The notes below the pieces were generated by a model. The model had not been told where the DNA came from. It ran no database searches and was given only the letters and a program-made list of their open reading frames with translations. A DNA stretch of 64,000 bases from Afifella aestuarii (GTDB lineage Bacteria > Pseudomonadota > Alphaproteobacteria > Rhizobiales > Afifellaceae): assembly GCF_004023665.1 (NCBI RefSeq), contig NZ_SAUF01000002.1, positions 248,001-312,000 of the forward strand, written 5' to 3'. Positions 1-64,000 of this stretch are shown here, piece by piece. The translations under genes and the position numbers were made by a program. Numbering within the stretch: the stretch's first letter is position 1; every line of letters starts with the position of its first letter.

Positions 1-747
1 GTGGCGGAGCTTTTCGACTTCCGGATGGGCCTGGATGGCGACGGCATCGAAGCCGCCCATCTCCCCGACGCCCGCAAAGGACGGCTTGAGGGAGCCGAGA
101 GACTGCATGTCCGTTTCGGGCCTTGGATGCTCGTCGCGTTCGAGCAGCGGCAGCCCGGTCGGGTCTTTGACCGGTGCGATCGAGCGCTTGAAACGGCCTT
201 CTTCCCAGGCGGCATGGGCGCGCTTCTGGCTTTCCACCGCATAGGCATCGCAATCGTCGCGGGTGAAGCCGTATTTGGTCGCGATGAGGTCGGCAGAGAC
301 GCCTTGCGGCATGAAATAGGCGGGCACGGCGACCTGCGGATCGACGGCCCAGGCACCACCCGAGGCGCCGAGCCCGACACGTGACATCGATTCCACGCCG
401 CCGGCGACGACGAGATCATGGTGACCGGTGACGACCTGGCCCGCCGCCATGTTGACCGCGTCGAGACCGGACGCACAGAAGCGATTGATCTGCATGCCGG
501 GAACCGACTGGTGGTAATCGGCGGCGAAAACCGCGGCGCGCCCGATATTGCCGCCCGCTTCGCCGACCGGATCGACGCAGCCGAGGATCACATCGTCGAT
601 GAGGCTCGTATCGAGCCCGTTGCGCTCGCGCACGGCCTCAAGTGCGGTTGCCGCAAGCCGCACCGTCGGCACGGTGTGCAGCGCTCCGTCCTTCTTGCCG
701 CGGCCGCGCGGCGTGCGCACATGGTCAAAGATATAAGCTTCAGACAT
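1..747 (-). CDS. acetyl-CoA acetyltransferase (thiolase), C-terminus cut by window edge
   Basis: Thiolase-family enzyme that joins or cleaves acyl-CoA at the beta-keto position, in fatty-acid or branched-chain degradation in the cytoplasm. The first 249 residues are present; the rest lies beyond base 1. The N-terminus (MSEAYIFDHVRTPRGRGKKD) is typical of the family. The nucleophilic cysteine is visible at residue 91 in the motif NRFCASGLDAV. The ATG at 747 is preceded by a GGAGAG-like site on the minus strand. It lies 78 bp downstream of an acyl-CoA dehydrogenase on the same strand, which supports a shared beta-oxidation role. The exact substrate chain length cannot be told from the sequence. 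Confidence 0.93.
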   Translation of the reverse strand, partial: MSEAYIFDHVRTPRGRGKKDGALHTVPTVRLAATALEAVRERNGLDTSLIDDVILGCVDPVGEAGGNIGRAAVFAADYHQSVPGMQINRFCASGLDAVNMAAGQVVTGHHDLVVAGGVESMSRVGLGASGGAWAVDPQVAVPAYFMPQGVSADLIATKYGFTRDDCDAYAVESQKRAHAAWEEGRFKRSIAPVKDPTGLPLLERDEHPRPETDMQSLGSLKPSFAGVGEMGGFDAVAIQAHPEVEKLRH

Positions 748-825
748 GTTCTCTCCTGCCCTGGCGATCCGCGGTGAGGGCTCCGCAGATACAATGTTCT
801 GTTTGGTTTTGACGTCTGCGAGGCC

Positions 826-2634
826 TCAAAAAGCCTCTGCCGGCAGCGCCATCGTCGTCTCGGCGCCCGTGGCGATCCGTCTGAGGCGTGTTCCGGTCTC
901 CGGCATCGCCCGTTCCATGTAATAGCGGGCGAAGAGAAGCTTGTTTTCGTAGAAGCTCTGATCCTCCGTCGCGCCTGCGGCGAGTGCTCTGCCGGCCGCT
1001 TGCGCCATTTTCGCCCACATATAGCCGAGCGCGACAAGACCGAAGAGGTGCATGTAATCGGTGGAGCCGGCGCCCGCATTGTCCGGGTCCTGCATGCCGT
1101 TCTTGGCGAGCCACATCGTCGCCTTTTGCAGATGGTCGAGCCCCTCCTTCAGGGCAGGGACGAGCGGCGCAAGCGTGGCGTCCTCCGCGTTCTCGGCGAG
1201 GAAGGTCGCGATCTCGGTCAGGAATGCTGTGATGGCGCGCCCATTGTCGGCGGGCAGCTTGCGCCCGACGAGATCGAGCGCCTGGATGCCGTTGGCACCT
1301 TCGTAGATCATGGCGATGCGCGCATCGCGCACGAACTGCTCCATGCCCCATTCCGCGATATAGCCATGGCCGCCATAGACCTGCTGCGCGGCGACGGCGT
1401 TTTCAAAGCCGCGATCGGTAAAGACGCCCTTGATCACCGGTGTGACGAGCGCGAGCCAATCTTCCGCCGCCTGCCGGGCGGCGGGATCGGGACTGCGGGT
1501 GGCGATATCGGACTTGAGCGAGGTGTCGAGCATGAGCGCGCGCGCCGCCTCGTTGAAGACGCGCACCGACATCAGGATCCGGCGGATGTCGGGATGCACG
1601 ATGATCGGGTCGGCGGCGGATGCGGGCTCGCCGGCGGCTCCGTTCTTCTTCGACAGGGCGCGCCCCTGGCGCCGGTCGCGCGCATAGGTGGCGGCATTCT
1701 GATAGGCGATTTCCGACTGCGCCAGTCCCTGCAGGCCGACGCCGAGCCGCGCCTCGTTCATCATCGTGAACATCGCTTTGAGGCCCTTATGGGCTTCGCC
1801 GACAAGCCAGCCCTTGGCCGCGTCATAATTCATGACGCAGGTGGCATTGCCGTGAATGCCCATCTTTTCTTCGATCGCACCGCAGGTGACGCCGTTCGCC
1901 TCGCCGGGTGCGCCGTCCGCATCCGGCAGGCGCTTCGGCACCAGGAAGAGCGAGAGGCCTTTGACGCCGGCGGGGGCACCTTCGATGCGCGCCAGCACGA
2001 GGTGCACGATATTGGGCGTGAGATCATGCTCACCGCCGGAGATGAAGATCTTCTGGCCGCTCAAGCGGTAGCTGCCGTCGTCCTGCGGCACGGCCTTGGT
2101 GCGGATGAGGCCGAGATCGGTGCCGCAATGTGGCTCCGTCAGGTTCATCGTGGCAAGCCATTCGCCAGCGATCAGGCGCGGCAGATACTCGCTCTTCTGG
2201 CTGTCGCTGCCATGCGCGGAAAGGGCGGCGATGGCGCCCTGGGCAAGGCCCGGATACATCGACCACGCCATATTGGCCGAGGCCTGAAATTCGCCGACGG
2301 CCGTGGCGATGACGAAAGGCAGGCCCTGGCCGCCATAATCGGGATCTGCCGCCAGTCCCACCCAGCCGCCGTCGGCATAAAGGCGGTAGGCATCCTTGAA
2401 GCCGGAAGGCGTCGTCACGCGGCCGTCGTCGTGACGCGTGCAGCCTTCGCGGTCGCCCACCTGATTGAGGGGCGCGAGCACTTCGCGACAAAATTTGCCG
2501 CCCTCTTCCAGAACCGCTTCCATGACTTCACCGCTGGCATCGGCGAATCCGGGAAGGTTCGAAAGACGGCCAATTCCAAGCACGTCGTTGAGGACGAAAA
2601 GCGTATCGCGAACAGGAGCGGAATAGGTCGGCAT
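826..2634 (-). CDS. acyl-CoA dehydrogenase, long (about 600 aa) type
   Basis: FAD-dependent acyl-CoA dehydrogenase, 602 residues, the long form with an extra C-terminal domain that also includes the 3-methylmercaptopropionyl-CoA dehydrogenase (DmdC)-like proteins. It oxidises acyl-CoA to 2-enoyl-CoA. Visible signatures are the substrate/FAD segment around TMNLTEPHCGTDLG, the DxxxxxLGG-like region, and the catalytic-base motif MIYEGANGIQALD with Glu near residue 445. The gene sits between a MerR-type regulator upstream and a thiolase downstream, all on the minus strand. A palindrome that could be the regulator's operator lies 14 bp before the start codon. Calling it DmdC would over-reach: many annotated homologues act on other acyl-CoAs. 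Confidence 0.93.
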   Translation of the reverse strand: MPTYSAPVRDTLFVLNDVLGIGRLSNLPGFADASGEVMEAVLEEGGKFCREVLAPLNQVGDREGCTRHDDGRVTTPSGFKDAYRLYADGGWVGLAADPDYGGQGLPFVIATAVGEFQASANMAWSMYPGLAQGAIAALSAHGSDSQKSEYLPRLIAGEWLATMNLTEPHCGTDLGLIRTKAVPQDDGSYRLSGQKIFISGGEHDLTPNIVHLVLARIEGAPAGVKGLSLFLVPKRLPDADGAPGEANGVTCGAIEEKMGIHGNATCVMNYDAAKGWLVGEAHKGLKAMFTMMNEARLGVGLQGLAQSEIAYQNAATYARDRRQGRALSKKNGAAGEPASAADPIIVHPDIRRILMSVRVFNEAARALMLDTSLKSDIATRSPDPAARQAAEDWLALVTPVIKGVFTDRGFENAVAAQQVYGGHGYIAEWGMEQFVRDARIAMIYEGANGIQALDLVGRKLPADNGRAITAFLTEIATFLAENAEDATLAPLVPALKEGLDHLQKATMWLAKNGMQDPDNAGAGSTDYMHLFGLVALGYMWAKMAQAAGRALAAGATEDQSFYENKLLFARYYMERAMPETGTRLRRIATGAETTMALPAEAF

Positions 2635-2647
2635 AGGAGAGCTTACC

Positions 2648-2663
2648 CTTACGTAAACGTCAG
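2648..2663 (-). promoter_or_regulatory. near-perfect palindrome, candidate MerR-family operator
   Basis: CTTACGT-AA-ACGTCAG is a 16-bp inverted repeat with one mismatched pair, placed 14 bp before the acyl-CoA dehydrogenase start and downstream of a promoter-like pair on the minus strand (TTGTCA, then GATAAT 15 bp later). The only candidate regulator nearby is the MerR-type gene just upstream. MerR-type regulators of acyl-CoA catabolism (LiuR class) are known to bind ACGT-containing palindromes. The assignment of this site to this regulator is inference. Confidence 0.45.
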
Positions 2664-2773
2664 CTAGGTCGACCTTCCATTATCGTCTGAATTCGTCAGT
2701 GACAAGCGCCCACACACCCCTGACCCCGCGGAAATGTGCGGGTTTCTTTGCATGACGCAACGTCTTCTAAGAC

Positions 2774-3175
2774 TTACGCGGCCTCTCCGGCCTGCTTCTG
2801 CTCGTCCTGCTTCTGCGTCAGGATCTGGCGTACTGAATCCATCGTTTGAGACAATTCGTCGATCGCGTGCTCGATCTCTTCTTTCTGCCGCTTCAGGATG
2901 GCAACCTGTCCCTCGAACTTGTCGAGAGCCACCTGCATCTGCAGAACTTCGCCATCCTTCAGGTCGTAGAGATCGAGGATTTCTTTGATCTCCACCAGCG
3001 AGAAACCGACCTTCTTACCCATCAGGACGAGCTTCAGCCGTGCCCGGTCGCGCCGGGAATAGATGCGGTTCAATCCTTCGCGACGCGGGTTGAGAAGGCC
3101 CTTGTCTTCGTAAAATCGTAGGGTTCGAAGCGTCACGCCGAATTCGCGCGACAATTCACCGATGCTGTAAGTCAT
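2774..3175 (-). CDS. MerR-family transcriptional regulator
   Basis: 133-residue regulator. Residues 1-70 form the winged helix-turn-helix of the MerR family (YSIGELSREFGVTLRTLRFY, then an EDKGLLNPRR wing). Residues 75-125 are a charged helical segment that would form the dimerisation coiled coil. There is no metal-binding cysteine cluster and no effector domain, so it is not a metal-responsive MerR. The gene begins the acyl-CoA dehydrogenase/thiolase unit, with a 139-bp gap to the dehydrogenase. It most likely controls that catabolic unit, as LiuR-type regulators do in other Proteobacteria. The effector is unknown. Confidence 0.88.
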   Translation of the reverse strand: MTYSIGELSREFGVTLRTLRFYEDKGLLNPRREGLNRIYSRRDRARLKLVLMGKKVGFSLVEIKEILDLYDLKDGEVLQMQVALDKFEGQVAILKRQKEEIEHAIDELSQTMDSVRQILTQKQDEQKQAGEAA

Positions 3176-3524
3176 TCACGTCCACTTTCTGCACCCGCCG
3201 TAAGCGCCAGCTTTCCGCCGGTCGGGCGTGAGTACGTTCACTTTGATTGAGGTCGCAGTCTCTCGACCGAACAATAGCGCACGTCAATCATGAGCCTATA
3301 GGTCCAGCCTACGGGCTTCGATGAAACGTGAACGGGGCGTCGGCCGCCCCGGTTCCTTGTCAGGCTGCTTTCCCGGCTGCTCAACATGAGAAATCGTCCA
3401 AAACATGGCAGAGTTAACGTCATGTTTACCATGAGCGCCGTTAACCTTTTTCCAACCATCAGAGTGCTTCGACCTGTCGGCGTGCGAACGGTCGAGTTTT
3501 TCTCTTCTGGTCCGAGGAGACGCA
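3176..3524. other. 349-bp divergent intergenic region
   Basis: Lies between the minus-strand MerR gene and the plus-strand PodJ-like gene, so it must hold both promoters. I see a GC-rich inverted repeat near 3338-3352 (GGGGCG...CGCCCC) and an AT-richer stretch at 3400-3455 with two GTTAAC sequences. The weak open frames here have no ribosome-binding site or recognisable protein and I do not call a gene. Confidence 0.6.
3414..3430 (+). promoter_or_regulatory. CtrA-like half-site pair (TTAA-N7-TTTACC)
   Basis: TTAA, seven bases, then TTTACC: one mismatch from the CtrA consensus TTAA-N7-TTAACC of alphaproteobacteria. It is 95 bp before the start of a PodJ-like polarity gene, a gene class under cell-cycle control in Caulobacter. 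A second GTTAACC lies at 3440-3446. A single near-match can arise by chance, so confidence is modest. Confidence 0.35.
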
Positions 3525-6500
3525 ATGAAAGCCCGCACATCATGGAGAGGCAGAGCAGGATCGCCGCCGCCCGCCCCGGGTCAGGAGGGAACCGATCTGC
3601 GGGCTCTGTTGAATGCGCGCTTCGATGCGGAAGGTCGCATCATTCACGAGCCGGCCTACGCCGATTCGGAAGCTGAGCGCCTTGCCGGAGATGCCGGCGA
3701 GGGCGACATCAGCACCGAACACCTGCAGGCGGCCGTCGAAGCGCTTGCCAGACGCATAGAAGAGGCGGAGCGCGGCGAGGCTGACCGCACCTCGCAGGCC
3801 CGTAGCCGGCGTGCGCCTATCGCGCCTCCCGCCCCCGGCACGTTCGACGAGCCGGCAACGACGACCCCGCCATCCTCAGACAAGACATCGGATGCCGCCG
3901 ATGACCTCTTAAAGCGTCTCGATGCTTTCGAAAGGCACCTGGAGGAGCTCTCCCGTGGCGGCGCCGCCGACGCTGCTGGCAAGCGCAAAGCTGCCTTCGA
4001 AGAGGCGCCTGCACCGGAGCGTCGGGCGACACCTGCCGAGCCGAGCATCCAGGCACCATCGGCTCGCAAGTCCACGCCTTCAGAAAAGCCATTAGAGAAG
4101 CCCGCCGAACCACGCCGCGCATTCGCTGGCGGACTTGCTGATTTCGCCCGCGATCTCGCCAATCGTCGGCCGAAGAGCGAGGCACCAGCAGAGGCTTCGC
4201 GCGCCGAACCCGCCGATGACCGCGAGAAGAAGCCCGTCCAGGCCGATAAGAACGCCGAGGTTCTGCGCCAGATCGAGAAGCTCCAGCATGCGCTGGAAGA
4301 CGAGGTGCGTCCCTCGCGCGGCGCGCTCGCCTCGTTGCAGGAGCGCATGGGCGATGTCGATCTGCGCCTTCAGGCGCTGCATCGCAGCGTCGCCTCGGTT
4401 GCCCAGCCGCAGGGGCTTGCGGAGGAAATCGCCGCCATCCGCATCGGTCTTGCCGCGCTTCCGCAGGGCAAAGCTTTTGATGCGATCGAAGCCCGGCTCG
4501 GCGAACTCGCTGGCCGCATCGATGCGATGTCTCAACCTCACGATCGCGGTGACGAACACGAGAGTTTCGCCCGTATCGAAAGCCGGCTCGACACGCTCGC
4601 AGCCGCGATGGATGAGATCCGCGACAGCCGAATCGGCGCCATCGACGATCTTGCTGCGCAGCTCGACCGTCTCGCTGAGCGTGTTGAAGGTCTCAGTGAA
4701 AGCCGCTCCGATCTCGGAGCGATAGAGGGGCCTCTCTCCGAGCTTTCCGCGCGTATTCAGGCCGTGCCCGATACACGTCCGATGCTGACCGCGCTCGACG
4801 ACAAGCTGAGCCGCATCGCTACGAGCCTCGATGAACGCAGTGTCGACTCGTCCGATATCGAGGAAATCACCCAGCGTCTCGACCGTCTTGCGGCTGAAAT
4901 TTCAGGTTTTCTGACCGAGAGCGAAGAACGCTTCTCGCTCAAGCCCGTCCTTGATCGCCTGTCGGAAATCGATGCGCGCTTCGCCGATGAGCGGGTCGAT
5001 GTCGATCAGCTTTCCGGTCTCGTCGCCCGCATGGAAGACGCCGTTACCAGCGCCCCGATCGGTGAGCGCTTTGCGGCGCTCGAGGCCCGCATACAAGGCC
5101 TTGATCAAAAACTGCCGGATAGCGACAGCAGTCTTTTGAACGATATCGTCGATCTCCGCTCGGAAATCGCCGAGCTCAGGGCCGATATCCGCAACAGCCC
5201 GCCGACCGCCGATGCTGGCGTTCGCGTGCTGCAGCCGGCCATCCGCGAAATCAAAGAGCGTCTCGACCGGCTGCCCGAGGAGCCGGCGCGCTTCAACCGC
5301 GAGCTGGAAGCCCAGATCGGCCGCATCTCTGCGATGCTCGATCGCCCCGCAGCGGAATCGAAGGCGTTGACGCGCCTTGAAGACGCGCTCGCGGATATTC
5401 GCGAACGCCTGGATCGTCAGGAGCTGCACCACGACGCGGAAACCTGGCACGCGGCCGGCGTCGACACCGCCGAAGGGTCCGAAGCGCTGGCGCGTCTTGC
5501 CAGCGCGCTCCAGCACGATCTCGGCGAACTGAAATTCGTCGCCGAAGCGAGCGAGGAACGCACGCGAAGCTCGCTCGACGCGGTGCACGAAACGCTGGAA
5601 GCCGTCGTCAAGCGTATGGCTTTCCTCGAGCGCGACCTGCCGTTCTCAGGCGACGACAATGGCGGTTCGAGAACGCCGGCACCGCGCCCCACCCCTTCCG
5701 GCGATGACGACAGGCCGTCTGGGAAGTCTCCCTCATCGACCGCGCCGTCTGGCCCGAAGCCTGGTCCCGCGGGCCGTGCGGGCCCCGTGCAATGGTCGCC
5801 GCGGCCTCCCGCGCCGGAGCCGGAAAAGCGGGTGGAAGAAAGCACCGCCCCGGGCCTCCTGAGCCGCCTCTCCGCCACGCAATTGCTGAAGCGGGCGACA
5901 GGCGGAAGGGCGGAATCCTTCGTGCCCCGCCAGGAAGAGGAGGTGTCGCTCGACTCCCTCTTGGAGCCAGGCGGCGGTCCCTTGCATTCCGACCTCGCGG
6001 ATGCGCCGAGTTCGGCAAGCCATTACATTTCAGCGGCCCGTAAGAACCCGCCGTCTGAGACGAGCGGTTCAGAGCAGGCGCTGGCTGCGGCTTACGAGGA
6101 TTTCAGGGCTCAAAGCCGCAACAGAGAGACCTCCTCGAGCGACTTCCTGAGCGCCGCGCGTCGCGCCGCCCGTGCCGCCGCTGCGGAAGCTGCGGCCGCC
6201 GAAAGCGATGCTGGCCGCGCCAAGGGACGAGGCGGGTCGCAGATCCTCGATTTCTTCAAGGCCCGGCGCCGTCTTCTCGTCGCGGGTGCTGTCGCGCTCG
6301 CCGTCGCGTTCGCCGCGGTGCAATTCGTCAAGGTGCGAGGGGAGGAGGCCCGGACCGCGAATTCGCGTCCGGCGGTCGAGACACCGGCGCCCGCTCCGAA
6401 GGAGACCGAAGCTCCGGGCGATGGCAGCTCGATCATCCAGCCGAGCCCCGCGTCGGGCGGAGCGGTGATGGAATCCGGCAATGCCGCGCCCCTTCCGCGG

Positions 6501-7652
6501 CCCGACCGGGAAACAGCCTTTTCGACCCGTCTCTCCGCACTGCCAGGCTTGAGTGCCCAGGAGCTGACGCCGCCCGCGCGTGCGAGCGCGCCGAAGCCTG
6601 AGGCCGAACACGAGACGGCGCTCGGTCAGGCGCCGGAAGCCGCTGTCTCCTCCGCCCCGGCGGAGCCTGACGAGAACGAAATCTTCGCCGACGATGGAGC
6701 GCTGTCACAGACGGCCTCGATTACTCCGCCGCCATCCCAGCCCATCAAGACGCTTGCACCGACGGCACAAGAGCCGGCCATCTCAAATCCGTCAGGCTCT
6801 CTGCCGGCGTCGATTGGCTCCGAAAAACTTCGGCGCGCTGCAGAGACCGGCGTGACGGAGGCCCAGTTCGAAGTCGCCGTCCGGTATGCTGAAGGGCGCG
6901 GCGTGGCGAGCGATCAGGCGGCGGCGGTCTCCTGGTACGAGCGTGCGGCCCGCGGTGGGCTGGCCCCGGCGCAATATCGGCTCGGCTCGATTTACGAGAA
7001 GGGACGGGGTGTTCCCAAGGACATCGACAAGGCACTCGGCTGGTATGGCAAGGCGGCCGATGCCGGCAATGTGAAAGCCATGCACAATCTCGCCGTTCTT
7101 TACGCCGAGGGGGCGGACGGCGCTCCGGATTTGGAAAAAGCGGCCGATCTCTTCGAGCGCGCGGCCGAGCGGGGTGTGCGCGACAGCCAGTTCAATATCG
7201 CAGTTCTTTTTGCCCGGGGCCTCGGCGTCAAACAGGACCTTGTGGCCGCCTACAAATGGTTTGCCGTGGCAGCCCGCTCGGGCGACCAGCAGGCGAAAAA
7301 GCGCCAGCAGGAAATCGCCAGTGCACTGCCGCAAGATCTCCTGCCGGAGGCGAAGAAGGCCGCTGAGACTTTCAAGTCCCTGCCGATCGACCCGCAGGCC
7401 AACATGGTCTTCGCACCCGAAAGCGGATGGGGCGGACAAGCCAGCGAGAGCGTGAGCCTCAGCGGCCCCGACCTCGTGAAGCACACCCAGGGTCTTCTCG
7501 CCCAAAAGGGCTACGATCCGGGACCGGCCGACGGCATCTTCGGCAAGAAGACGCGCCAGGCAATTGCGTCGTTCCAAAAGGATAACGGCCTTTCCGTGAC
7601 CGGCAAAATCGATACCGGCGTCATTAAGGCGCTTGATGAAAAAGATATCTGA
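3525..7652 (+). CDS. PodJ-like polarity/localisation factor with Sel1 repeats and peptidoglycan-binding domain
   Basis: 1375-residue protein. Residues 1 to about 900 are acidic, proline/alanine-rich and strongly helical, with long heptad-like stretches (many RLDRL and EIAELRA segments), consistent with a cytoplasmic coiled-coil scaffold. One transmembrane segment lies at about 916-936, after a basic RRR. The periplasmic part has an Ala/Pro-rich linker, four Sel1-like repeats at about 1099-1255 (e.g. AEGRGVASDQAAAVSWYERA), and a peptidoglycan_binding_1 domain at about 1317-1375. This is the architecture of the PodJ/PodJL localisation factors that mark a cell pole. The ATG follows GAGGAG. A CtrA-like site lies upstream. 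Exact orthology to Caulobacter PodJ is inferred from architecture only. Confidence 0.85.
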   Translation: MKARTSWRGRAGSPPPAPGQEGTDLRALLNARFDAEGRIIHEPAYADSEAERLAGDAGEGDISTEHLQAAVEALARRIEEAERGEADRTSQARSRRAPIAPPAPGTFDEPATTTPPSSDKTSDAADDLLKRLDAFERHLEELSRGGAADAAGKRKAAFEEAPAPERRATPAEPSIQAPSARKSTPSEKPLEKPAEPRRAFAGGLADFARDLANRRPKSEAPAEASRAEPADDREKKPVQADKNAEVLRQIEKLQHALEDEVRPSRGALASLQERMGDVDLRLQALHRSVASVAQPQGLAEEIAAIRIGLAALPQGKAFDAIEARLGELAGRIDAMSQPHDRGDEHESFARIESRLDTLAAAMDEIRDSRIGAIDDLAAQLDRLAERVEGLSESRSDLGAIEGPLSELSARIQAVPDTRPMLTALDDKLSRIATSLDERSVDSSDIEEITQRLDRLAAEISGFLTESEERFSLKPVLDRLSEIDARFADERVDVDQLSGLVARMEDAVTSAPIGERFAALEARIQGLDQKLPDSDSSLLNDIVDLRSEIAELRADIRNSPPTADAGVRVLQPAIREIKERLDRLPEEPARFNRELEAQIGRISAMLDRPAAESKALTRLEDALADIRERLDRQELHHDAETWHAAGVDTAEGSEALARLASALQHDLGELKFVAEASEERTRSSLDAVHETLEAVVKRMAFLERDLPFSGDDNGGSRTPAPRPTPSGDDDRPSGKSPSSTAPSGPKPGPAGRAGPVQWSPRPPAPEPEKRVEESTAPGLLSRLSATQLLKRATGGRAESFVPRQEEEVSLDSLLEPGGGPLHSDLADAPSSASHYISAARKNPPSETSGSEQALAAAYEDFRAQSRNRETSSSDFLSAARRAARAAAAEAAAAESDAGRAKGRGGSQILDFFKARRRLLVAGAVALAVAFAAVQFVKVRGEEARTANSRPAVETPAPAPKETEAPGDGSSIIQPSPASGGAVMESGNAAPLPRPDRETAFSTRLSALPGLSAQELTPPARASAPKPEAEHETALGQAPEAAVSSAPAEPDENEIFADDGALSQTASITPPPSQPIKTLAPTAQEPAISNPSGSLPASIGSEKLRRAAETGVTEAQFEVAVRYAEGRGVASDQAAAVSWYERAARGGLAPAQYRLGSIYEKGRGVPKDIDKALGWYGKAADAGNVKAMHNLAVLYAEGADGAPDLEKAADLFERAAERGVRDSQFNIAVLFARGLGVKQDLVAAYKWFAVAARSGDQQAKKRQQEIASALPQDLLPEAKKAAETFKSLPIDPQANMVFAPESGWGGQASESVSLSGPDLVKHTQGLLAQKGYDPGPADGIFGKKTRQAIASFQKDNGLSVTGKIDTGVIKALDEKDI

Positions 7653-7741
7653 ACCACCGTCTTGCACTTCGTGAAGCGGCGGTGTTGAAGAGATCGGCCT
7701 AGACCGAGCGAATTTCGCCGATAGCGACAGGACCGTCCTGC

Positions 7742-8668
7742 GTGCAGCTCTATCTCCCGATCGCTGAACTGACGGTCAACATCTTCGTCTATCTCGGAAT
7801 GGGAGCGGCGGTCGGCTTCATTTCGGGCATGTTCGGCGTTGGCGGCGGCTTTCTGCTGACGCCGCTTTTGATCTTTTCCGGCATCAGTCCCGCCGTCGCC
7901 GTGGCGACCGTAACGCCTCAGATCGTTGCCTCGTCCACGTCGGCTGCGATCTCCTATTGGCGTCGGCGGATGATCGACCCGCAGATGACGATGTTTCTCA
8001 TCGTCGGCGGCGTCACCGGCTCATGGCTCGGCGTGCGGGTCTTCACCATGCTGCGTTCGCTGGGCCAGCTCGATGTCATCATCTCGCTGTCCTACGTCAC
8101 CTTTCTGGGGCTGATCGGCGGCCTCATGCTGCGTGAGGCGCTGCGTTCCTTTCTGCGCGCACGGCGCGGCCGCCCATCCAATCTGCGCCGAGGCCGCCAC
8201 CACAATTGGCTGCTCGGCCTGCCGTTCAAGGTCCGCTTCCGCCGCTCCAAACTCTATGTGAGCGTCATCCCGGTGATCCTGCTTGGCCTGTCGATCGGCT
8301 TTCTCGGCACCGTCCTTGGCATAGGTGGCGGCTTCATTATGGTGCCGGCGCTCATTTACCTTCTGCGCGTGCCGAGCAACGTCGTCATCGGCACCTCTCT
8401 CGGCTACATCCTCTTCACGATGGCACTCGCCACGGTGCTGCATTCGTTGGAGAACGGCGCCGTCGATTTGATGCTGGCCTGTCTCTTGATCGTCGGCGGT
8501 GTCGTCGGTGCACAGTTCGGGGCTCAGATCGGTCAGGCCATGCGCGGCGACCAGCTGCGTCTTTTCTTAGCGCTTCTGGTGCTGGCGGTGGCACTCCGCT
8601 TCCTGTTGAACCTGTTCCTGCCGCCTGCGAGCCTTTATTCGATCGCCCTTCTGCAGGGGATCGGATGA
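7742..8668 (+). CDS. TSUP-family (TauE/SafE) anion exporter
   Basis: 308-residue inner-membrane protein of the sulfite exporter TauE/SafE family, predicted to move sulfur-containing or organic anions. The family duplication is visible as two glycine-rich repeats, GMFGVGGGFLLTPLL near residue 30 and TVLGIGGGFIMVPAL near residue 190, in a protein of about eight membrane segments. A basic cytoplasmic loop (RARRGRPSNLRRGRHH) separates the halves. The likely start is GTG at 7742. Its stop overlaps the ATG of the next gene, a TIGR02186 protein, a pairing that suggests a joint function. Substrate unknown. Confidence 0.9.
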   Translation: MQLYLPIAELTVNIFVYLGMGAAVGFISGMFGVGGGFLLTPLLIFSGISPAVAVATVTPQIVASSTSAAISYWRRRMIDPQMTMFLIVGGVTGSWLGVRVFTMLRSLGQLDVIISLSYVTFLGLIGGLMLREALRSFLRARRGRPSNLRRGRHHNWLLGLPFKVRFRRSKLYVSVIPVILLGLSIGFLGTVLGIGGGFIMVPALIYLLRVPSNVVIGTSLGYILFTMALATVLHSLENGAVDLMLACLLIVGGVVGAQFGAQIGQAMRGDQLRLFLALLVLAVALRFLLNLFLPPASLYSIALLQGIG

Positions 8669-9426
8669 TGCGGTTCCTGCTCGCTCTCGCCCTTTTTTCC
8701 GGTCTCCTCGTCTGCGGCCCGGCTTCAGCGGAGAAGCTCGTCTCCACCCTGTCCGATGATGCCGTCGAGATCACCTCCAACTTCACAGGCTCCAACATCA
8801 CGGTCTTCGGTGCGGTGGAAGGCGCGAAATCGGCCTCCGGCGAGCGCGATTATGAGGTTGCGATCGTCGTGGCGGGTCCGCAGATGCCCCTCGTCGTGCG
8901 CCGCAAGGGGCAGGTCGCCAGGATCTGGATCAACACGGCCTCTCGGGAATTCTACAATGTCCCGAGTTTCTACGTCATCCATATGAGCGAGAACTTGAAC
9001 GATGCGGCGAGCCAGCAGCTCTTGGCGCGCTACAAGCTGGATTTCGCCGATCTCGGCTTCTCGCGCGACGCAAGTTACACGCCGCAGGACGAGGCCTTCG
9101 CAAAGGCACTGGTGGAGCTGAAGAAACAGAAGGAGCTCTTCGTCAAGCGCGGCGATGCGGTCACCTTCCTTGCCCCCAATGTCTTTCGCACCACCTTCCA
9201 TTTGCCGTCCGCGATCCCCGTCGGCACCTACCACGTCTCCGTCTTCCTCTTTCGCAACGAAGAGCTGGTGGCGGCGGAAGTGCAAAGCCTGCTCGTCGAG
9301 AAGAGCGGCTTTTCAGACCGTATCGCGCGTTTTTCGACGGAGCAGCCGCTGCTCTACGGTCTTTTCGCCGTCATGGTGGCCGTCTTTACCGGCTGGATGG
9401 CCGGCATCATCTTCCGCCGCAACTGA
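8665..9426 (+). CDS. TIGR02186-family membrane-anchored protein
   Basis: 253 residues with an N-terminal signal sequence (cleavage after about Ala-Ser-Ala near residue 22), a periplasmic beta-rich domain, and one C-terminal transmembrane helix ending in FRRN. The start ATG overlaps the stop of the TSUP exporter (ATGATG with TGA inside), so the two are probably translationally coupled. The protein matches the conserved TIGR02186 family, found beside TSUP genes in alphaproteobacteria. Its function is unknown; a periplasmic accessory to the exporter is a reasonable inference. Confidence 0.87.
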   Translation: MMRFLLALALFSGLLVCGPASAEKLVSTLSDDAVEITSNFTGSNITVFGAVEGAKSASGERDYEVAIVVAGPQMPLVVRRKGQVARIWINTASREFYNVPSFYVIHMSENLNDAASQQLLARYKLDFADLGFSRDASYTPQDEAFAKALVELKKQKELFVKRGDAVTFLAPNVFRTTFHLPSAIPVGTYHVSVFLFRNEELVAAEVQSLLVEKSGFSDRIARFSTEQPLLYGLFAVMVAVFTGWMAGIIFRRN

Positions 9427-9544
9427 GTATCCTTGAAGCCCTATAAGGCTGGTCCGGAGCCATATCAGATGGTGGGAAAGGGCCGGCAACGGCGAGAGCG
9501 ACGAGGCATCTTGCGCCGCTCCACCGTCTTGGCCTTGTCGGGCC

Positions 9545-11101
9545 CTATTCGGCAGGTGTGGCCGACGCAGGAGCCTCTTCCTCATCCGCCTCGCTGCTGG
9601 TCGGTGCCGGCACTGGCACAGAGGGGTTTGCGCCTCTCTCAGTGGACGCAGCGCTGTTATCGTCCGCTGTCCCCTCTATCGCCGCGTTCCCTGCGGCCGG
9701 AGGGGAGTCTGAGGCGGGTGAACCCGCCGCCTCACTCGTATCCGTCTCGTCGACGCTTGTTTCAGGCCGTGGCTTGGCCGCGCCATTCGGTGCGGCCGTC
9801 GCCGGTGTCTCGGCGCCCGCGGCAGCTGCACTGGCCTCGCTTTGTCCGCTTTCCGAATCCTTTGACGCGCCGGGGGCATTGGCCAGCCTTGTCGGTTCCT
9901 GGGCGTTGAAAAAGGCGGCGACGGCTTTCATCTCGTCAGGCTCCAGCTGATGAGCGAGCTCGTCCATCGGCCCGTAATCCCCGGCGTAGCCGCGCGCACC
10001 TTTCGCGAAGAGCTTCAGCTGGCTTTCGATGTAATTGGCGTATTGGCCATTGAGGTGCGGGAACAGGCGCGAGGTGAACTTCGTCTGCTCGTGGCACGAC
10101 AGACAGGCGGGCACGTTGCGTTCCGGCACGCCGTTCTCTGCGATCGATCGGCCTTCGTCGATAAGTGCCGCATCGAGCGCCTCGGAGCCTGGCGAGCGGG
10201 TTTCCGGTAGCATGGAATAATAGGCTGAAAGCGCCATGATCTGATTGTCGCTGAGCTGGGTGGCGACGGAACGCATGAAGCCGCTGTGGCGGTCACCGTG
10301 CGCAAAGGCTTCGAGTGTCCGGCGCAGATATTCCGGGTTTTGCAGCGTCAGATTGGGAAATGCTCCGATGCCCCGTCCGAGCCCGTCGGCGCCATGGCAG
10401 CGTCCACACATCGACATCAGCGTGTTGTTCATGGCGAACTCGGTGAAGCCCGTTGCGGGTACGCTTGTGCGATGGGTATTCGGATCGGGGGTCTTTGTCT
10501 TGGAGCTTTCGGACGTCGGTTCAAACTGGGTGAACTTCGCCGGAAGGCTCAGGTTCGTGATCTCGCCTTCCGTGCCGTAGGCGAGCTTGCGGTAGGTTTT
10601 GTAATCCATCTCCGGCAGCCGCCGCAGGAACGCCGCGACGGACCACGCTTCATCATCTCGATCGGTGTCGGTCCAAGAGGGCATGCCGGTGTATTTCGCG
10701 CCGTGAAGGACGATCCAGGCGAGCTCTTTATCGGAAAATTCGCCGACCACCTCCGGCAGATATTGCGGCTGCGGCCGCTCCTGCAGCGCCATGACGTTCT
10801 GCCCGAGCCCCGGCGCTCCATGGCAGCCGGCGCAAGCGTGACCGTAATGGCCGGCGCCCTGAACGACGCGCCATTCGGTATCGAAATCGTCAGGTCGGGA
10901 AAGCTCGCTCGCATGCTGGGCGACGGAGCGTTCGAAGCTGAAATGCAGAAGCTGCGCCCAGCCGGGCGGATGGGGGATCGACGCCGCGATGTTGTACATT
11001 CCGGTGACGACGGCGATGCCCGCAACGACGACGAATGCGATGCCAGTCGACACGATCGGACCGAACCAGCCGAGTATGCCGTGCGGGAAAAAGCGTCTCA
11101 T
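9545..11101 (-). CDS. membrane-anchored tri-haem cytochrome c with low-complexity tail
   Basis: 518 residues from the ATG at 11101, which follows an AGGGGAC site. An open frame runs further upstream, but that part lacks a ribosome site. One N-terminal membrane helix (about 11-35) anchors it. Three haem c motifs are visible: CAGCH at 90-94, CGRCH at 232-236 and CLSCH at 333-337, each followed by a cytochrome c fold with a distal Met (e.g. GMPSW). Such multi-domain cytochromes carry electrons from periplasmic dehydrogenases. After residue 405 the protein is a tail of more than 100 residues rich in Ala, Ser, Pro and Glu, which is unusual. It is convergent with the TIGR02186 gene. Partner enzyme unknown. 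Confidence 0.88.
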   Translation of the reverse strand: MRRFFPHGILGWFGPIVSTGIAFVVVAGIAVVTGMYNIAASIPHPPGWAQLLHFSFERSVAQHASELSRPDDFDTEWRVVQGAGHYGHACAGCHGAPGLGQNVMALQERPQPQYLPEVVGEFSDKELAWIVLHGAKYTGMPSWTDTDRDDEAWSVAAFLRRLPEMDYKTYRKLAYGTEGEITNLSLPAKFTQFEPTSESSKTKTPDPNTHRTSVPATGFTEFAMNNTLMSMCGRCHGADGLGRGIGAFPNLTLQNPEYLRRTLEAFAHGDRHSGFMRSVATQLSDNQIMALSAYYSMLPETRSPGSEALDAALIDEGRSIAENGVPERNVPACLSCHEQTKFTSRLFPHLNGQYANYIESQLKLFAKGARGYAGDYGPMDELAHQLEPDEMKAVAAFFNAQEPTRLANAPGASKDSESGQSEASAAAAGAETPATAAPNGAAKPRPETSVDETDTSEAAGSPASDSPPAAGNAAIEGTADDNSAASTERGANPSVPVPAPTSSEADEEEAPASATPAE

Positions 11102-11260
11102 AAGTTGTCCCCTGATCCTCTTGTGATCCTGAATCGGGGTGCTGAACACGCGAATGTGAATGAAGTTCATTATCGTGGTCCGGCGGACCCGGAACGCATC
11201 GTCGCAGCTGTGTCTCGGTGCTTCGGGCTGAGGGTTGCCGAGGCTAGCGAGAAAGCCTGC

Positions 11261-11980
11261 TCAATCTGGCCTGAGAGACGCCGGCGCGACGGGATAGAGC
11301 CGGTCGGCTCCGACCAGGAAGGCGATGAAACCGCGCCTGGCGAAGAGGCCGGCAAAGGCGCGGTCGAGGACGTTGAGCCCGCCGGTTAGGACGCCGAACG
11401 AGGGCAGGATGAGCCGCGTGCCGTCTGTGACGAAGGCGCGCCGGCGCACGCTGCGTCCGCGCCGGGCAATTTTCCCGCATGGGTGAAGATGTCCAGCGAT
11501 CTCCCCTTGAGCCATCGCGTCTTCCGGCTCGTGTCGGAAGGCGAGGCCATTGATCGAAAGCTCCGCGAGACACTCGCCGCCAAGGCCGGGGGGAGGGGCC
11601 GGATCATGATTGCCGGCGATCCAGATCCAGTCGCGTCCCGCCTGCAGCGCTGCGATCTTGCCGCGGTCGATCTCGGCGAGGCGCTCGGGCCCGCCGCCAT
11701 CGTGAAAACTGTCGCCGAGGCAGATGACGGTTTTCGGCTTGCGCCGCAGGATCAGGTTGTGAAGGGCGGCAAGGGTCGCGGCGCTGTCATATGGCGGCAG
11801 GAATGTGCGCCTGCGACCGAAGGACGACGCCTTTTCCAGATGCAGGTCGGCGACGACCAGCATGCGTGAGGCCGGGTCCCAAAGCGCCCCGGAAACATCG
11901 AGCACCAGCTCTCGCCCCGAAAGCGCGATACGCGTCTCAGGCAAGATCTCGTCTCTGTAAGAAGTCTCCGCCAGCGCCAA
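11261..11980 (-). CDS. pdeM: ligase-associated metallophosphoesterase
   Basis: 239-residue calcineurin-like phosphoesterase of the ligase-associated DNA-damage-response class (MPE/PdeM). The metal-binding motifs are DLH at 45-47, GDSFHDGG at about 89-96, GNHD at 123-126 and GHLH at 163-166. It belongs with the Lhr-Core helicase, MBL exonuclease and ATP-dependent ligase found around it, a four-gene nucleic-acid repair cluster described in bacteria. Its first 44 nt overlap the end of the helicase gene, so it is almost certainly translated from the same message. Substrate not defined by sequence. Confidence 0.92.
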   Translation of the reverse strand: MALAETSYRDEILPETRIALSGRELVLDVSGALWDPASRMLVVADLHLEKASSFGRRRTFLPPYDSAATLAALHNLILRRKPKTVICLGDSFHDGGGPERLAEIDRGKIAALQAGRDWIWIAGNHDPAPPPGLGGECLAELSINGLAFRHEPEDAMAQGEIAGHLHPCGKIARRGRSVRRRAFVTDGTRLILPSFGVLTGGLNVLDRAFAGLFARRGFIAFLVGADRLYPVAPASLRPD

Positions 11981-14528
11981 AATCTGCCTCGCTGCCCATA
12001 GCCTCGCGCATTAGCTCCTCGGAGGCTTCGACCAGAAGATCCTCCTGCGCCTCGCCGAAGACCGGCTCCCGGCCGATTTCCAGCATGGCCGGGATGGCAA
12101 GCGGTGAGACATGCGCCAGCCTTTGATGCACGATTCGCCCCTGGATGCGCGACAGCATTTCGCCGAGGCGGCGGATGTCGAGAAGGCCGGTCGCGGCATC
12201 CGCACGCGTGGCCTTGAGAAGAATATGGTCGGGCTCGTGGCTGCGCAGCACGTCATAGATGAGGTCGGTGGAAATCGTCACCTGTCGCCCGCTCTTCTCT
12301 TCGCCGGGATGCCGACGCTCGATCAGTCCGGCTATGATGGCGCAATTGCGGAAGCTGCGTTTGAGGAGATAACTCTCTGCCAGCCACTCCTCCAGATCGT
12401 CGCCCAGCATGTCTTCATCGAAGAGCTCTGCAAGCGAAGGTTTGCCGGTGGCAAAGAGGGCGCCCATGTCGCGCAGCCCCCACACCGCGAGCGCATAATC
12501 GTTGGCGACGAAGCCGAGCGGCCGGGCGCGCGCGCGCTCCAGCCGGCGCGTCAACAGCATGCCGAGCGTCTGATGTGCGAGCCTTCCTTCGAAGGGATAG
12601 GCGACCATGTAGAATTTCGTCTCGCGCGGAAAGGTCTCCACGAGAAGCGAGTCTTTCGACGGCAGCACCGAGACCTCGCGCTGGATGGAGAGCCAGTCGC
12701 GCACCTGCCCCGGCAGCTTCTCCCAATGGGCGGGATCGGCGAGCATCGCCCGTACGCCGGCGGCAAGATAGGTGCTCAAAGGGAATTTGCCGCCGGCATA
12801 GGAAGGGATCGCCGGGTCGTTGGCCTCGGCCCGTGTGACGAGCGCCTCGTTTTCGTGAATGCCGACGAAAGCGAGAACCTGGCCGGCGAACTGAAACGTG
12901 TCGCCTGGAACGAGTTGCTCCAGAAAATACTCTTCGATCTTGCCGAGGACGCGTCCCCCGCGCAGCACGGTGCCGGGGCGGCCGTCCTTCCCGCCACGTC
13001 GGGAGGCGAGGCGCACATTGAGCATCGGCGCTTCGACGATGGTGCCGAGATTGAGACGGTATTGCTGGGCGAGCTTCGGATGCGAAAGCGCCCACAGCCC
13101 GTCCTTGCGGCGCCGGATCTTGGCGTAGCGCTCGTAACTTCTGAGCGCATACCCACCGGTCGCGACGAAATCGACCGCCTGCTCGAAATCCTCATAGCTG
13201 AGGCCACGATAGCTTTCGGCTGAACGAACCTCCTCATAGAGGCTTTCAAGGTCGAACGGGGCGGCGACGGCCATGCCGAGAATATGCTGGCATAAGACGT
13301 CGAGCGCGCCGGGTCTGAGCGGCGGTGTATCCTGAATGCCGGCTTCATTGGCTTCGAGTGCCGCCTGGCATTCCATGACCTCAAAGCGGTTCGACGGCAC
13401 GAGGAGACCGCGCGAAGGCTCGTCCATCCGGTGGTTGGCGCGGCCGATCCGTTGGGCAAGACGGCTCGCGCCTTTCGGCGCGCCGACATGAATGACGAGG
13501 TCGACATCGCCCCAGTCGATGCCGAGATCGAGCGTTGAGGTGGCAACGACCGCGCGCAGAGCGCCCGCTGCCATCGCCGCCTCCACCTTGCGGCGCTGAC
13601 CGCGGTCGAGCGAGCCGTGGTGCAGCGCGATTGGAAGTGCCTCCTCGTTGATGCGCCAGAGCTCGGAGAACAGCATCTCCGCCTGCCAGCGCGTGTTGAC
13701 GAAGACGAGCGTCATGCGATGGCTTTGGATCGCCTCGAGAACCTCAGGCAGCGCATAGCGCGCCGTGTGTCCCGACCAGGGGATGCGCGCGTCAGAATGC
13801 AGGATCGAAATCTCCGGAGGCGCGCCTTCGCCGACCACCACCATCTCGGCGAGATTTCGGCTCGCGTTGGAATTCTGTTCGACGAGCCAGGCACGCAAAT
13901 CGTCGGGAAAGGCGACGGTGGCGGAGAGGCCGATCGTCCTGAGGCCCGGTGCGAGCCGGCGCAGCCGTGCAAGCCCGAGCGCCAAAAGGTCGCCGCGCTT
14001 TGAAGGGGTCAAAGAGTGTAATTCGTCGAAGACGACTGTCGACAGGCGCGCGAAGAAGCGCTCCGCATCGCGTGAGGCGATCAAAAGCGCGACCTGCTCC
14101 GGCGTCGTCAGAAGGATGTCGGGAGGGCTGAGTTTCTGCCGCTGTCGCTTATGGGTGGGTGTATCGCCGGTGCGCGTTTCCACCGTCAGGGGCAGCCCCA
14201 TCTCGGCGACCGGCATGCCGAGATTGCGCTCGATGTCGACGGCGAGCGCCTTCAAAGGCGAGACATAAAGGGTGTGCGGACCGATGAAATGTGATGAATT
14301 GCGCCTGTCGTGCGCTTGCGAAAGCTCGATGAGTGAGGGCAGAAAGCCCGCGAGCGTCTTGCCAGCGCCGGTCGGAGCGATCAAAAGCGACGAGGATCCC
14401 GCCCGTGCTTGGGCGATGAGCTTGAGCTGATGGGGGCGCGGTGCCCAGCCCCGGTCGGCGAACCATTGCTGGAAACGCTCCGGCAGGAGCCCGTTTTCGC
14501 CAATGGGGATCGCAGCGGGTGCCGTCAT
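11937..14528 (-). CDS. ligase-associated Lhr-Core DEXH-box helicase
   Basis: 863-residue superfamily 2 helicase, the core part of Lhr that pairs with a DNA ligase cluster. Motif I is APTGAGKT at 51-58, motif II DELH at 168-171, motif III SATVAF, and motif VI QRIGRANHR; beyond this come the winged-helix and Lhr-specific domains. Lhr-Core enzymes are 3'-5' translocases that unwind DNA and RNA:DNA hybrids. I chose the ATG at 14528 because the family starts just before the Q-motif region; an open frame to 14738 runs into the divergent gene. It is followed by the overlapping metallophosphoesterase gene. Confidence 0.93.
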   Translation of the reverse strand: MTAPAAIPIGENGLLPERFQQWFADRGWAPRPHQLKLIAQARAGSSSLLIAPTGAGKTLAGFLPSLIELSQAHDRRNSSHFIGPHTLYVSPLKALAVDIERNLGMPVAEMGLPLTVETRTGDTPTHKRQRQKLSPPDILLTTPEQVALLIASRDAERFFARLSTVVFDELHSLTPSKRGDLLALGLARLRRLAPGLRTIGLSATVAFPDDLRAWLVEQNSNASRNLAEMVVVGEGAPPEISILHSDARIPWSGHTARYALPEVLEAIQSHRMTLVFVNTRWQAEMLFSELWRINEEALPIALHHGSLDRGQRRKVEAAMAAGALRAVVATSTLDLGIDWGDVDLVIHVGAPKGASRLAQRIGRANHRMDEPSRGLLVPSNRFEVMECQAALEANEAGIQDTPPLRPGALDVLCQHILGMAVAAPFDLESLYEEVRSAESYRGLSYEDFEQAVDFVATGGYALRSYERYAKIRRRKDGLWALSHPKLAQQYRLNLGTIVEAPMLNVRLASRRGGKDGRPGTVLRGGRVLGKIEEYFLEQLVPGDTFQFAGQVLAFVGIHENEALVTRAEANDPAIPSYAGGKFPLSTYLAAGVRAMLADPAHWEKLPGQVRDWLSIQREVSVLPSKDSLLVETFPRETKFYMVAYPFEGRLAHQTLGMLLTRRLERARARPLGFVANDYALAVWGLRDMGALFATGKPSLAELFDEDMLGDDLEEWLAESYLLKRSFRNCAIIAGLIERRHPGEEKSGRQVTISTDLIYDVLRSHEPDHILLKATRADAATGLLDIRRLGEMLSRIQGRIVHQRLAHVSPLAIPAMLEIGREPVFGEAQEDLLVEASEELMREAMGSEADFGAGGDFLQRRDLA

Positions 14529-14641
14529 GACGATGAGTTTAGGCTTGGTTGCGGCCAAGTCGAGCGGACCTGACGTTGCGTCGCGTCCCCCGCGGCGTCG
14601 AAAAGTTCCACAATGCCAAGATGCGGCTGCCGGGGGGAGGC

Positions 14642-15145
14642 ATGGCCAAGAAGAAGAAGGGCAGCAAGAAGAAGGACGAGGAGAACCTCGCCACGATTGC
14701 TGTCGACATGGACGTGCACAAGCGGATCGAAGGTGCACGCGAAGATTTTGAGGAGACGCAGAACGCCATCCTCCGTCGCCTGCTCGGCCTCGACGGCCGC
14801 AGAGGAGGGGGTGCGGCTGCGGAAGAAAGCCTCGGCGAACGTGCGCGCCGCGCCAAGGGCGGCGGTGCCAAGGAGGGCGGCTGGTCGAAGATCGGCCGTC
14901 ACGGTCACGAGGTGTTTTTGCCGAACGGGACGACCTTGAGAGCTGCCTATGCCGGCCAGACGGTGGAAGGTCTCATCGTCGACGGCCACTGGGTCGTGAA
15001 CGGCACGAGCTACAATTCTCCCTCCGCCGCGCTCATCGCGCATGTGCGCACCCGCGACGGCAAGAAGGTCAATCTCAATGGCTGGCGTATCTGGGAGGTG
15101 CGGCGGCCCGAGGACGACCGCTGGCTGCGGCTCGGCGAGATTTAG
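14642..15145 (+). CDS. small protein with RHH (SeqA-N-like) and RAMA-like domains
   Basis: 167 residues from an ATG preceded by GGGGGAGGC. Residues 1-15 are a Lys-rich tail. Residues 17-51 read ATIAVDMDVHKRIE...ILRRLLGL, which resembles the ribbon-helix-helix N-terminal domain of SeqA-type proteins. Residues 52-85 are a basic Gly-rich linker. Residues about 88-155 carry a glycine turn, NSPSAALIAHV at 125-135 and NGWRIWEV at 146-153, the pattern of the RAMA (restriction enzyme adenine methylase associated) domain. The combination suggests a DNA-binding protein that may read base modification. It sits between the Lhr-Core helicase (divergent) and the repair exonuclease (same strand, 104 bp away). 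Domain calls are by eye. Confidence 0.75.
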   Translation: MAKKKKGSKKKDEENLATIAVDMDVHKRIEGAREDFEETQNAILRRLLGLDGRRGGGAAAEESLGERARRAKGGGAKEGGWSKIGRHGHEVFLPNGTTLRAAYAGQTVEGLIVDGHWVVNGTSYNSPSAALIAHVRTRDGKKVNLNGWRIWEVRRPEDDRWLRLGEI

Positions 15146-15249
15146 GGCCAAGGCCCGAAAGCTCCGCCGCGGCGTGCCGGTGACATGGGCGTTCCGTTGA
15201 CATGCAACGGCGACATGGAAAAGCCGGCCCGTGCCACTATCTCGGGACG

Positions 15250-16260
15250 ATGCGCCCGACCGAACTTCTGTGCACGACGCCGAAAGGCCTTTATTGCCCG
15301 CCAGGCGATTTCTACATCGATCCGACGCGCCCGGTGCCACGCGCGCTCATCACCCACGGCCATGCCGACCATGCGCGTGCCGGCCATGGCGCGGTGATGG
15401 CGACGTCGCAGACGTTGAAGATCATGGCCGCCCGATATGGGCCGGACTTCGCGGCCTCCACTCAGGACGCGAAGCTTGGCGAAACGCTCGCCATCAATGG
15501 CGCCTCCGTCAGCTTTCATCCGGCCGGCCATGTGCTCGGATCGGCGCAGATCGCGGTGGAAAAGGACGGCTTCCGCATCGTCGCCTCGGGCGATTACAAA
15601 CGCCGCAAGGATCCGACCTGTGCCGCCTTCGAGCCGGTCGCCTGCGATGTCTTTATCACCGAGGCGACCTTTGCCCTGCCGGTTTTCTGCCATCCAGATG
15701 ATCGCGGTGAGATCGCCAAGCTCATTCACTCGACGCAGGTTTTCCCCGAGCGCACTCATCTCGTCGGCGCCTATGCGCTCGGCAAGGCGCAGCGCGTCAT
15801 CGGCCTGCTTCGTGAGGCCGGATACGACCGCACGATCTATATTCACGGTGCTTTGAAGGGGCTGTGCGATCTCTATCGCGAGGAGGGGGTCGACCTCGGT
15901 CCGCTCGCGCCGGCAACCGTGGACAATGCGCGCAAGGGCGAGTTCGCCGGTGCCATCGTCGTCTGCCCGCCCTCGGCGTTTTCCGATCGCTGGGCGCGCC
16001 GCTTTCCCGATCCTCTCGCCTGTTTCGCGTCAGGCTGGATGATAATCCGCCAGCGAGCCCGACAGCGCGGGGTGGAACTGCCGCTCGTCATTTCCGACCA
16101 TTGCGATTGGGGAGAGCTCTTGCAGACGATCGGAGAAATTGCGCCCGGCGAAGTGTGGATCACGCATGGCCGCGACGACGCGCTGTTGCGCTGGTGCGAG
16201 CTCAACGGCGTTGCTGCCCGCCCGCTGCATCTTGCAGGCTACGAGGACGAACCCGATTGA
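15250..16260 (+). CDS. ligase-associated DNA repair exonuclease (metallo-beta-lactamase fold)
   Basis: 336 residues. The HxHxDH metal site is HGHADH at 36-41, followed by HPAGHVLGSAQI and SGDYKRR, the hallmarks of MBL-fold nucleases of the beta-CASP/SNM1 type. In the four-gene ligase cluster this enzyme (Exo) is a manganese-dependent DNA nuclease. The ATG at 15250 was chosen because MRPTELLCTTPKGLYCP is the family start; a frame upstream to 15202 adds a non-conserved leader. The helicase and metallophosphoesterase are divergent and the ligase lies 1.1 kb downstream beyond two minus-strand genes. Confidence 0.92.
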   Translation: MRPTELLCTTPKGLYCPPGDFYIDPTRPVPRALITHGHADHARAGHGAVMATSQTLKIMAARYGPDFAASTQDAKLGETLAINGASVSFHPAGHVLGSAQIAVEKDGFRIVASGDYKRRKDPTCAAFEPVACDVFITEATFALPVFCHPDDRGEIAKLIHSTQVFPERTHLVGAYALGKAQRVIGLLREAGYDRTIYIHGALKGLCDLYREEGVDLGPLAPATVDNARKGEFAGAIVVCPPSAFSDRWARRFPDPLACFASGWMIIRQRARQRGVELPLVISDHCDWGELLQTIGEIAPGEVWITHGRDDALLRWCELNGVAARPLHLAGYEDEPD

Positions 16261-16263
16261 GGC

Positions 16264-16827
16264 TCAGGCGGCCACGCCGGCAGGCTTCGGCTGCAACAGG
16301 CTCAAGGTCGCCTGGAACGCGCTTTCCGCATCGTCGAGCGCTTCACCGTACCAGGAGAACGGATTGGCAAGCGGCGGTTCGAGCAACGCGTCGACCTCGC
16401 CTTCGTCATAGGTGAGACGGGCGCCGAGCTCGCGCGCAAGCTTCAGCATGCGCCGGTTCTCTTGCAGGCAGAAGAGATGCAGCTGGCGAAAGCCGCGATT
16501 GCGGGCGAGCGTGAAAGTGCGCGCAAGAAGCGCCCGACCGACGCCTCGCCCCTGCCAGGCCTCTTCGATGGCGAAGGCGGCCTCGGCTTTGCCCGTCCAT
16601 TCTTTGGTGAGCGGGTGCAGTTCTGCCGAGCCGCGGATGACGCCGTTGACGAAATAGCCGAGGATCGTGGTGTCCAGATCCCAGGCTTCACGAACATAAT
16701 TCTGGATGCGCGCGTCGTTGACGGGGCCAGCAAAGCGCATACGCCGCGCCTCGGGGCCGAGACGGCAGAGATGCTCCGAGAAGAGCGCGGCCTCATACGG
16801 CCAGAGCTTGCGGATGTATGCCGTCAT
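16264..16827 (-). CDS. GNAT-family N-acetyltransferase
   Basis: 187 residues with the GNAT fold: an N-terminal substrate half (MTAYIRKLWPYEAALFSEHL), the acetyl-CoA pyrophosphate loop in EAWQGRGVGRALLARTFTLA (Q/RxxGxG/A motif at about 92-100), and the final strand RQLHLFCLQENRRMLKLA. Such enzymes transfer acetyl from acetyl-CoA to an amine. It is tail-to-tail with the exonuclease gene (3 bp apart). The substrate cannot be inferred. Confidence 0.87.
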   Translation of the reverse strand: MTAYIRKLWPYEAALFSEHLCRLGPEARRMRFAGPVNDARIQNYVREAWDLDTTILGYFVNGVIRGSAELHPLTKEWTGKAEAAFAIEEAWQGRGVGRALLARTFTLARNRGFRQLHLFCLQENRRMLKLARELGARLTYDEGEVDALLEPPLANPFSWYGEALDDAESAFQATLSLLQPKPAGVAA

Positions 16828-16849
16828 GCGACCTCAGCCAGGCAAGCCG

Positions 16850-17050
16850 TCAAAGCGGCCGGTGCGCGAGGTGATGGCGCTTCATCTCGCGAAGCTGCGA
16901 CGGGCCGATGAGAAAACCGGATTCCTGCTCGATGCGGCGGATGGCTTCCGCCTCGCGCGCCCAAATGATCCAATTCAACGCGCGGCGAAACCGAGCGGGC
17001 ACGTGGAGCCGGCCGGCGAAGCTGAAAGAGCCGTGTGCGGCATGGGCCAT
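16850..17050 (-). CDS. small basic hypothetical protein
   Basis: 66 residues starting at an ATG with GGAAGG eight bases upstream. It is rich in Arg and His, with a helical middle (RFRRALNWIIWAREAEAIRR) and the ending SQLREMKRHHLAHRPL. The ending loosely resembles small DUF1127-type proteins but not enough to assign. It lies 22 bp upstream of the GNAT gene on the same strand and is probably co-transcribed with it. No function is proposed. Confidence 0.5.
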   Translation of the reverse strand: MAHAAHGSFSFAGRLHVPARFRRALNWIIWAREAEAIRRIEQESGFLIGPSQLREMKRHHLAHRPL

Positions 17051-17353
17051 GATGCGATCCTTCCGGAGACGGAGCCGAGCCATATCGGGACGGCAACGGC
17101 AGCTGACGAACGCCCCTAAAATGCTGTGGCTTTGAGCGCCTGCCAACCCGTTCTCTCGCAATGCAGCGCGATTGTTTTTGCATAGCACAATTGTCCATCA
17201 AGTGCCTGATGTGTCGGCACAGTCATGCTACTGCGCCGAGCTGTCGCAGGCCTTGCGACAACCCACCAATATTGCGCTGCAACAATGGCGTTTCGTGGCC
17301 CGGAGACGCAGCGGTTTGCTCGTCACCGTCACTTGGATGCCTATATTCACGGC
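17051..17353. other. 303-bp divergent intergenic region
   Basis: Separates the small minus-strand gene from the DNA ligase gene. It has an AT-richer patch at about 17165-17200 that could hold divergent promoters. I found no LexA-like GTTC or GAAC direct repeat, no hairpin with a T-run and no RNA gene. Confidence 0.5.
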
Positions 17354-18982
17354 ATGCAGGCCTTTGCCGCCCTCCTCGATCGTCTCACTCTGACGCCGCA
17401 GCGCAACGGCAAGATCAGGCTTCTGGTCGATTATCTGCGCCAGGTGAAAGATCCTGACCGCGGTTACGCCATCGCGGCAATCACCGGAGATCTCGACATC
17501 GTCTCGGTCAAGCCGGCGATGGTGCGCGCTCTGGTGGAGGAGCGGGTCGATCCCGTCCTGTTTGCGCTTTCCTATGATTATGTCGGCGACCTGGCTGAGA
17601 CCGTCTCGCTGATCTGGCCGGGTGAAAACGATGTCGGCGCGGCGTTGCATCTCGCCGAGGTGGTGGAGCGGCTCAGGGGCGCATCCCGTCTCGAAGGGCC
17701 GAAGCTCGTCGCTGGCTGGCTCGACGAACTCGATCCGAGCGGGCGTTACGCGCTTTTGAAGCTCATCACCGGCGGGCTCAGGATTGGCGTGACGGCCCGC
17801 CTCGCGCGCCAGGCCCTGGCGGAATTCGGTGACTGCCCGGCAACCGAGATCGAGGAGATGTGGCATGGCCTGAAGCCGCCCTACGTCGATCTCTTCGCCT
17901 TTCTGGAAGGGCGAGGAGAGAGACCGCAATCGAAGCAGAAGGCTCCCTTCCGGCCGGTCATGCTGGCGAGTGCCATCCAGGATGAGGATTTCCCGAAGCT
18001 CGATGCGACAGATTATGCGGCCGAGTGGAAATGGGACGGGATTCGCATCCAGGCAGCGGCTTCAGGTGGAGAACGCCGGCTTTATTCCCGCACCGGCGAT
18101 GACATCTCCGGCGCATTTCCCGACGTTTTGGAGCAAATGGAATTCGACGGCGCGATCGACGGCGAGCTGCTGGTGGCGCGCGAAGGGGAAGGGGGAATGG
18201 CCATCGCATCCTTTTCGGATTTGCAGCAGCGCCTCAACCGCAAGCGCGTGACGGCGAAGATGCTCAAGGATTATCCCGCCTTCATCCGGGCTTACGATCT
18301 CCTGCAAGAGGGGGATGAAGATCTCCGCCCGCTTGCCTTCGCAGAACGACGGCGGCGGCTTGAGGATTTCATCGCTCGCTTGTCCTCGCCGCGCATCGAT
18401 ATTTCTCCCCTCGTCGACTTCGGCGATTGGGACGAGCTTGCGCATCTTCGGGCCAACCCGCCCGCCGAGGGCCGCCTCGATGAAATCGCCGAAGGCCTGA
18501 TGCTGAAGCGCTGGGACACCGCCTATGTGGCCGGGCGACCGAAAGGCCCTTGGTTCAAATGGAAGCGTGACCCCTTCCTGGTCGATGCCGTGCTCATGTA
18601 TGCCCAGCGCGGCCACGGCCGCCGCTCCTCGTTTTATTCCGATTACACCTTTGGCGTCTGGACCGCGGAGAAAGCCGAGGATGGAGAACTTGTCCCCGTC
18701 GGCAAGGCCTATTTCGGTTTCACGGACGAGGAGCTGAAGGAGCTCGACCGGTTCGTGCGCAACAATACGGTCGATCGCTTCGGCCCGGTACGGGCCGTGA
18801 GGGCTGGGCCTGACGCCGGTCTCGTTCTTGAGGTGGCCTTTGAGGGGCTGGCTCGTTCGAGTCGCCACAAATCCGGGGTCGCCATGCGCTTTCCACGCAT
18901 CAGCCGGATCAGATGGGACAAGCCTGCAGCGGAGGCGGATCGTCTCGATGACCTGGAAAAACTTCTGCCGCAGCAGGTATAA
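17354..18982 (+). CDS. ATP-dependent DNA ligase of the Lhr/Exo/MPE repair cluster
   Basis: 542 residues. An N-terminal DNA-binding domain covers about residues 1-190. The nucleotidyltransferase motifs follow: motif I EWKWDGIRI with the AMP-accepting Lys at 226, RLYSRTGDDIS, motif III DGELLV, motif IV EGLMLKR and motif V WFKWKRDP; the C-terminus is an OB fold. This is the stand-alone ATP ligase associated with the helicase, exonuclease and phosphoesterase above, linked in annotation to cisplatin damage response. I chose the ATG at 17354, where family similarity begins, although its ribosome site is weak; an open frame continues upstream to 17225. Confidence 0.92.
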   Translation: MQAFAALLDRLTLTPQRNGKIRLLVDYLRQVKDPDRGYAIAAITGDLDIVSVKPAMVRALVEERVDPVLFALSYDYVGDLAETVSLIWPGENDVGAALHLAEVVERLRGASRLEGPKLVAGWLDELDPSGRYALLKLITGGLRIGVTARLARQALAEFGDCPATEIEEMWHGLKPPYVDLFAFLEGRGERPQSKQKAPFRPVMLASAIQDEDFPKLDATDYAAEWKWDGIRIQAAASGGERRLYSRTGDDISGAFPDVLEQMEFDGAIDGELLVAREGEGGMAIASFSDLQQRLNRKRVTAKMLKDYPAFIRAYDLLQEGDEDLRPLAFAERRRRLEDFIARLSSPRIDISPLVDFGDWDELAHLRANPPAEGRLDEIAEGLMLKRWDTAYVAGRPKGPWFKWKRDPFLVDAVLMYAQRGHGRRSSFYSDYTFGVWTAEKAEDGELVPVGKAYFGFTDEELKELDRFVRNNTVDRFGPVRAVRAGPDAGLVLEVAFEGLARSSRHKSGVAMRFPRISRIRWDKPAAEADRLDDLEKLLPQQV

Positions 18983-19069
18983 TCGATGATTGGTGTCTCG
19001 ATGTATCGGCTTGCCATTCGGTCTCCGAAACCCTAGCTCTCAGCCGATCGCACAAAAGGAGACGCGAGC

Positions 19070-19348
19070 ATGGCGGGCCGGATGACACGCTTCCTGGGCG
19101 ATTCCCCCTTTCGGGTTCTTCTTCGTCTCATCGTCCTCTCGGTGATCGTCGGCCTGGTGTTGTCGGTGCTCAACGTGCATCCGTTCGACATCTATTATTG
19201 GGCCGAACGCTTCGTCATGCGCGTCTACCACATGGGTTTTACCGTCTTCTCCGACGCCTTCGGCTACTTCCTTTTTGGCGCCCTCATTGTCGTGCCGATC
19301 TTCCTCATCATGCGCTTGTTTTCCGTGATGGGCGGGCGCCGGGACTGA
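19070..19348 (+). CDS. DUF6460 small membrane protein
   Basis: 92 residues, ATG preceded by AAAAGGAGACGCG. Two membrane helices at about 17-35 and 66-86 flank a conserved aromatic segment (HPFDIYYWAERFVM). It matches the DUF6460 family of small alphaproteobacterial inner-membrane proteins. No function is known. It follows the DNA ligase by 87 bp on the same strand but need not be functionally linked. Confidence 0.82.
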   Translation: MAGRMTRFLGDSPFRVLLRLIVLSVIVGLVLSVLNVHPFDIYYWAERFVMRVYHMGFTVFSDAFGYFLFGALIVVPIFLIMRLFSVMGGRRD

Positions 19349-19443
19349 ATCCAGCGGTCGTGTCGCCGATAAGGAAGGGCGCTTGGAACATATTATGAAC
19401 TTCTGTAGTGGTTTCGCGGCCGACCGATTGCTGTATGGCTTAG

Positions 19444-20841
19444 ATGATGAGCGAAACGAGCCCCGCCCCATCGCCTGAACAAGCAGGCGCCCCGACAAAG
19501 CCCGAGATGGGCGCCGCGCCGAAGCCTTTCTTGGTCAACAATCGGCTGGTCCTCGGCATCGCCGTGCCGATGACGTTCGCGTATCTTTCGGTGCCGCTCG
19601 CAGGGTTGGTGGATACGGCCGTGATCGGTCAGCTCGGGGATGCGGCGCTCATTGGCGGCATTGCGGTCGGCGCCATCATCCTCGACGTCATCTTCACGAC
19701 GCTCAATTTTCTGCGCTCCGGCACGACGGGGCTCGTCGCCCAGGCATTTGGGGCGGGCGATCGCAAGGAGGAGCAGGCGATCCTTGTGCGCGCGCTTCTG
19801 ATCGCGCTCGTTGCCGGCCTCGTCATCATCCTTTTTCAGTTGCCTGTCACACGTCTCGGCATCGTGGCGATGGATGTCGGTCCAGAGGTGGCTGATGCGA
19901 CCTCCAATTATCTTTTGGTGCGCATTTGGGCCGCGCCCTTCATGCTGGCGAACTACGCCCTGGTCGGTTGGGCTCTGGGCATAGGCCGCTCCTTCCTGGT
20001 GCTCGCGCTGCAGACAGTTCTGACGCTCACCAACATCGTTCTGTCGCTTCTCTTCGTGCTGGATTTTGGCTGGGGAATTACCGGTGTCGCAGCAGCCTCG
20101 GTCATTGCCGAGATGGTGGCGTTTTTCGCCTTCGTGCCCGTCCTTATCCCGCATGTGAGCGGTGCTCAGAGACCGTCCCTCACACGAATCTTCGACAAGA
20201 CCGGCTTTGCGCGGCTCATCGTCGTCAACCGCGACATCATGATTCGCTCGTTCTCTGTGCTCTTCGCCTTTGCCTTTTTCACCCGCCAGGGGGCAGCGCT
20301 CGGCGCGGTCACGCTCGCGGCCAATTCCGTCCTGATGCATTTTTTCCTGGTCGCCGGGTATTTTCTCGACGGCTTTGCGAACGCAGCTGAACAGCTCGTC
20401 GGACGGGCCGTGGGGGCACGCTTTCCCCCGGCCTTCGACCGCGCCGTGCGTCTGACGGTCGTCTGGGGCTTCGTGCTCGCGCTGTCGCTCGCCGGGCTCT
20501 ACTTTTTTGCCGGAAGGACGCTCGTCGACATGATGACGACGTCGCAGGACGTGCGCGAAGCGGCCCGGCTTTACCTTCCCTGGGCCTGCCTCACCCCGCT
20601 TGCCGGCGTGCTCGCCTTCCAGATGGACGGCGTCTTCATCGGGGCCACCTGGTCGAAGGAGATGCGCAATATGATGCTCGCCTCGCTCGCCAGCTTTTTC
20701 GTTCTGTGTTTTGTGCTCGTTCCACCTTTCGGCAATCATGGCCTGTGGGCCGCGCTGCTCGTCTTCCTCGGGCTGCGTGGTCTGACGCTCGCATGGCGGC
20801 TCCCCGTCAAGCGGCAAGGCATGGAGAGCGCTGCGATCTGA
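19444..20841 (+). CDS. MATE-family multidrug/metabolite efflux transporter
   Basis: 465 residues with about twelve membrane helices in two homologous halves. The N-terminal half carries PLAGLVDTAVIGQLGDAALIGG, the classic MATE start, and the second half repeats an equivalent arrangement after about residue 240. Members use a Na+ or H+ gradient to export cationic drugs or metabolites; this one is of the DinF-like branch by eye. Two in-frame ATGs (19444 and 19447) are possible starts and neither has a strong ribosome site. Substrate unknown. Confidence 0.9.
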   Translation: MMSETSPAPSPEQAGAPTKPEMGAAPKPFLVNNRLVLGIAVPMTFAYLSVPLAGLVDTAVIGQLGDAALIGGIAVGAIILDVIFTTLNFLRSGTTGLVAQAFGAGDRKEEQAILVRALLIALVAGLVIILFQLPVTRLGIVAMDVGPEVADATSNYLLVRIWAAPFMLANYALVGWALGIGRSFLVLALQTVLTLTNIVLSLLFVLDFGWGITGVAAASVIAEMVAFFAFVPVLIPHVSGAQRPSLTRIFDKTGFARLIVVNRDIMIRSFSVLFAFAFFTRQGAALGAVTLAANSVLMHFFLVAGYFLDGFANAAEQLVGRAVGARFPPAFDRAVRLTVVWGFVLALSLAGLYFFAGRTLVDMMTTSQDVREAARLYLPWACLTPLAGVLAFQMDGVFIGATWSKEMRNMMLASLASFFVLCFVLVPPFGNHGLWAALLVFLGLRGLTLAWRLPVKRQGMESAAI

Positions 20842-20869
20842 TATCCTGCAGAGGCCGCGGGTTTGAAAT

Positions 20870-21958
20870 CTAGGCCTGCGGTGGCCAGGCAGCCGCCCAA
20901 CGGGCCGTCTCGATGCCGCGCGCATCGCTGATGGCGTCGAAGTTCCGCTTGGCGAGCTCTTTCGAAAGACCGGATTTGATGCGCTCGGCGAAGCGCGGCC
21001 CTTCGAAGATGAAACCCGTATAGACCTGAACGAGATCGGCGCCCGCCACCAGCTTCGCCCAGGCGGAATGTGCGTCATGGATGCCGCCGACGCCGATCAG
21101 CGGCAGCTTTGGCCCGGCGAGCTGGCGGGCGCGGGCCAGCATGGCCGTCGACGGATTGAAAAGCGGGAGGCCCGACAGGCCGCCTTTTTCTTCCGCCAGT
21201 CGCTTCGCCTTGAGAGGTGGGCGCGCAATGGTAGTGTTGGAGATGATAAGCCCGCTGACGCCCATATCGACACTTGTCTCGATGAGCGAGGCGAGCTGTT
21301 TTTCCGTGAGATCCGGCGCGATCTTGACGAGAAGCGGGACACGCCGTGGCGAGGGCACGGCCTCGCGCGCCTCCAGACAGCGGCCGAGCAGTCGGTCGAA
21401 GGTGCCCGCCTCCTGAAGACCGCGCAGCCCCGGTGTATTGGGGGAGGAAATGTTGATCGTGAGCCAGCTCGCAAGCTGTGCGAAGCGGCGGATTCCCGCA
21501 ACGTAATCGGCCGCGGGGTCTTCCTGGTCGCGATTGGCGCCGATATTGACGCCGACGAGCCCGCCACGGCCGCGTCTCTCTTCGAGACGTCGGGCGACGG
21601 CCTCGTGACCGTCATTGTTGAAGCCCATGCGGTTGATGATGGCGCGGTCGGAAGTCAGCCTGAAGAGTCGCGGGCGCGGATTGCCGCTTTGCGGGCGCGG
21701 CGTGACGGTTCCGACCTCGATCGACCCGAAGCCGAGATTGAGAAGTCCGTCGATGGCTTCAGCGTTCTTGTCGAAGCCCGCCGCAAGCCCGACTGGATTG
21801 GCGAAGGAGAGACCGAAAAGGTTGACGGCGAGCTTGCCGTGCGCGTCTCGCGCGCGGCTGGTCCGTCCGAAGCGTTTGAGCATCGCGAAGGCGAGTGCAT
21901 GGGCGCGCTCCGGCGGCAGGAGCCGCATAAGCCCGGCTGCCATTTGATCCAGGTTCAC
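20870..21958 (-). CDS. pyrD: quinone-dependent dihydroorotate dehydrogenase (class 2)
   Basis: 362 residues. It oxidises dihydroorotate to orotate in pyrimidine synthesis and passes electrons to membrane quinone. Visible signatures are AGFDKNAEAIDGLLNLGFG, the phosphate/FMN contacts NRMGFNNDG, and NISSPNTPGLRGLQ with the class 2 catalytic Ser. The N-terminal helical extension that docks to the membrane is present (MAAGLMRLLPPERAHALAF). The start is GTG at 21958, preceded by GGAGGG; it overlaps the stop of the upstream DUF952 gene as GTGA, so the two are probably coupled. Confidence 0.95.
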   Translation of the reverse strand: MNLDQMAAGLMRLLPPERAHALAFAMLKRFGRTSRARDAHGKLAVNLFGLSFANPVGLAAGFDKNAEAIDGLLNLGFGSIEVGTVTPRPQSGNPRPRLFRLTSDRAIINRMGFNNDGHEAVARRLEERRGRGGLVGVNIGANRDQEDPAADYVAGIRRFAQLASWLTINISSPNTPGLRGLQEAGTFDRLLGRCLEAREAVPSPRRVPLLVKIAPDLTEKQLASLIETSVDMGVSGLIISNTTIARPPLKAKRLAEEKGGLSGLPLFNPSTAMLARARQLAGPKLPLIGVGGIHDAHSAWAKLVAGADLVQVYTGFIFEGPRFAERIKSGLSKELAKRNFDAISDARGIETARWAAAWPPQA

Positions 21959-22317
21959 GCGCTGCCCTCCGCCCGGATCTCCTCCGGCAGACGGTGCCGC
22001 CCATCCTCGCCAAGCGGCAGGTCTTTCACCCACAAGACCGATGAAAGCGGTAGGGGTGCATAAAGGTGTGGGAAGAGAGACCCGCCGCGCGACGGCTCCC
22101 ATGTGAGCGAAGGCCCGAGCCGTTCCGCATCAACGGCGACGATCAGCAAATCGCTCTGCCCGGCAAAATGCTTCGCCGCCGTTTCACCGACCTGCTCGGC
22201 GCTGGAGAAATGGATGAAGCCGTCGGTGCGGTCGACAGGGGCTCCGTGAAAAACGCCGGCCGCCTCGGCCTCGCGCCACAGGGGCTTTGGCGCTATCTTG
22301 TAAATGAGATGCTGCAT
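21955..22317 (-). CDS. DUF952 domain protein
   Basis: About 120 residues covering the whole DUF952 fold: LIYKIAPKPLWREAEAAG at the start, then DGFIHFSSAEQV and SLFPHLYAPLPLSSVLWV. The fold is related to ADP-ribosyl-binding or transferase-like proteins, but no activity is established. It is directly upstream of and overlaps pyrD. Another ATG at 22329 would add four residues; neither start has a strong ribosome site. Confidence in the family is high, in function none. Confidence 0.85.
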   Translation of the reverse strand: MQHLIYKIAPKPLWREAEAAGVFHGAPVDRTDGFIHFSSAEQVGETAAKHFAGQSDLLIVAVDAERLGPSLTWEPSRGGSLFPHLYAPLPLSSVLWVKDLPLGEDGRHRLPEEIRAEGSA

Positions 22318-22404
22318 TGCAGCCGCCATGATAACGAAGCTGCGCCCCGCCGAAAGCGGTGCCGTCGCCGCTGCGCATTTGTGCACATCAAAAAGGACAG
22401 AGCC

Positions 22405-22887
22405 ATGCGTTCTCTTTCGCTTGCCGTCGTCTTCTTGATGGGCGCCGGCCTCTCGGCCTTGGTGCCGGCAAGTGCGGCCGAACCGCCGCGCACGTCCAAT
22501 GGTGTCGTCGACCGGCCGACCACCGAGCGCTATGTCTTCGTGCCGATCGAGAAGGGTGCGTTGCGCCTCGACACGAAAACGGGCGAGGTCTCGCGCTGCG
22601 AAGGCATGGGCGAGGGCGCCGTCTGCCGCCTCGTCGCGGATGAGCGGCTCGCCTATCAGGAGGAGATCGAGGCTTTGTCGCAACGCCTCGATCGGCTCGA
22701 GGGGAAGCTTGAGAGCCTCACCGCGAGACCGTCGTCTCCCCCTGCCTCCGAGCGCGACAACGAGAGCATGACGTCTGAGGAGCAGGAGAAGCTCGATCGC
22801 TTTTTCAGCCTCAGCGATCAGGTCATGCGGCGTTTTTTCGGAATGGTGGAAGATCTGAAACGCGATTTCAACGACGACAGGCTTTGA
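22405..22887 (+). CDS. secreted hypothetical protein with coiled coil
   Basis: 160 residues, ATG after AAAAAGGACAG. A signal peptide ends near Ala-Ser-Ala at 24. Residues 35-75 form a small domain with two cysteines (ERYVFVPIEKGALRLDTKTG, then SRCEGMGEGAVCRLV). The rest is charged helix, with a heptad segment (EEIEALSQRLDRLEGKLESL) and a second helix ending in DLKRDFNDDRL. The RLDTKTG...C...C pattern recurs in unannotated alphaproteobacterial periplasmic proteins. The thiamine-type enzyme gene yjbQ follows 30 bp later. Function unknown. Confidence 0.7.
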   Translation: MRSLSLAVVFLMGAGLSALVPASAAEPPRTSNGVVDRPTTERYVFVPIEKGALRLDTKTGEVSRCEGMGEGAVCRLVADERLAYQEEIEALSQRLDRLEGKLESLTARPSSPPASERDNESMTSEEQEKLDRFFSLSDQVMRRFFGMVEDLKRDFNDDRL

Positions 22888-22917
22888 CGCGGGCCACGGG
22901 GAGCACGACTGAACGCC

Positions 22918-23391
22918 ATGCTGAGATCACGCGCACGCGATGTGAGCTTCGACGAAACGATCGAGATGACGGTCGCGCGGCTTGTGCAGAGCGGCCTCTC
23001 CTTGCCGACGCGCGGTGAAAGTTTCATCGACATCACGGACGAGCTGCAGGAATGGCTGCGCGAGACGGGAGCTCGGAGCGGACTTCTCTGCATCTTCGTG
23101 CGGCATACCTCGGCTTCGCTCACAATCCAGGAAAATGCGGACCCTTCCGTGCAGACCGACCTTCTGACGGCTCTCGACCGCCTGGCACCGCAAAACGCGG
23201 GCTGGGTACATGATACGGAGGGACCAGACGACATGCCCGCCCATATCCGTACCATGCTGACCGATGTCTCCTTGACCGTGCCGGTTGAGGACGGGCGCCT
23301 CGCTCTCGGCACCTGGCAGGGCGTTTATCTTGTCGAGCATCGCGCGCGCCCGCACAGGCGCAGCCTGAAGCTCGTTTATTTCGGCAGCTGA
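22918..23391 (+). CDS. yjbQ: YjbQ / UPF0047 family protein (secondary thiamine-phosphate synthase)
   Basis: 157 residues and full-length for the family. Conserved motifs are FVRHTSASLTIQENADPSV, GWVHDTEGPDDMPAHI and GTWQGVYLVEHR. YjbQ can complement loss of ThiE, hence the name secondary thiamine-phosphate synthase, but its main cellular role is unsettled. It ends 16 nt inside the convergent symporter gene. An earlier or later start is unlikely, as the N-terminal strand is family-like. Confidence 0.92.
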   Translation: MLRSRARDVSFDETIEMTVARLVQSGLSLPTRGESFIDITDELQEWLRETGARSGLLCIFVRHTSASLTIQENADPSVQTDLLTALDRLAPQNAGWVHDTEGPDDMPAHIRTMLTDVSLTVPVEDGRLALGTWQGVYLVEHRARPHRRSLKLVYFGS

Positions 23392-25274
23392 GGCATCCGC
23401 TCGGCAGCCGCCCGCAAGAGCTCCTCCGGTTGCGTGATTTGTGCTTTGAGTTGCCTGCCCCGCCGTGCCGCCAACGCTGTGGTGGGAATGAGCACGGAGG
23501 CCAAAATGAGGGTTGCCGTCGATGCCGCGATGGCGATGAAGGTCGAGGCGACGAGAGGAATGCCGGCCTCGCCCAAAGCTGCAAAAGCCTGAGGCTGCCA
23601 TTCGTCACCGCTTGCTGCCCTAAGGTCGAAACCGAATCGCTGCAGCATGAACAGGGTGAGAAGCGTGGCCGTCCCGGCGAGCATGGAGAGCAGCGCCGGC
23701 AAGGGTCGCACATGGCGCGCGCGCGCCGTCGCGATGAGGACCGGCATCAGCCCCGCTGCGAGGAGGCCGAGCGCCAGGAAACCGAGATCGATCACCGCGC
23801 GGTCCGGCTCGAGAGCCCACATCGCGGCAAGCGCGATCGCGCACAGCATCGTCACACGCGCCGCCAGAAGCCGCTTGCCCATCGGCATATCGGGCATCAA
23901 AAGCCGGTGCTGGATATCATGGCTGCCCGTGCCGACGATCGTCATCAACAACCCACTGGCGCTCGACAATGCGGCGGCCACGGTGCCCACGAAGATAAGG
24001 CTCGAAAAAGCGAAAGAGAGCCCTTCACGCTCCGCGAAGCTGATGACCATCGTCTCGCTGGCGAGCCTGATGTCGGAGAGAGAAAGACCGATCGTGTCGA
24101 CGCGTGCGCCGCACGCCGCTCTGATCGCTTCGGGCGAGACGGCTGGCGCTCCGCACAGCGCAAGGCTCCCCGCCTGACCATGCGTAAAGACCCAGTCCGG
24201 CAAGGATTGCAGCGGCATGCCGACCACGTCGCGCAGCAGCTCTAGCAGACTGAGGGCGGCATAGGTCGGGGTCACGACCAGAAACAGGCCAGTAAAGAGG
24301 AGAAGCCAGCGTGAACTACGCCTGGCGCTCGCGGCGGAAGGCGCCGTCAGATAGCGTTCAAGAACATGCGGCAGAGCCACGCTGCACAAGGCCGTAAATG
24401 CCAGCAGCCCGGCAAGATCGGCCGGCCGGAAATGTCCGAAGAGGGACAGGCCGGCAGCTTCCGGCATTGCCCGGGGATCTGCGCTCGCGATCGTGCGCAC
24501 GGCAGAGGCCGCATCTCTCAAGGCGAGCTGCGGCAACGGCCAGCCGTACCGGTCGGCGGCCGCGATCGCTACCGGCAGGAGGAAGGCGGCGAACATCACG
24601 ATGAATTGTGCTGTCTGCGTCCATGTCGTGCTGCGCATGCCGCCGAGAATGAGCATCAGAGCGACGATCGCGGCCATCGTGCCGACACCCCATCCGAAGG
24701 GAAGGCCGAGGAGGTTTTCTGTGATGCGGCCGCCGGTGTTGAAGATCACGGCAAGCAGCATGAAGCCCGTCGCGATGACGATGAGGGAGGCGGCAAGGCG
24801 AACCGATGGGCTGGCAAGCCGTCGCGCCAGAAAATCCGCCGTGCTGGTGGCGCCGCTCTGGCGCATAGGGGCGGCGAGGTAATGGCCGCCCGCTGCAAGG
24901 CCGATGAGCGCTCCGGCGACGATCGCCCAAGCGGCCGCGCCCCAGGAGCTGAAGGCCGCACCGAGAAGCAGGAACCATGCGCTCGAGAGATAGGCAGCGG
25001 CCGCTGCCATGCCATTGTAGCCCGCCGGCACGCTGCCGCCGGCGAGAAAGAAGCCCTTGGCCTGCGTGCTGCCGGAAGCAAGCCCGATGCCGACAAAGGC
25101 GATGAGCGATCCTGCCAGACAGCCCATCCCGATCACCGCTTGCGGCAGGCCGAGTGCATCGAGCGCCATAAGCAGGAGAATCGATCCCACCAGAACTGCG
25201 ACAAAGAAGCCCCAGATGGTGCGGGCATAAGCCGTGAAGAAGTCAGTATCGATCGAATAAGGGAGGTTACTCAT
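23376..25274 (-). CDS. sodium:solute symporter (SLC5/SSS, VC_2705-like; acetate-type)
   Basis: 632 residues with about thirteen membrane helices. Family features are the ST-ADFLARRLASPSVR segment after helix 4, the GGMRSTTWTQTAQFIVM segment, and LPHVLERYLTAP. It resembles the ActP-like and VC_2705 subfamily of monocarboxylate symporters. It lies divergent from a LuxR-type response regulator, and next to that regulator is a kinase whose own N-terminus is an SSS domain. This neighbourhood is that of CrbS/CrbR in Vibrio, so acetate or another short carboxylate is the best guess for the substrate. No DUF4212 partner gene is seen here. Confidence 0.88.
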   Translation of the reverse strand: MSNLPYSIDTDFFTAYARTIWGFFVAVLVGSILLLMALDALGLPQAVIGMGCLAGSLIAFVGIGLASGSTQAKGFFLAGGSVPAGYNGMAAAAAYLSSAWFLLLGAAFSSWGAAAWAIVAGALIGLAAGGHYLAAPMRQSGATSTADFLARRLASPSVRLAASLIVIATGFMLLAVIFNTGGRITENLLGLPFGWGVGTMAAIVALMLILGGMRSTTWTQTAQFIVMFAAFLLPVAIAAADRYGWPLPQLALRDAASAVRTIASADPRAMPEAAGLSLFGHFRPADLAGLLAFTALCSVALPHVLERYLTAPSAASARRSSRWLLLFTGLFLVVTPTYAALSLLELLRDVVGMPLQSLPDWVFTHGQAGSLALCGAPAVSPEAIRAACGARVDTIGLSLSDIRLASETMVISFAEREGLSFAFSSLIFVGTVAAALSSASGLLMTIVGTGSHDIQHRLLMPDMPMGKRLLAARVTMLCAIALAAMWALEPDRAVIDLGFLALGLLAAGLMPVLIATARARHVRPLPALLSMLAGTATLLTLFMLQRFGFDLRAASGDEWQPQAFAALGEAGIPLVASTFIAIAASTATLILASVLIPTTALAARRGRQLKAQITQPEELLRAAAERMPQLPK

Positions 25275-25571
25275 GCTTCGATACGCGCCTTTCTCGACAC
25301 TTCACGAGGCTCCAATGCCCGCCGAACCCGCGGGTTCTCTCGCATTCCACACATGTCTGAGATTGTTGATCCTACGCTGGAGACGTTGCAGCGCGAACCC
25401 GATCCGTCTGCGGAAAGAGAAGGATAGCCGGATTCGGCGCATCTCCCATGTCCCTTTTTGTCCTTCACCATGTGCGATAACAGGGTATGAAAAGGTTCTG
25501 TGCAATGCTTTTACGGCATTCATCCCGGCCAAACGGCGCCCTGCGCCCCTGTCCCCCAATTAGGTGACGGT

Positions 25572-26234
25572 TTGAGCGATAGTCCTGTTTTTGTGATTGC
25601 AGACGATCACCCGTTGTTCCGCAATGCTCTGCGGAGCGCGATCCAATCCGCTTTTGCCAATGTTGAGATTATTGAGGCGGGTACTCTCGATGAAGTCGCC
25701 GCAGCTCTCGATCGCATAGGTGAAGCCGACATCGTGCTCTTCGATCTGAAGATGCCCGGCGCGCGCGGCTTCTCGGGTCTCATGTATCTGCGCGGTCAGT
25801 ATCCGGCGGCGCCGATCTGCATCATTTCTGCAATGGATGACCCGGCGACGGTTCGCAATGCGATCGGCCTCGGCGCCTCGGGCTTCATTTCCAAGTCGGC
25901 TTCTCTGGAGACGATTTCAGAAGCCATCCGTACGGTCCTGCGTGGCGAGCACTGGATCCCGGACGATCTCATCGGGGCCGAAAGCGATCGCGAAACGGCT
26001 GAGCTTCTGGAGCGTCTGCGCAGCCTCACCCCGCAACAGGTCCGAGTTCTGATGATGCTGGGCGAGGGGCTTCTCAACAAACAGATCGCATATGAGCTCG
26101 GCGTCTCGGAGGCGACCGTCAAGGCGCATGTCTCCGCGATCCTGCAAAAGCTCGGTGTGGAGAACCGCACCAAGGCGGTGCTCGCTGCCGGCCGCATCGA
26201 AGCCGGCGAATGGCGTGGCGCGATCGAAGAATAG
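25572..26234 (+). CDS. LuxR-type response regulator, CrbR/ErdR-like
   Basis: Receiver domain followed by a LuxR-type helix-turn-helix. The phospho-acceptor is the Asp in IVLFDLKMPGARG (near residue 58), with FVIADDHPLF as the acidic pocket and SASGFISKSA holding the Lys. The DNA-binding domain is LTPQQVRVLMMLGEGLLNKQ, then SEATVKAHVSAILQKLG. I place the start at a TTG (25572) with AGGTGA upstream, where the receiver fold begins; an ATG at 25500 would add 24 residues. It is divergent from the symporter and convergent with a hybrid kinase (6 bp apart). By context it is the partner of that kinase. Confidence 0.88.
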   Translation: MSDSPVFVIADDHPLFRNALRSAIQSAFANVEIIEAGTLDEVAAALDRIGEADIVLFDLKMPGARGFSGLMYLRGQYPAAPICIISAMDDPATVRNAIGLGASGFISKSASLETISEAIRTVLRGEHWIPDDLIGAESDRETAELLERLRSLTPQQVRVLMMLGEGLLNKQIAYELGVSEATVKAHVSAILQKLGVENRTKAVLAAGRIEAGEWRGAIEE

Positions 26235-26240
26235 AAGCCG

Positions 26241-29200
26241 TTATTCTGCCGCCACGGATGCGGGCTTGCATTGCGCCATCAAGGCGCGCAGTGCCGCGGG
26301 CTTCAGAGGCTTGTTGAGGATCCTGACGCCGGCCTTCATCGCGGCCTGCCGCACTTCTTCAGAACGGTCTGCGGTGATCAGGATCGCCGGCACGGTCCGG
26401 CTCAGTTTCCAGCGCATGTCCGTGACGACGCTGAGCCCGTCGCTCTCGTCGAGATGATAGTCGATGAGGATAAGGTCGGGCAGTGTGCGCTCTTGGTGCA
26501 ACATCGCCATGCCCTCCCGCATATTGCTAGCCGTCAGCGGGGTCGAGCCCCAGCCGGCGAGGAGCGCCGCCATGCCGGAGAGGATCTTTTCGTCATTGTC
26601 GATGCAAAGCACGGTAAGACCTGAAACCGAGCCAGGCGGCGGTGCGGGAGGAGCGCCTTCGCTTGTTTCCTTCGGCACGGCGATTGCCAGCGGCACCGTG
26701 ACGGAAAAATGCGTTCCCTTTCCAACAGCGGATTGCAGGCGCACCTCGGCTCCCAAAACCCGTGCGAGCCGCTGCACGATCGAAAGCCCGAGACCGAGAC
26801 CGTGAGCCACCTTGGCGCCGGCATCGAGACGCCGAAATTCCTGATAGATCACTTCCTGATCGGACAAGGGAATACCGATGCCCGTATCGAGGATCTCGAC
26901 GGAGACCATGGCGTTCTTGCGCCGGCAGCCGACGACCACCCGGCCGGAGGCGCAGTATTTGATCGCGTTGGAGACGAGGTTGCGCAGGAGGCGTCCAAGC
27001 AGCGACGGATCGCTCGTCACTGACAAGGATGTCGGCAAAATCCGGAACTCAAGGCCTTTCTCTCGCGCCATGGGCTCGAACTCGACACGGATCTGATCGA
27101 ACAATTTGCGCAGGTTGAAGGGTCTGAGCTCTGGCGTGATCGCGCCGGTGTCGAGACGCGAAAGATCGAGGACTGCTCGGAAAATCTCCTCCACGGAATC
27201 GAGCGAGGCTTCTAGGTCGCGCACAAGAGGGGCGGCCGGAAGATCTTTCGTGCGGTCTGAAAGCGCGGTCGCATAAAGCCGCGCCGCATTGAGCGGCTGC
27301 AGAATGTCGTGGCCGGCTGCTGCAATGAAGCGTGTTTTGGAGATGTTGGCTTCCTGCGCGGCCGCACTCGCTTTCTTCAGGGCCTCGTTGATGCGGGTGA
27401 GCTCGGCGGTGCGTTCTTCCACCCGCCGCTCGAGATTGGATTTCGCCATTTCGAGCGCCCGCTTGCTCTCCACCTCTTCGGTCACATCGGAGAAGGTGAG
27501 CGCAATGCCGCCATCGGACATGCGGCGGGTTTCGATGCGGATGACGCTATCGGTGGCTGGGTGGCGTGATACGAAGGGTTGAAGCCGTGAGACGAGCGCA
27601 TGCATGCGCTGATCGGCGAGCCGGTCCGGATCTCCTTCGCCGAGGAAGCCGATTCTTGCGGTATGGCGCAGAACATCGCGGAGCGAGACGCCGACCTGAC
27701 CGAACTCGATCGGCAGATGCATGATCTGACGGAAAGGACGATTCCAGGCGATGAGCGCCAGATCCCGGTCGAAGACGGCGATGCCCTGACGCATATGGTC
27801 GAGCACGCTTTGCAGGAGGTCGCGATTGTAATGGAGCGCTTCCGTGGCGTCGTCGAGGAGCTGGTGGGCTTCGCGCGTCGAAGGATCGCTGCGCTTCAGA
27901 AGCAGCGACATGACGAGGCGGGAGGAGGCCGCGCCGATGGCGGATCCGAGAAGCTGCTCGGCAAAGCGAACCGCCTGGTGGTCGACCGGCTCGCTGAGAT
28001 CGGTCGAGCGACCCGTCGCCTGTTCCATATTGGCGAATGAACGCGATGTGCGCTCCTGGCCGAGATATCTCGCGACCGTCTCCTTCATGTCGCCGTAGGT
28101 GACATGCGTGCGCAATGGCTTGAGTGCCGGTGTCGGCCCCATCTCGGAGGGGACGAAGATCTTCGCCTGCAGGCGCTCGATCGCTTCCGGCGCACGGGCG
28201 AGCGATACGAGGATCATCAAGGCGCAATTGACGCTGATGCTCCAGAAGACGCCGTGCGAGAGGGGATCGAGGTGGAGACCGAACATCGCCTGCGGTCGGA
28301 GCCATGCAATGCCGAAGGGGCCTGGATTGAGAAATCCCTCACCGATGAGTCCCGCTTTGACGAAAGTTGGCAGGAGCAGCGTATAGGTCCAGATGGCGAG
28401 CCCCGACGTCATGCCGGCAATAGCGCCACGGGCCGTGATCCGACGTGACAGAAGTCCGCCGAAGAAGGCGGGCGCGAGCTGTGCCACGGCTGCGAAAGCG
28501 AGGAGGCCGATCGAGGCAAGCGCTGCCGTGCCGGCCGCGCGGTAATATGCGTAGCTGCACAACAAGATGACGGTGATGGCGATGCGGCGCACGCTCAGGA
28601 TGAAGCGGGACATGTCATCACGCTGGCGCGTCTGCTGCCGCTTCAGATAGGCGGGAAGCACGATCTCGTTGGAGACCATGATGGCAAGCGCCACGCAGCC
28701 GACGATGACCATGGCGGTTGCGGCGGAAAGACCGCCGAGAAAGACGATCAGCGCGACGATCGGGAAATCCGCCCGATGCGGCAATTCCAGGACGAAAAGA
28801 TCGGCATCGACGGACGAGCCGAAAGCGATCAAACCCGCGATCGCGATCGGGACGACGAAGATGTTGATGGCGACGAGATACGCCGGAAACAGCCAGCGTG
28901 CTCGCTCAAGCTCGGCGAGGGAATTGTTTTCCACGACGGTGATGTGGAATTGCCGCGGCAGCAGGATTGCCGCGGTGAAGGCGATCGCCGTCATCGCCAC
29001 CCATTCGCCGCCGACGAGGCCGTTCGTGACCATTGTCTGGACCTCGCGGCTTTCGACTGCGAGCGCGTAAAGCTCAGATGGTCCTCCGAACAGAAAGAAG
29101 ACGACGAAGATGCCGGCAATCAGGAATGCGATGAGCTTGACCACCGCCTCCCACGCAACGGCCAGCATCATTCCGTGCTGGTGCTCCGTCGCGTCAGCGT

Positions 29201-29744
29201 GGCGCGTGCCGAAAAGGATGGCGAAGATTGCCAGCACCACGGCGATGATAAAGGCTGTGTCGCCCAGAAGGGGGAGCGCCTCGGCCGCATCGGCGCCGAG
29301 CTCCGGGACCATTGTCGAGATCGACGACGAGATCGCCTTTAACTGCAGTGCCACGTAGGGAATGACCCCGATGACGGAAATGAGTGTGGCGACGACGGCG
29401 ACCGCCTGGCTCTTGCCGTAGCGGGCCCCCAAAAAGTCGGCGACGGAAGTGATGCGCTCTTCCTTCGACAGAGCCACGATCCGTCTCAGGATCGGAAAGC
29501 CGAAGGTGAACATCAGGATCGGGCCGATATAGATCGGCAGAAAGCCGAGGCCCGAATGCGAGGCGAGGCCGACCGAACCGAAGAACGTCCATGACGTGCA
29601 ATAGACGGAAAGGGCGAGCGCGAAGAGGTTCGGACGCGCGCTCGCTCCGGTCCGCTGCACGCGCCGATCCCCGTAGGCGGCGATGGCGAAAAGCGTCCCG
29701 ATATAAAGAATTGCGGCCAGGACGGCGATGAGACCGTTGTTCAT
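26241..29744 (-). CDS. hybrid sensor kinase with N-terminal sodium:solute symporter domain (CrbS/MxtR-like)
   Basis: 1167 residues. Residues 1 to about 520 form a full SSS transporter domain (about 13 helices). A PAS domain follows at about 650-770 (LDHMRQGIAVFDRDLALIAW), then a coiled coil and HisKA with the phospho-accepting His at 812 (AAGHDILQPLNAARLY). After that come HATPase_c motifs (SNAIKYC, DTGIGIPL, GLGLGLSIVQRLA) and a C-terminal receiver with Asp at 1095 (LILIDYHLDESDG). Transporter-kinase fusions of this type (CrbS, CbrA, MxtR) sense or import a carboxylate or amino acid. The ATG follows GGAAGGAAA. The adjacent LuxR regulator and SSS symporter make an acetate-type sensing module likely. 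Confidence 0.9.
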   Translation of the reverse strand: MNNGLIAVLAAILYIGTLFAIAAYGDRRVQRTGASARPNLFALALSVYCTSWTFFGSVGLASHSGLGFLPIYIGPILMFTFGFPILRRIVALSKEERITSVADFLGARYGKSQAVAVVATLISVIGVIPYVALQLKAISSSISTMVPELGADAAEALPLLGDTAFIIAVVLAIFAILFGTRHADATEHQHGMMLAVAWEAVVKLIAFLIAGIFVVFFLFGGPSELYALAVESREVQTMVTNGLVGGEWVAMTAIAFTAAILLPRQFHITVVENNSLAELERARWLFPAYLVAINIFVVPIAIAGLIAFGSSVDADLFVLELPHRADFPIVALIVFLGGLSAATAMVIVGCVALAIMVSNEIVLPAYLKRQQTRQRDDMSRFILSVRRIAITVILLCSYAYYRAAGTAALASIGLLAFAAVAQLAPAFFGGLLSRRITARGAIAGMTSGLAIWTYTLLLPTFVKAGLIGEGFLNPGPFGIAWLRPQAMFGLHLDPLSHGVFWSISVNCALMILVSLARAPEAIERLQAKIFVPSEMGPTPALKPLRTHVTYGDMKETVARYLGQERTSRSFANMEQATGRSTDLSEPVDHQAVRFAEQLLGSAIGAASSRLVMSLLLKRSDPSTREAHQLLDDATEALHYNRDLLQSVLDHMRQGIAVFDRDLALIAWNRPFRQIMHLPIEFGQVGVSLRDVLRHTARIGFLGEGDPDRLADQRMHALVSRLQPFVSRHPATDSVIRIETRRMSDGGIALTFSDVTEEVESKRALEMAKSNLERRVEERTAELTRINEALKKASAAAQEANISKTRFIAAAGHDILQPLNAARLYATALSDRTKDLPAAPLVRDLEASLDSVEEIFRAVLDLSRLDTGAITPELRPFNLRKLFDQIRVEFEPMAREKGLEFRILPTSLSVTSDPSLLGRLLRNLVSNAIKYCASGRVVVGCRRKNAMVSVEILDTGIGIPLSDQEVIYQEFRRLDAGAKVAHGLGLGLSIVQRLARVLGAEVRLQSAVGKGTHFSVTVPLAIAVPKETSEGAPPAPPPGSVSGLTVLCIDNDEKILSGMAALLAGWGSTPLTASNMREGMAMLHQERTLPDLILIDYHLDESDGLSVVTDMRWKLSRTVPAILITADRSEEVRQAAMKAGVRILNKPLKPAALRALMAQCKPASVAAE

Positions 29745-29950
29745 TTTCCTTCCCGCGGGACGACGGATCTTGGTTGTGTCATCTGCACATGATCATAGGC
29801 GTGGAGGCGAGTGCACGACAGGGGGCAAAGAACGCGGTCCGAACGCGGGCGATGCCGGCTTTTTGGGGGCGGGAGCTCTGCAAGATTCTGTCGCGGCTCC
29901 TGCTCACAAGATGAGTTGACGCCGATTTGGGCCGGGTGCACCCATAGTAT

Positions 29951-31294
29951 ATGAACGAGCAACCGACCTACTTCTCCCGCAATCGGCCAATCAGCCTCGA
30001 GCACCATTGGCTTCCCTTCACCCCTAACCGCGATTTCCGGACCGATCCGCGTCTGATCGCGCGCGCCGAGGGCATGTATTACTACACGCCCGATGACCGC
30101 CCCGTCCTCGACATGAGCGGCGCCCTGTGGTGTTCGCATCTCGGCCACGGACGCAAGGAAATCGGCCAGGCCATTGCCGAGCAATTCCCGGTCCTCGATT
30201 ACGCGCCGAGTTTCGGATTCGGCCACACGATCTCCTTCGAACTCGCCGACCGCCTCTCCGCGATCCTGCCGGATGGTCTCGGCCATATCCTCTTCACCAA
30301 TTCCGGCTCTGAATCCTGCGATACGGCGATCAAGGTCGCTTATGCTTATCACCATGCGCGCGGACAGAGCGGCCGCAAGAAGATCATCGGCCGCCAGAAA
30401 GGCTATCATGGTGTGGGCTTCGGCGGTCTTTCCGCCGGCGGCATCACCGCCAACCGCACGGCCTTCGGTTCCTGGCTGCCGGCCGATCATCTGCGCCACA
30501 CGCATCTGCCGGAGAAAAACGCCTTCACCCGCGGCCTGCCCGAGCACGGCGTGGAGCTTGCCGAAGAGCTGGCCGAACTGATCGCTTTCCACGACGCTTC
30601 CACGGTCGCCGCCGTCGTCGTCGAGCCGGTGATCGGCGCTGGCGGTGTCTATCTGCCGCCGAAAGGGTATCTGAAGCGGCTGCGCGAGATCTGCGATCAG
30701 ACCGGCGTCCTTCTCATCCTCGACGAGGTCATCACAGGATTCGGCCGCCTCGGTTCGCCCTTCGCCTCGCAGGAATTCGACGTGAAGCCCGACATCACGA
30801 CGATGGCAAAAGGTCTGACGGCCGCCACGGTCCCGATGGGCGCGGTCGCTGTGGCAGACTTCGTCCATGACGAGATCATGGCGCGCGGCCCCGAAGGCGG
30901 TGTCGAGCTCCTGCATGGCTACACATATTCGGCGCATCCTCTGGCGTGCGCGGCCTCGATTGCATGCCTCGATGTTTATGAGCGCGAAAATCTTCTGACC
31001 CGCGCCTCGGGTCCGGTGGGCGATGCTCTGGGCGATGCGCTCTTCAACCTCCGCGACCTGCCGGAAGTCGTCGATATCCGCCATTACGGCTTCATCGGCG
31101 CGGTGGAGTTCCGTCCGGGTGAAAAACCCGGCAAGCGGGGCCAGGCGATCTTCAAGGCCTGCTGGAAGGAAGGCTTGATGGTCCGTGCCTTGGGCGACAT
31201 TATTGCTGTTTCGCCGCCGCTCGTGATCGAGCAAGATCATGTCGGCGAATTTGCTGAGAAATTCCGGCGGGCGGTGGAAACGACGCTCGCCTGA
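29951..31294 (+). CDS. omega-aminotransferase (beta-alanine:pyruvate transaminase-like)
   Basis: 447-residue class III PLP aminotransferase. The start HHWLPFTPNRDF and the motif LDMSGALWCSHLGHGRKEI closely follow omega-amino acid:pyruvate transaminases. The PLP aldimine Lys is at 287 (TTMAKGLTAA), preceded by LILDEVITGFGRLG with the cofactor Asp. The enzyme would move an amino group from beta-alanine or another omega-amine to pyruvate. The SDR gene starts 34 bp downstream, so the two may act on one substrate. The amine donor is not fixed by the sequence. Confidence 0.9.
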   Translation: MNEQPTYFSRNRPISLEHHWLPFTPNRDFRTDPRLIARAEGMYYYTPDDRPVLDMSGALWCSHLGHGRKEIGQAIAEQFPVLDYAPSFGFGHTISFELADRLSAILPDGLGHILFTNSGSESCDTAIKVAYAYHHARGQSGRKKIIGRQKGYHGVGFGGLSAGGITANRTAFGSWLPADHLRHTHLPEKNAFTRGLPEHGVELAEELAELIAFHDASTVAAVVVEPVIGAGGVYLPPKGYLKRLREICDQTGVLLILDEVITGFGRLGSPFASQEFDVKPDITTMAKGLTAATVPMGAVAVADFVHDEIMARGPEGGVELLHGYTYSAHPLACAASIACLDVYERENLLTRASGPVGDALGDALFNLRDLPEVVDIRHYGFIGAVEFRPGEKPGKRGQAIFKACWKEGLMVRALGDIIAVSPPLVIEQDHVGEFAEKFRRAVETTLA

Positions 31295-31328
31295 GGGGGC
31301 CATACGGCCCCCGGAAGGAGAGGCCGTG

Positions 31329-32234
31329 ATGGACGACAGGACGATCGACAAGCCGGGCGAGTGCCCCGCACACGCCGCGCCCACGGAGACACGTCCTCCG
31401 GAAGGCTGTCCGGCCCATGCTCACGATGCGCCCGCCGAACCCTCGGCGGACGCCCCGGCCGTATGCCCGGTGGATCATACCGCGCTTGCCGCCGATCAGG
31501 GCTTGCGCCCGATCGTGGCCGTCACGGGCGCAAGTCGTGGCATCGGCCACGCCATCGTGCGCAAGTTCTATGACGAGAACTGGGAGGTCTACACCCTCTC
31601 CCGCACGCCGTTCTCGCGCGTCTGTCCTTGGGCGGAAGGCTATGTCCGCCACATTGAGGTCGATCTCTCCGATCCGAAGTCGATCCAGTACGCGATCGAC
31701 CAGCTGCGCGAACGCGTCGGAGAGAAGGGGCTGACGGCGCTCGTCAACAATGCCGGCATCTCGCCCAAGAACACCGAAGGCGGCCGGCTTGGAGCCGCGG
31801 AGACGCCGCTCGAAATCTGGCGCGACGTCCATATGGTCAATTTCATCGCTCCGGCCGTCCTGGTGCAGGGGCTGCGCGAACCGTTGCGGCGTGCCAATGG
31901 CGCTGTCGTCAACATCACTTCGATCGCCGGCTTCCGCATCCATCCCTTCGCTGGCGCCGCTTATGCGACCTCGAAGGCCGCGCTTTCGGCGCTGACCCGT
32001 GAACTTGCCCATGAGCTCGCCGCCTCCGGTATCCGCGTCAATGCCGTCGCACCGGGCGAGATCATGACCTCGATCCTGTCTCCGGGCACCGACGAGGTGG
32101 TGGAGCGCGACGTGCCCATGCGCCGCATCGGCGATCCGAAGGAAGTGGCGGAAGTCGTGCATTTCCTCTGCTCGCAGGCCGCCTCCTACGTCATCGGGGC
32201 TGAGATCAACATCGACGGTGGCCAGCATCTCTAG
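31329..32234 (+). CDS. SDR-family oxidoreductase with CP-motif N-terminal extension
   Basis: 301 residues from an ATG after AAGGAGAGG. The Rossmann core starts at about residue 60: cofactor motif TGASRGIG at 66-73, NNAG, a catalytic Tyr at 212 and Lys at 216 (YATSK), and a final INIDGGQHL. It is a classical NAD(P)-dependent short-chain dehydrogenase. What is odd is the first 55 residues: three Cys-Pro motifs with nearby His (C12-P-A-H, C27-P-A-H-A-H, C46-P-V-D-H) in a Pro/Ala-rich, disordered-looking segment. CP dipeptides are used by some proteins to bind haem or metal, but no such activity is shown here. It follows the transaminase closely. Confidence 0.88.
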   Translation: MDDRTIDKPGECPAHAAPTETRPPEGCPAHAHDAPAEPSADAPAVCPVDHTALAADQGLRPIVAVTGASRGIGHAIVRKFYDENWEVYTLSRTPFSRVCPWAEGYVRHIEVDLSDPKSIQYAIDQLRERVGEKGLTALVNNAGISPKNTEGGRLGAAETPLEIWRDVHMVNFIAPAVLVQGLREPLRRANGAVVNITSIAGFRIHPFAGAAYATSKAALSALTRELAHELAASGIRVNAVAPGEIMTSILSPGTDEVVERDVPMRRIGDPKEVAEVVHFLCSQAASYVIGAEINIDGGQHL

Positions 32235-32241
32235 GCCCGCC

Positions 32242-34020
32242 ATGCTTGCCCCGTTCTCGACCCTGCGCGGCCTCGCCCGTGCAGGACTCGTCGCCTGTGT
32301 CTGTCTGACCGTGCCATCTGCCGCCGGGGCGCAAGACGTATCGGATCGCATTCAGCCGGAGCTTGCGACGCCGGTGGCGGAACCCGCGACCGCTCCTGTT
32401 CAAGCGGCCGACTGGATGGTGGCGGCAGCCAACCCGCTCGCGGCAGAAGCCGGCGCTGAGATCCTAAAAAGGGGCGGCAGTGCCATCGACGCGATGGTGG
32501 CGGTGCAGCTCGTTCTTGGCCTCGTCGAGCCGCAATCTTCCGGTCTCGGCGGCGGTGCCTTCCTGCTTTACTGGGATGCCGCTGCGAAGAAGCTTGTCAC
32601 CCTCGACGGCCGCGAAACGGCGCCCTCCGCCGCGACGCCGGAACTCTTCCTGGACGACAAAGGCGAGCCGCTTGAATTCTTCGATGCGGTTATCGGCGGG
32701 CGTTCCGTCGGCGTACCCGGCACACCCAGGCTGCTGGAAGAGGCGCATAAACGTTGGGGCAAGCTTTCGTGGCCGGACCTGTTTCAACCCGCGATCCGGC
32801 ATGCCGAAGACGGCTTTCCCGTTTCACCGCGCCTTGCCGGCCTCGTTGCTGAAGAAACCGACAGCCTTGCCCGTCAGGAGACTGCGAAAGCCTATTTCCT
32901 CGACGATCTCAAGGCGGCCCTCTCCGGCGACGGCCGTCTCAAGAACGAGGCTTATGCCGCAACGCTCAGACTTCTCGCAGAGAAGGGGGCCGACGCCTTC
33001 TATGAGGGTCCTGTGGCGGAAGACATTGTCGCCGCCATCCATCGCTTCGACGCCAATCCCGGTGTCATGCGGCTGCAGGATCTCAAGAATTACGAGGTGA
33101 AAGCGCGTGATCCGGTCTGCGTTGCCTATCGCGTTTACGATGTTTGCGGCATGGGCCCGCCGTCTTCCGGCGGTGTCACGGTCGGCCAGATCCTGGGCCT
33201 GCTGGCACCGTACGATCTGGCCGCCCTCGGGCCGGAAAGCGTCGCCGCCTGGCGCCTGATCGGCGATGCCTCTCGTCTCGCTTTCGCCGATCGCGGCCGC
33301 TATCTCGCCGATACGGATTTCGTGCCTGCGCCGATCAAGGGCCTCCTCGATCCGGCCTATCTGAAAGAGCGGGCAAAGCTCCTCGAAGGTGAGCGTCTCG
33401 AGACGGCCGAACCCGGCGAGCCGCAATGGGATCACGCCTTCAATTTCGCCGACGATCAGGCGATCGAGTTTCCGTCCACAAGCCATTTCGTCATCGTCGA
33501 CAGCGACGGCAATGTCGTCTCCATGACGACGACGATCGAGAATGGCTTCGGCTCGCGCCTCATGGTGCGCGGCTTTCTCCTGAACAACGAACTCACGGAT
33601 TTTTCCTTCAAAAGCCAGGAGGACGGGCGTCCGGTGGCAAACCGGGTGGAGCCGGGAAAGCGGCCGCGGTCTTCCATGGCGCCTACCATCGTCTTCCGCG
33701 ACGGCGCGCCGGTATTGGCGATCGGCTCGCCGGGCGGTAGCCGTATCATCGGCTATGTCGCCGAAGCTCTGATCGGCATTCTCGACTGGGGTTTGGACGT
33801 TCAGGAGGCCACCGCCCTGCCGCATGTCGTCAATCGCTTCGGCACATTCGATCTGGAGGCGGGCACGTCCGCGGAGGATCTGCGGGAGGGACTTGAAGCT
33901 CTCGGCTACGAGGTCGAGACGCGCGACCTCAATTCCGGTCTCCATGCGATCGCCATTGGCGAAGACGGGCTCTCCGGCGGTGCCGATCCGCGCCGCGAAG
34001 GGATTGCGATCGGGCAGTGA
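32242..34020 (+). CDS. ggt: gamma-glutamyltransferase
   Basis: 592 residues with a signal peptide (cleavage after Ala-Gly-Ala near residue 32), so periplasmic. The proenzyme is cut before the nucleophilic Thr at 413 (FPSTSHFVIVD), giving large and small subunits. The family signatures are GGSAIDAMVAVQLVLGLVEP, PQSSGLGGGAFLLY and SMTTTIENGFGS. It hydrolyses gamma-glutamyl bonds of glutathione or transfers the gamma-glutamyl group. The ATG at 32242 lies 7 bp after the SDR stop; a frame further upstream overlaps that gene. Confidence 0.93.
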   Translation: MLAPFSTLRGLARAGLVACVCLTVPSAAGAQDVSDRIQPELATPVAEPATAPVQAADWMVAAANPLAAEAGAEILKRGGSAIDAMVAVQLVLGLVEPQSSGLGGGAFLLYWDAAAKKLVTLDGRETAPSAATPELFLDDKGEPLEFFDAVIGGRSVGVPGTPRLLEEAHKRWGKLSWPDLFQPAIRHAEDGFPVSPRLAGLVAEETDSLARQETAKAYFLDDLKAALSGDGRLKNEAYAATLRLLAEKGADAFYEGPVAEDIVAAIHRFDANPGVMRLQDLKNYEVKARDPVCVAYRVYDVCGMGPPSSGGVTVGQILGLLAPYDLAALGPESVAAWRLIGDASRLAFADRGRYLADTDFVPAPIKGLLDPAYLKERAKLLEGERLETAEPGEPQWDHAFNFADDQAIEFPSTSHFVIVDSDGNVVSMTTTIENGFGSRLMVRGFLLNNELTDFSFKSQEDGRPVANRVEPGKRPRSSMAPTIVFRDGAPVLAIGSPGGSRIIGYVAEALIGILDWGLDVQEATALPHVVNRFGTFDLEAGTSAEDLREGLEALGYEVETRDLNSGLHAIAIGEDGLSGGADPRREGIAIGQ

Positions 34021-34126
34021 GCCTGGCTCACCGTTTTTTGCATTGCCCGTTACGTTCCGGCCGCGCTCTCAAGGTGCAGCTCAGCCCTACCCGCAGGCGA
34101 TGACACGGGAGAAAGATGGAACGCCC

Positions 34127-35338
34127 ATGTTGAGAATTCTTGCCGCCGCCTTTGCGTTGCTCTTTGCCGCGACGGCCCACGCCGAGACCCCCGCCCCGGA
34201 GAACTGGGACGCGGTCGTTGCCGAGGCGAAGGGCGAAACCGTCTATTTCCATGCCTGGGGCGGCGAGGCCCGCATCAATTCTTACATCGCCTGGGCGGCC
34301 GGCGAGGTTAAAGAGCGCTTCGGCGTGACGCTGAAGCAAGTGAAGGTTGCCGACACAGCGAACGTCGTTTCCAAGATCGTTGCGGAGAAGGCGGCCGGGC
34401 GCGACGAGAATGGCGCCGTCGATCTCGTCTGGATCAATGGTGAGAACTTTGTCTCTCTGAAAGAGGCAGGTCTCCTTCTCGGCCGCCCCTGGGCGACGAA
34501 GCTGCCGAACTACCGCTTCGTGGATGAGGAGGGAAAGCCCACGGTCAAGACCGATTTCACCGTGCCGACCGACGGGCTCGAAGCGCCATGGGGCATGGCG
34601 AAGCTTGTCTTCTTCTACGATACGGCGCGCTTGGAAAATCCGCCGAAATCCATGCCGGCTCTCCTGGAATGGGCGAGGGCCAATCCCGGTCGCTTCACCT
34701 ATCCGCAGCCGCCCGACTTTCTCGGTTCCACTTTTCTGAAACAGGCGCTCTACGAACTCGCTCCCGATCCGCAAGTTCTGATGCAGCCGGCCGATGACGA
34801 GACCTTCGCCCGTCAGACAAAGCCGCTCTTCACATTCCTCGACGATCTCCATCCGCTTCTGTGGCGGCAGGGACGCGCTTTCCCGCAGAACTACGGGACG
34901 TTGCGCCGACTTCTGGCCGACAACGAGGTCGACATCACCTTTGCCTTCAATCCGGCAGATGCCTCGAGCGCCATTGCGGCCCACGAATTGCCGGATACGG
35001 TGAGAAGCTATGTGCCGGAGGCGGGATCGATCGCCAATTCGCATTTCCTGGCGATCCCGTTCAATGCCAATGCCAAGGCGGGCGCCATGGTTGTTGCGAA
35101 TTTCCTCATGTCGCCGGAGGCGCAGGCCCGCAAGCAGGACCCGAATGTCTGGGGCGATCCGACGGTGCTCGATGTCGCTGGCCTGCCGAAGGCGGATCGC
35201 GCTCGCTTCGACGCGCTCGACCTTGGCGTTGCGACCTTGCCTCCGGAGGAACTGGGCAAGGCCCTGCCCGAACCGCATGCAAGCTGGATGGAGCGGCTGG
35301 AGACAGAATGGGCGCGGCGCTACGGAGCTGGCCAATAA
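34127..35338 (+). CDS. ABC transporter substrate-binding protein, YnjB family
   Basis: 403 residues with a signal peptide ending at Ala-His-Ala (about 20). The periplasmic binding fold follows, with the YnjB-type start WDAVVAEAKGETVYFHAWGG and DLVWINGENF in the first lobe. The protein belongs with the permease and ATPase next to it (ynjBCD-type). The YnjBCD family has been linked to thiamine- or solute-type uptake only by similarity; the true ligand is unknown. The permease gene begins 31 nt before its stop. Confidence 0.87.
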   Translation: MLRILAAAFALLFAATAHAETPAPENWDAVVAEAKGETVYFHAWGGEARINSYIAWAAGEVKERFGVTLKQVKVADTANVVSKIVAEKAAGRDENGAVDLVWINGENFVSLKEAGLLLGRPWATKLPNYRFVDEEGKPTVKTDFTVPTDGLEAPWGMAKLVFFYDTARLENPPKSMPALLEWARANPGRFTYPQPPDFLGSTFLKQALYELAPDPQVLMQPADDETFARQTKPLFTFLDDLHPLLWRQGRAFPQNYGTLRRLLADNEVDITFAFNPADASSAIAAHELPDTVRSYVPEAGSIANSHFLAIPFNANAKAGAMVVANFLMSPEAQARKQDPNVWGDPTVLDVAGLPKADRARFDALDLGVATLPPEELGKALPEPHASWMERLETEWARRYGAGQ

Positions 35339-37056
35339 TATCAGCCCCAAAAAAACTGGAGCGGCCGCAATCGCGGCTGGTCGCCTTTCCAATTGTGATC
35401 CTCGCGCTCCTGGTGCTGCCGGTGATCGCCGGCCTCCTCGGTGCGGCGCTGCCGGCATTCGGCTATCTCCCTGTTCTCGGGCTTGAGGATTTTTCGCTTA
35501 AGTCCTTCATCGCGCTTCTCGGGGCGCCTGGCATTGGCGTCTCCCTCGCCCTCAGCCTGTGCGCGGGTTTGTGCACGACGATTCTAGCCTTTCTGGTGGT
35601 GATGGGCTTCGTCGCCGCCTGGCATGGGACGCGGGTCTTTCGCGTCTTTCGGCGCCTCATTGCGCCGCTCCTTTCTGTCCCGCATGCGGCGGCGGCCTTC
35701 GGACTTGCCTTCCTGATTGCACCGTCCGGCCTTCTGATGCGGGCGTTGTCGCCCTGGGCCAGCGGTTTCGAGCGGCCACCCGACTGGCTAATCGTGCATG
35801 ATCCGACTGGGCTTGCGATGACGGCGGGCCTTGTCGTGAAAGAGATCCCCTTCCTCTTCCTGATGGCCCTCGCAGCCCTTCCCCAGGTCGAGGCGGAGCC
35901 GCGCCTCAAAATGGCGCGGGCGCTCGGCTATGGGCGCGTCGCGGCCTTCCTTTTTTCCGTTCTGCCGGCGCTCTACGCTCAGCTCCGTCTGCCGATATTC
36001 GCCATCATCGCCTACGCCTGTTCCGTCGTCGATGTTGCTTTGATTCTCGGGCCGACGACGCCGGCCCCACTCGCCGTGCGCATCCTGCAATGGCAGTCGG
36101 ATCCCGACCTGTCGTTGCGGAGCCTCGCAGCTGCCGGCGCGTTGGCTCAGTTTGCGCTCGCCTTTTTTGCCATTTGCGTGTGGCTCGCTCTCGAATGGCT
36201 CGTCGCCAGGGTCGGAGCGAAGCTGATGGCGTCGGGTCACCGCTTTCGCCGCGACGGTTTTGTCCGCCATCTGGCGGGAGCGACGATGAGCCTTGCCGGC
36301 GGCCTCGTCCTCGCCGGTCTTGCCACGCTGGCACTTTGGTCAATCGCCAGCTTTTGGGCTTTCCCTGACATTTGGCCGAATGCGCTGACCCTCGACACCT
36401 GGCGCAGCGTGGGGGCGACGCTGGGAGGGCCTCTCGACAACGCCCTTCTGATCGCCGGGCTCTCCTCCCTCCTGGCCGTCGTCCTTGCTCTCGGTGCGCT
36501 GGAATATGAGACCCGCACCGGCGGAACGACGACCACGCGGATGCTGGTCGCGCTTTATCTGCCGCTTCTCGTGCCGCAGATCGCCTTTCTCTTCGGCCTC
36601 GACATGCTTCTCGTCTCGCTGCGCCTCGATGGCTGGCTTTTGGCCGTCATCCTCGCGCATCTCGTCTTTGTCTTCCCGTATGTGCTTCTTTCCCTCTCGC
36701 AGCCCTGGCATGCGCTCGATCCGCGTTACGCTTTGATCGCGCGGAGTCTCGGGCGCAGTGCGGACGCCGTCTTCTGGAAGATCCGGCTGCCGATGCTGTC
36801 TCGTGCGATCGCGACCGCGACGGCGCTTGGTTTCGCCGTTTCGATCTCGCTTTATCTGCCGACGCTCCTGATCGGTGCCGGGCGCTGGCCAACGGTGACG
36901 ACCGAGGCTGTGGCCCTGTCCTCGGGTGGTGATCGGCGCATTACGGCTGCGACCGCGCTCGTTCAAGCCTTTCTCCCCTTCTTTGGCTTCGGACTTGCAG
37001 CCTTGGTTCCCGCCTTGCTTTTTCGCCGCCGCGCGGCCATGCGTGCGGGCGGATGA
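35308..37056 (+). CDS. ABC transporter permease, YnjC family (two fused permease domains)
   Basis: 582 residues, with about twelve membrane helices in two copies of the binding-protein-dependent permease domain. The EAA-type coupling loops can be seen near KMARALGYGRVAAFLFSVLP in the first half and ALIARSLGRSADAVFWKI in the second. The ATG at 35308 follows GGAGACAG and overlaps the end of the binding-protein gene, so translation is coupled. Its own stop overlaps the ATPase start by 4 nt. It forms the channel of the ynjBCD-type importer. Confidence 0.87.
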   Translation: MGAALRSWPIISAPKKLERPQSRLVAFPIVILALLVLPVIAGLLGAALPAFGYLPVLGLEDFSLKSFIALLGAPGIGVSLALSLCAGLCTTILAFLVVMGFVAAWHGTRVFRVFRRLIAPLLSVPHAAAAFGLAFLIAPSGLLMRALSPWASGFERPPDWLIVHDPTGLAMTAGLVVKEIPFLFLMALAALPQVEAEPRLKMARALGYGRVAAFLFSVLPALYAQLRLPIFAIIAYACSVVDVALILGPTTPAPLAVRILQWQSDPDLSLRSLAAAGALAQFALAFFAICVWLALEWLVARVGAKLMASGHRFRRDGFVRHLAGATMSLAGGLVLAGLATLALWSIASFWAFPDIWPNALTLDTWRSVGATLGGPLDNALLIAGLSSLLAVVLALGALEYETRTGGTTTTRMLVALYLPLLVPQIAFLFGLDMLLVSLRLDGWLLAVILAHLVFVFPYVLLSLSQPWHALDPRYALIARSLGRSADAVFWKIRLPMLSRAIATATALGFAVSISLYLPTLLIGAGRWPTVTTEAVALSSGGDRRITAATALVQAFLPFFGFGLAALVPALLFRRRAAMRAGG

Positions 37057-37718
37057 TCTCAGCTCCCGAAGCAACCGATGCCCTGACCCTTTCGCAGGTG
37101 AGGATCAGCCTCGCGGGCAGGCTCCTTCTGTCCGTCGACAAGACGATCCGACCGGGTGAGGTCCTGACCGTGATGGGGCCTTCGGGCTCCGGTAAATCGA
37201 CGCTTCTCGCGTTTGCTGCCGGTTTTCTCGATCCGATTTTTGCGGTCGAAGGGCGCGTGCTTTTGGCTGGCGAAGACGTGACTGACCGGCCGGCCGAAGC
37301 GCGCCAGATGGGCCTTCTCTTTCAGGATCCTCTGCTTTTCCCGCACCTGTCAGTGGCCGGCAATCTTCTCTTCGGCCTACGGCCCGGCTCCTCTCGTGAG
37401 GGGCGTCAGGAAACCGTGTCGGGAGCCCTTGCCGAGGTCGGACTTGAGGGCATGGAAGGCCGCGACCCGGCGACACTCTCCGGTGGGCAGAGGGCACGCA
37501 TCGCGCTTCTTCGCACCCTCCTGTCGCGCCCTCGCGCGCTTCTCCTCGACGAGCCGTTTTCGAAGCTCGATGTGGCGCTTCGCGATCAGATGCGCCGTCT
37601 CGTCTTCGACGAGGCCGGCAAGCGCAATCTCCCGGTTCTTTTGGTGACGCATGACCACCAGGACGCTGCGGCAGCCGGGGGGCCGGTCATCGAGCTTGGT
37701 GGAGCGAGCGGGGAATGA
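37053..37718 (+). CDS. ABC transporter ATP-binding protein, YnjD family
   Basis: 221 residues, one ABC domain: Walker A GPSGSGKST at 42-50, Q-loop LFQDPLLFPHL, signature LSGGQRARIAL, Walker B LLLDEPFSKLD and H-loop VTHDHQDA. It powers the importer encoded just upstream. Its ATG overlaps the permease stop, and its stop in turn overlaps the start of hrpB (ATGA), so all four genes are on one coupled message. Confidence 0.9.
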   Translation: MISAPEATDALTLSQVRISLAGRLLLSVDKTIRPGEVLTVMGPSGSGKSTLLAFAAGFLDPIFAVEGRVLLAGEDVTDRPAEARQMGLLFQDPLLFPHLSVAGNLLFGLRPGSSREGRQETVSGALAEVGLEGMEGRDPATLSGGQRARIALLRTLLSRPRALLLDEPFSKLDVALRDQMRRLVFDEAGKRNLPVLLVTHDHQDAAAAGGPVIELGGASGE

Positions 37719-40174
37719 ACGCCTCGCGGCTGCCGGTCGAGGAGGCGCTTCCTGCGCTGTTTGAAGCCTTGCGCGCGCCGGGTGCTGCCGTCCTCATCGC
37801 ACCGACCGGCGCCGGCAAGACGACGCGCGTACCGCTTGCGCTGCTTGAGGAGGGTCTGGCAGAGGGCGGCCGGATCATCGTCGTCGAACCGCGCCGGCTT
37901 GCGGCGCGCGCGGCCGCCTCTCGCATGGCACAAATGCTCGGCGAAGAGGTGGGTGGGACGGTTGGCTACCGCGTGCGCATGGAAAGCCGCATTTCCCGCG
38001 CAACCCGCATCGAGCTCGTCACCGGCGGCGTCTTCGTGCGTATGATCCTTGATGATCCGGGCCTTGAGGGGATCGGCGCCATTCTCTTCGACGAGGTGCA
38101 TGAGCGCTCGATCGATGCCGATCTCGGTGTGGCGCTCGCCCTCGATGCCCGCTCTGCGCTGCGCCCGGATGTGAAGCTCTGCGCGATGTCGGCGACGGTC
38201 GACGGAGCGCGCTTTTCCGCGCTCTTCGGTGATGCGCCGGTGGTCGAGAGCGCCGGCCGGCTCTTTCCCGTTGAGACTCGCTACCTCGGCCAGGCTCCGC
38301 ACAGGCGGACCGAAGACGGCGTGGAAGCCGCAATCCTGCAGGCTCTGCGCGAGGAGGAGGGGAGCGTCCTCGCTTTTCTGCCCGGCCAGGGGGAGATCCT
38401 GCGTCTTGCCGACCGGCTTTCCGGCAAAGTTGGGAAAAATGTCGAGATTGCACCGCTTTACGGCGCACTCGACCTGAAAGACCAGGACAGAGCGGTGCGT
38501 TGCGCACCTGCCGGGCGGCGCAAGGTCGTCCTGGCGAGCGCGATCGCCGAGACGTCGCTGACGATCGAGGGCGTGCGCATCGTCGTCGACAGCGGGCTGT
38601 CACGGCGCCCGCGCTATGACCCGGGCTCCGGCCTCACGCGGCTCGAGACGGTGCGGGTGTCGCGCGCGGCCGCCGATCAGCGCCGAGGACGGGCGGGGCG
38701 CACCGAGCCGGGCCTTTGCTTGCGGCTCTGGGACGAGCCGCAGAATACCGGGCTCATGCCCTTCGACCGACCGGAAATCCTGGAGGCGGAGCTCTCCGCC
38801 TTCGTGCTGTCGCTTCTCTCCTGGGGGGTGCGCGAGCCTGATGCGCTCGCCTGGCTCGATCCGCCGCCAAAGGCCGCCTTTTCGGAGGCGATGGAGCTCC
38901 TTTCCCGCCTCGGCGCGGTCGACCGCTCAGGCCTGATTTCCGAACATGGAAAGGCACTGGCGGCATTCCCGCTCGCCCCGCGGCTTGCCCATATGATCCT
39001 TGCGGCGGCCGAAAACGGCGCGGCGCGGGAAGCCGCAGAGATCGCGGTTCTCGTGTCAGAACAAGGGCTTGGCGGGCGCTCGACGGACCTTCATCACCGC
39101 CTCTCGATCGTCCGCGGCGCGCGCGGGGGGCGGGGGGCGAAGGCGCGCGAGGCGGCGAGGCGGTGGGCGCGACTGGCGGAGGAGACGGTCGGGCGAAAGC
39201 CGCGAGAGGGGGCGACCTCGGCGGGGCTTCATCTCGCCGCCGCATGGCCGGAAAGGATCGCAAAATCGCGCGGGCCGGGCGGCCGCTTTTTGATGGCGAA
39301 CGGCCGCGGCGCCTATGTCGACGAGGACGATCCCCTTGCAGCAGAAGAGTTTTTGGCGATCGCCGAGGTCCAGGGCGGCGGCGCCGATGCGCGTATTCTG
39401 CTCGCCGCACCGCTGACCCGGGGCGAGATCGAGGCGGTTTTCGAGATTTCAGAAGACGATGAGTTTTCTTATGATTCGGCGGCGGATCGCATCAATGCGC
39501 GGCGTGTGCGCCGGCTGGGCGCGCTGGTCATTTCCGCTAAGCCTTTGAAATCATTTAATCCGGAAAAGGCGGCCGCGCTTCTCGCCGGGGCGGCGCTGAA
39601 GAGTGGGCTGGAGGCGCTGCCCTGGCCCGACGAAACCCGGCAAATGTTTGATCGCATTGGCTTTTTGCGCCAGCATGAAGGCGACGCCTGGCCCGACCTC
39701 TCCGACGAGGCCCTGGCCGAGCGCGCCGAGGAATGGCTTCTGCCTTTGGCGGGGACAAGTCTCTCGCTCGGCGGAATCAGCCGAGACTCGGTGAAAGAGG
39801 CGACTCAACCGCTGATTCCGTGGTCTCTGCTCAAAGAGCTCGATCGCAAGGCGCCGGCGACGTTCGTCGCGCCATCCGGCCGCGAGGTCGCGATCGATTA
39901 TTCGGGAGAGACGCCGACGGTCGCGATCACACCGCAGAATCTTTTTTCGCTCGATGTACATCCGAGGATTCTGGACGGGCGCCTGCCGCTCACCTTCGAG
40001 CTTCTATCCCCGGCCGGACGGCCGATGCAGGTGACGCAGGATCTCCCCGGCTTCTGGCGCGGCTCGTGGCGCGACGTGCGCGCGGAGATGCGCGGCCGCT
40101 ATCTGAAACACGACTGGCCGGAAGACCCGGCGACGGCCGCCCCCTCGACCGGGGCGAAACGACGCAAGGGCTGA
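37715..40174 (+). CDS. hrpB: ATP-dependent helicase HrpB
   Basis: 819-residue DEAH-box helicase. Motif I is APTGAGKT at 29-36, motif II DEVH, motif III SAT, and motif VI QRRGRAGR, followed by the HA2 and HrpB C-terminal domains (APSGREVAIDYS). HrpB is a widespread RNA helicase-like protein of unclear role. Here its start overlaps the stop of an ABC ATPase gene, which ties it to a transport operon, an odd partner. Codons in the middle are very GC-rich (Arg/Ala/Gly blocks around 39120-39200). Confidence 0.92.
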   Translation: MNASRLPVEEALPALFEALRAPGAAVLIAPTGAGKTTRVPLALLEEGLAEGGRIIVVEPRRLAARAAASRMAQMLGEEVGGTVGYRVRMESRISRATRIELVTGGVFVRMILDDPGLEGIGAILFDEVHERSIDADLGVALALDARSALRPDVKLCAMSATVDGARFSALFGDAPVVESAGRLFPVETRYLGQAPHRRTEDGVEAAILQALREEEGSVLAFLPGQGEILRLADRLSGKVGKNVEIAPLYGALDLKDQDRAVRCAPAGRRKVVLASAIAETSLTIEGVRIVVDSGLSRRPRYDPGSGLTRLETVRVSRAAADQRRGRAGRTEPGLCLRLWDEPQNTGLMPFDRPEILEAELSAFVLSLLSWGVREPDALAWLDPPPKAAFSEAMELLSRLGAVDRSGLISEHGKALAAFPLAPRLAHMILAAAENGAAREAAEIAVLVSEQGLGGRSTDLHHRLSIVRGARGGRGAKAREAARRWARLAEETVGRKPREGATSAGLHLAAAWPERIAKSRGPGGRFLMANGRGAYVDEDDPLAAEEFLAIAEVQGGGADARILLAAPLTRGEIEAVFEISEDDEFSYDSAADRINARRVRRLGALVISAKPLKSFNPEKAAALLAGAALKSGLEALPWPDETRQMFDRIGFLRQHEGDAWPDLSDEALAERAEEWLLPLAGTSLSLGGISRDSVKEATQPLIPWSLLKELDRKAPATFVAPSGREVAIDYSGETPTVAITPQNLFSLDVHPRILDGRLPLTFELLSPAGRPMQVTQDLPGFWRGSWRDVRAEMRGRYLKHDWPEDPATAAPSTGAKRRKG

Positions 40175-40189
40175 GCCGGCTTGAAGTCG

Positions 40190-41215
40190 CTAGCGCCAGC
40201 GGCGGCGGTCGAGCGGCACGGAGAAGTTTTCCGGCGCCCGCGCGAAGGCAGCAAGGCCGGTGAGCGCCGGCTGCTCGGCCGTGACGAGGCGGGTCGGGAT
40301 CTGCCGCATCAGGTTTTCGTGCGGATATTTCGCTTCGAAGGCGTGGCGGAATTCGCCCTCTTTGAGGAGAAGCGCGATGCGCGGGGCGATGCCGCCGGCG
40401 ATGAAGACGCCGCCCGTCGCCATGAAGACGAGGGCAAGGTCGCCCGCCACACGCCCGAGGAGGCGGCAATAGAGCGTCATGGTGGCAAGCGCGAGCGGAT
40501 CCTGACCGCCAAGTGCCGCATTCGTCACCTCCGCCGGTGTTGAAAGGCTTGCGGCAAGCCCGCGTGCGGCAGCCACGGCCCGGTAAAGCCGCGGAATGCC
40601 GCGCCCGGCCAAAAGCGCCTCGGCGGAGATGCGCCCGCCCTCCTTTTCGATATGCGGCCAGATCGGGAATTCGTCGTCGGCATCCGGCCCGAGCGCCACA
40701 TGCCCGCCTTCGCCCGGCACCGGCGTCCACAGGCCCGAGGCATAGACGAGGCCGGCGACGCCGAGCCCGGTGCCGGGGCCGAGAACGACGCGGCAATTTT
40801 CTTGCGGCGCGAGCTCCGGCCCGATCGCCTCGGTCGTCATGCCGGGATCGTCGAGCGCGGAGATCGCCAGCGCCTGCGCCTCGAAATCGTTGAGAAGCGC
40901 GACGTCTTCGATGCCGGTCGCCGCCATCACGTCGCGCGGACGGATGATCCACTCGGCATTGGTGAGATCGACCTCGTCGCCGTCGATCGGTCCGGCGAGC
41001 GCAAAGAGCGCCGAACGCGGCCGGATGTCGGTCTGGGCGAGGACCGCCGCCCGGACGGCACTCTCGATATCGGGAAAGTCGCCCGTCCGGACCGGCGCGA
41101 AGTGGAGCACCTCCTCGTCCCTGCCGGGAAGAAGCGCAAAGCGGGCATTGGTGCCGCCGATATCACCGAGAAGGACGGGAAAGGCGAGTGTTTCGATCTT
41201 GTGGGAAGACGCCAT
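40190..41215 (-). CDS. glk: glucokinase
   Basis: 341 residues, bacterial glucokinase of the ROK-independent Glk type. The phosphate-binding GDIGGTNARFAL lies near residue 17, and the sugar/ATP segments VVLGPGTGLGVAGL and GEGGHVALGP follow, with FIAGGIAPRIA near the C-terminus. It phosphorylates glucose with ATP. The ATG at 41215 was chosen by family alignment; the frame is open to 41257. It is convergent with hrpB and divergent from the nucleoside-binding protein gene. Confidence 0.92.
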   Translation of the reverse strand: MASSHKIETLAFPVLLGDIGGTNARFALLPGRDEEVLHFAPVRTGDFPDIESAVRAAVLAQTDIRPRSALFALAGPIDGDEVDLTNAEWIIRPRDVMAATGIEDVALLNDFEAQALAISALDDPGMTTEAIGPELAPQENCRVVLGPGTGLGVAGLVYASGLWTPVPGEGGHVALGPDADDEFPIWPHIEKEGGRISAEALLAGRGIPRLYRAVAAARGLAASLSTPAEVTNAALGGQDPLALATMTLYCRLLGRVAGDLALVFMATGGVFIAGGIAPRIALLLKEGEFRHAFEAKYPHENLMRQIPTRLVTAEQPALTGLAAFARAPENFSVPLDRRRWR

Positions 41216-41331
41216 ATCGAACCTGGATGAGCCTGATAAAGGAGGTGCAACGCACATGAGCCCATGTCAATCTGAGGCCCATGGCAACCTGGGCGGCAAA
41301 GCCGCCAGCGAAGACTTCAAGGGAGAACGGA

Positions 41332-42354
41332 ATGGGTCTCATACGGTTCGCGACCGGCGCTTTTGCAGCATGCGCCATGGCGATATCGGCCGGCCAGGCG
41401 CTGGCGCAGGATTTCAAGCCGGCGATCGTCTATGATCTCGGCGGCAAATTCGACAAGAGCTTCAACGAGGCGGCGCATATCGGCGCGGAGCGCTTCAAGG
41501 AAGAGACCGGGACTGACTACCGCGACTTCGAATTGCAGAACGATTCGCAGCGTGAGCAGGCGCTCCGCCGCTTCGCCCAGCGCGGCTTCGATCCTGTGAT
41601 CGGCATCGGTTTCTCGCAGGCCCAGGCGATCGAAAAGGTGGCGGAGGAATATCCCGGGACGAAATTCGCCATCATCGATGCGGTCGTCGACGAGCCGAAT
41701 GTGCGCTCCATCGTCTTCAAGGAGCATGAGGGCTCCTATCTCGTCGGCATGCTGGCCGCGATGGCCTCGAAAACCGGCAAGATCGGCTTCATCGGCGGCA
41801 TGGACATTCCGCTCATCCGCAAGTTCGAATGCGGCTATGTCGAAGGCGCCAAAGCCGTGAACCCCGATATCGAGATCTACGCCAACATGACCGGCACGAC
41901 GGGGGCTGCCTGGAACGATCCGGTGAAGGGCGGCGAGCTTGCCAAGAGCCAGTTCGACCGCGGCGCCGACGTCGTCTATCACGCCGCCGGCGGCACCGGC
42001 ATCGGCGTGCTGCAGGCGGCCGCCGACGAAGGCAAGCTCGGCATTGGCGTCGATTCCAACCAGAACATGCTGCATCCGGGCTCGGTTCTGACCTCGATGG
42101 TGAAGCGCGTCGACAACGCCGTCTATCAGGCGTTCGAGGACGTTCAGAACGGCGTCTCGATGGAAGAATGGGGCGGCGTGCAGAACCTCGGCCTCGCCGA
42201 AGACGGCGTCGCCTGGGCGCTGGATGATTCCAACAATGACCTCATCACCGACGAGATGAAGACCAAGGTGGAAGACGCGTCTGCAAAGATCACCTCGGGC
42301 GAAATCAAGGTGCACGATTACATGTCGGACAATTCGTGCCCTGCGATGAAGTAA
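41332..42354 (+). CDS. BMP-family nucleoside-binding protein (ABC transporter receptor)
   Basis: 340 residues, signal peptide ending near Ala-Leu-Ala (25). The BMP fold shows GGKFDKSFNEAAHIGAERF, IGIGFSQAQAIEKVAEEYP, FKEHEGSYLVGMLAA and GVDSNQNMLHPGSVLTSM. BMP/PnrA receptors bind purine nucleosides. No lipobox cysteine is present, so it is probably soluble in the periplasm. The matching ATPase and permeases are 5.4 kb downstream on the same strand, after a block of unrelated genes. The ATG follows AAGGGAGAACGGA. Confidence 0.92.
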   Translation: MGLIRFATGAFAACAMAISAGQALAQDFKPAIVYDLGGKFDKSFNEAAHIGAERFKEETGTDYRDFELQNDSQREQALRRFAQRGFDPVIGIGFSQAQAIEKVAEEYPGTKFAIIDAVVDEPNVRSIVFKEHEGSYLVGMLAAMASKTGKIGFIGGMDIPLIRKFECGYVEGAKAVNPDIEIYANMTGTTGAAWNDPVKGGELAKSQFDRGADVVYHAAGGTGIGVLQAAADEGKLGIGVDSNQNMLHPGSVLTSMVKRVDNAVYQAFEDVQNGVSMEEWGGVQNLGLAEDGVAWALDDSNNDLITDEMKTKVEDASAKITSGEIKVHDYMSDNSCPAMK

Positions 42355-42420
42355 ACGCGGGGTGCGCGGATCTTAGGATTGGCGACTTCCCACTTGCTTC
42401 AAACCGGCTAAGATCAGCCC

Positions 42421-43131
42421 ATGGACGCGCGTGTATCTGAAAAGGTGAGCGGCTTTCCGTTCGGGATCGGGGCCTATTCGGCGCCTGAAGCCGCGCGTCT
42501 TTTGAAGACCTCGCCGGCCAAGATCCGCCGCTGGCTTTCCGGCTACAGCTATCGTCGCGACGGCCTTCGCCGCGACGTGCCGCCTTTTTGGGAATCGGAA
42601 TTGGCGGAATTCGACGAAGCTCTGGAGCTCGGTTTCCGCGACCTCGTCGAGTTGCGCTTCGTCAAAGCGTTTCTGGATGCCGGCCTCGGCTTGAAGACCA
42701 TCCGCACGTGCCTCGCTCGGGCGCAGGAGATCGTCGGCGAGACACACGCCTTTTCGACGCGGCGTTTCCGAACCGACGGTGAAACCATTTTTCTGAAATC
42801 GCTCCGCGAAAGCGGAGAGGCGGAGCTTCTCGATCTGAAGAAGGGGCAATATGCCTTCGGCCGGATCGTGGAGCGCACGTTCAAGGACCTCGATCTGGAA
42901 GACGAGGCCGTCGTGCGGTGGCGGCCGTTTCACGGCAGGGATTCCATCGTCATCGATCCGGAGCGTTCTTTCGGCAAGCCGATCACTGCCGCTTCCGGCG
43001 TGCCGACCGCGGCCCTTGCTGATGCGGTCGAGGCTGAGGGCTCGGTGAAGCGGGTGGCGTATTTCTTCGAGGTGGCGCCCGAAATCGTCCGCGATGCCGT
43101 CCGCTTCGAGCAAGACCTGAAGGCGGCGTGA
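42421..43131 (+). CDS. DUF433 domain protein with MerR-like HTH (antitoxin-like)
   Basis: 236 residues. Residues 15-50 hold a MerR-like helix-turn-helix (YSAPEAARLLKTSPAKIRRW). The C-terminal part contains a DUF433-type motif (VRWRPFHGRDSIVIDPERSFGKPITAASGVPTA ending in VKRVAYFFEVAPEIVRDAVRFEQ). DUF433 proteins are often the antitoxin of a pair with a DUF5615 PIN-like toxin. Here the following frame begins by overlapping the stop (GTGA) with a toxin-like start but breaks after 21 codons. The gene lies 66 bp after the BMP-family gene. Confidence 0.82.
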   Translation: MDARVSEKVSGFPFGIGAYSAPEAARLLKTSPAKIRRWLSGYSYRRDGLRRDVPPFWESELAEFDEALELGFRDLVELRFVKAFLDAGLGLKTIRTCLARAQEIVGETHAFSTRRFRTDGETIFLKSLRESGEAELLDLKKGQYAFGRIVERTFKDLDLEDEAVVRWRPFHGRDSIVIDPERSFGKPITAASGVPTAALADAVEAEGSVKRVAYFFEVAPEIVRDAVRFEQDLKAA

Positions 43132-43281
43132 AGGTTCTGATCGACGAGAACCTTCCTCCGGCATTCGCTCGCGCGCTCAATGAGCGATGTTAGAGCTTCC
43201 GATGAAGAGCACGCGCCTGCGGCAGATCCGGGAACGGTGAGAGGTCCGATGCCGAGCCTCATTCTCGTTATGGCGCTTCGA
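43128..43281 (+). pseudogene. decayed DUF5615 PIN-like toxin remnant
   Basis: A GTG overlapping the DUF433 stop opens with VKVLIDENLPPAFARALNERC, the usual DUF5615 start, then hits a TAG at 43191-43193. In another frame after that stop, the segment ASDEEHAPAADPG (about 43195) and the segment GPMPSLILVMA look like the family's later ASDEE and P-K-V-I-W pieces with material missing between. I read this as a deletion and frameshift remnant. No complete toxin remains. Boundaries are approximate. Confidence 0.55.
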
Positions 43282-43433
43282 CCCGCCGGTGCGACCGTCT
43301 GAAAACTTTGAGACGCGTCGGTCGATCAGACCGACGGCAAGCGAGGGGCTGGAAGGTCGCCGCGCTCAACGCTTATAACCCGCGCGAGGCTGCGCTCAAA
43401 ACCGCGTAGACCGAAAGGCAGAGCGGGGGCGCG

Positions 43434-44855
43434 GTGGTCTTTTCTTCTCAGGTCTTCGTCTTCTTTTTCCTGCCGGCGGCGCTTTTCGCCGGCATTGCGA
43501 CACGCCACAGCCGCTACTTTCCGCTCACCGTGTTTTTGTCGAGCATGGTGTTCTTCTTCTGGTCGTCGGGGGCGCTGACGCTCGTCTTCCTGGCGAGCAT
43601 CACCATCAATTTTCTCGGCGCGCTGTTGATCGACAAAACCCGCAGTCGCGGCGTTCTGATCGGTGTCGTGGCGGCGAACCTCGCGATCCTCGGCTTCTTC
43701 AAATATACGGCCTTCCTGCTCTCCAACGTGGATCTGACCGGGCTCGAATTCGCCAAGGGCTTTGCCGCCGACATCGTCCTGCCGATCGGCATCTCGTTCT
43801 ATACGTTTCAGGGCATTTCTTACGTCATCGACGTCTGGCGCGGGGAGGTGGCGGCGGCGCGCAACCCGATCCTCTTCGGCGCCTATCAATCGTTCTTCCC
43901 GCAGCTGATCGCCGGCCCGATCGTGCGCTACCGCGATGTCGCCGCAGATTTCCGTGCGCCTTCCGCCTCGTTCGACCTCTTCAATGCCGGTGCCTGCCGT
44001 TTCATGATGGGCCTGACGAAGAAGGTGATCATCGCCGACACGGCGGCGCGGGCGGCCGACGCGGCCTTCGGCGTGGCGAATGGCGACGTGACCTTCGCCA
44101 CCGCCTGGATCGGCGCCATCGCCTACACGATCCAGATCTATTTCGATTTCTCAGGCTATTCCGATATGGCGATCGGCATCGCCATGATGTTCGGCATCCG
44201 CTTTCGCGAGAATTTCAACCATCCTTATGCGGCCAAAACGGTGACGGAGTTCTGGCGCCGCTGGCACATCTCGCTGTCGACCTGGTTTCGCGACTATCTC
44301 TACATCCCGCTCGGCGGCAACCGCCGCGGCCCGGCCCGCACTTACGCCAATCTGGCGATCGTCTTCTTCGCCACGGGGCTCTGGCACGGCGCCGCCTGGA
44401 CCTTCGTTCTCTGGGGCCTTTATCACGGCGCCTTCCTGATCCTGGAGCGGCTCGTCTGGGGGCGGCAGGCGGGGGATCAGCGCGGCGCGCTTGTGCGCCT
44501 TGTCTATCTGGCGCCGGTGGTGGTGGTCGGCTGGGTCCTCTTCAAGGCGAACGATCTCGCGCAGTTTGCGGCCTTCCTGAAGGCGATGGCCTCTCCGCTC
44601 GCCGGCGATGCCTGGTCGCTCGCACCACTGATGGTGGGCGCGCTGACGCCGCTCACCGTTCTCGTCCTGCTTCTGGCGAGCGCGGCGGCGCTCGCCCAGG
44701 GCCAGTACACGCCGCTCGGTGTCGTCGTCGCACGGCCGGCCCGCTCCCGCTTCGCCGAGCCGGCGCGTGCCCTCTTCATCGCCGCAACGGGCCTGCTGCT
44801 GGCGCTTTTCATCTTGCCGCAGGCCTATTCGCCCTTCCTCTATTTCCGCTTCTAG
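43434..44855 (+). CDS. MBOAT-family O-acyltransferase (AlgI-like)
   Basis: 473 residues and about ten membrane helices. The membrane-bound O-acyltransferase hallmarks are the FGIRFRENFNHPY segment, FWRRWHISLSTWFRDYLYIP and the catalytic His in GLWHGAAWTFVLWGLYHG. AlgI-type enzymes bring acetyl groups across the membrane for O-acetylation of an exported polysaccharide. It is paired with an AlgJ/AlgX-type gene 10 bp downstream. The start is GTG at 43434 with a GGGGGCGCG site upstream. Which polymer is acetylated is not visible here. Confidence 0.9.
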   Translation: MVFSSQVFVFFFLPAALFAGIATRHSRYFPLTVFLSSMVFFFWSSGALTLVFLASITINFLGALLIDKTRSRGVLIGVVAANLAILGFFKYTAFLLSNVDLTGLEFAKGFAADIVLPIGISFYTFQGISYVIDVWRGEVAAARNPILFGAYQSFFPQLIAGPIVRYRDVAADFRAPSASFDLFNAGACRFMMGLTKKVIIADTAARAADAAFGVANGDVTFATAWIGAIAYTIQIYFDFSGYSDMAIGIAMMFGIRFRENFNHPYAAKTVTEFWRRWHISLSTWFRDYLYIPLGGNRRGPARTYANLAIVFFATGLWHGAAWTFVLWGLYHGAFLILERLVWGRQAGDQRGALVRLVYLAPVVVVGWVLFKANDLAQFAAFLKAMASPLAGDAWSLAPLMVGALTPLTVLVLLLASAAALAQGQYTPLGVVVARPARSRFAEPARALFIAATGLLLALFILPQAYSPFLYFRF

Positions 44856-44865
44856 GACGAGGACG

Positions 44866-46353
44866 ATGGCCCGATATCTCACCGCCTGCGTGTTTGTCCT
44901 GTTTCTGCTCGCGCCTCTGGCGAGCCTCGCCGCTTTCGGGCCGCAACGGACCAACTCTGCGCCCGAGCGTCCCTTCATCTGGCACAAAATGCTGCAATCG
45001 AAGGACCGCTACCGCAATCAGATCGTCACGCAGCTGGTCAATCGGACGATGGCGCGCCATCTCGCGAGCCGGGCGAAATCTTATATCGACTACCGCCTCT
45101 TCGATGCGGTCGACACCAACAACGTGATTTCGGGCGCCGGGGATTGGCTCTTCTACAAGTATCAGTTCGGCCCCCGACAATGCCTGGGGGACGAGGCGAT
45201 CATCGCCGCGCTCGACACGCTGGAGGCGCTGCGGGCGGTGGCGGAGGGGGCCGGCATCCGCTTCGTCGTCAGCGTCTCGCCGGACAAATCGGTCGCCGAG
45301 CCGGAGCATCTCGGCCTGCGGGCGGGCGCGCTCGCCGGCTGCAAGCTTGAAGCCGCAGCGCGCTGGCGGGCGATTGCGCGCGATCTCGGCGCGCCGGTCA
45401 TTGACCATCTGGAGGCCATGCGGGACGTTGATCCGGCAAAAGACCTCTATTTCGCCACCGACACGCATTGGAACGAACTCGGCCAGGCGGCGGCGATGCG
45501 GCAGCTGACGAAGGCGCTCTTCGGCACCGATCCGGGCCTTCCCGAAGCGGATCAGGCGGTTCCCGTGGCAAAACCCACGGATCTGCGCACCAGCATGCTG
45601 AGCCTGCCGGAGCTGGAGGTGGCGGACACTTTTCCCACCTATTGGGCCGGGCCGTTCACGCAGGCGGCGGGAGGCGGACTTGCGCATGCCCTCGTCCTCC
45701 ACGATTCCTTCTATATCGCTGCGGCCGACAAGACCCGCATCCTGTTTCCGGGCGCGACGGATCTCGAAATCGACAAGATCGGCACGGACGGGGGCGAGAC
45801 CGAGGCCCTGCTTGCGGCGTTGAGCCGGCGCCCGAGCCTCTTTCTCATCAATTCTGTGGAGCGGCGCTTTTTCCTGCGCGTCCGCGAGGGGCCGTTCAAC
45901 TGGCAAAGCCCGATCGGCCAGGGTCTGCTGCGGGTGAACCAGGAGACGGCAAGGAGCTGCCGTTACGCGCCGCCCTCTGCGGTGAGGACGGACGGAACGG
46001 AGGCGGCATCCGGCGTCACGCGGCTTTCGGGAGGCGATCTTCGCATTTTGATGCCGGAGGGGAATGAGCCGCCATGCCTTCGCATCCGCTTCCGCACGAG
46101 CGCGGAGGGGCCGAGCCGCCTGTTTTTGCCGCCGCCGCGCGGGGCGGATCACCGGCCGGGGCTGTCCATCCCCTTCGAGGGGGCGGGATCCGGGCGGCTC
46201 GTCGAGATCGCTCTGCCGGCACGATATGCGGGCAAAGCCGTGCGGTTTCACCCGCCCGCGGGCGGCAGCGACGATCTGACGATCGCGCTCGGAACCCGGC
46301 CTCCCGACACGGAAGCCGGCGGCATGAAACGCGGTGTGGACGAAGGCCTTTGA
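44866..46353 (+). CDS. AlgJ/AlgX-like periplasmic O-acetyltransferase
   Basis: 495 residues with an N-terminal signal/anchor helix. The SGNH-like catalytic motifs are DTHW at 199-202 and HDS at 279-281 (VLHDSFYIAA), the arrangement of AlgX/AlgJ (DHHW family) proteins. Residues from about 365 form a C-terminal beta-rich extension. The enzyme would transfer acetyl from the MBOAT partner onto a polysaccharide. The ATG follows GGACGAGGACG directly after the MBOAT stop. The substrate polymer is unknown; no alginate synthesis genes lie here. Confidence 0.85.
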   Translation: MARYLTACVFVLFLLAPLASLAAFGPQRTNSAPERPFIWHKMLQSKDRYRNQIVTQLVNRTMARHLASRAKSYIDYRLFDAVDTNNVISGAGDWLFYKYQFGPRQCLGDEAIIAALDTLEALRAVAEGAGIRFVVSVSPDKSVAEPEHLGLRAGALAGCKLEAAARWRAIARDLGAPVIDHLEAMRDVDPAKDLYFATDTHWNELGQAAAMRQLTKALFGTDPGLPEADQAVPVAKPTDLRTSMLSLPELEVADTFPTYWAGPFTQAAGGGLAHALVLHDSFYIAAADKTRILFPGATDLEIDKIGTDGGETEALLAALSRRPSLFLINSVERRFFLRVREGPFNWQSPIGQGLLRVNQETARSCRYAPPSAVRTDGTEAASGVTRLSGGDLRILMPEGNEPPCLRIRFRTSAEGPSRLFLPPPRGADHRPGLSIPFEGAGSGRLVEIALPARYAGKAVRFHPPAGGSDDLTIALGTRPPDTEAGGMKRGVDEGL

Positions 46354-46445
46354 GACTTGCCGAGAGGATGCGCGGCAGGCAGGTCGACGCATCGCGCGTT
46401 CTGCGAGATCATTGTCCCACCGCATCGTTTCTTCAGGGTCGTTCC

Positions 46446-46931
46446 ATGCGCTTCGTGTTTCTTCTCACGCTTCTCCTCGCCGCCTGTGCCGGGCCATCCG
46501 AACAATTCGAGGCGCGCAATGTGCCGGTCGACGAGGCGGCGATGCGGGCGATGGTGACGGAGTATCGGGCGCGCCACGGGCTCGGGCCGGTCACCGTGTC
46601 GCCGCGGCTGAACGTGGTGGCCGAGCGCCAGGCGCTGGCGATGGCGCGGGAAAACGACATCAGCCATACCGTCGCCGGGAAACTGCCGAAGCGGGTGGCG
46701 GCCGTTGGCTATGATTGGGGCGCGATCGCGGAAAACCTCGGCGGCGGCTACAAGAGCGAGGCGGCGGCATTCCAGGGCTGGGTCGCCTCGCCGGGGCATG
46801 AGAAGAATTTGCGCAACGCCTATGTAACGGAGATCGGCTTCGCCGGCGCGGTGGCGCCTTCGGCGCGCTCCGGCGGGTTCTATGCGCTGATTTTGGGAAC
46901 GGAACGGGGGCCTCGTCAGGCGATGCGGTAG
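46446..46931 (+). CDS. CAP-domain (SCP-like) lipoprotein
   Basis: 161 residues. A lipobox LLLAAC puts the lipidated Cys near residue 14. The CAP/SCP fold follows, with TEYRARHGLGPVTVSPRLNVVAERQALAMAREN, the HTVAG region, IAENLGGGYKSEAAAF, and SPGHEKNLRN in place of the usual SPGHRxNL. These domains are extracellular or periplasmic and of unknown activity in bacteria. It follows the acetyltransferase pair by 92 bp. Confidence 0.85.
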   Translation: MRFVFLLTLLLAACAGPSEQFEARNVPVDEAAMRAMVTEYRARHGLGPVTVSPRLNVVAERQALAMARENDISHTVAGKLPKRVAAVGYDWGAIAENLGGGYKSEAAAFQGWVASPGHEKNLRNAYVTEIGFAGAVAPSARSGGFYALILGTERGPRQAMR

Positions 46932-46991
46932 GGGTTTCGTCGATCTCGCTTGGTCGCGGATCTCCCGCCGATACCACGAGCACCTTTCCTC

Positions 46992-47036
46992 GCCCCTCTG
47001 GGGAGAGGTGCCCGCGCAGCGGGCGGTGAGGGGTGG
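46992..47036 (+). repeat. dispersed palindromic repeat, copy 1
   Basis: Contains CCCCTCTGGGGAGAGG followed by a GCCCGCGCAGCGGGC hairpin and GGTGAGGGG. The same CCCCTCTGGGGAGAGG core occurs in inverse orientation at 56119-56136. Short palindromes of this kind are scattered between genes in Rhizobiales genomes. Confidence 0.65.
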
Positions 47037-47069
47037 CGTTGCTGCGGGCTCTGAGGCGAATTGAGAGAT

Positions 47070-47243
47070 CACCCCTCATCCGGCGCCTTTGGCGCCACCT
47101 TCTCCCCCCAAGGAACAGGGGCGGGGAGAAGAAGGCCCCATCGCTGGCGCCTGAGTGCATCGAGGTGTCACCCACATCCGACGCCTTCGACGCCACCTCC
47201 CCCCCCAGGAACACAGAGGGGGAAGAACACCCCATCGCTGGCG
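47070..47243 (+). repeat. tandem pair of imperfect ~97-bp repeats
   Basis: Two copies, about 47070-47166 and 47168-47243, share the order CACCC-CATCCG-CGCCTT-CGCCACCT, a C-run, GGAACA, a GGGG-rich piece, and CCCCATCGCTGGCG. The first copy has internal symmetry (GGCGCCTTTGGCGCC). They differ at many positions, so the duplication is old or the units arrived separately. Confidence 0.65.
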
Positions 47244-47525
47244 TCCGTGCTTGGAGATCGGCCGTGGCGGTCGAATACCTGACGTAGCGGCAGCCGAAAA
47301 ACCTGACGCCGCGGCAGGGGAAAAAGCCGGGATTCGGGCGCTCGTGACGGATGATTTCGGCGTGCAAGCGGCGGCCGGGCGTGCCAGGATGGCCGAAAGC
47401 CGTCCCATCCGGCCATGTTCCGGCCTGCCACGCGTTTTGCCTTGCATGAATTTCAGAACGGACCGACCCGACACAGACGATCCGCAAGCAAAGGCCGCCC
47501 GGCCGAAAGGCGGGTATGAGGCCGC

Positions 47526-47630
47526 ATCGGTTCGGATGAGCAAGGTTCGGGCCGGCAAGGTGCGGGCCGGCAGGGTTCGTGCAACGGGCGTTCGGGCGGG
47601 CAAGATTCGGGCAACGCGAGTTCGCGCGGG
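47526..47630 (+). repeat. 15-bp degenerate tandem repeat, about seven units
   Basis: Consensus unit near CAAGGTTCGGGCGGG. Units start at 47526, 47541, 47556, 47571, 47586, 47601 and 47616. The 15-bp period keeps any reading frame, so all frames translate to five-residue repeats (plus strand KVRAG-like, minus strand PARTL- or AGPNL-like). It ends 115 bp before the ABC ATPase gene. Confidence 0.7.
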
Positions 47631-47744
47631 GGCGACCCTGGTGGCAAGAACCCGCGCAGCCAGGGCTTGCCCGGGCGGAGGTCCCAAGGGCAGAAAGCCG
47701 GCCGCCCATGAGGCGGCCCATACCGCGTCTGGGGGCGAGGGCCG

Positions 47745-49391
47745 ATGATGTCCGGTGATGAGGTGCCGGGCCGGATGCCGGGCGAGCTCGACATGCAGGC
47801 GCCCGCGGCGATCGCGCTCTCCGGCATCAGCAAGAGTTTCGGCGCGGTCCAGGCCAACCGCAACATCGACCTCGTCGTCGAAGAAGGCACGATCCACGGC
47901 ATCGTCGGAGAGAACGGGGCCGGCAAATCGACGCTGATGTCGATCCTCTACGGGTTTTACGAGGCCGATTCCGGCGACATTTTCGTGCGCGGCGAGAAGC
48001 GAAAAATCACCTCGCCGGACGATGCCATCAAGGCCGGCATCGGCATGGTGCATCAGCATTTCATGCTGGTCGACAATTTCACGGTTCTGGAAAACGTCAT
48101 CCTCGGGGCGGAGGGCGGCACGCTTCTGAAGGCGGGGGTGAACCGGGCGCGGGCGGAATTGCAACGGCTCGAACGCGAATACGAGCTGCAGGTCGATCCC
48201 GATGCCGTCGTCGGCGATCTGCCGGTCGGGCTGCAGCAGCGCGTGGAAATCCTGAAGGCGCTGTTTCGCGGCGCCGATACGCTCATCCTGGACGAGCCGA
48301 CGGGCGTTCTGACGCCGTCGGAGGCCGATCACCTCTTCCGCATCCTTCGCCAGCTGAAGAGCCAGGGAAAGACGGTGATTTTGATCACCCACAAGCTGCG
48401 CGAGATCATGGCGATCACGGACAATGTCTCGATCATGCGCCGCGGCGAGATCGTGGCGACGCTTGCGACCGCCGAGACGACGCCGGAACAGCTCGCCGAG
48501 CTGATGGTCGGTCGGCATGTGCTCTTGCGCGTGGAAAAGGGCGAGGCGGCGCCGGGGGCACCGCTGTTGACGGTGAAAAACCTCTCCGTCGTCGACGGCA
48601 ACGGCGTGGCGCGGGTGTCGGACGTGTCGTTTGAGGTGCGCGCCGGTGAGATCGTCGGCATTGCCGGCGTCTCCGGCAACGGCCAGTCGGAGCTTCTGGA
48701 GGCGCTGTCGGGGATCCGCCCCGCGACGTCGGGCGAAATTCGTCTGGCCGACGGCGAGGATCTCGCCCGCCGCGCCGATCCGGCGATGCGCCGGCGTTCA
48801 AAGCTCGCGCATGTGCCGGAAGATCGCCACCGCATGGGCCTCGTCATGGGCTTTGAAGAAAACGAGAACGCCATCTTGGGCTATCACCGCGACAAGGCCT
48901 ATGGGCGCGGCGCCTTTCTCGACCGAAGCGCGATCGAGGCGGAAGCGCGCGAGAAGATGCAGCAATACGACATCCGCCCGCCCGACCCGCGGCTGAAGAC
49001 GGCGAATTTTTCCGGCGGCAACCAGCAGAAGATCGTGCTCGCCCGCGAGATGGAGCGCGACCCGGACGTGCTCCTCGTCGGCCAGCCGACCAGAGGCGTC
49101 GATATCGGCGCGATCGAGTTCATCCACCACCAGCTCGTGGCGATGCGGGACGCGGGCAAGGCGATCCTCCTCGTCTCCGTGGAGCTCGACGAGATCCGCG
49201 CGCTGTCGGACCGCATCCTCGTCATGTTCGCCGGCAAGATCGTCGGCGAGCGCGGGCCCCAGGCCTCGGAAGGCGAGCTCGGCCTGATGATGGCCGGCGT
49301 GACGCCGGAGGAGGGTGAAGGGGAGAGCGCTGAGGAAGCTCAAGCGGAGGGCGAAATGGGCCGCGCGAGCGCAGCGGAGCCAAAAGCATGA
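47745..49391 (+). CDS. nucleoside ABC transporter ATP-binding protein (BMP-type, two ABC domains)
   Basis: 548 residues with two ABC domains. The first has Walker A GENGAGKST and Walker B TLILDEPTGVL. The second has a degenerate P-loop (GVSGNGQSELLEAL, Lys lost) but keeps the signature FSGGNQQKIVLARE; this is usual for sugar- and nucleoside-type ATPases of this class. It powers uptake through the two permeases that follow, with the BMP receptor at 41332. Its stop overlaps the first permease start by 4 nt. An ATG at 47793 is an alternative start close to the family N-terminus. Confidence 0.92.
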   Translation: MMSGDEVPGRMPGELDMQAPAAIALSGISKSFGAVQANRNIDLVVEEGTIHGIVGENGAGKSTLMSILYGFYEADSGDIFVRGEKRKITSPDDAIKAGIGMVHQHFMLVDNFTVLENVILGAEGGTLLKAGVNRARAELQRLEREYELQVDPDAVVGDLPVGLQQRVEILKALFRGADTLILDEPTGVLTPSEADHLFRILRQLKSQGKTVILITHKLREIMAITDNVSIMRRGEIVATLATAETTPEQLAELMVGRHVLLRVEKGEAAPGAPLLTVKNLSVVDGNGVARVSDVSFEVRAGEIVGIAGVSGNGQSELLEALSGIRPATSGEIRLADGEDLARRADPAMRRRSKLAHVPEDRHRMGLVMGFEENENAILGYHRDKAYGRGAFLDRSAIEAEAREKMQQYDIRPPDPRLKTANFSGGNQQKIVLAREMERDPDVLLVGQPTRGVDIGAIEFIHHQLVAMRDAGKAILLVSVELDEIRALSDRILVMFAGKIVGERGPQASEGELGLMMAGVTPEEGEGESAEEAQAEGEMGRASAAEPKA

Positions 49392-50527
49392 GCGCGCCGT
49401 TCGAAAAGCTGCCGACATGGGTCGAGGTCGGCGTCATCCCGCTCGTCAATGTCGTCGTGGCGTTCCTGGTCGCCGGCCTCGTCGTGCTCTTCATCGGCGA
49501 GAACCCGCTGGAAGCGGTAAAAATCCTGATCTGGGGGGCACTCGGCTTCGGCGAGGGCGTCGGCTTCACGCTCTTTTATACGACGAACTTCATCTTCACG
49601 GGGCTCGCGGTGGCCGTCGCCTTCCATGCCGGCCTTTTCAATATCGGCGGCGAGGGCCAGGCCTATCTGGGCGGCCTCGGCGTCGCCGTCGCGGCCTTGG
49701 CGCTCGACCGCTATGTGCCTTGGTGGGTGACACTGCCGGTCGCGACGGTCCTGGCCGCGCTCTTCGGCGCCGCCTGGGCGCTCATTCCGGCCTATCTGCA
49801 GGCAAAGCGCGGCAGCCACATCGTCATCACGACGATCATGTTCAATTTCATCGCCTCTTCGCTGATGGTCTGGCTCCTCGTCGACCATCTGTCGCCGGTC
49901 GGCTCCATGCAGCCGGAAACCCGCACCTTCGAGGCGGGTGGCACGCTGCCGGAGCTCGGCGGGCTCTTCCATCTCTTCGGCGCGGATATGGGGGCGGCGC
50001 CCGCCAATATCTCGATCTTCGTCGCGCTCGCGGCCTGCGTCTTCGTCTATTATTTCATCTGGCGCACGAAGATCGGCTACGAGATCCGCGCCACGGGCCT
50101 CAATCCGACGGCTGCCGTCTATGCCGGCATTTCGACGGTGAAGATCACCATCGTCACGATGCTCGTCTCCGGCGGGCTCGCCGGGCTGATGGCTTTGAAC
50201 CCGGTGATGGGCGACCAGCAGCGGCTGCAGATCGATTTCGTTCAGGGCGCGGGCTTCGTCGGCATCGCGGTCGCTCTGATGGGCCGCGCGCATCCCGTCG
50301 GCGTGGTGCTCGCGGCATTTCTCTTCGGCATGCTCTATCAGGGCGGCGCGGAGCTCGCCTTCGACATGCCGACGATCTCGCGCGACATGATCGTCGTCAT
50401 CCAGGCGCTCGTCATTCTCTTTGCCGGCGCGCTCGAACACATGTTCCGGCCAGGGATCGGGCGGGCGTTTGCGCTGATGTCGACGAGCCAACGCGAGCGC
50501 GTCGTGGCCGAGGAGGAGAGGTCGTGA
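49388..50527 (+). CDS. nucleoside ABC transporter permease (first)
   Basis: 379 residues, about ten membrane helices. It is of the BPD_transp_2 class, with FNIGGEGQAYLGGLGVAVAA and GTNPTA-like GLNPTAAVYAGISTVKITI, and ends near MTSTSQRERVV. This is the larger of the two permeases usual in BMP-type nucleoside transporters. Its start overlaps the ATPase stop (ATGA). Confidence 0.92.
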   Translation: MSAPFEKLPTWVEVGVIPLVNVVVAFLVAGLVVLFIGENPLEAVKILIWGALGFGEGVGFTLFYTTNFIFTGLAVAVAFHAGLFNIGGEGQAYLGGLGVAVAALALDRYVPWWVTLPVATVLAALFGAAWALIPAYLQAKRGSHIVITTIMFNFIASSLMVWLLVDHLSPVGSMQPETRTFEAGGTLPELGGLFHLFGADMGAAPANISIFVALAACVFVYYFIWRTKIGYEIRATGLNPTAAVYAGISTVKITIVTMLVSGGLAGLMALNPVMGDQQRLQIDFVQGAGFVGIAVALMGRAHPVGVVLAAFLFGMLYQGGAELAFDMPTISRDMIVVIQALVILFAGALEHMFRPGIGRAFALMSTSQRERVVAEEERS

Positions 50528-50561
50528 GGCGGGGGAGAGTGCGAGCCGGAGGGAGACGAAG

Positions 50562-51530
50562 ATGGATCTGACCACGATCGTCCTCATCCTGGATTCTTCG
50601 GTGCGGCTCGCAACGCCGCTGCTTCTCGCCTGTCTCGCCGGGCTTTATTCGGAACGTTCCGGCATTTTCGACATCGGCCTGGAAGGCAAGATGCTGGCCG
50701 GCGCCTTCTTTGCGGCGGCCGCCGCCTATTGGACGGGCTCCGCCTGGCTCGGGCTTCTCGCCGCAATCGCGGCCTCCATCGTGCTGGCGCTGGTGCATGG
50801 TTTTGCCTCCATCACCCAGCGCGGCAATCAGATCGTCTCGGGCGTCGCGATCAACTTTCTCGCGGCCGGCATGACGGCGCTTCTCGGTCAGGCCTGGTTT
50901 TCGCAGGGCGGGCGCACGCCGCAGCTCGGTGGCGATGCGCGCTTCGGCGCGATCACCCTGCCGGGGGCAGAGGCGCTGCGGGACGTGCCCGTCGTGGGCG
51001 AGATCTATTACGAGCTCATTTCCGGGCACAATCTCATCGTCTATGTCGCCTTCCTGATGGTGCCGCTCACCTGGTGGGTGCTGTTTCGCACCCGTTTCGG
51101 CCTGAGGCTGCGCGCCGTCGGGCAGAACCCGGCGGCGGTCGATACGGCGGGCGTCTCCGTCCCCTTCCTGCGCTACCGGGCCGTCATCATCTGCGGCATT
51201 CTGACGGGAATCGCCGGTGCCTATCTCGCGATCGCGCAATCGGCGGGCTTCATCGTCAACATGTCGGCCGGCAAGGGCTATATCGCGCTCGCCGCCTTAA
51301 TCTTCGCAAAATGGCGCCCCTGGCCGGCCATGGGCGCCTGTTTCCTCTTTGGGTTTCTCGATGCCGTGTCGATCCGCCTGCAGGGCGCCAACGTGCCGGT
51401 GATCGGCGAGGTGCCGGTGCAGTTCATGCAGGCGCTCCCGTATATCTTGACCGTCATCCTGCTCGCAGGCTTCATCGGCCGCGCAGTGCCGCCGAAGGCC
51501 GGCGGCATCCCTTACGTGAAGGAGCGCTAG
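50562..51530 (+). CDS. nucleoside ABC transporter permease (second)
   Basis: 322 residues, about nine membrane helices. FDIGLEGKMLAGAFFAAAAA and GQNPAAVDTAGVSVPFLRYR are the family signatures. It pairs with the upstream permease to form the channel. The ATG is preceded by GGAGGGAG, 34 bp after the previous stop. The cdd start follows its stop by 1 bp, linking uptake to catabolism. Confidence 0.92.
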   Translation: MDLTTIVLILDSSVRLATPLLLACLAGLYSERSGIFDIGLEGKMLAGAFFAAAAAYWTGSAWLGLLAAIAASIVLALVHGFASITQRGNQIVSGVAINFLAAGMTALLGQAWFSQGGRTPQLGGDARFGAITLPGAEALRDVPVVGEIYYELISGHNLIVYVAFLMVPLTWWVLFRTRFGLRLRAVGQNPAAVDTAGVSVPFLRYRAVIICGILTGIAGAYLAIAQSAGFIVNMSAGKGYIALAALIFAKWRPWPAMGACFLFGFLDAVSIRLQGANVPVIGEVPVQFMQALPYILTVILLAGFIGRAVPPKAGGIPYVKER

Positions 51531-51531
51531 A

Positions 51532-51921
51532 ATGGCGCGCGATCTTTTCGAGGCGGCGCGGAAGGCGATGCTGAACGCGCATGCCCCCTATTCGGATTTT
51601 CCCGTCGGAGCGGCGCTGCGCACCGCAAACGGCAAGATTTTCGTCGGCGCCAATGTGGAGAATGCGAGTTTTCCGGAAGGCTGGTGCGCGGAGACCTCGG
51701 CGATCGCGGCGATGGTCGCGGCCGGCGAACGGGAGATTGCCGAAATCGCCATTCTCGCCGCCAAGATGCCACGCATCACGCCCTGCGGCGGCTGCCGCCA
51801 GCGGCTGCGCGAATTCGGCACCGAAGAGACGCTCGTGCATCTCTGCGATGCGACGGGCCCCGTCGCCTATGCGTCGCTCGGCACGCTCCTGCCGCTCGCT
51901 TTCGATCTGGACGAGGAATGA
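51532..51921 (+). CDS. cdd: cytidine deaminase
   Basis: 129 residues, the short tetrameric form. Zinc ligands and the catalytic Glu are in WCAETSAIAAM and PCGGCRQRLREF. It turns cytidine and deoxycytidine into uridine and deoxyuridine. Its SD (AAGGAG) lies inside the end of the permease gene and its stop overlaps the next start (ATGA). Its place in the operon fits salvage of imported nucleosides. Confidence 0.94.
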   Translation: MARDLFEAARKAMLNAHAPYSDFPVGAALRTANGKIFVGANVENASFPEGWCAETSAIAAMVAAGEREIAEIAILAAKMPRITPCGGCRQRLREFGTEETLVHLCDATGPVAYASLGTLLPLAFDLDEE

Positions 51922-52727
51922 TGAGAGCCGAGACAACCGCAAAGACCATCGCCGACCGCGCCGGAATGGCGCCGAAGGCGGCGATCGTTCTGGGCTCCGG
52001 CCTGTCGGGCCTGACGGGCAAGCTCCAGGACGCCGTGGCGATCCCTTATGCGGAGCTCGACGGCTTTCCGCGGCCCTCCGTCTCCGGTCATGCCGGTGAG
52101 CTGGTGCTCGGGATTTTGGGGCGCACGCCGGTGGCGCTCATGGCCGGGCGCTCGCATTTTTATGAGCATGGCCGCGCCGACGTGATGCGCCCGGCGCTCG
52201 AGACGCTCAAAGCTCTCGGCGTCGAAACGCTGATTTTGACCAATGCCGCCGGCAGCCTGCGCGAGGACATGCCGCCTGGCTCGCTGATGCAGATCACCGA
52301 CCATATCAGCCTTCTCGGCGCCAATCCCTTGATCTGCGAGGCCTCCGACGCGCGCTTCGTCGGCATGACGGAGGCCTATGACCGGGTGCTGATCGGCGAT
52401 TTCCGGGTCGCGGCCGAGGAGGCGCGGCGCGAGATCGCCGAAGGGGTCTATATGTGGGTGAGCGGGCCGTCCTTCGAGACGCCGGCGGAAATCCGCGCCG
52501 CCCGCATTCTGGGTGCCGATGCGATCGGCATGTCGACCGTGCCGGAGGTCATCCTGGCGCGCTTTCTCGGGCTTCGCGTCGCGGCCTTTTCCGTCATCAC
52601 CAATTATGCGGCCGGCATGACCGGGCGTGAGCTTTCGCATGAGGAGACGAAGACCGTGGCACCGCTCGGGGGAGAGAAGCTGGAGGCGATCTTGATGCGG
52701 CATTTCTCCGGGGAGGGGGCGAGATGA
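51918..52727 (+). CDS. purine-nucleoside phosphorylase (trimeric class)
   Basis: 269 residues. The class with GSGLSGLTGKLQ, GHAGELVLGILG, AGRSHFYEHG, TNAAGSLREDMPPGSL and the base-site segment SGPSFETPAEIRA is the low-molecular-mass (PNP/PunA) type. It splits purine nucleosides with phosphate to free base and (deoxy)ribose-1-phosphate. The ATG overlaps the cdd stop, with a second ATG 3 nt on. Its own stop overlaps deoA. Confidence 0.93.
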   Translation: MMRAETTAKTIADRAGMAPKAAIVLGSGLSGLTGKLQDAVAIPYAELDGFPRPSVSGHAGELVLGILGRTPVALMAGRSHFYEHGRADVMRPALETLKALGVETLILTNAAGSLREDMPPGSLMQITDHISLLGANPLICEASDARFVGMTEAYDRVLIGDFRVAAEEARREIAEGVYMWVSGPSFETPAEIRAARILGADAIGMSTVPEVILARFLGLRVAAFSVITNYAAGMTGRELSHEETKTVAPLGGEKLEAILMRHFSGEGAR

Positions 52728-54040
52728 GTTTTCTGCCGCAGGAAATCATCCGCAACAAGCGCGACGGCACGGCGCTGAGCGCCGACGAGATCACGTTCTT
52801 CGTGCAAGGGCTGACGGACGGCAGCGTCACCGAAGGACAGGTGGCGGCGCTTGCCATGGCCGTTTTCTTCCGCGGCATGGACGAGGCGGAGATCGTAGCG
52901 CTGACGCAGGCGATGACGCGCTCCGGCGACGTTCTGACCTGGCCGGAGGCGGACGCGCCCATCCTCGACAAGCATTCGACCGGCGGTATCGGCGACAATG
53001 TCTCGTTGATGCTGGCCCCGATCGTGGCGGCCTGCGGCGGGCTGGTGCCGATGATTTCCGGGCGCGGGCTCGGCCATACCGGCGGCACGCTCGACAAGCT
53101 CGATTCCATTCCGGGTTATAAGACGCAGCCGGATCTTGCCACCTTCCGCAAGGTGGTGGCGGAGGCGGGCTGCGCCATCATCGGCCAGACCGGCGATCTC
53201 GCCCCGGCCGACAAGCGTTTTTATGGCATCCGCGACGTGACGGCGACGGTGGAATCGGTGCCGCTGATCACCGCCTCGATCCTGTCGAAGAAGCTCGCGG
53301 CCGGGCTTTCCGGCCTCGTCCTCGACGTGAAGACGGGCACCGGCGCCTTCATGGCCGATCCGGCCGATGCGCATCGTCTCGCCGAAAGCCTGGTGACGGT
53401 CGCAAAGGGCGCGGGCCTTCCCGCAGCCGCACTTATCACCGACATGAACGAGCCGCTCGCTTCGGCCGCCGGCAATGCGGTGGAGGTGCAGAATGCCGTC
53501 GATTTCCTGACCGGCCGGCATCGCGATCGGCGGCTCGAAAAGGTCACCATCGCGCTCGTCGGCGAGATGCTGAGGCTGGGCGGCCTTGCGCCCTCCGCGG
53601 AGGCTGGCGAGGAGATGGCGCGGGCGGCGCTTGCGAACGGCGCGGCGGCCGAGCGCTTCCAGAAGATGGTGAGCGCGCTCGGCGGACCCGCGGATTTCGT
53701 CGAAAACCCGGAAGGCCATCTGCCGAAAGCGCCGTTCACGCGCTCGGTCGGCTCCGCCAGTACGGGCTATGTGGAGGCGATCGACACACGCGCGATCGGC
53801 GTCGCCGTGGTGACACTCGGCGGCGGCCGGCGCCGGGCGGAAGATACGATCGATCATGCCGTCGGTGTGACGCAGCTTGCCGCGATCGGCGACGAGGTGG
53901 GCCCGGATCATCCGCTGGCCCTCGTTCATGCCCGCGACGAGGAGGCGTTCGCCGATGCCGCGCATGCGATCCGGCGAGCCTATCACATCGCCGAGACACC
54001 CGTTTCGGCCAATCCTCTGATTGTCGAAAGGCTGCAATGA
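52724..54040 (+). CDS. deoA: thymidine phosphorylase
   Basis: 438 residues. The signature [19 protein letters not shown] (phosphate and pyrimidine site) is visible, with [19 protein letters not shown] and VKTGTGAFM further on. It cleaves thymidine and deoxyuridine to base and deoxyribose-1-phosphate. It overlaps both neighbours by 4 nt, so stoichiometric translation within the salvage operon is likely. Confidence 0.95.
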
Positions 54041-55260
54041 TGGCGCGCGGTTTCTTCCTGGTGATGGATTCCGTCGGCATCGGCGGGGCGAAGGACGCGG
54101 CGGAATTCGGCGACGAGGGCGCGAACACGCTCGGCCATATCGCCGAGCGCTGCGCCAACGGCGAGGCCGACCGCGCCGGGCTGCGGCAAGGCCCGCTCAC
54201 CATCCCGAATATGAACCGGCTGGGCCTCGGCCGGGCGGCGGAGGCGGCGTCGGGCGCCTATCCGGCCGGTGTCGAGCGGGTTGCAGAACCCGAGGCGATC
54301 TGGGGCTTTGCCCGCGAACGCTCGCGCGGCAAGGACACGACGACGGGCCATTGGGAACTCGCCGGCTGCCCGTTGCGCGAGGCCTGGGGTTACTTTCCGA
54401 CAAGCGAGCCGGCGTTTCCGGCGGAGTTGACGCAGGCGCTGATCGCCGAAGCGGGGCTGCCGGGCATTCTCGGCAACACGCATGCGTCGGGGACGGCGAT
54501 CATTGCGGAGCTCGGCGAAGAGCATGTGAAGACCGGCAAGCCGATCTGCTACACCTCGGCCGACAGCGTCTTCCAGATCGCCGCGCATGAGGAGGCTTTC
54601 GGGCTCGAACGTCTCTATGAGACCTGCCGGATCGCGAGAAAGCTCTGCGACCCGTACCGCATCGGCCGGGTGATCGCCCGCCCCTTTACGGGCGACAGCG
54701 CGGAGACTTTCGCGCGCACCGGCAACCGGCGGGATTTCTCCGTGCCGCCGCCGGCGCGAACGCTCCTCGACGAGGCGAAGGAGGCGGGACGCGACGTCTG
54801 GGCGATTGGAAAAATCTCCGACATTTTTGCAGGTCACGGCGTGACGCACACGTTGAAGGCGCCGGAGAACGAGAGCCAGTTCGACAAGACGCTGGAGGCG
54901 GCGCGGGCGGCGAAGGACGGCGATCTCATCGTCACCAATTTCATCGATTTCGACCAGATCTTCGGCCATCGCCGCGATCCGGCCGGCTATGCGGCGGCGC
55001 TCGAAGCCTTCGATCGCCGCCTGCCGGAGCTCTTTGCGCTGTTGAAGCCGGGCGATCTCGTCATCCTGACGGCCGATCACGGCAACGACCCGACCTGGGT
55101 GGGCACCGACCACACACGTGAAACCGTGCCGGTTCTGGCCTTCGGTCCGGGCATCGAAGGGCGTCCGGCGGGCGAGCTTTCGACCTATGCCGATGTCGGC
55201 CAGACGCTGTCGGCACATCTTGCCCTGCCGCCTCTTGCCGCGGGCGCGAGCCTGATCTGA
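54037..55260 (+). CDS. deoB: phosphopentomutase
   Basis: 407 residues of the alkaline-phosphatase-like superfamily. Metal and active-site motifs are [20 protein letters not shown], the catalytic Thr in [10 protein letters not shown], and [18 protein letters not shown]. It converts (deoxy)ribose-1-phosphate to the 5-phosphate. Its start overlaps deoA. No deoC aldolase gene follows in the window, so the next step must be encoded elsewhere. Confidence 0.94.
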
Positions 55261-55288
55261 GGCGATTTCGCCGGTGAATATCGCCTTT
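55261..55288 (+). terminator. weak hairpin after deoB
   Basis: GGCGAT and ATCGCC arms with a 13-base loop lie directly after the deoB stop, followed by a short TTT. It could attenuate transcription between deoB and upp. The stem is short and the T-run is poor, so this is tentative. Confidence 0.25.
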
Positions 55289-55384
55289 CGGTTCAAGGCG
55301 GCGGGTTGACCTTGGTGCCGTGACCCATTTCACCCAGGGTGAGACAGAAGCCGCCGACGAACAAGAGACGAGAAGGAGAGGGGC

Positions 55385-56029
55385 GTGGACGCTTCAACGA
55401 GACGGGATGTGACCGTCGTCGATCATCCGATGGTGCAGCACAAGCTGACGATCATGCGCGACAAGGGCACGTCCACGGCGAGTTTCCGCCGCCTGTTGCG
55501 CGAGATTGCAGCACTTTTGACCTATGAGGCGACGCGCGACCTGGAATTGACGACGACGACCATCGAGACGCCGCTCGCCACGATGGAGGCGCCGACCCTG
55601 GCCGGCAAGAAGCTCGTCTTCGCCTCCATCCTGCGCGCCGGCAACGGCCTTCTGGAAGGCATGCTCGATCTGGTGCCGGCGGCCCGCGTCGCCCATGTCG
55701 GGCTCTACCGCGATCCGGAGACGCTGCAGCCGGTGGAATATTACTTCAAGGCGCCGGAAGATCTGCACGAACGCGTCGTCATCGCCGTCGATCCGATGCT
55801 GGCGACGTCAAATTCCGCAATCGCCGCGATCCAGCGCCTGAAAGAGCGCGGGGCGAAGGACATCCGCTTCGTCTGCCTGCTCGCCGCGCCCGAAGGCGTG
55901 GAACGCTTCCGTGCCGCCCATCCGGACGTGCCGGTGGTGACGGCCGCGATCGACAGCCATCTGAACGAGCACGGCTATATTCTGCCGGGCCTCGGCGATG
56001 CCGGCGACCGCATGTACGGGACGAAATAG
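55385..56029 (+). CDS. upp: uracil phosphoribosyltransferase
   Basis: 214 residues. The PRPP loop is [18 protein letters not shown], and the uracil-site tail [13 protein letters not shown] ends the protein. [16 protein letters not shown] is also conserved. It makes UMP from uracil and PRPP, the last step for pyrimidine salvaged by the genes above. The start is GTG at 55385 behind a strong AAGGAGAGGGG. It is 124 bp from deoB and may have its own promoter. Confidence 0.95.
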
Positions 56030-56118
56030 GGTTTTTCGGCGAGTTGCCTGCTGGACGCTCTTCCCCTCGACTTGAGGATGACGAGCGCATCTGACGCAAG
56101 GGCGTTGCAGCGGGCGCC

Positions 56119-56136
56119 TCTCCCCAGAGGGGAGAG
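56119..56136 (-). repeat. dispersed palindromic repeat, copy 2 (core)
   Basis: CTCCCCAGAGGGGAGAGG, the reverse of the core at 46992. It lies in the 257-bp gap between upp and phoB, where I see no gene. It may act as a bidirectional hairpin between the two convergent genes. Confidence 0.5.
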
Positions 56137-56286
56137 GAAGGGAGCCTGCCGCAGGCCCTGTTCTTCAGTTGCAGCGATGAGGGAGGGGACGCGCTTCCTG
56201 GCCGACGTCGGAGCGAAGCCACACGGGAACGAAGAAGCTCTCGCCTCCTCATCACCGCAGATCCCGGCGGGACTGTCCCGAAAAAA

Positions 56287-56988
56287 TCAGGTCGTGACGA
56301 ACTGTTCGTTGAGGGCGTAGCCGGCGCCGCGGACGGTGCGGATCGGGTCGCGCATGCGGCCGCGGTTGATCGCCTTTCTGAGGCGGCCGACATGCACATC
56401 GACGGTGCGTTCGTCGACATAGACGTCGCGGCCCCAGACGCCGTTCAAGAGCTGCTCGCGGGTGAAGACGCGTCCCGGGCTGCGCATCAGGAATTCCAGA
56501 AGCCGGAATTCCGTCGGGCCGAGATGGATCTCGCGGCCCCCGCGGAAGACGCGGAAGGTGCCGCGGTCGAGTTCGAGATCGCCGGCGGCGAGCTTGTCGG
56601 CGACCATTTCCGGACGCGTGCGGCGCAGGAGCGCCTTCACGCGGGCCATCAGCTCCGGCACCGAGAAGGGTTTGACGACATAATCGTCGGCGCCGGTGGC
56701 GAGCCCGCGGATGCGCTCGTCTTCCTCGCCGCGCGCCGTCAGCATGATGACGGGGAGTTTTGCGGTCGCCTCGCGCATTCGAACGCGTCGGCAGAGTTCG
56801 ATGCCGGAAAGGCCCGGCAGCATCCAATCGAGGACCAGGAGGTCGGGCGCCTCTTCCAGAAGGCGCAATTCCGCATCGTCGCCGCGCCCGACCGTGTCGA
56901 CGGAATAGCCTTCCGCCTCCAGGTTGTAGCGCAGAAGCAGCGTCAGCGGTTCTTCATCCTCGACGACGAGAATCCGGGGCACCTGCAT
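56287..56988 (-). CDS. phoB: phosphate regulon response regulator PhoB
   Basis: 233 residues: receiver domain with phospho-Asp at 54 (LVLDWMLPG), acidic pocket VVEDEEP, Lys in VVKPFSVPEL, then an OmpR-type winged helix (EFRLLEFLMRSPGRVFTREQ). When phosphorylated it activates Pho-box promoters such as the one before pstS. It lies 11 bp after phoU at the end of the pst operon. The kinase gene phoR is not in the window. Confidence 0.95.
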   Translation of the reverse strand: MQVPRILVVEDEEPLTLLLRYNLEAEGYSVDTVGRGDDAELRLLEEAPDLLVLDWMLPGLSGIELCRRVRMREATAKLPVIMLTARGEEDERIRGLATGADDYVVKPFSVPELMARVKALLRRTRPEMVADKLAAGDLELDRGTFRVFRGGREIHLGPTEFRLLEFLMRSPGRVFTREQLLNGVWGRDVYVDERTVDVHVGRLRKAINRGRMRDPIRTVRGAGYALNEQFVTT

Positions 56989-56999
56989 GGCTCACTCCG

Positions 57000-57686
57000 T
57001 CAACCCGCGGACGGCGCAGTCGCCGCGCGTTCCATCTGCTTGCCGGTGACGAGATAGGTGATCGTCTCGGCGATATTGGTGGCGTGGTCGCCGATGCGCT
57101 CGATGTTCTTGGCGCAGAAGAGAAGATGCGTGCACATGCCGATATTGCGCGGATCTTCCATCATGTAGGTGAGCATCTCGCGAAACAGCGACACATACAT
57201 GGCGTCGATCTCGTCGTCGGAGCGCCACACCGAGATCGCCTTCTGCACGTCGCGCGAGCCATAGGCGTCGAGCACGTCCTTGAGCTGGCGCAGGCCGAGG
57301 CTGGCGAGATGTTCGACACCGCGGCGAAGCTGGTGGTTCATCCGCTGGTCTTCGATGGCGAGCGCGCGCTTGGCGATGTTCTTGCCGAGGTCGCCGACGC
57401 GTTCCAGATCGTGCGAGATGCGGATCGCGGCGACGGTTTCGCGCAGATCCTGAGCCATCGGCTGGCGCTTGGCGATGACGAGGATCGCCCGCTCTTCGAT
57501 CTGGTAGTGCATCTGGTTGATCTGGCGGTCGCCGAGGATGACGTCCTGGGCGAGCTGCGCATTGGTGCTCAACAGCGCATTCACCGCCTCGTCGAGCTGC
57601 TGTTCGACGAGACCGCCCATTTCGGCGATGGAGCGGGCGAGTTCCCGCAATTCCTCGTCATAGGAGGTGACGATATGTTCAGACAC
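57000..57686 (-). CDS. phoU: phosphate transport regulator PhoU
   Basis: 228 residues with two PhoU repeats (three-helix bundles) carrying ERVGDLGKNIAKRALA and ERIGDHATNIAETITYL, the metal-cluster motifs. It links the Pst transporter to PhoR signalling and keeps the regulon off when phosphate is high. The start is GTG at 57686 behind GGAG. It sits 20 bp after pstB. Confidence 0.95.
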   Translation of the reverse strand: MSEHIVTSYDEELRELARSIAEMGGLVEQQLDEAVNALLSTNAQLAQDVILGDRQINQMHYQIEERAILVIAKRQPMAQDLRETVAAIRISHDLERVGDLGKNIAKRALAIEDQRMNHQLRRGVEHLASLGLRQLKDVLDAYGSRDVQKAISVWRSDDEIDAMYVSLFREMLTYMMEDPRNIGMCTHLLFCAKNIERIGDHATNIAETITYLVTGKQMERAATAPSAG

Positions 57687-57706
57687 GGGGCTCACTCCTC
57701 TCCCGA

Positions 57707-58546
57707 TTAGCCGAAGCGGCCTGTGATGTAGTCCTGGGTGCGCTTGTCGGTGGGGTTGGTGAACATCATGTCCGTCGGCCCCTCCTCGACGAGATAACCC
57801 AGATGGAACATGGCCGTGCGCTGCGAGACGCGCGCCGCCTGCTGCATCGAATGCGTGACGATGACGATCGTATAGTTCTCGCGCAGTTCGTCGATCAGCT
57901 CTTCCACCTTGGCGGTGGCGATGGGGTCGAGTGCCGAGCACGGCTCGTCCATCAGGATGACTTCCGGGTTCACGGCGATCGCGCGGGCGATGCAAAGGCG
58001 CTGCTGCTGGCCGCCGGAGAGGCCGGTGCCGGGTTCGTCGAGCCGGTCCTTGACCTCGTTGAAGAGGCCGGCGCGCTGCAGGCTGGTGGCGACGATCTCT
58101 TCGAGGTCGCGCTTGCCGGAGGCGAGGCCGTGAATGCGCGGCCCGTAGGCGACGTTCTCGTAGATCGATTTCGGAAACGGGTTGGGCTTCTGGAAGACCA
58201 TGCCGACCCGGGCCCTGAGCTCCACGACGTCGAGCGATTTGTCGTAGATGTTCTCGCCGTCGAGCGTGATGTGGCCGGAGACGCGCGCGATGTCGATCGT
58301 GTCGTTCATCCGGTTGAGGCATCTGAGGAAGGTGGATTTTCCGCAGCCGGACGGGCCGATCAGCGAGATCACCTGATTTTCCGGCACGTCGAGATCGACG
58401 TCGAACAGGGCCTGCTTTTCGGCGTAATGGACGGACACTTTCTCGGCGCGCATTTTCGGCACGGCGGCACTCTCCTGCGGCACTTCGGGCGGCGCTTTCG
58501 TCGCCGTGGCTTTGGCCGCGCTCGGGCTGTGGCTGATATCGTTCAT
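57707..58546 (-). CDS. pstB: phosphate ABC transporter ATP-binding protein
   Basis: 279 residues. Walker [13 protein letters not shown]-loop [15 protein letters not shown], signature [16 protein letters not shown], and Walker [14 protein letters not shown] are all present. The first 30 residues are an extra disordered stretch (Ala/Lys-rich) not needed for the domain. It energises the PstA/PstC channel. Confidence 0.95.
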
Positions 58547-58561
58547 GGCGAATTCTCCCAG

Positions 58562-59932
58562 TTACCAGCGCCGCTCGATGCGCTGGCGCAGCAGGATCGC
58601 GATCGCATTGAGGCTGATCATCAGACCAAGCAAGACGATGATGGCGGCATTTGTGCGGGCTTCGAAGAAATTGAAGTTCTCGTTGCCCTGCCAGAGATAG
58701 ATCTGCACGGGCAGGGCCGTCGCCTGATCCATCGGGCTCGCCGGCACGCTGGCCACAAAGGCGTTCATGCCGATGAGAAGGAGCGGCGCGGTCTCGCCGA
58801 GCGCCTGGGCGACGCCGATAATGGTGGCCGTCAGAATGCCCGGAATGGCGAGCGGCAGGACATGGTGGAAGACCATCTGCGTTCGCGAGGCGCCGAGCCC
58901 GAGCGCCGCCTCGCGGATCGACGGCGGGATGGCGCGCAAGGTGCCGCGCGTGGCGATGATGATTGTCGGCAGCGTCATCAAGGTGAGGACGAGACCGCCG
59001 ACGAGCGGCGCCGACAGGGGCAGATGCATCCAGTTGATGAAGATCGAGGCGCCGAGGAGGCCGAAGACGATCGACGGCACGGCGGCGAGGTTGTTGATGT
59101 TGACCTCGATGAAATCGGTGAAGCGGTTCGTCGGCGCGAATTCTTCCAGATAGATGGCGCTGGCGACGCCGATCGGGACCGCGAGCATGATGACGACGAG
59201 CATCATGTAGAGCGAGCCCATGAAGGCGCCGGCAAGACCGGCCGAGGCCGGCGAGGACCGCGAATCGACGTTGAAGAAGATGCCGGAATTGAAGCTCTGC
59301 GTGATGACACCCTTTTCCGCGAGCGCATCGGCGATTTCCTGCTCGCCGGGGGATAGCTGCTGACGGCTTTGTCCGAGCGAGCGGTCGATATTGCCTTTGA
59401 GCCAATTGTCGACATTGGCGTCGGCGAGAAGATCGACGTCGATCGTCTGGCCGATGAGGCTCGGATCTTCGAGCACCATGTCGCGCAAGGCATAGCGCTC
59501 GCCGCTTGCCACGATGCCGACGATGTCACGAGTCTTGGCGTCGGCGAGATCGGGCGGCAGGACGCCGCGCACGGCGCTTTCCAGGATCTTGTTCCAGCTG
59601 ACGCGGGCGAGGTCGCGCCGCCAGTCGGTCAGCTCGGCCTCGAATTCGGCCGGGTTCTGATCCGCCTTCTGGACCGGCGGCTGCCCGACGTCGATGACAT
59701 CGGCATTGAGCGAAATCTGAAGATGCAGGGTCGACTGCCAGAAGGCCGGAACGCCCTTGAAGAGGACGGAGCCGAAGAGCACCGCCACCATGGCTAGGGC
59801 GGCAAAGATCGCGGCAAGGCCGAGCACCTGAAAACGGCGCTCCTGCGCATGACGGCGCTTGAGGCTGGCCCGGACGGCGTTGAGTTGGCTGTCGACGGGC
59901 GCCGAAGCGGACACGGTGTCGGTCGCGCTCAT
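58562..59932 (-). CDS. pstA: phosphate ABC transporter permease PstA
   Basis: 456 residues, longer than the usual about 290. The C-terminal half is the standard permease with the coupling loop GLGASRTQMVFHHVLPLA. The first about 200 residues carry one membrane helix and a periplasmic domain (DUF3333-like extension known in Rhizobiales PstA). Its start overlaps the pstC stop by 4 nt. Confidence 0.93.
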   Translation of the reverse strand: MSATDTVSASAPVDSQLNAVRASLKRRHAQERRFQVLGLAAIFAALAMVAVLFGSVLFKGVPAFWQSTLHLQISLNADVIDVGQPPVQKADQNPAEFEAELTDWRRDLARVSWNKILESAVRGVLPPDLADAKTRDIVGIVASGERYALRDMVLEDPSLIGQTIDVDLLADANVDNWLKGNIDRSLGQSRQQLSPGEQEIADALAEKGVITQSFNSGIFFNVDSRSSPASAGLAGAFMGSLYMMLVVIMLAVPIGVASAIYLEEFAPTNRFTDFIEVNINNLAAVPSIVFGLLGASIFINWMHLPLSAPLVGGLVLTLMTLPTIIIATRGTLRAIPPSIREAALGLGASRTQMVFHHVLPLAIPGILTATIIGVAQALGETAPLLLIGMNAFVASVPASPMDQATALPVQIYLWQGNENFNFFEARTNAAIIVLLGLMISLNAIAILLRQRIERRW

Positions 59933-61302
59933 TCGTACTGCTCCCGGTATTTGCGGACGATGTAGAGCGCCACGACGTTGAGGCCGAGCGTCATGATGAA
60001 AAGCGTGAGGCCGAGGGCGAAGGCAACGAGCGATTGCGGGCTGGCGAAATCGGTGTCGCCGGTCAGCTGATTGACGATCGAGACGGTGACACTGGTGCTC
60101 GGCTCGAACGGGTTGAAGCGCAGCACCGGCGAATTGCCGGCGGCGAGCACCACGATCATGGTTTCGCCGATGGCGCGGCTGACGGCGAGCAGAAAGGCGC
60201 CGACGATGCCGGGGAGCGCCGCCGGCAGGATGACGCGCTTGATCGTCTCAGAGCGGGTGGCGCCGAGCCCGAGCGAGCCATCGCGCATGGAGGCGGGGAC
60301 CTGCGTGATGATGTCGTCGGACAAGGAGGAGATGAACGGAATGATCATCACGCCCATGACGGCGCCGGCGGTGAAGGCGCTGGTGGCGCTGATGTCGAGG
60401 CCGACGGCGGCCCCCATATCGGCGAAGAACGGACCCGCGACGGTGAGGGCGAAGACGCCGTAGACGATCGTCGGGATGCCGGCGAGGATTTCGATGATCG
60501 GCTTGGCGATGTTGCGCAGATGCGAGGAGGCGTATTCGGCCATGTAGATCGCCGTCATCAGCCCGATCGGCAGCGCGACGAGGATGGCGATGGCGCTGAT
60601 CATCAAGGTGCCGACGAGGAGCGGCAGGAGACCGAAATCGCCCTGGCCGGCGCCGACGGAGGAAAAGCGCGGGTTCCAGACCGTGCCGAAGAAGAAATCG
60701 AGCGGATTGACGAAGCCGAAGAAGCGCACCGCCTCGCCGAGAAGCGAGGCGACGATGCCGACGGTCGTCATGATGGCGACGGCGGAGCACAAAAGCAGGA
60801 GGATGCGGATGACGCGTTCCACCTCGTTACGGGCGCGCAGCCGCGGCGTGATGCGGCGCAAAGTGTAGACGAGGCCGGCGACCGCCGATGACGCCGCGAG
60901 CGCGATGAGCGCGAAATTCCAGATCGCGTGATAGGTGCCGAGCCGGGTCGCCGCGACGTTCTCATAGGGCTTGGCTTCGCCGACGATGCCGAAGCCAGTG
61001 GCGATCTGGTGGATGCGCTGCATGACGCCGCGCAATTCGTGGGCCGGCAGCTCGCGCACTTCCGGCGGCAGGGCGGACATAATCACGTAGCGGGTGATGA
61101 CGGGTTCAAAAAGTCCGAAAACGATGATCACCGCGAGAGCGGGAATGGCGCACCAGATGGCGACGAGGAGGCCGTGATAGGCCGGACGGGAATGCGGGCG
61201 GACCTCCGAACGGCCCGTCACTTTGCGGTAGCGGCCGAGCGCCACCTGATAGCCGAGCGCCATCAGGGTCAGCAGAATACCGGCGATTATGAGATCACTC
61301 AC
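59929..61302 (-). CDS. pstC: phosphate ABC transporter permease PstC
   Basis: 457 residues, with an N-terminal extension of more than 150 residues (two or more extra helices plus a periplasmic loop) before the standard permease domain. The coupling loop is GLGATRSETIKRVILPAAL. It forms the phosphate channel with PstA. A 150-bp gap with a strong terminator hairpin separates it from pstS upstream. Confidence 0.93.
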   Translation of the reverse strand: MSDLIIAGILLTLMALGYQVALGRYRKVTGRSEVRPHSRPAYHGLLVAIWCAIPALAVIIVFGLFEPVITRYVIMSALPPEVRELPAHELRGVMQRIHQIATGFGIVGEAKPYENVAATRLGTYHAIWNFALIALAASSAVAGLVYTLRRITPRLRARNEVERVIRILLLLCSAVAIMTTVGIVASLLGEAVRFFGFVNPLDFFFGTVWNPRFSSVGAGQGDFGLLPLLVGTLMISAIAILVALPIGLMTAIYMAEYASSHLRNIAKPIIEILAGIPTIVYGVFALTVAGPFFADMGAAVGLDISATSAFTAGAVMGVMIIPFISSLSDDIITQVPASMRDGSLGLGATRSETIKRVILPAALPGIVGAFLLAVSRAIGETMIVVLAAGNSPVLRFNPFEPSTSVTVSIVNQLTGDTDFASPQSLVAFALGLTLFIMTLGLNVVALYIVRKYREQYE

Positions 61303-61407
61303 GAACAGACCTCTCGTTGCGCGCTCGCGCTGAGCGAACCGAAAGCGCGATGCCTTTGTCTCTTGCGGTCACGGCCATGGTGGGGAGAGGAAATGAAGAA
61401 AACCGAC

Positions 61408-61444
61408 AAGAGAAAAGGGCGGAGCGTGTAGGCACGCTCCGCCC
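61408..61444 (-). terminator. strong intrinsic terminator between pstS and pstC
   Basis: On the minus strand a 12-bp perfect stem (GGGCGGAGCGTG and its complement, loop of 4) is followed by TTTTCTCTT. It begins 8 bp after the pstS stop. It would end most transcripts after pstS and let a fraction read into pstC, giving more binding protein than permease. Confidence 0.85.
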
Positions 61445-61452
61445 CTATCAGA

Positions 61453-62499
61453 TTAGCCCTGCAGGTCGGAAGCCGAGAGCGTCTTTTCGTCCTCGACATT
61501 CTGCCGCTGCGTCTCGAGCTCGTCTTCCGGAGCCGGGATCATGCCGGCCTCTTCGAGGCGACCGCCGGAGCCGGCCATGTCGTCGGAGAGGAAGAACTCG
61601 GCATAGTCCTTGATGCCCGGGATGACGCCGATGTGCTCGCCCTTGATGTAGAAGAAGAGCGGGCGGGAGACCGGGTAGTCGCCGGAGGCGATCGTGTCGA
61701 TGCTCGGCTCGACGCCGGACATCGTGGCGACCTTCAGCTTGTCGCGGTTCTGGTCGTAGAAGGAGAGACCGAAGACGCCCATCGTGTTGTCGTTGGCTTC
61801 AAGGCGCGCCAGCGTTTCGGTGTAGTCGCCGGAGATCTCCGTGACGCGGTCCTGACGGAAGTTGAGGCAGGTCGCCTTCATCTCGTCTTCGCTCATCTCC
61901 GGAAGACCGGCTTCCTCGCAGCCCGGGAGAACGACCTTCTCCTCGAAGACTTCGCGCGTGCCGTGATTGCCGGCCGGGATGGCGAGCTGGATTTCCTGAT
62001 CCGGCAGGGAGGAATCGATGTCGCTCCAGCTGGTGTAGGGATTGTCGACCATCTTGCCGTCCTGCGGGACCTTGGCGGCAAGCGCCTTGTAGACGTCGAC
62101 CGGCTTCAGGGCGAAGTTGTCCTTGTCGGCATTGGTGGCGAAGACGATGCCGTCGTAGCCGATGCGGACTTCGATGATCTTTTTGACGCCGGCGTCGTTG
62201 CACGCCTTGATTTCGGACGGCTTGATGCGGCGCGAAGCGTCGGCGATGTCGATGGTGCTGTCACCGACGCCCTGGCAGAACTGGCGCAGACCGCCCGAGG
62301 AGCCGCCGGAGCCGACGACCGGGGTGTTGAAGTCCGGATAGGCGTTGCCGAATTCTTCCGCCACGATGGAGGCGAAAGGCAGGACGGTCGAGGAACCGGC
62401 GATCTGGATCGTGTCACGGGACTGGGCGTTGGCAGCGCCGGCCGAGAAGGCGGCGCCTACGGCCAGCGCCGCGACACCAGCGAGAAGCTTGTAAGTCAC
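61453..62499 (-). CDS. pstS: phosphate-binding protein PstS
   Basis: 348 residues from a GTG at 62499 with GGGAG eight bases upstream; the signal peptide ends near Ala-Asn-Ala. Phosphate-site motifs are AGSSTVLPFASIVAEEF, SGGSSGGLRQFCQGV and IADASRRIKPSEI. It is the periplasmic phosphate receptor of the Pst transporter. A near-consensus Pho box lies about 100 bp upstream. An ATG at 62541 in frame has no good ribosome site. Confidence 0.94.
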   Translation of the reverse strand: MTYKLLAGVAALAVGAAFSAGAANAQSRDTIQIAGSSTVLPFASIVAEEFGNAYPDFNTPVVGSGGSSGGLRQFCQGVGDSTIDIADASRRIKPSEIKACNDAGVKKIIEVRIGYDGIVFATNADKDNFALKPVDVYKALAAKVPQDGKMVDNPYTSWSDIDSSLPDQEIQLAIPAGNHGTREVFEEKVVLPGCEEAGLPEMSEDEMKATCLNFRQDRVTEISGDYTETLARLEANDNTMGVFGLSFYDQNRDKLKVATMSGVEPSIDTIASGDYPVSRPLFFYIKGEHIGVIPGIKDYAEFFLSDDMAGSGGRLEEAGMIPAPEDELETQRQNVEDEKTLSASDLQG

Positions 62500-62598
62500 T
62501 GAGATATCTCCCTGTTTTGCTTCGTGATAAAGCATGGCCATGCAGCGATGACCGGGGTCTTCCTAGGCGTCGGGCGAAACAGGTTTGTGAAATTAGTA

Positions 62599-62616
62599 TG
62601 ACACTTGAATGACACT
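62599..62616 (-). promoter_or_regulatory. Pho box upstream of pstS
   Basis: On the minus strand GTGTCAT-TCAA-GTGTCAT: two identical 7-bp direct repeats spaced by 4, matching the PhoB binding site CTGTCAT-N4-CTGTCAT at all but the first base of each repeat. It is 100 bp before the pstS start, as expected for phosphate-starvation activation by the PhoB encoded at the end of this operon. Confidence 0.85.
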
Positions 62617-62730
62617 CGGGCCGAAGCGGGGCGGAAATCGTTTCCCCGGGAAAGGGAAGACCGCGATGGGGGCGGGCGCGAAGCCCGGAAATCCGCGGCT
62701 GCGGGCGGTGCGAGGAGGATGGCGATTTGG

Positions 62731-64000
62731 TTAATGGAAATCGCGCGTTTTCACTTTAATGCCGCCGTCGAATCTGAGGTCGGGAATGAAAATGTCGCGG
62801 CCGCGCATGCCCATGGCCTTCACCTCGCGGGAATCCGGCCCGCCGCCGGATTTCGCCTGATCGGCGCGGCTGCGCTGGAAGGGGAAGGGTGCCTCGCGCT
62901 CGCCGACCTTTTTCAGGAGGTCGGACAGATCGATGAGCTGATCGGCGACGATATGGGTGACCTCGCCCTCGCGCTGCAGGCGGCCGCGGCAGGCGATCAT
63001 GCCGGCCGATAAGACGATGCGCCGCTGCCGCTCGAAGAGCTTCGGCCAGATGATGAGATTGGCGTGGCCGGTCTCGTCTTCGATGGTGATGAACATGACG
63101 CCCTTGGCGCTGCCGGGGCGCTGACGCACCAGGACGAGGCCGGCGATGGTCACAAAACGCCCCTCCCGGAGCGTGTCGAGATCGGCCGTCGGGACGATGC
63201 GGCGGCGCGTGAGATCTTCTCTGAGGAAAGCCACCGGGTGCCGGCGCAGGCTCAGGCCCGTGGCGGCATAATCTTCCACCACTTCGCGGCCGGGCTTTAT
63301 CGCCTGCAGGGCGATGGCGGGCTCGTTGCCCTCCGGCCGGATCTTCTCCTCGCGCGCATCGGCGGCGGCAAAGAGCGGCAGCGGGCTGTCGGCCAGAGCG
63401 CGGATCTCCCACAGCGCCTGACGCCGGGAGAGGCCGATGGCGGAAAAGGCGTCGGCCTCTGCAAGCCGCTCCAGCGCCGCCACCGGCAATCCGGCCCGCC
63501 GCCAGATTTCTTCCAGGCTTTCATAGGGGCGATGGCGGGCGGCGATAAGCGCTGCGCCGTCCTTGTTGGCCAATCCCTTGGCAAGCCGCAGCCCGAGCCG
63601 CACGGCAAAGCGGCCCTCCACGCCTTCGAGCGGCTCGAGCGTGGAATCCCAGCGGCTGTCGTTGACGGAGACGGGCCGCACCTCGACACCATGGGCGCGC
63701 GCATCGCGCACGAGCTGGGCGGGGGCATAAAAGCCCATCGGCTGGCTGTTGAGGATCGCCGCGAGAAAGACGTCCGGATGGTGGCATTTCACCCAGGAGC
63801 TCGCATAGGCGAGAAGCGCAAACGAGGCGGCATGGCTTTCGGGAAAGCCGTAAGAGCCGAAGCCTTCGATCATCTTGAAGGCGCGCTCGGTGAAGTCCGG
63901 GTCGTAGCCGCGCTCGCACATGCCGGTGATGAACTTGTCGCGAAAAGCGCTGACCCCGCCGGTGAATTTGAAGGTCGCCATGGAGCGGCGGAGCTGATCG
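62731..64000 (-). CDS. dnaE2: error-prone DNA polymerase DnaE2, C-terminal part (5' end beyond window)
   Basis: About 423 residues are visible, and the frame is open to the window edge. [51 protein letters not shown] and [22 protein letters not shown] are the DnaE2 signatures, followed by the helix-hairpin-helix and the OB-fold ([29 protein letters not shown]). DnaE2 works with ImuA/ImuB in damage-induced mutagenesis; those genes would lie beyond the edge. The C-terminus KVKTRDFH is intact. Confidence 0.93.

Follow-up and report, generated by a model that had tools for sequence, protein, structure and literature searches.

The window analysed here, a 64-kb stretch of DNA, contains at 14642-15145 a plus-strand open reading frame of 167 amino acids plus stop, whose product we call P0001. 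Its neighbours make up a ligase-associated damage-response set, recognized by curated NCBIfam models that are all over cut-off. The genes and features of the locus are as follows.

11261..11980, minus strand: PdeM/MPE metallophosphoesterase (TIGR04123 over cut-off)
11937..14528, minus strand: ligase-associated Lhr-core helicase (DEXH) (TIGR04121 over cut-off; start read as ATG 14528)
14529..14641, no strand: intergenic region between the divergent Lhr-core and SeqA_N-RAMA genes, without a LexA-like box
14642..15145, plus strand: SeqA_N-RAMA gene, 167 aa (open ORF, Pfam domains, dN/dS 0.06-0.24)
14642..14689, plus strand: Lys-rich N-terminal tail, residues 1-16, predicted disordered (pLDDT mostly <50; net charge +4)
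14693..14794, plus strand: SeqA_N-like ribbon-helix-helix (RHH), residues 18-51 (PF17206; helices 23-31 and 40-47; 1xrx match)
14795..14875, plus strand: basic linker, residues 52-78, ending RAKxGGAxx (net charge +3)
14876..15142, plus strand: RAMA domain, residues 79-167, with SPS at 126-128 and NGWxxW at 146-151 (PF18755; MPND/CcrM structure match)
15250..16260, plus strand: ligase-associated exonuclease, Exo (TIGR04122 over cut-off; start read as ATG 15250)
17354..18982, plus strand: ATP-dependent DNA ligase, Lig (TIGR04120 over cut-off; start read as ATG 17354)

The reading frame at 14642-15145 is a real gene. Its dN/dS is 0.06-0.24 (six pairs, five same-genus genomes), and it is therefore coding, with purifying selection acting on the 167-aa protein. 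A purine-rich stretch lies immediately 5' of the ATG at 14642. Control of the gene by the SOS response was considered and rejected, because the sequence between 13881 and 17725 contains no GTTC-N7-GTTC, the LexA-like box of Alphaproteobacteria, even when one mismatch is allowed. An exact GTTC-N7-GTTC is present at 19386-19400, just upstream of an ORF at 19444 that looks MATE-like by eye and is reminiscent of the SOS-controlled dinF; the number of matches across the whole window is not above chance.

P0001 very probably combines a SeqA_N-like module with a RAMA domain. As a single sequence it gave no match in PHROGs or NCBIfam and nothing credible in the PDB. Pfam lists only SeqA_N (PF17206, residues 18-51, E 0.0039, 16.9 bits; cut-off 23) and RAMA (PF18755, residues 96-153, E 1.4e-4, 22.2 bits; cut-off 35.2), and no methyltransferase catalytic domain was found. 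P0001 alone is thus below the curated cut-offs for both domains. Two members of the family reach the SeqA_N cut-off of 23 bits (G365 with 23.9 and G412 with 23.0), and no tested small RHH-RAMA protein reaches the RAMA cut-off, the best scoring 33.3 bits. Membership of SeqA by the SeqA_N module is therefore seen for the family by profile, but not for P0001 by the curated cut-off. The preliminary description had noted a basic linker between the two domains, and residues 52-78 do carry a net charge of +3. The motif at the end of this linker, RAKxGGAxx, is found in all seven Afifella-family sequences and is absent from the other aligned members.

Profile searches place the N-terminal module with SeqA. 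When profile A2, built from 11 relatives, was compared with the PDB (177,635 distinct sequences), SeqA was both the first and the second match (1xrx, E 8e-4; 3fmt, E 1.5e-3) and the RAMA of MPND was the third (E 0.26). With profile A6, built from 15 relatives, 1xrx rose to E 6e-5 in the same search, and MPND was absent from the matches up to E 5. The preliminary description had called the N-terminus a SeqA-N-like RHH and proposed a comparison with SeqA_N profiles; Pfam, the A2 and A6 searches and a structural match to 1xrx all agree with that call, with SeqA at the head of the search. Profile A2 also matched 61 of 398 genomes of the phylum, and many of these matches were N-terminal-only, in ORFs of about 180-260 aa. 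We read 18 N-terminal-only loci on the plus strand; 7 gave a full ORF there, and all 7 encode full SeqA (PF17206 plus PF03925 in Pfam). P0001 and SeqA share an N-terminal TIE[V/I]D...ILRRLL module followed by a linker and a C-terminal DNA-binding domain. However, that last domain is PF03925 in SeqA and RAMA in P0001, where PF03925 gave no match in Pfam at E up to 1.

The strand of the RHH suggests what the module might do. Going by RHH structures, three of its positions are exposed. Among 29 correctly located rows (33 sequences, excluding the G424 row, which fell on the wrong stretch, and three sequences without a row), the third position is Asp in all 29, the second is acidic in 22, and Lys or Arg occurs at none of the three in any row. 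The strand of SeqA, TIEVD, likewise has an acidic exposed face, as in the SeqA oligomerization domain. The acidic exposed strand therefore favours multimerization over base reading, and the RHH of P0001 would more likely multimerize than read DNA. SeqA-type filaments appear doubtful here because the Ala found in 1xrx (ESASD), at a position presumably important in SeqA filaments, is replaced: the 3fmt construct has Arg (ESRSD), and the proteins described here have Gln, Arg, Pro, His, Glu or Tyr.

The C-terminal assignment draws on a structure model as well as on Pfam. The AlphaFold2 model of P0001 has a mean pLDDT of 72 and a pTM of 0.49, with values of 70-91 in ten-residue blocks of the RAMA and 78-83 in the RHH; it has helices at 23-31 and 40-47 and a C-terminal domain that is mostly beta. 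VIA re-alignment of 999 chains put three RAMA structures on top: MPND (7ydt, Z 6.2), MPND with DNA (7ydw, Z 6.1) and CcrM (6pbd_B, residues 270-349, Z 5.2). The N-terminal module of SeqA (1xrx) was aligned over 34 residues with Z 3.0 and 32% identity. The level for a clear VIA match is Z 8 and the best here is 6.2, so membership of the RAMA fold, judged from the model, is moderately indicated. The RAMA domain announced in the preliminary description is accordingly recovered twice, by PF18755 and by MPND and CcrM leading the structural re-alignment. Foldseek against the PDB gave no match at E 0.001 or better, with SeqA at probabilities of 0.82 (3fmt) and 0.77 (1xrx) at E 1.8-1.9, and Foldseek against viral models gave no useful match.

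At the level of residues, N146, G147, W148 and W151 of P0001 align with Asn330, Gly331, Trp332 and Trp335 of CcrM, so that NGWxxW is common to both. S126 would be the equivalent of CcrM Ser315, a pairing made by hand alignment only. Aligned with hhalign, profile A6 and the C-terminus of the host's own CcrM gave a probability of 53.5 over 47 columns, and BLASTP of a Rhizobium plasmid protein against this same C-terminus aligned the NGWxFW stretch no more than weakly. P0001 differs from CcrM in having neither a methyltransferase domain nor a counterpart of Arg350; the protein ends before that position, where 5 of the 7 other aligned members keep a C-terminal LR or MR. Its best structural match, the RAMA of mouse MPND, differs in that it belongs to a fusion with an MPN domain and has a link to nucleosomes. 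The PADLOC candidate PDC-S14 matches P0001 over 158-261 of its 280 positions (P0001 residues 46-159, E 1.4e-7), whereas the first half of its profile is unmatched.

Published work on these two relatives indicates what a RAMA can do. In CcrM, one subunit's C-terminal domain is reported to hold the non-target strand by its phosphates; the domain is similar to SAND and has been termed a nonspecific DNA-binding domain (PMC6787082). Its conserved phosphate-binding residues are reported to be required for strand separation (PMC10359602). The RAMA of MPND is described as binding dsDNA and not ssDNA, with no preference for sequence or 6mA; the same source cites an earlier study that reported 6mA selectivity of RAMA, so reports differ (PMC9963953).

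The position of the gene is conserved within one family of purple bacteria. Profile A1 found it in 7 of 11 Afifella-family genomes. In all seven carriers, which cover three genera, it lies between a divergent Lhr-core and a co-directional Exo, and the proteins are 52-97% identical (97% for relative G001). Two genomes of a single genus, G007 and G010, have Lhr, Exo and PdeM without the gene, and there Lhr and Exo are directly divergent. In G005 the stretch that was read contains Exo but no Lhr, and G008 gave no Exo match. Loss of the gene in one genus would be the simpler account, because the Lhr tree places G006, which has the gene, beside G007 and G010 (90/98) and places G009 beside Afifella (89/88), supports that are moderate; the Exo tree does not resolve gene loss.

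Elsewhere in the order the picture is different. Outside the Afifella family we read 27 of 42 over-cut-off Exo genes, and none of the 27 loci has a SeqA_N-RAMA gene within about 1.5 kb of Exo. The preliminary description named co-occurrence with the repair genes in other genomes as a check. Co-occurrence stands for the seven carriers in the Afifella family, but wider conservation of the neighbourhood was not found at the loci read outside it, and we rejected the idea of a general partner of the repair cluster; the gene is a conserved component of the cluster within one family and, judging by the 27 other Exo loci, not across clades. Lhr is divergent from Exo in 8 of the 27 loci, with gaps below 150 bp in four and larger gaps in the other four, three of which (L161, L165 and L173) hold other ORFs. 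Position is weak evidence of function because the Lhr-Exo slot takes other genes elsewhere. In L173 the gap contains, at 2480-3300, what looks by eye like a BrnT/BrnA-like toxin-antitoxin pair.

Distant matches were examined from the other direction, in 46 loci (some contigs being represented twice). One of them, L048 from genome G295, has PdeM and Lhr, and none has Exo or Lig nearby. Homologues of TauE and PyrD, which belong to the window's wider neighbourhood, occur in L050 (G075); a helicase is weakly matched in L122, and TauE is weakly matched in L123. In L048, at 4202-11182, a RAMA ORF lies between PdeM-Lhr and DUF6460; by eye its N-terminus is not SeqA_N, its place in the tree is unsure, and the slice of the protein tested gave no match in Pfam. 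Exo and Lig gave no match on this contig, and 14 other genomes of the same family gave no match to the RAMA gene.

Small RHH-RAMA proteins occur sporadically in Alphaproteobacteria and on phage contigs and plasmids, including one betaproteobacterial plasmid. A single-sequence search matched 7 of 61 relatives, and a single-sequence scan of genome contigs found only 3 Afifella loci. Profile A1 matched 14 of 397 genomes in the order; seven belong to the Afifella family, and only G167, G218 and G365 among the other seven cover both halves of the protein. Profile A2 matched 26 of 385 genomes in the class, partial matches included. Matches were found in 5 of 72,556 plasmid records, one of which, from the betaproteobacterium Variovorax, matches over 80% of the query, and in 1 of 50,697 phage records. 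IMG/VR scans gave further loci, partly on the same contigs. Pfam, run with E limits of 1, 0.1 and 0.01 on 16 other proteins (15 from matches outside the Afifella family plus the G295 slice), found both domains in 7, RAMA in 11 and SeqA_N in 8. Four plasmid-type members (L046, L051, L053 and L142) have RAMA and no SeqA_N match in Pfam, and their N-terminal assignment rests on alignment. The protein of Rhizobium phage X2_26 (at E 0.01) and that of G424 gave neither domain; the former counts as a family member on the strength of tblastn (E 7e-4) and the tree.

In the tree, the seven proteins of the Afifella family group in a single clade (support 99/95). At all seven loci the GC content of the gene is within 1.3 points of that of the locus, and at all ten other chromosomal loci measured it is below that of the locus, by 0.7 (G1032) to 15.8 points. 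With this host-like base composition the gene appears domesticated in the Afifella family, and elsewhere it looks recently acquired. One phage member, L116, has primase/VapE genes on one side and terminase genes on the other. The neighbour in G365 is a UvrD helicase, and in G772 the gene is close to ParB and to a weak HEPN match.

We tentatively postulate, at somewhat short of even confidence, that P0001 is a domesticated duplex-DNA clamp of SeqA architecture, possibly an accessory factor for the neighbouring repair enzymes. The SeqA_N-like RHH would pair two, perhaps more, chains, and each chain would add a RAMA, tethered by a flexible basic linker, that holds double-stranded DNA by its phosphate backbone. 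With a RAMA on each of two chains, the dimer could therefore clamp or bridge DNA. The family occurs on phages and plasmids, and one copy would have been domesticated between Lhr-core and Exo in the Afifella family, where the accessory factor might serve the helicase and the co-directional exonuclease by holding or marking duplex DNA. The parts of this proposal differ in strength. The reading frame, its two domains, the gene order, the selection and the spread of the family are established by computation, whereas dimerization, DNA binding, the connection with repair and any methylation sensing are inferred. Binding of P0001 to duplex DNA is likely, and multimerization equally so. A functional link to the repair genes is conceivable but falls on the doubtful side, and methylation sensing by P0001 seems unlikely. 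Among the readings considered, we rank the accessory duplex-DNA clamp first, an unrelated domesticated DNA-binding protein second and a methyl reader third.

In the second of these readings, P0001 is a domesticated nucleoid-type protein of phage or plasmid origin that binds the chromosome and occupies a permissive intergenic slot, unconnected with the repair enzymes. We consider this rather less probable than the accessory clamp, although several findings fit it: the relatives on phages and plasmids, the low GC of the gene in other hosts, the other genes that occupy the same Lhr-Exo slot elsewhere, and the lack of the gene at 27 of 27 order-level Exo loci. However, the position has been kept over three genera at 52-97% identity, and dN/dS within the genus is 0.06-0.24, which both argue against a passive occupant.

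The third reading, a SeqA-type modification reader, would have a pair of RAMA domains sense (hemi)methylated adenine, for example at the GANTC sites of CcrM, and direct repair or re-methylation. The SeqA architecture fits, and the CcrM-like protein of the host itself ends in a RAMA. Some relatives also lie beside adenine methyltransferase genes. On phage contig L139 an N6_N4_Mtase gene follows the SeqA_N-RAMA gene after 47 bp, and the near-identical L138 has the same layout. In Rhizobium phage X2_26 the family gene follows a Dam-type gene, and on the Rhizobium 007 plasmid it and a type I methylase gene point away from each other. The methyltransferase-neighbour pattern is suggestive, not conclusive. 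A PF01555 search, which is unbiased but blind to other methylase classes, found a match somewhere in 12 of 25 records, one of them about 5 kb away (G1102 = L141), and directly adjacent in only two (G1100 = L138, and G167). Earlier tblastn queries (the X2_26 Dam and the plasmid type I M) came from the loci themselves, so their self-matches are not independent. We discounted a methylase partnership in G167, since the split methylase gene there looks like an interruption: in L045, at 8087-9686, the minus-strand SeqA_N-RAMA gene sits between two parts of a plus-strand N6_N4_Mtase gene. GANTC occurs 0 times at 14401-15400 and 68 times in the 64-kb window, which is uninformative either way.

Weighing against a modification reader, the contacts of the CcrM RAMA are reported to be to phosphates, and crystals with hemimethylated DNA showed no difference (PMC6787082); MPND binding was unaltered by 6mA (PMC9963953). 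PF01555 is adjacent in only 2 of 25 records, one with a split gene. We therefore regard this reading as improbable. A broader form of it, which we hold to be more improbable still, is that SeqA has its alphaproteobacterial counterpart in SeqA_N-RAMA proteins, which would form oligomers, read or protect (hemi)methylated adenine, and be wired in the Afifella family to helicase-nuclease-ligase repair. If it were true, the sites read would be GANTC in cells and phage-specific sites in phages, and repair in the Afifella family could be strand- or age-aware.

It is quite doubtful that P0001 is an RHH transcription factor controlling the divergent promoters of Lhr and of RAMA-Exo. The gene does lie at a divergent promoter, and the region upstream of it shows partial conservation among five genomes of the genus. 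However, RHH transcription factors have basic or polar strand residues that contact bases, and in the 29 rows the strand that would enter the major groove carries neither Lys nor Arg at its exposed positions and is mostly acidic; a DNA-reading RHH repressor was set low for this reason. It is least likely of all that P0001 stands in, in trans, for a RAMA and strengthens CcrM or a methyltransferase that has none of its own, as the L139 methyltransferase adjoining SeqA_N-RAMA might suggest (265 aa, PF01555, no RAMA match), since the host's CcrM-like protein has its own RAMA and no methyltransferase is among the scanned cluster genes.

We found no description in the open-access literature of a SeqA_N-like module fused to RAMA, and the family is apparently new. 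Although CcrM methylates DNA in Alphaproteobacteria, the SeqA_N Pfam model matched only 1 of 289 of their genomes (G412, E 0.001, at a SeqA_N-RAMA gene), in a search that was positive for the E. coli control but strict enough to miss P0001, so that a diverged SeqA could escape it. Since one short protein brings together SeqA-like multimerization and CcrM-type DNA-binding modules, it offers a direct test of methylation sensing by RAMA, and also of whether the Lhr/Exo/Lig/MPE pathway, in which the gene is embedded here, has a DNA-positioning factor.

Some other proteins resemble parts of P0001. Four loci (L125-L128, from G456, G681, G691 and G482) encode related RHH proteins with an apparently divergent RAMA C-terminus; the L126 protein gave no Pfam match. 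The L139 contig carries, at 5980-9409 and in this order, SeqA_N-RAMA, an N6_N4_Mtase without RAMA, a DUF6511 protein and a C5 methylase. In L050 (G075) a stand-alone SeqA_N-like ORF of 78 aa lies at 9286-9522, between homologues of PyrD and TauE. In L049 (G026), at 1742-2302, a weak SeqA_N match (E 0.031) is joined to another C-terminal region in a protein of 186 aa.
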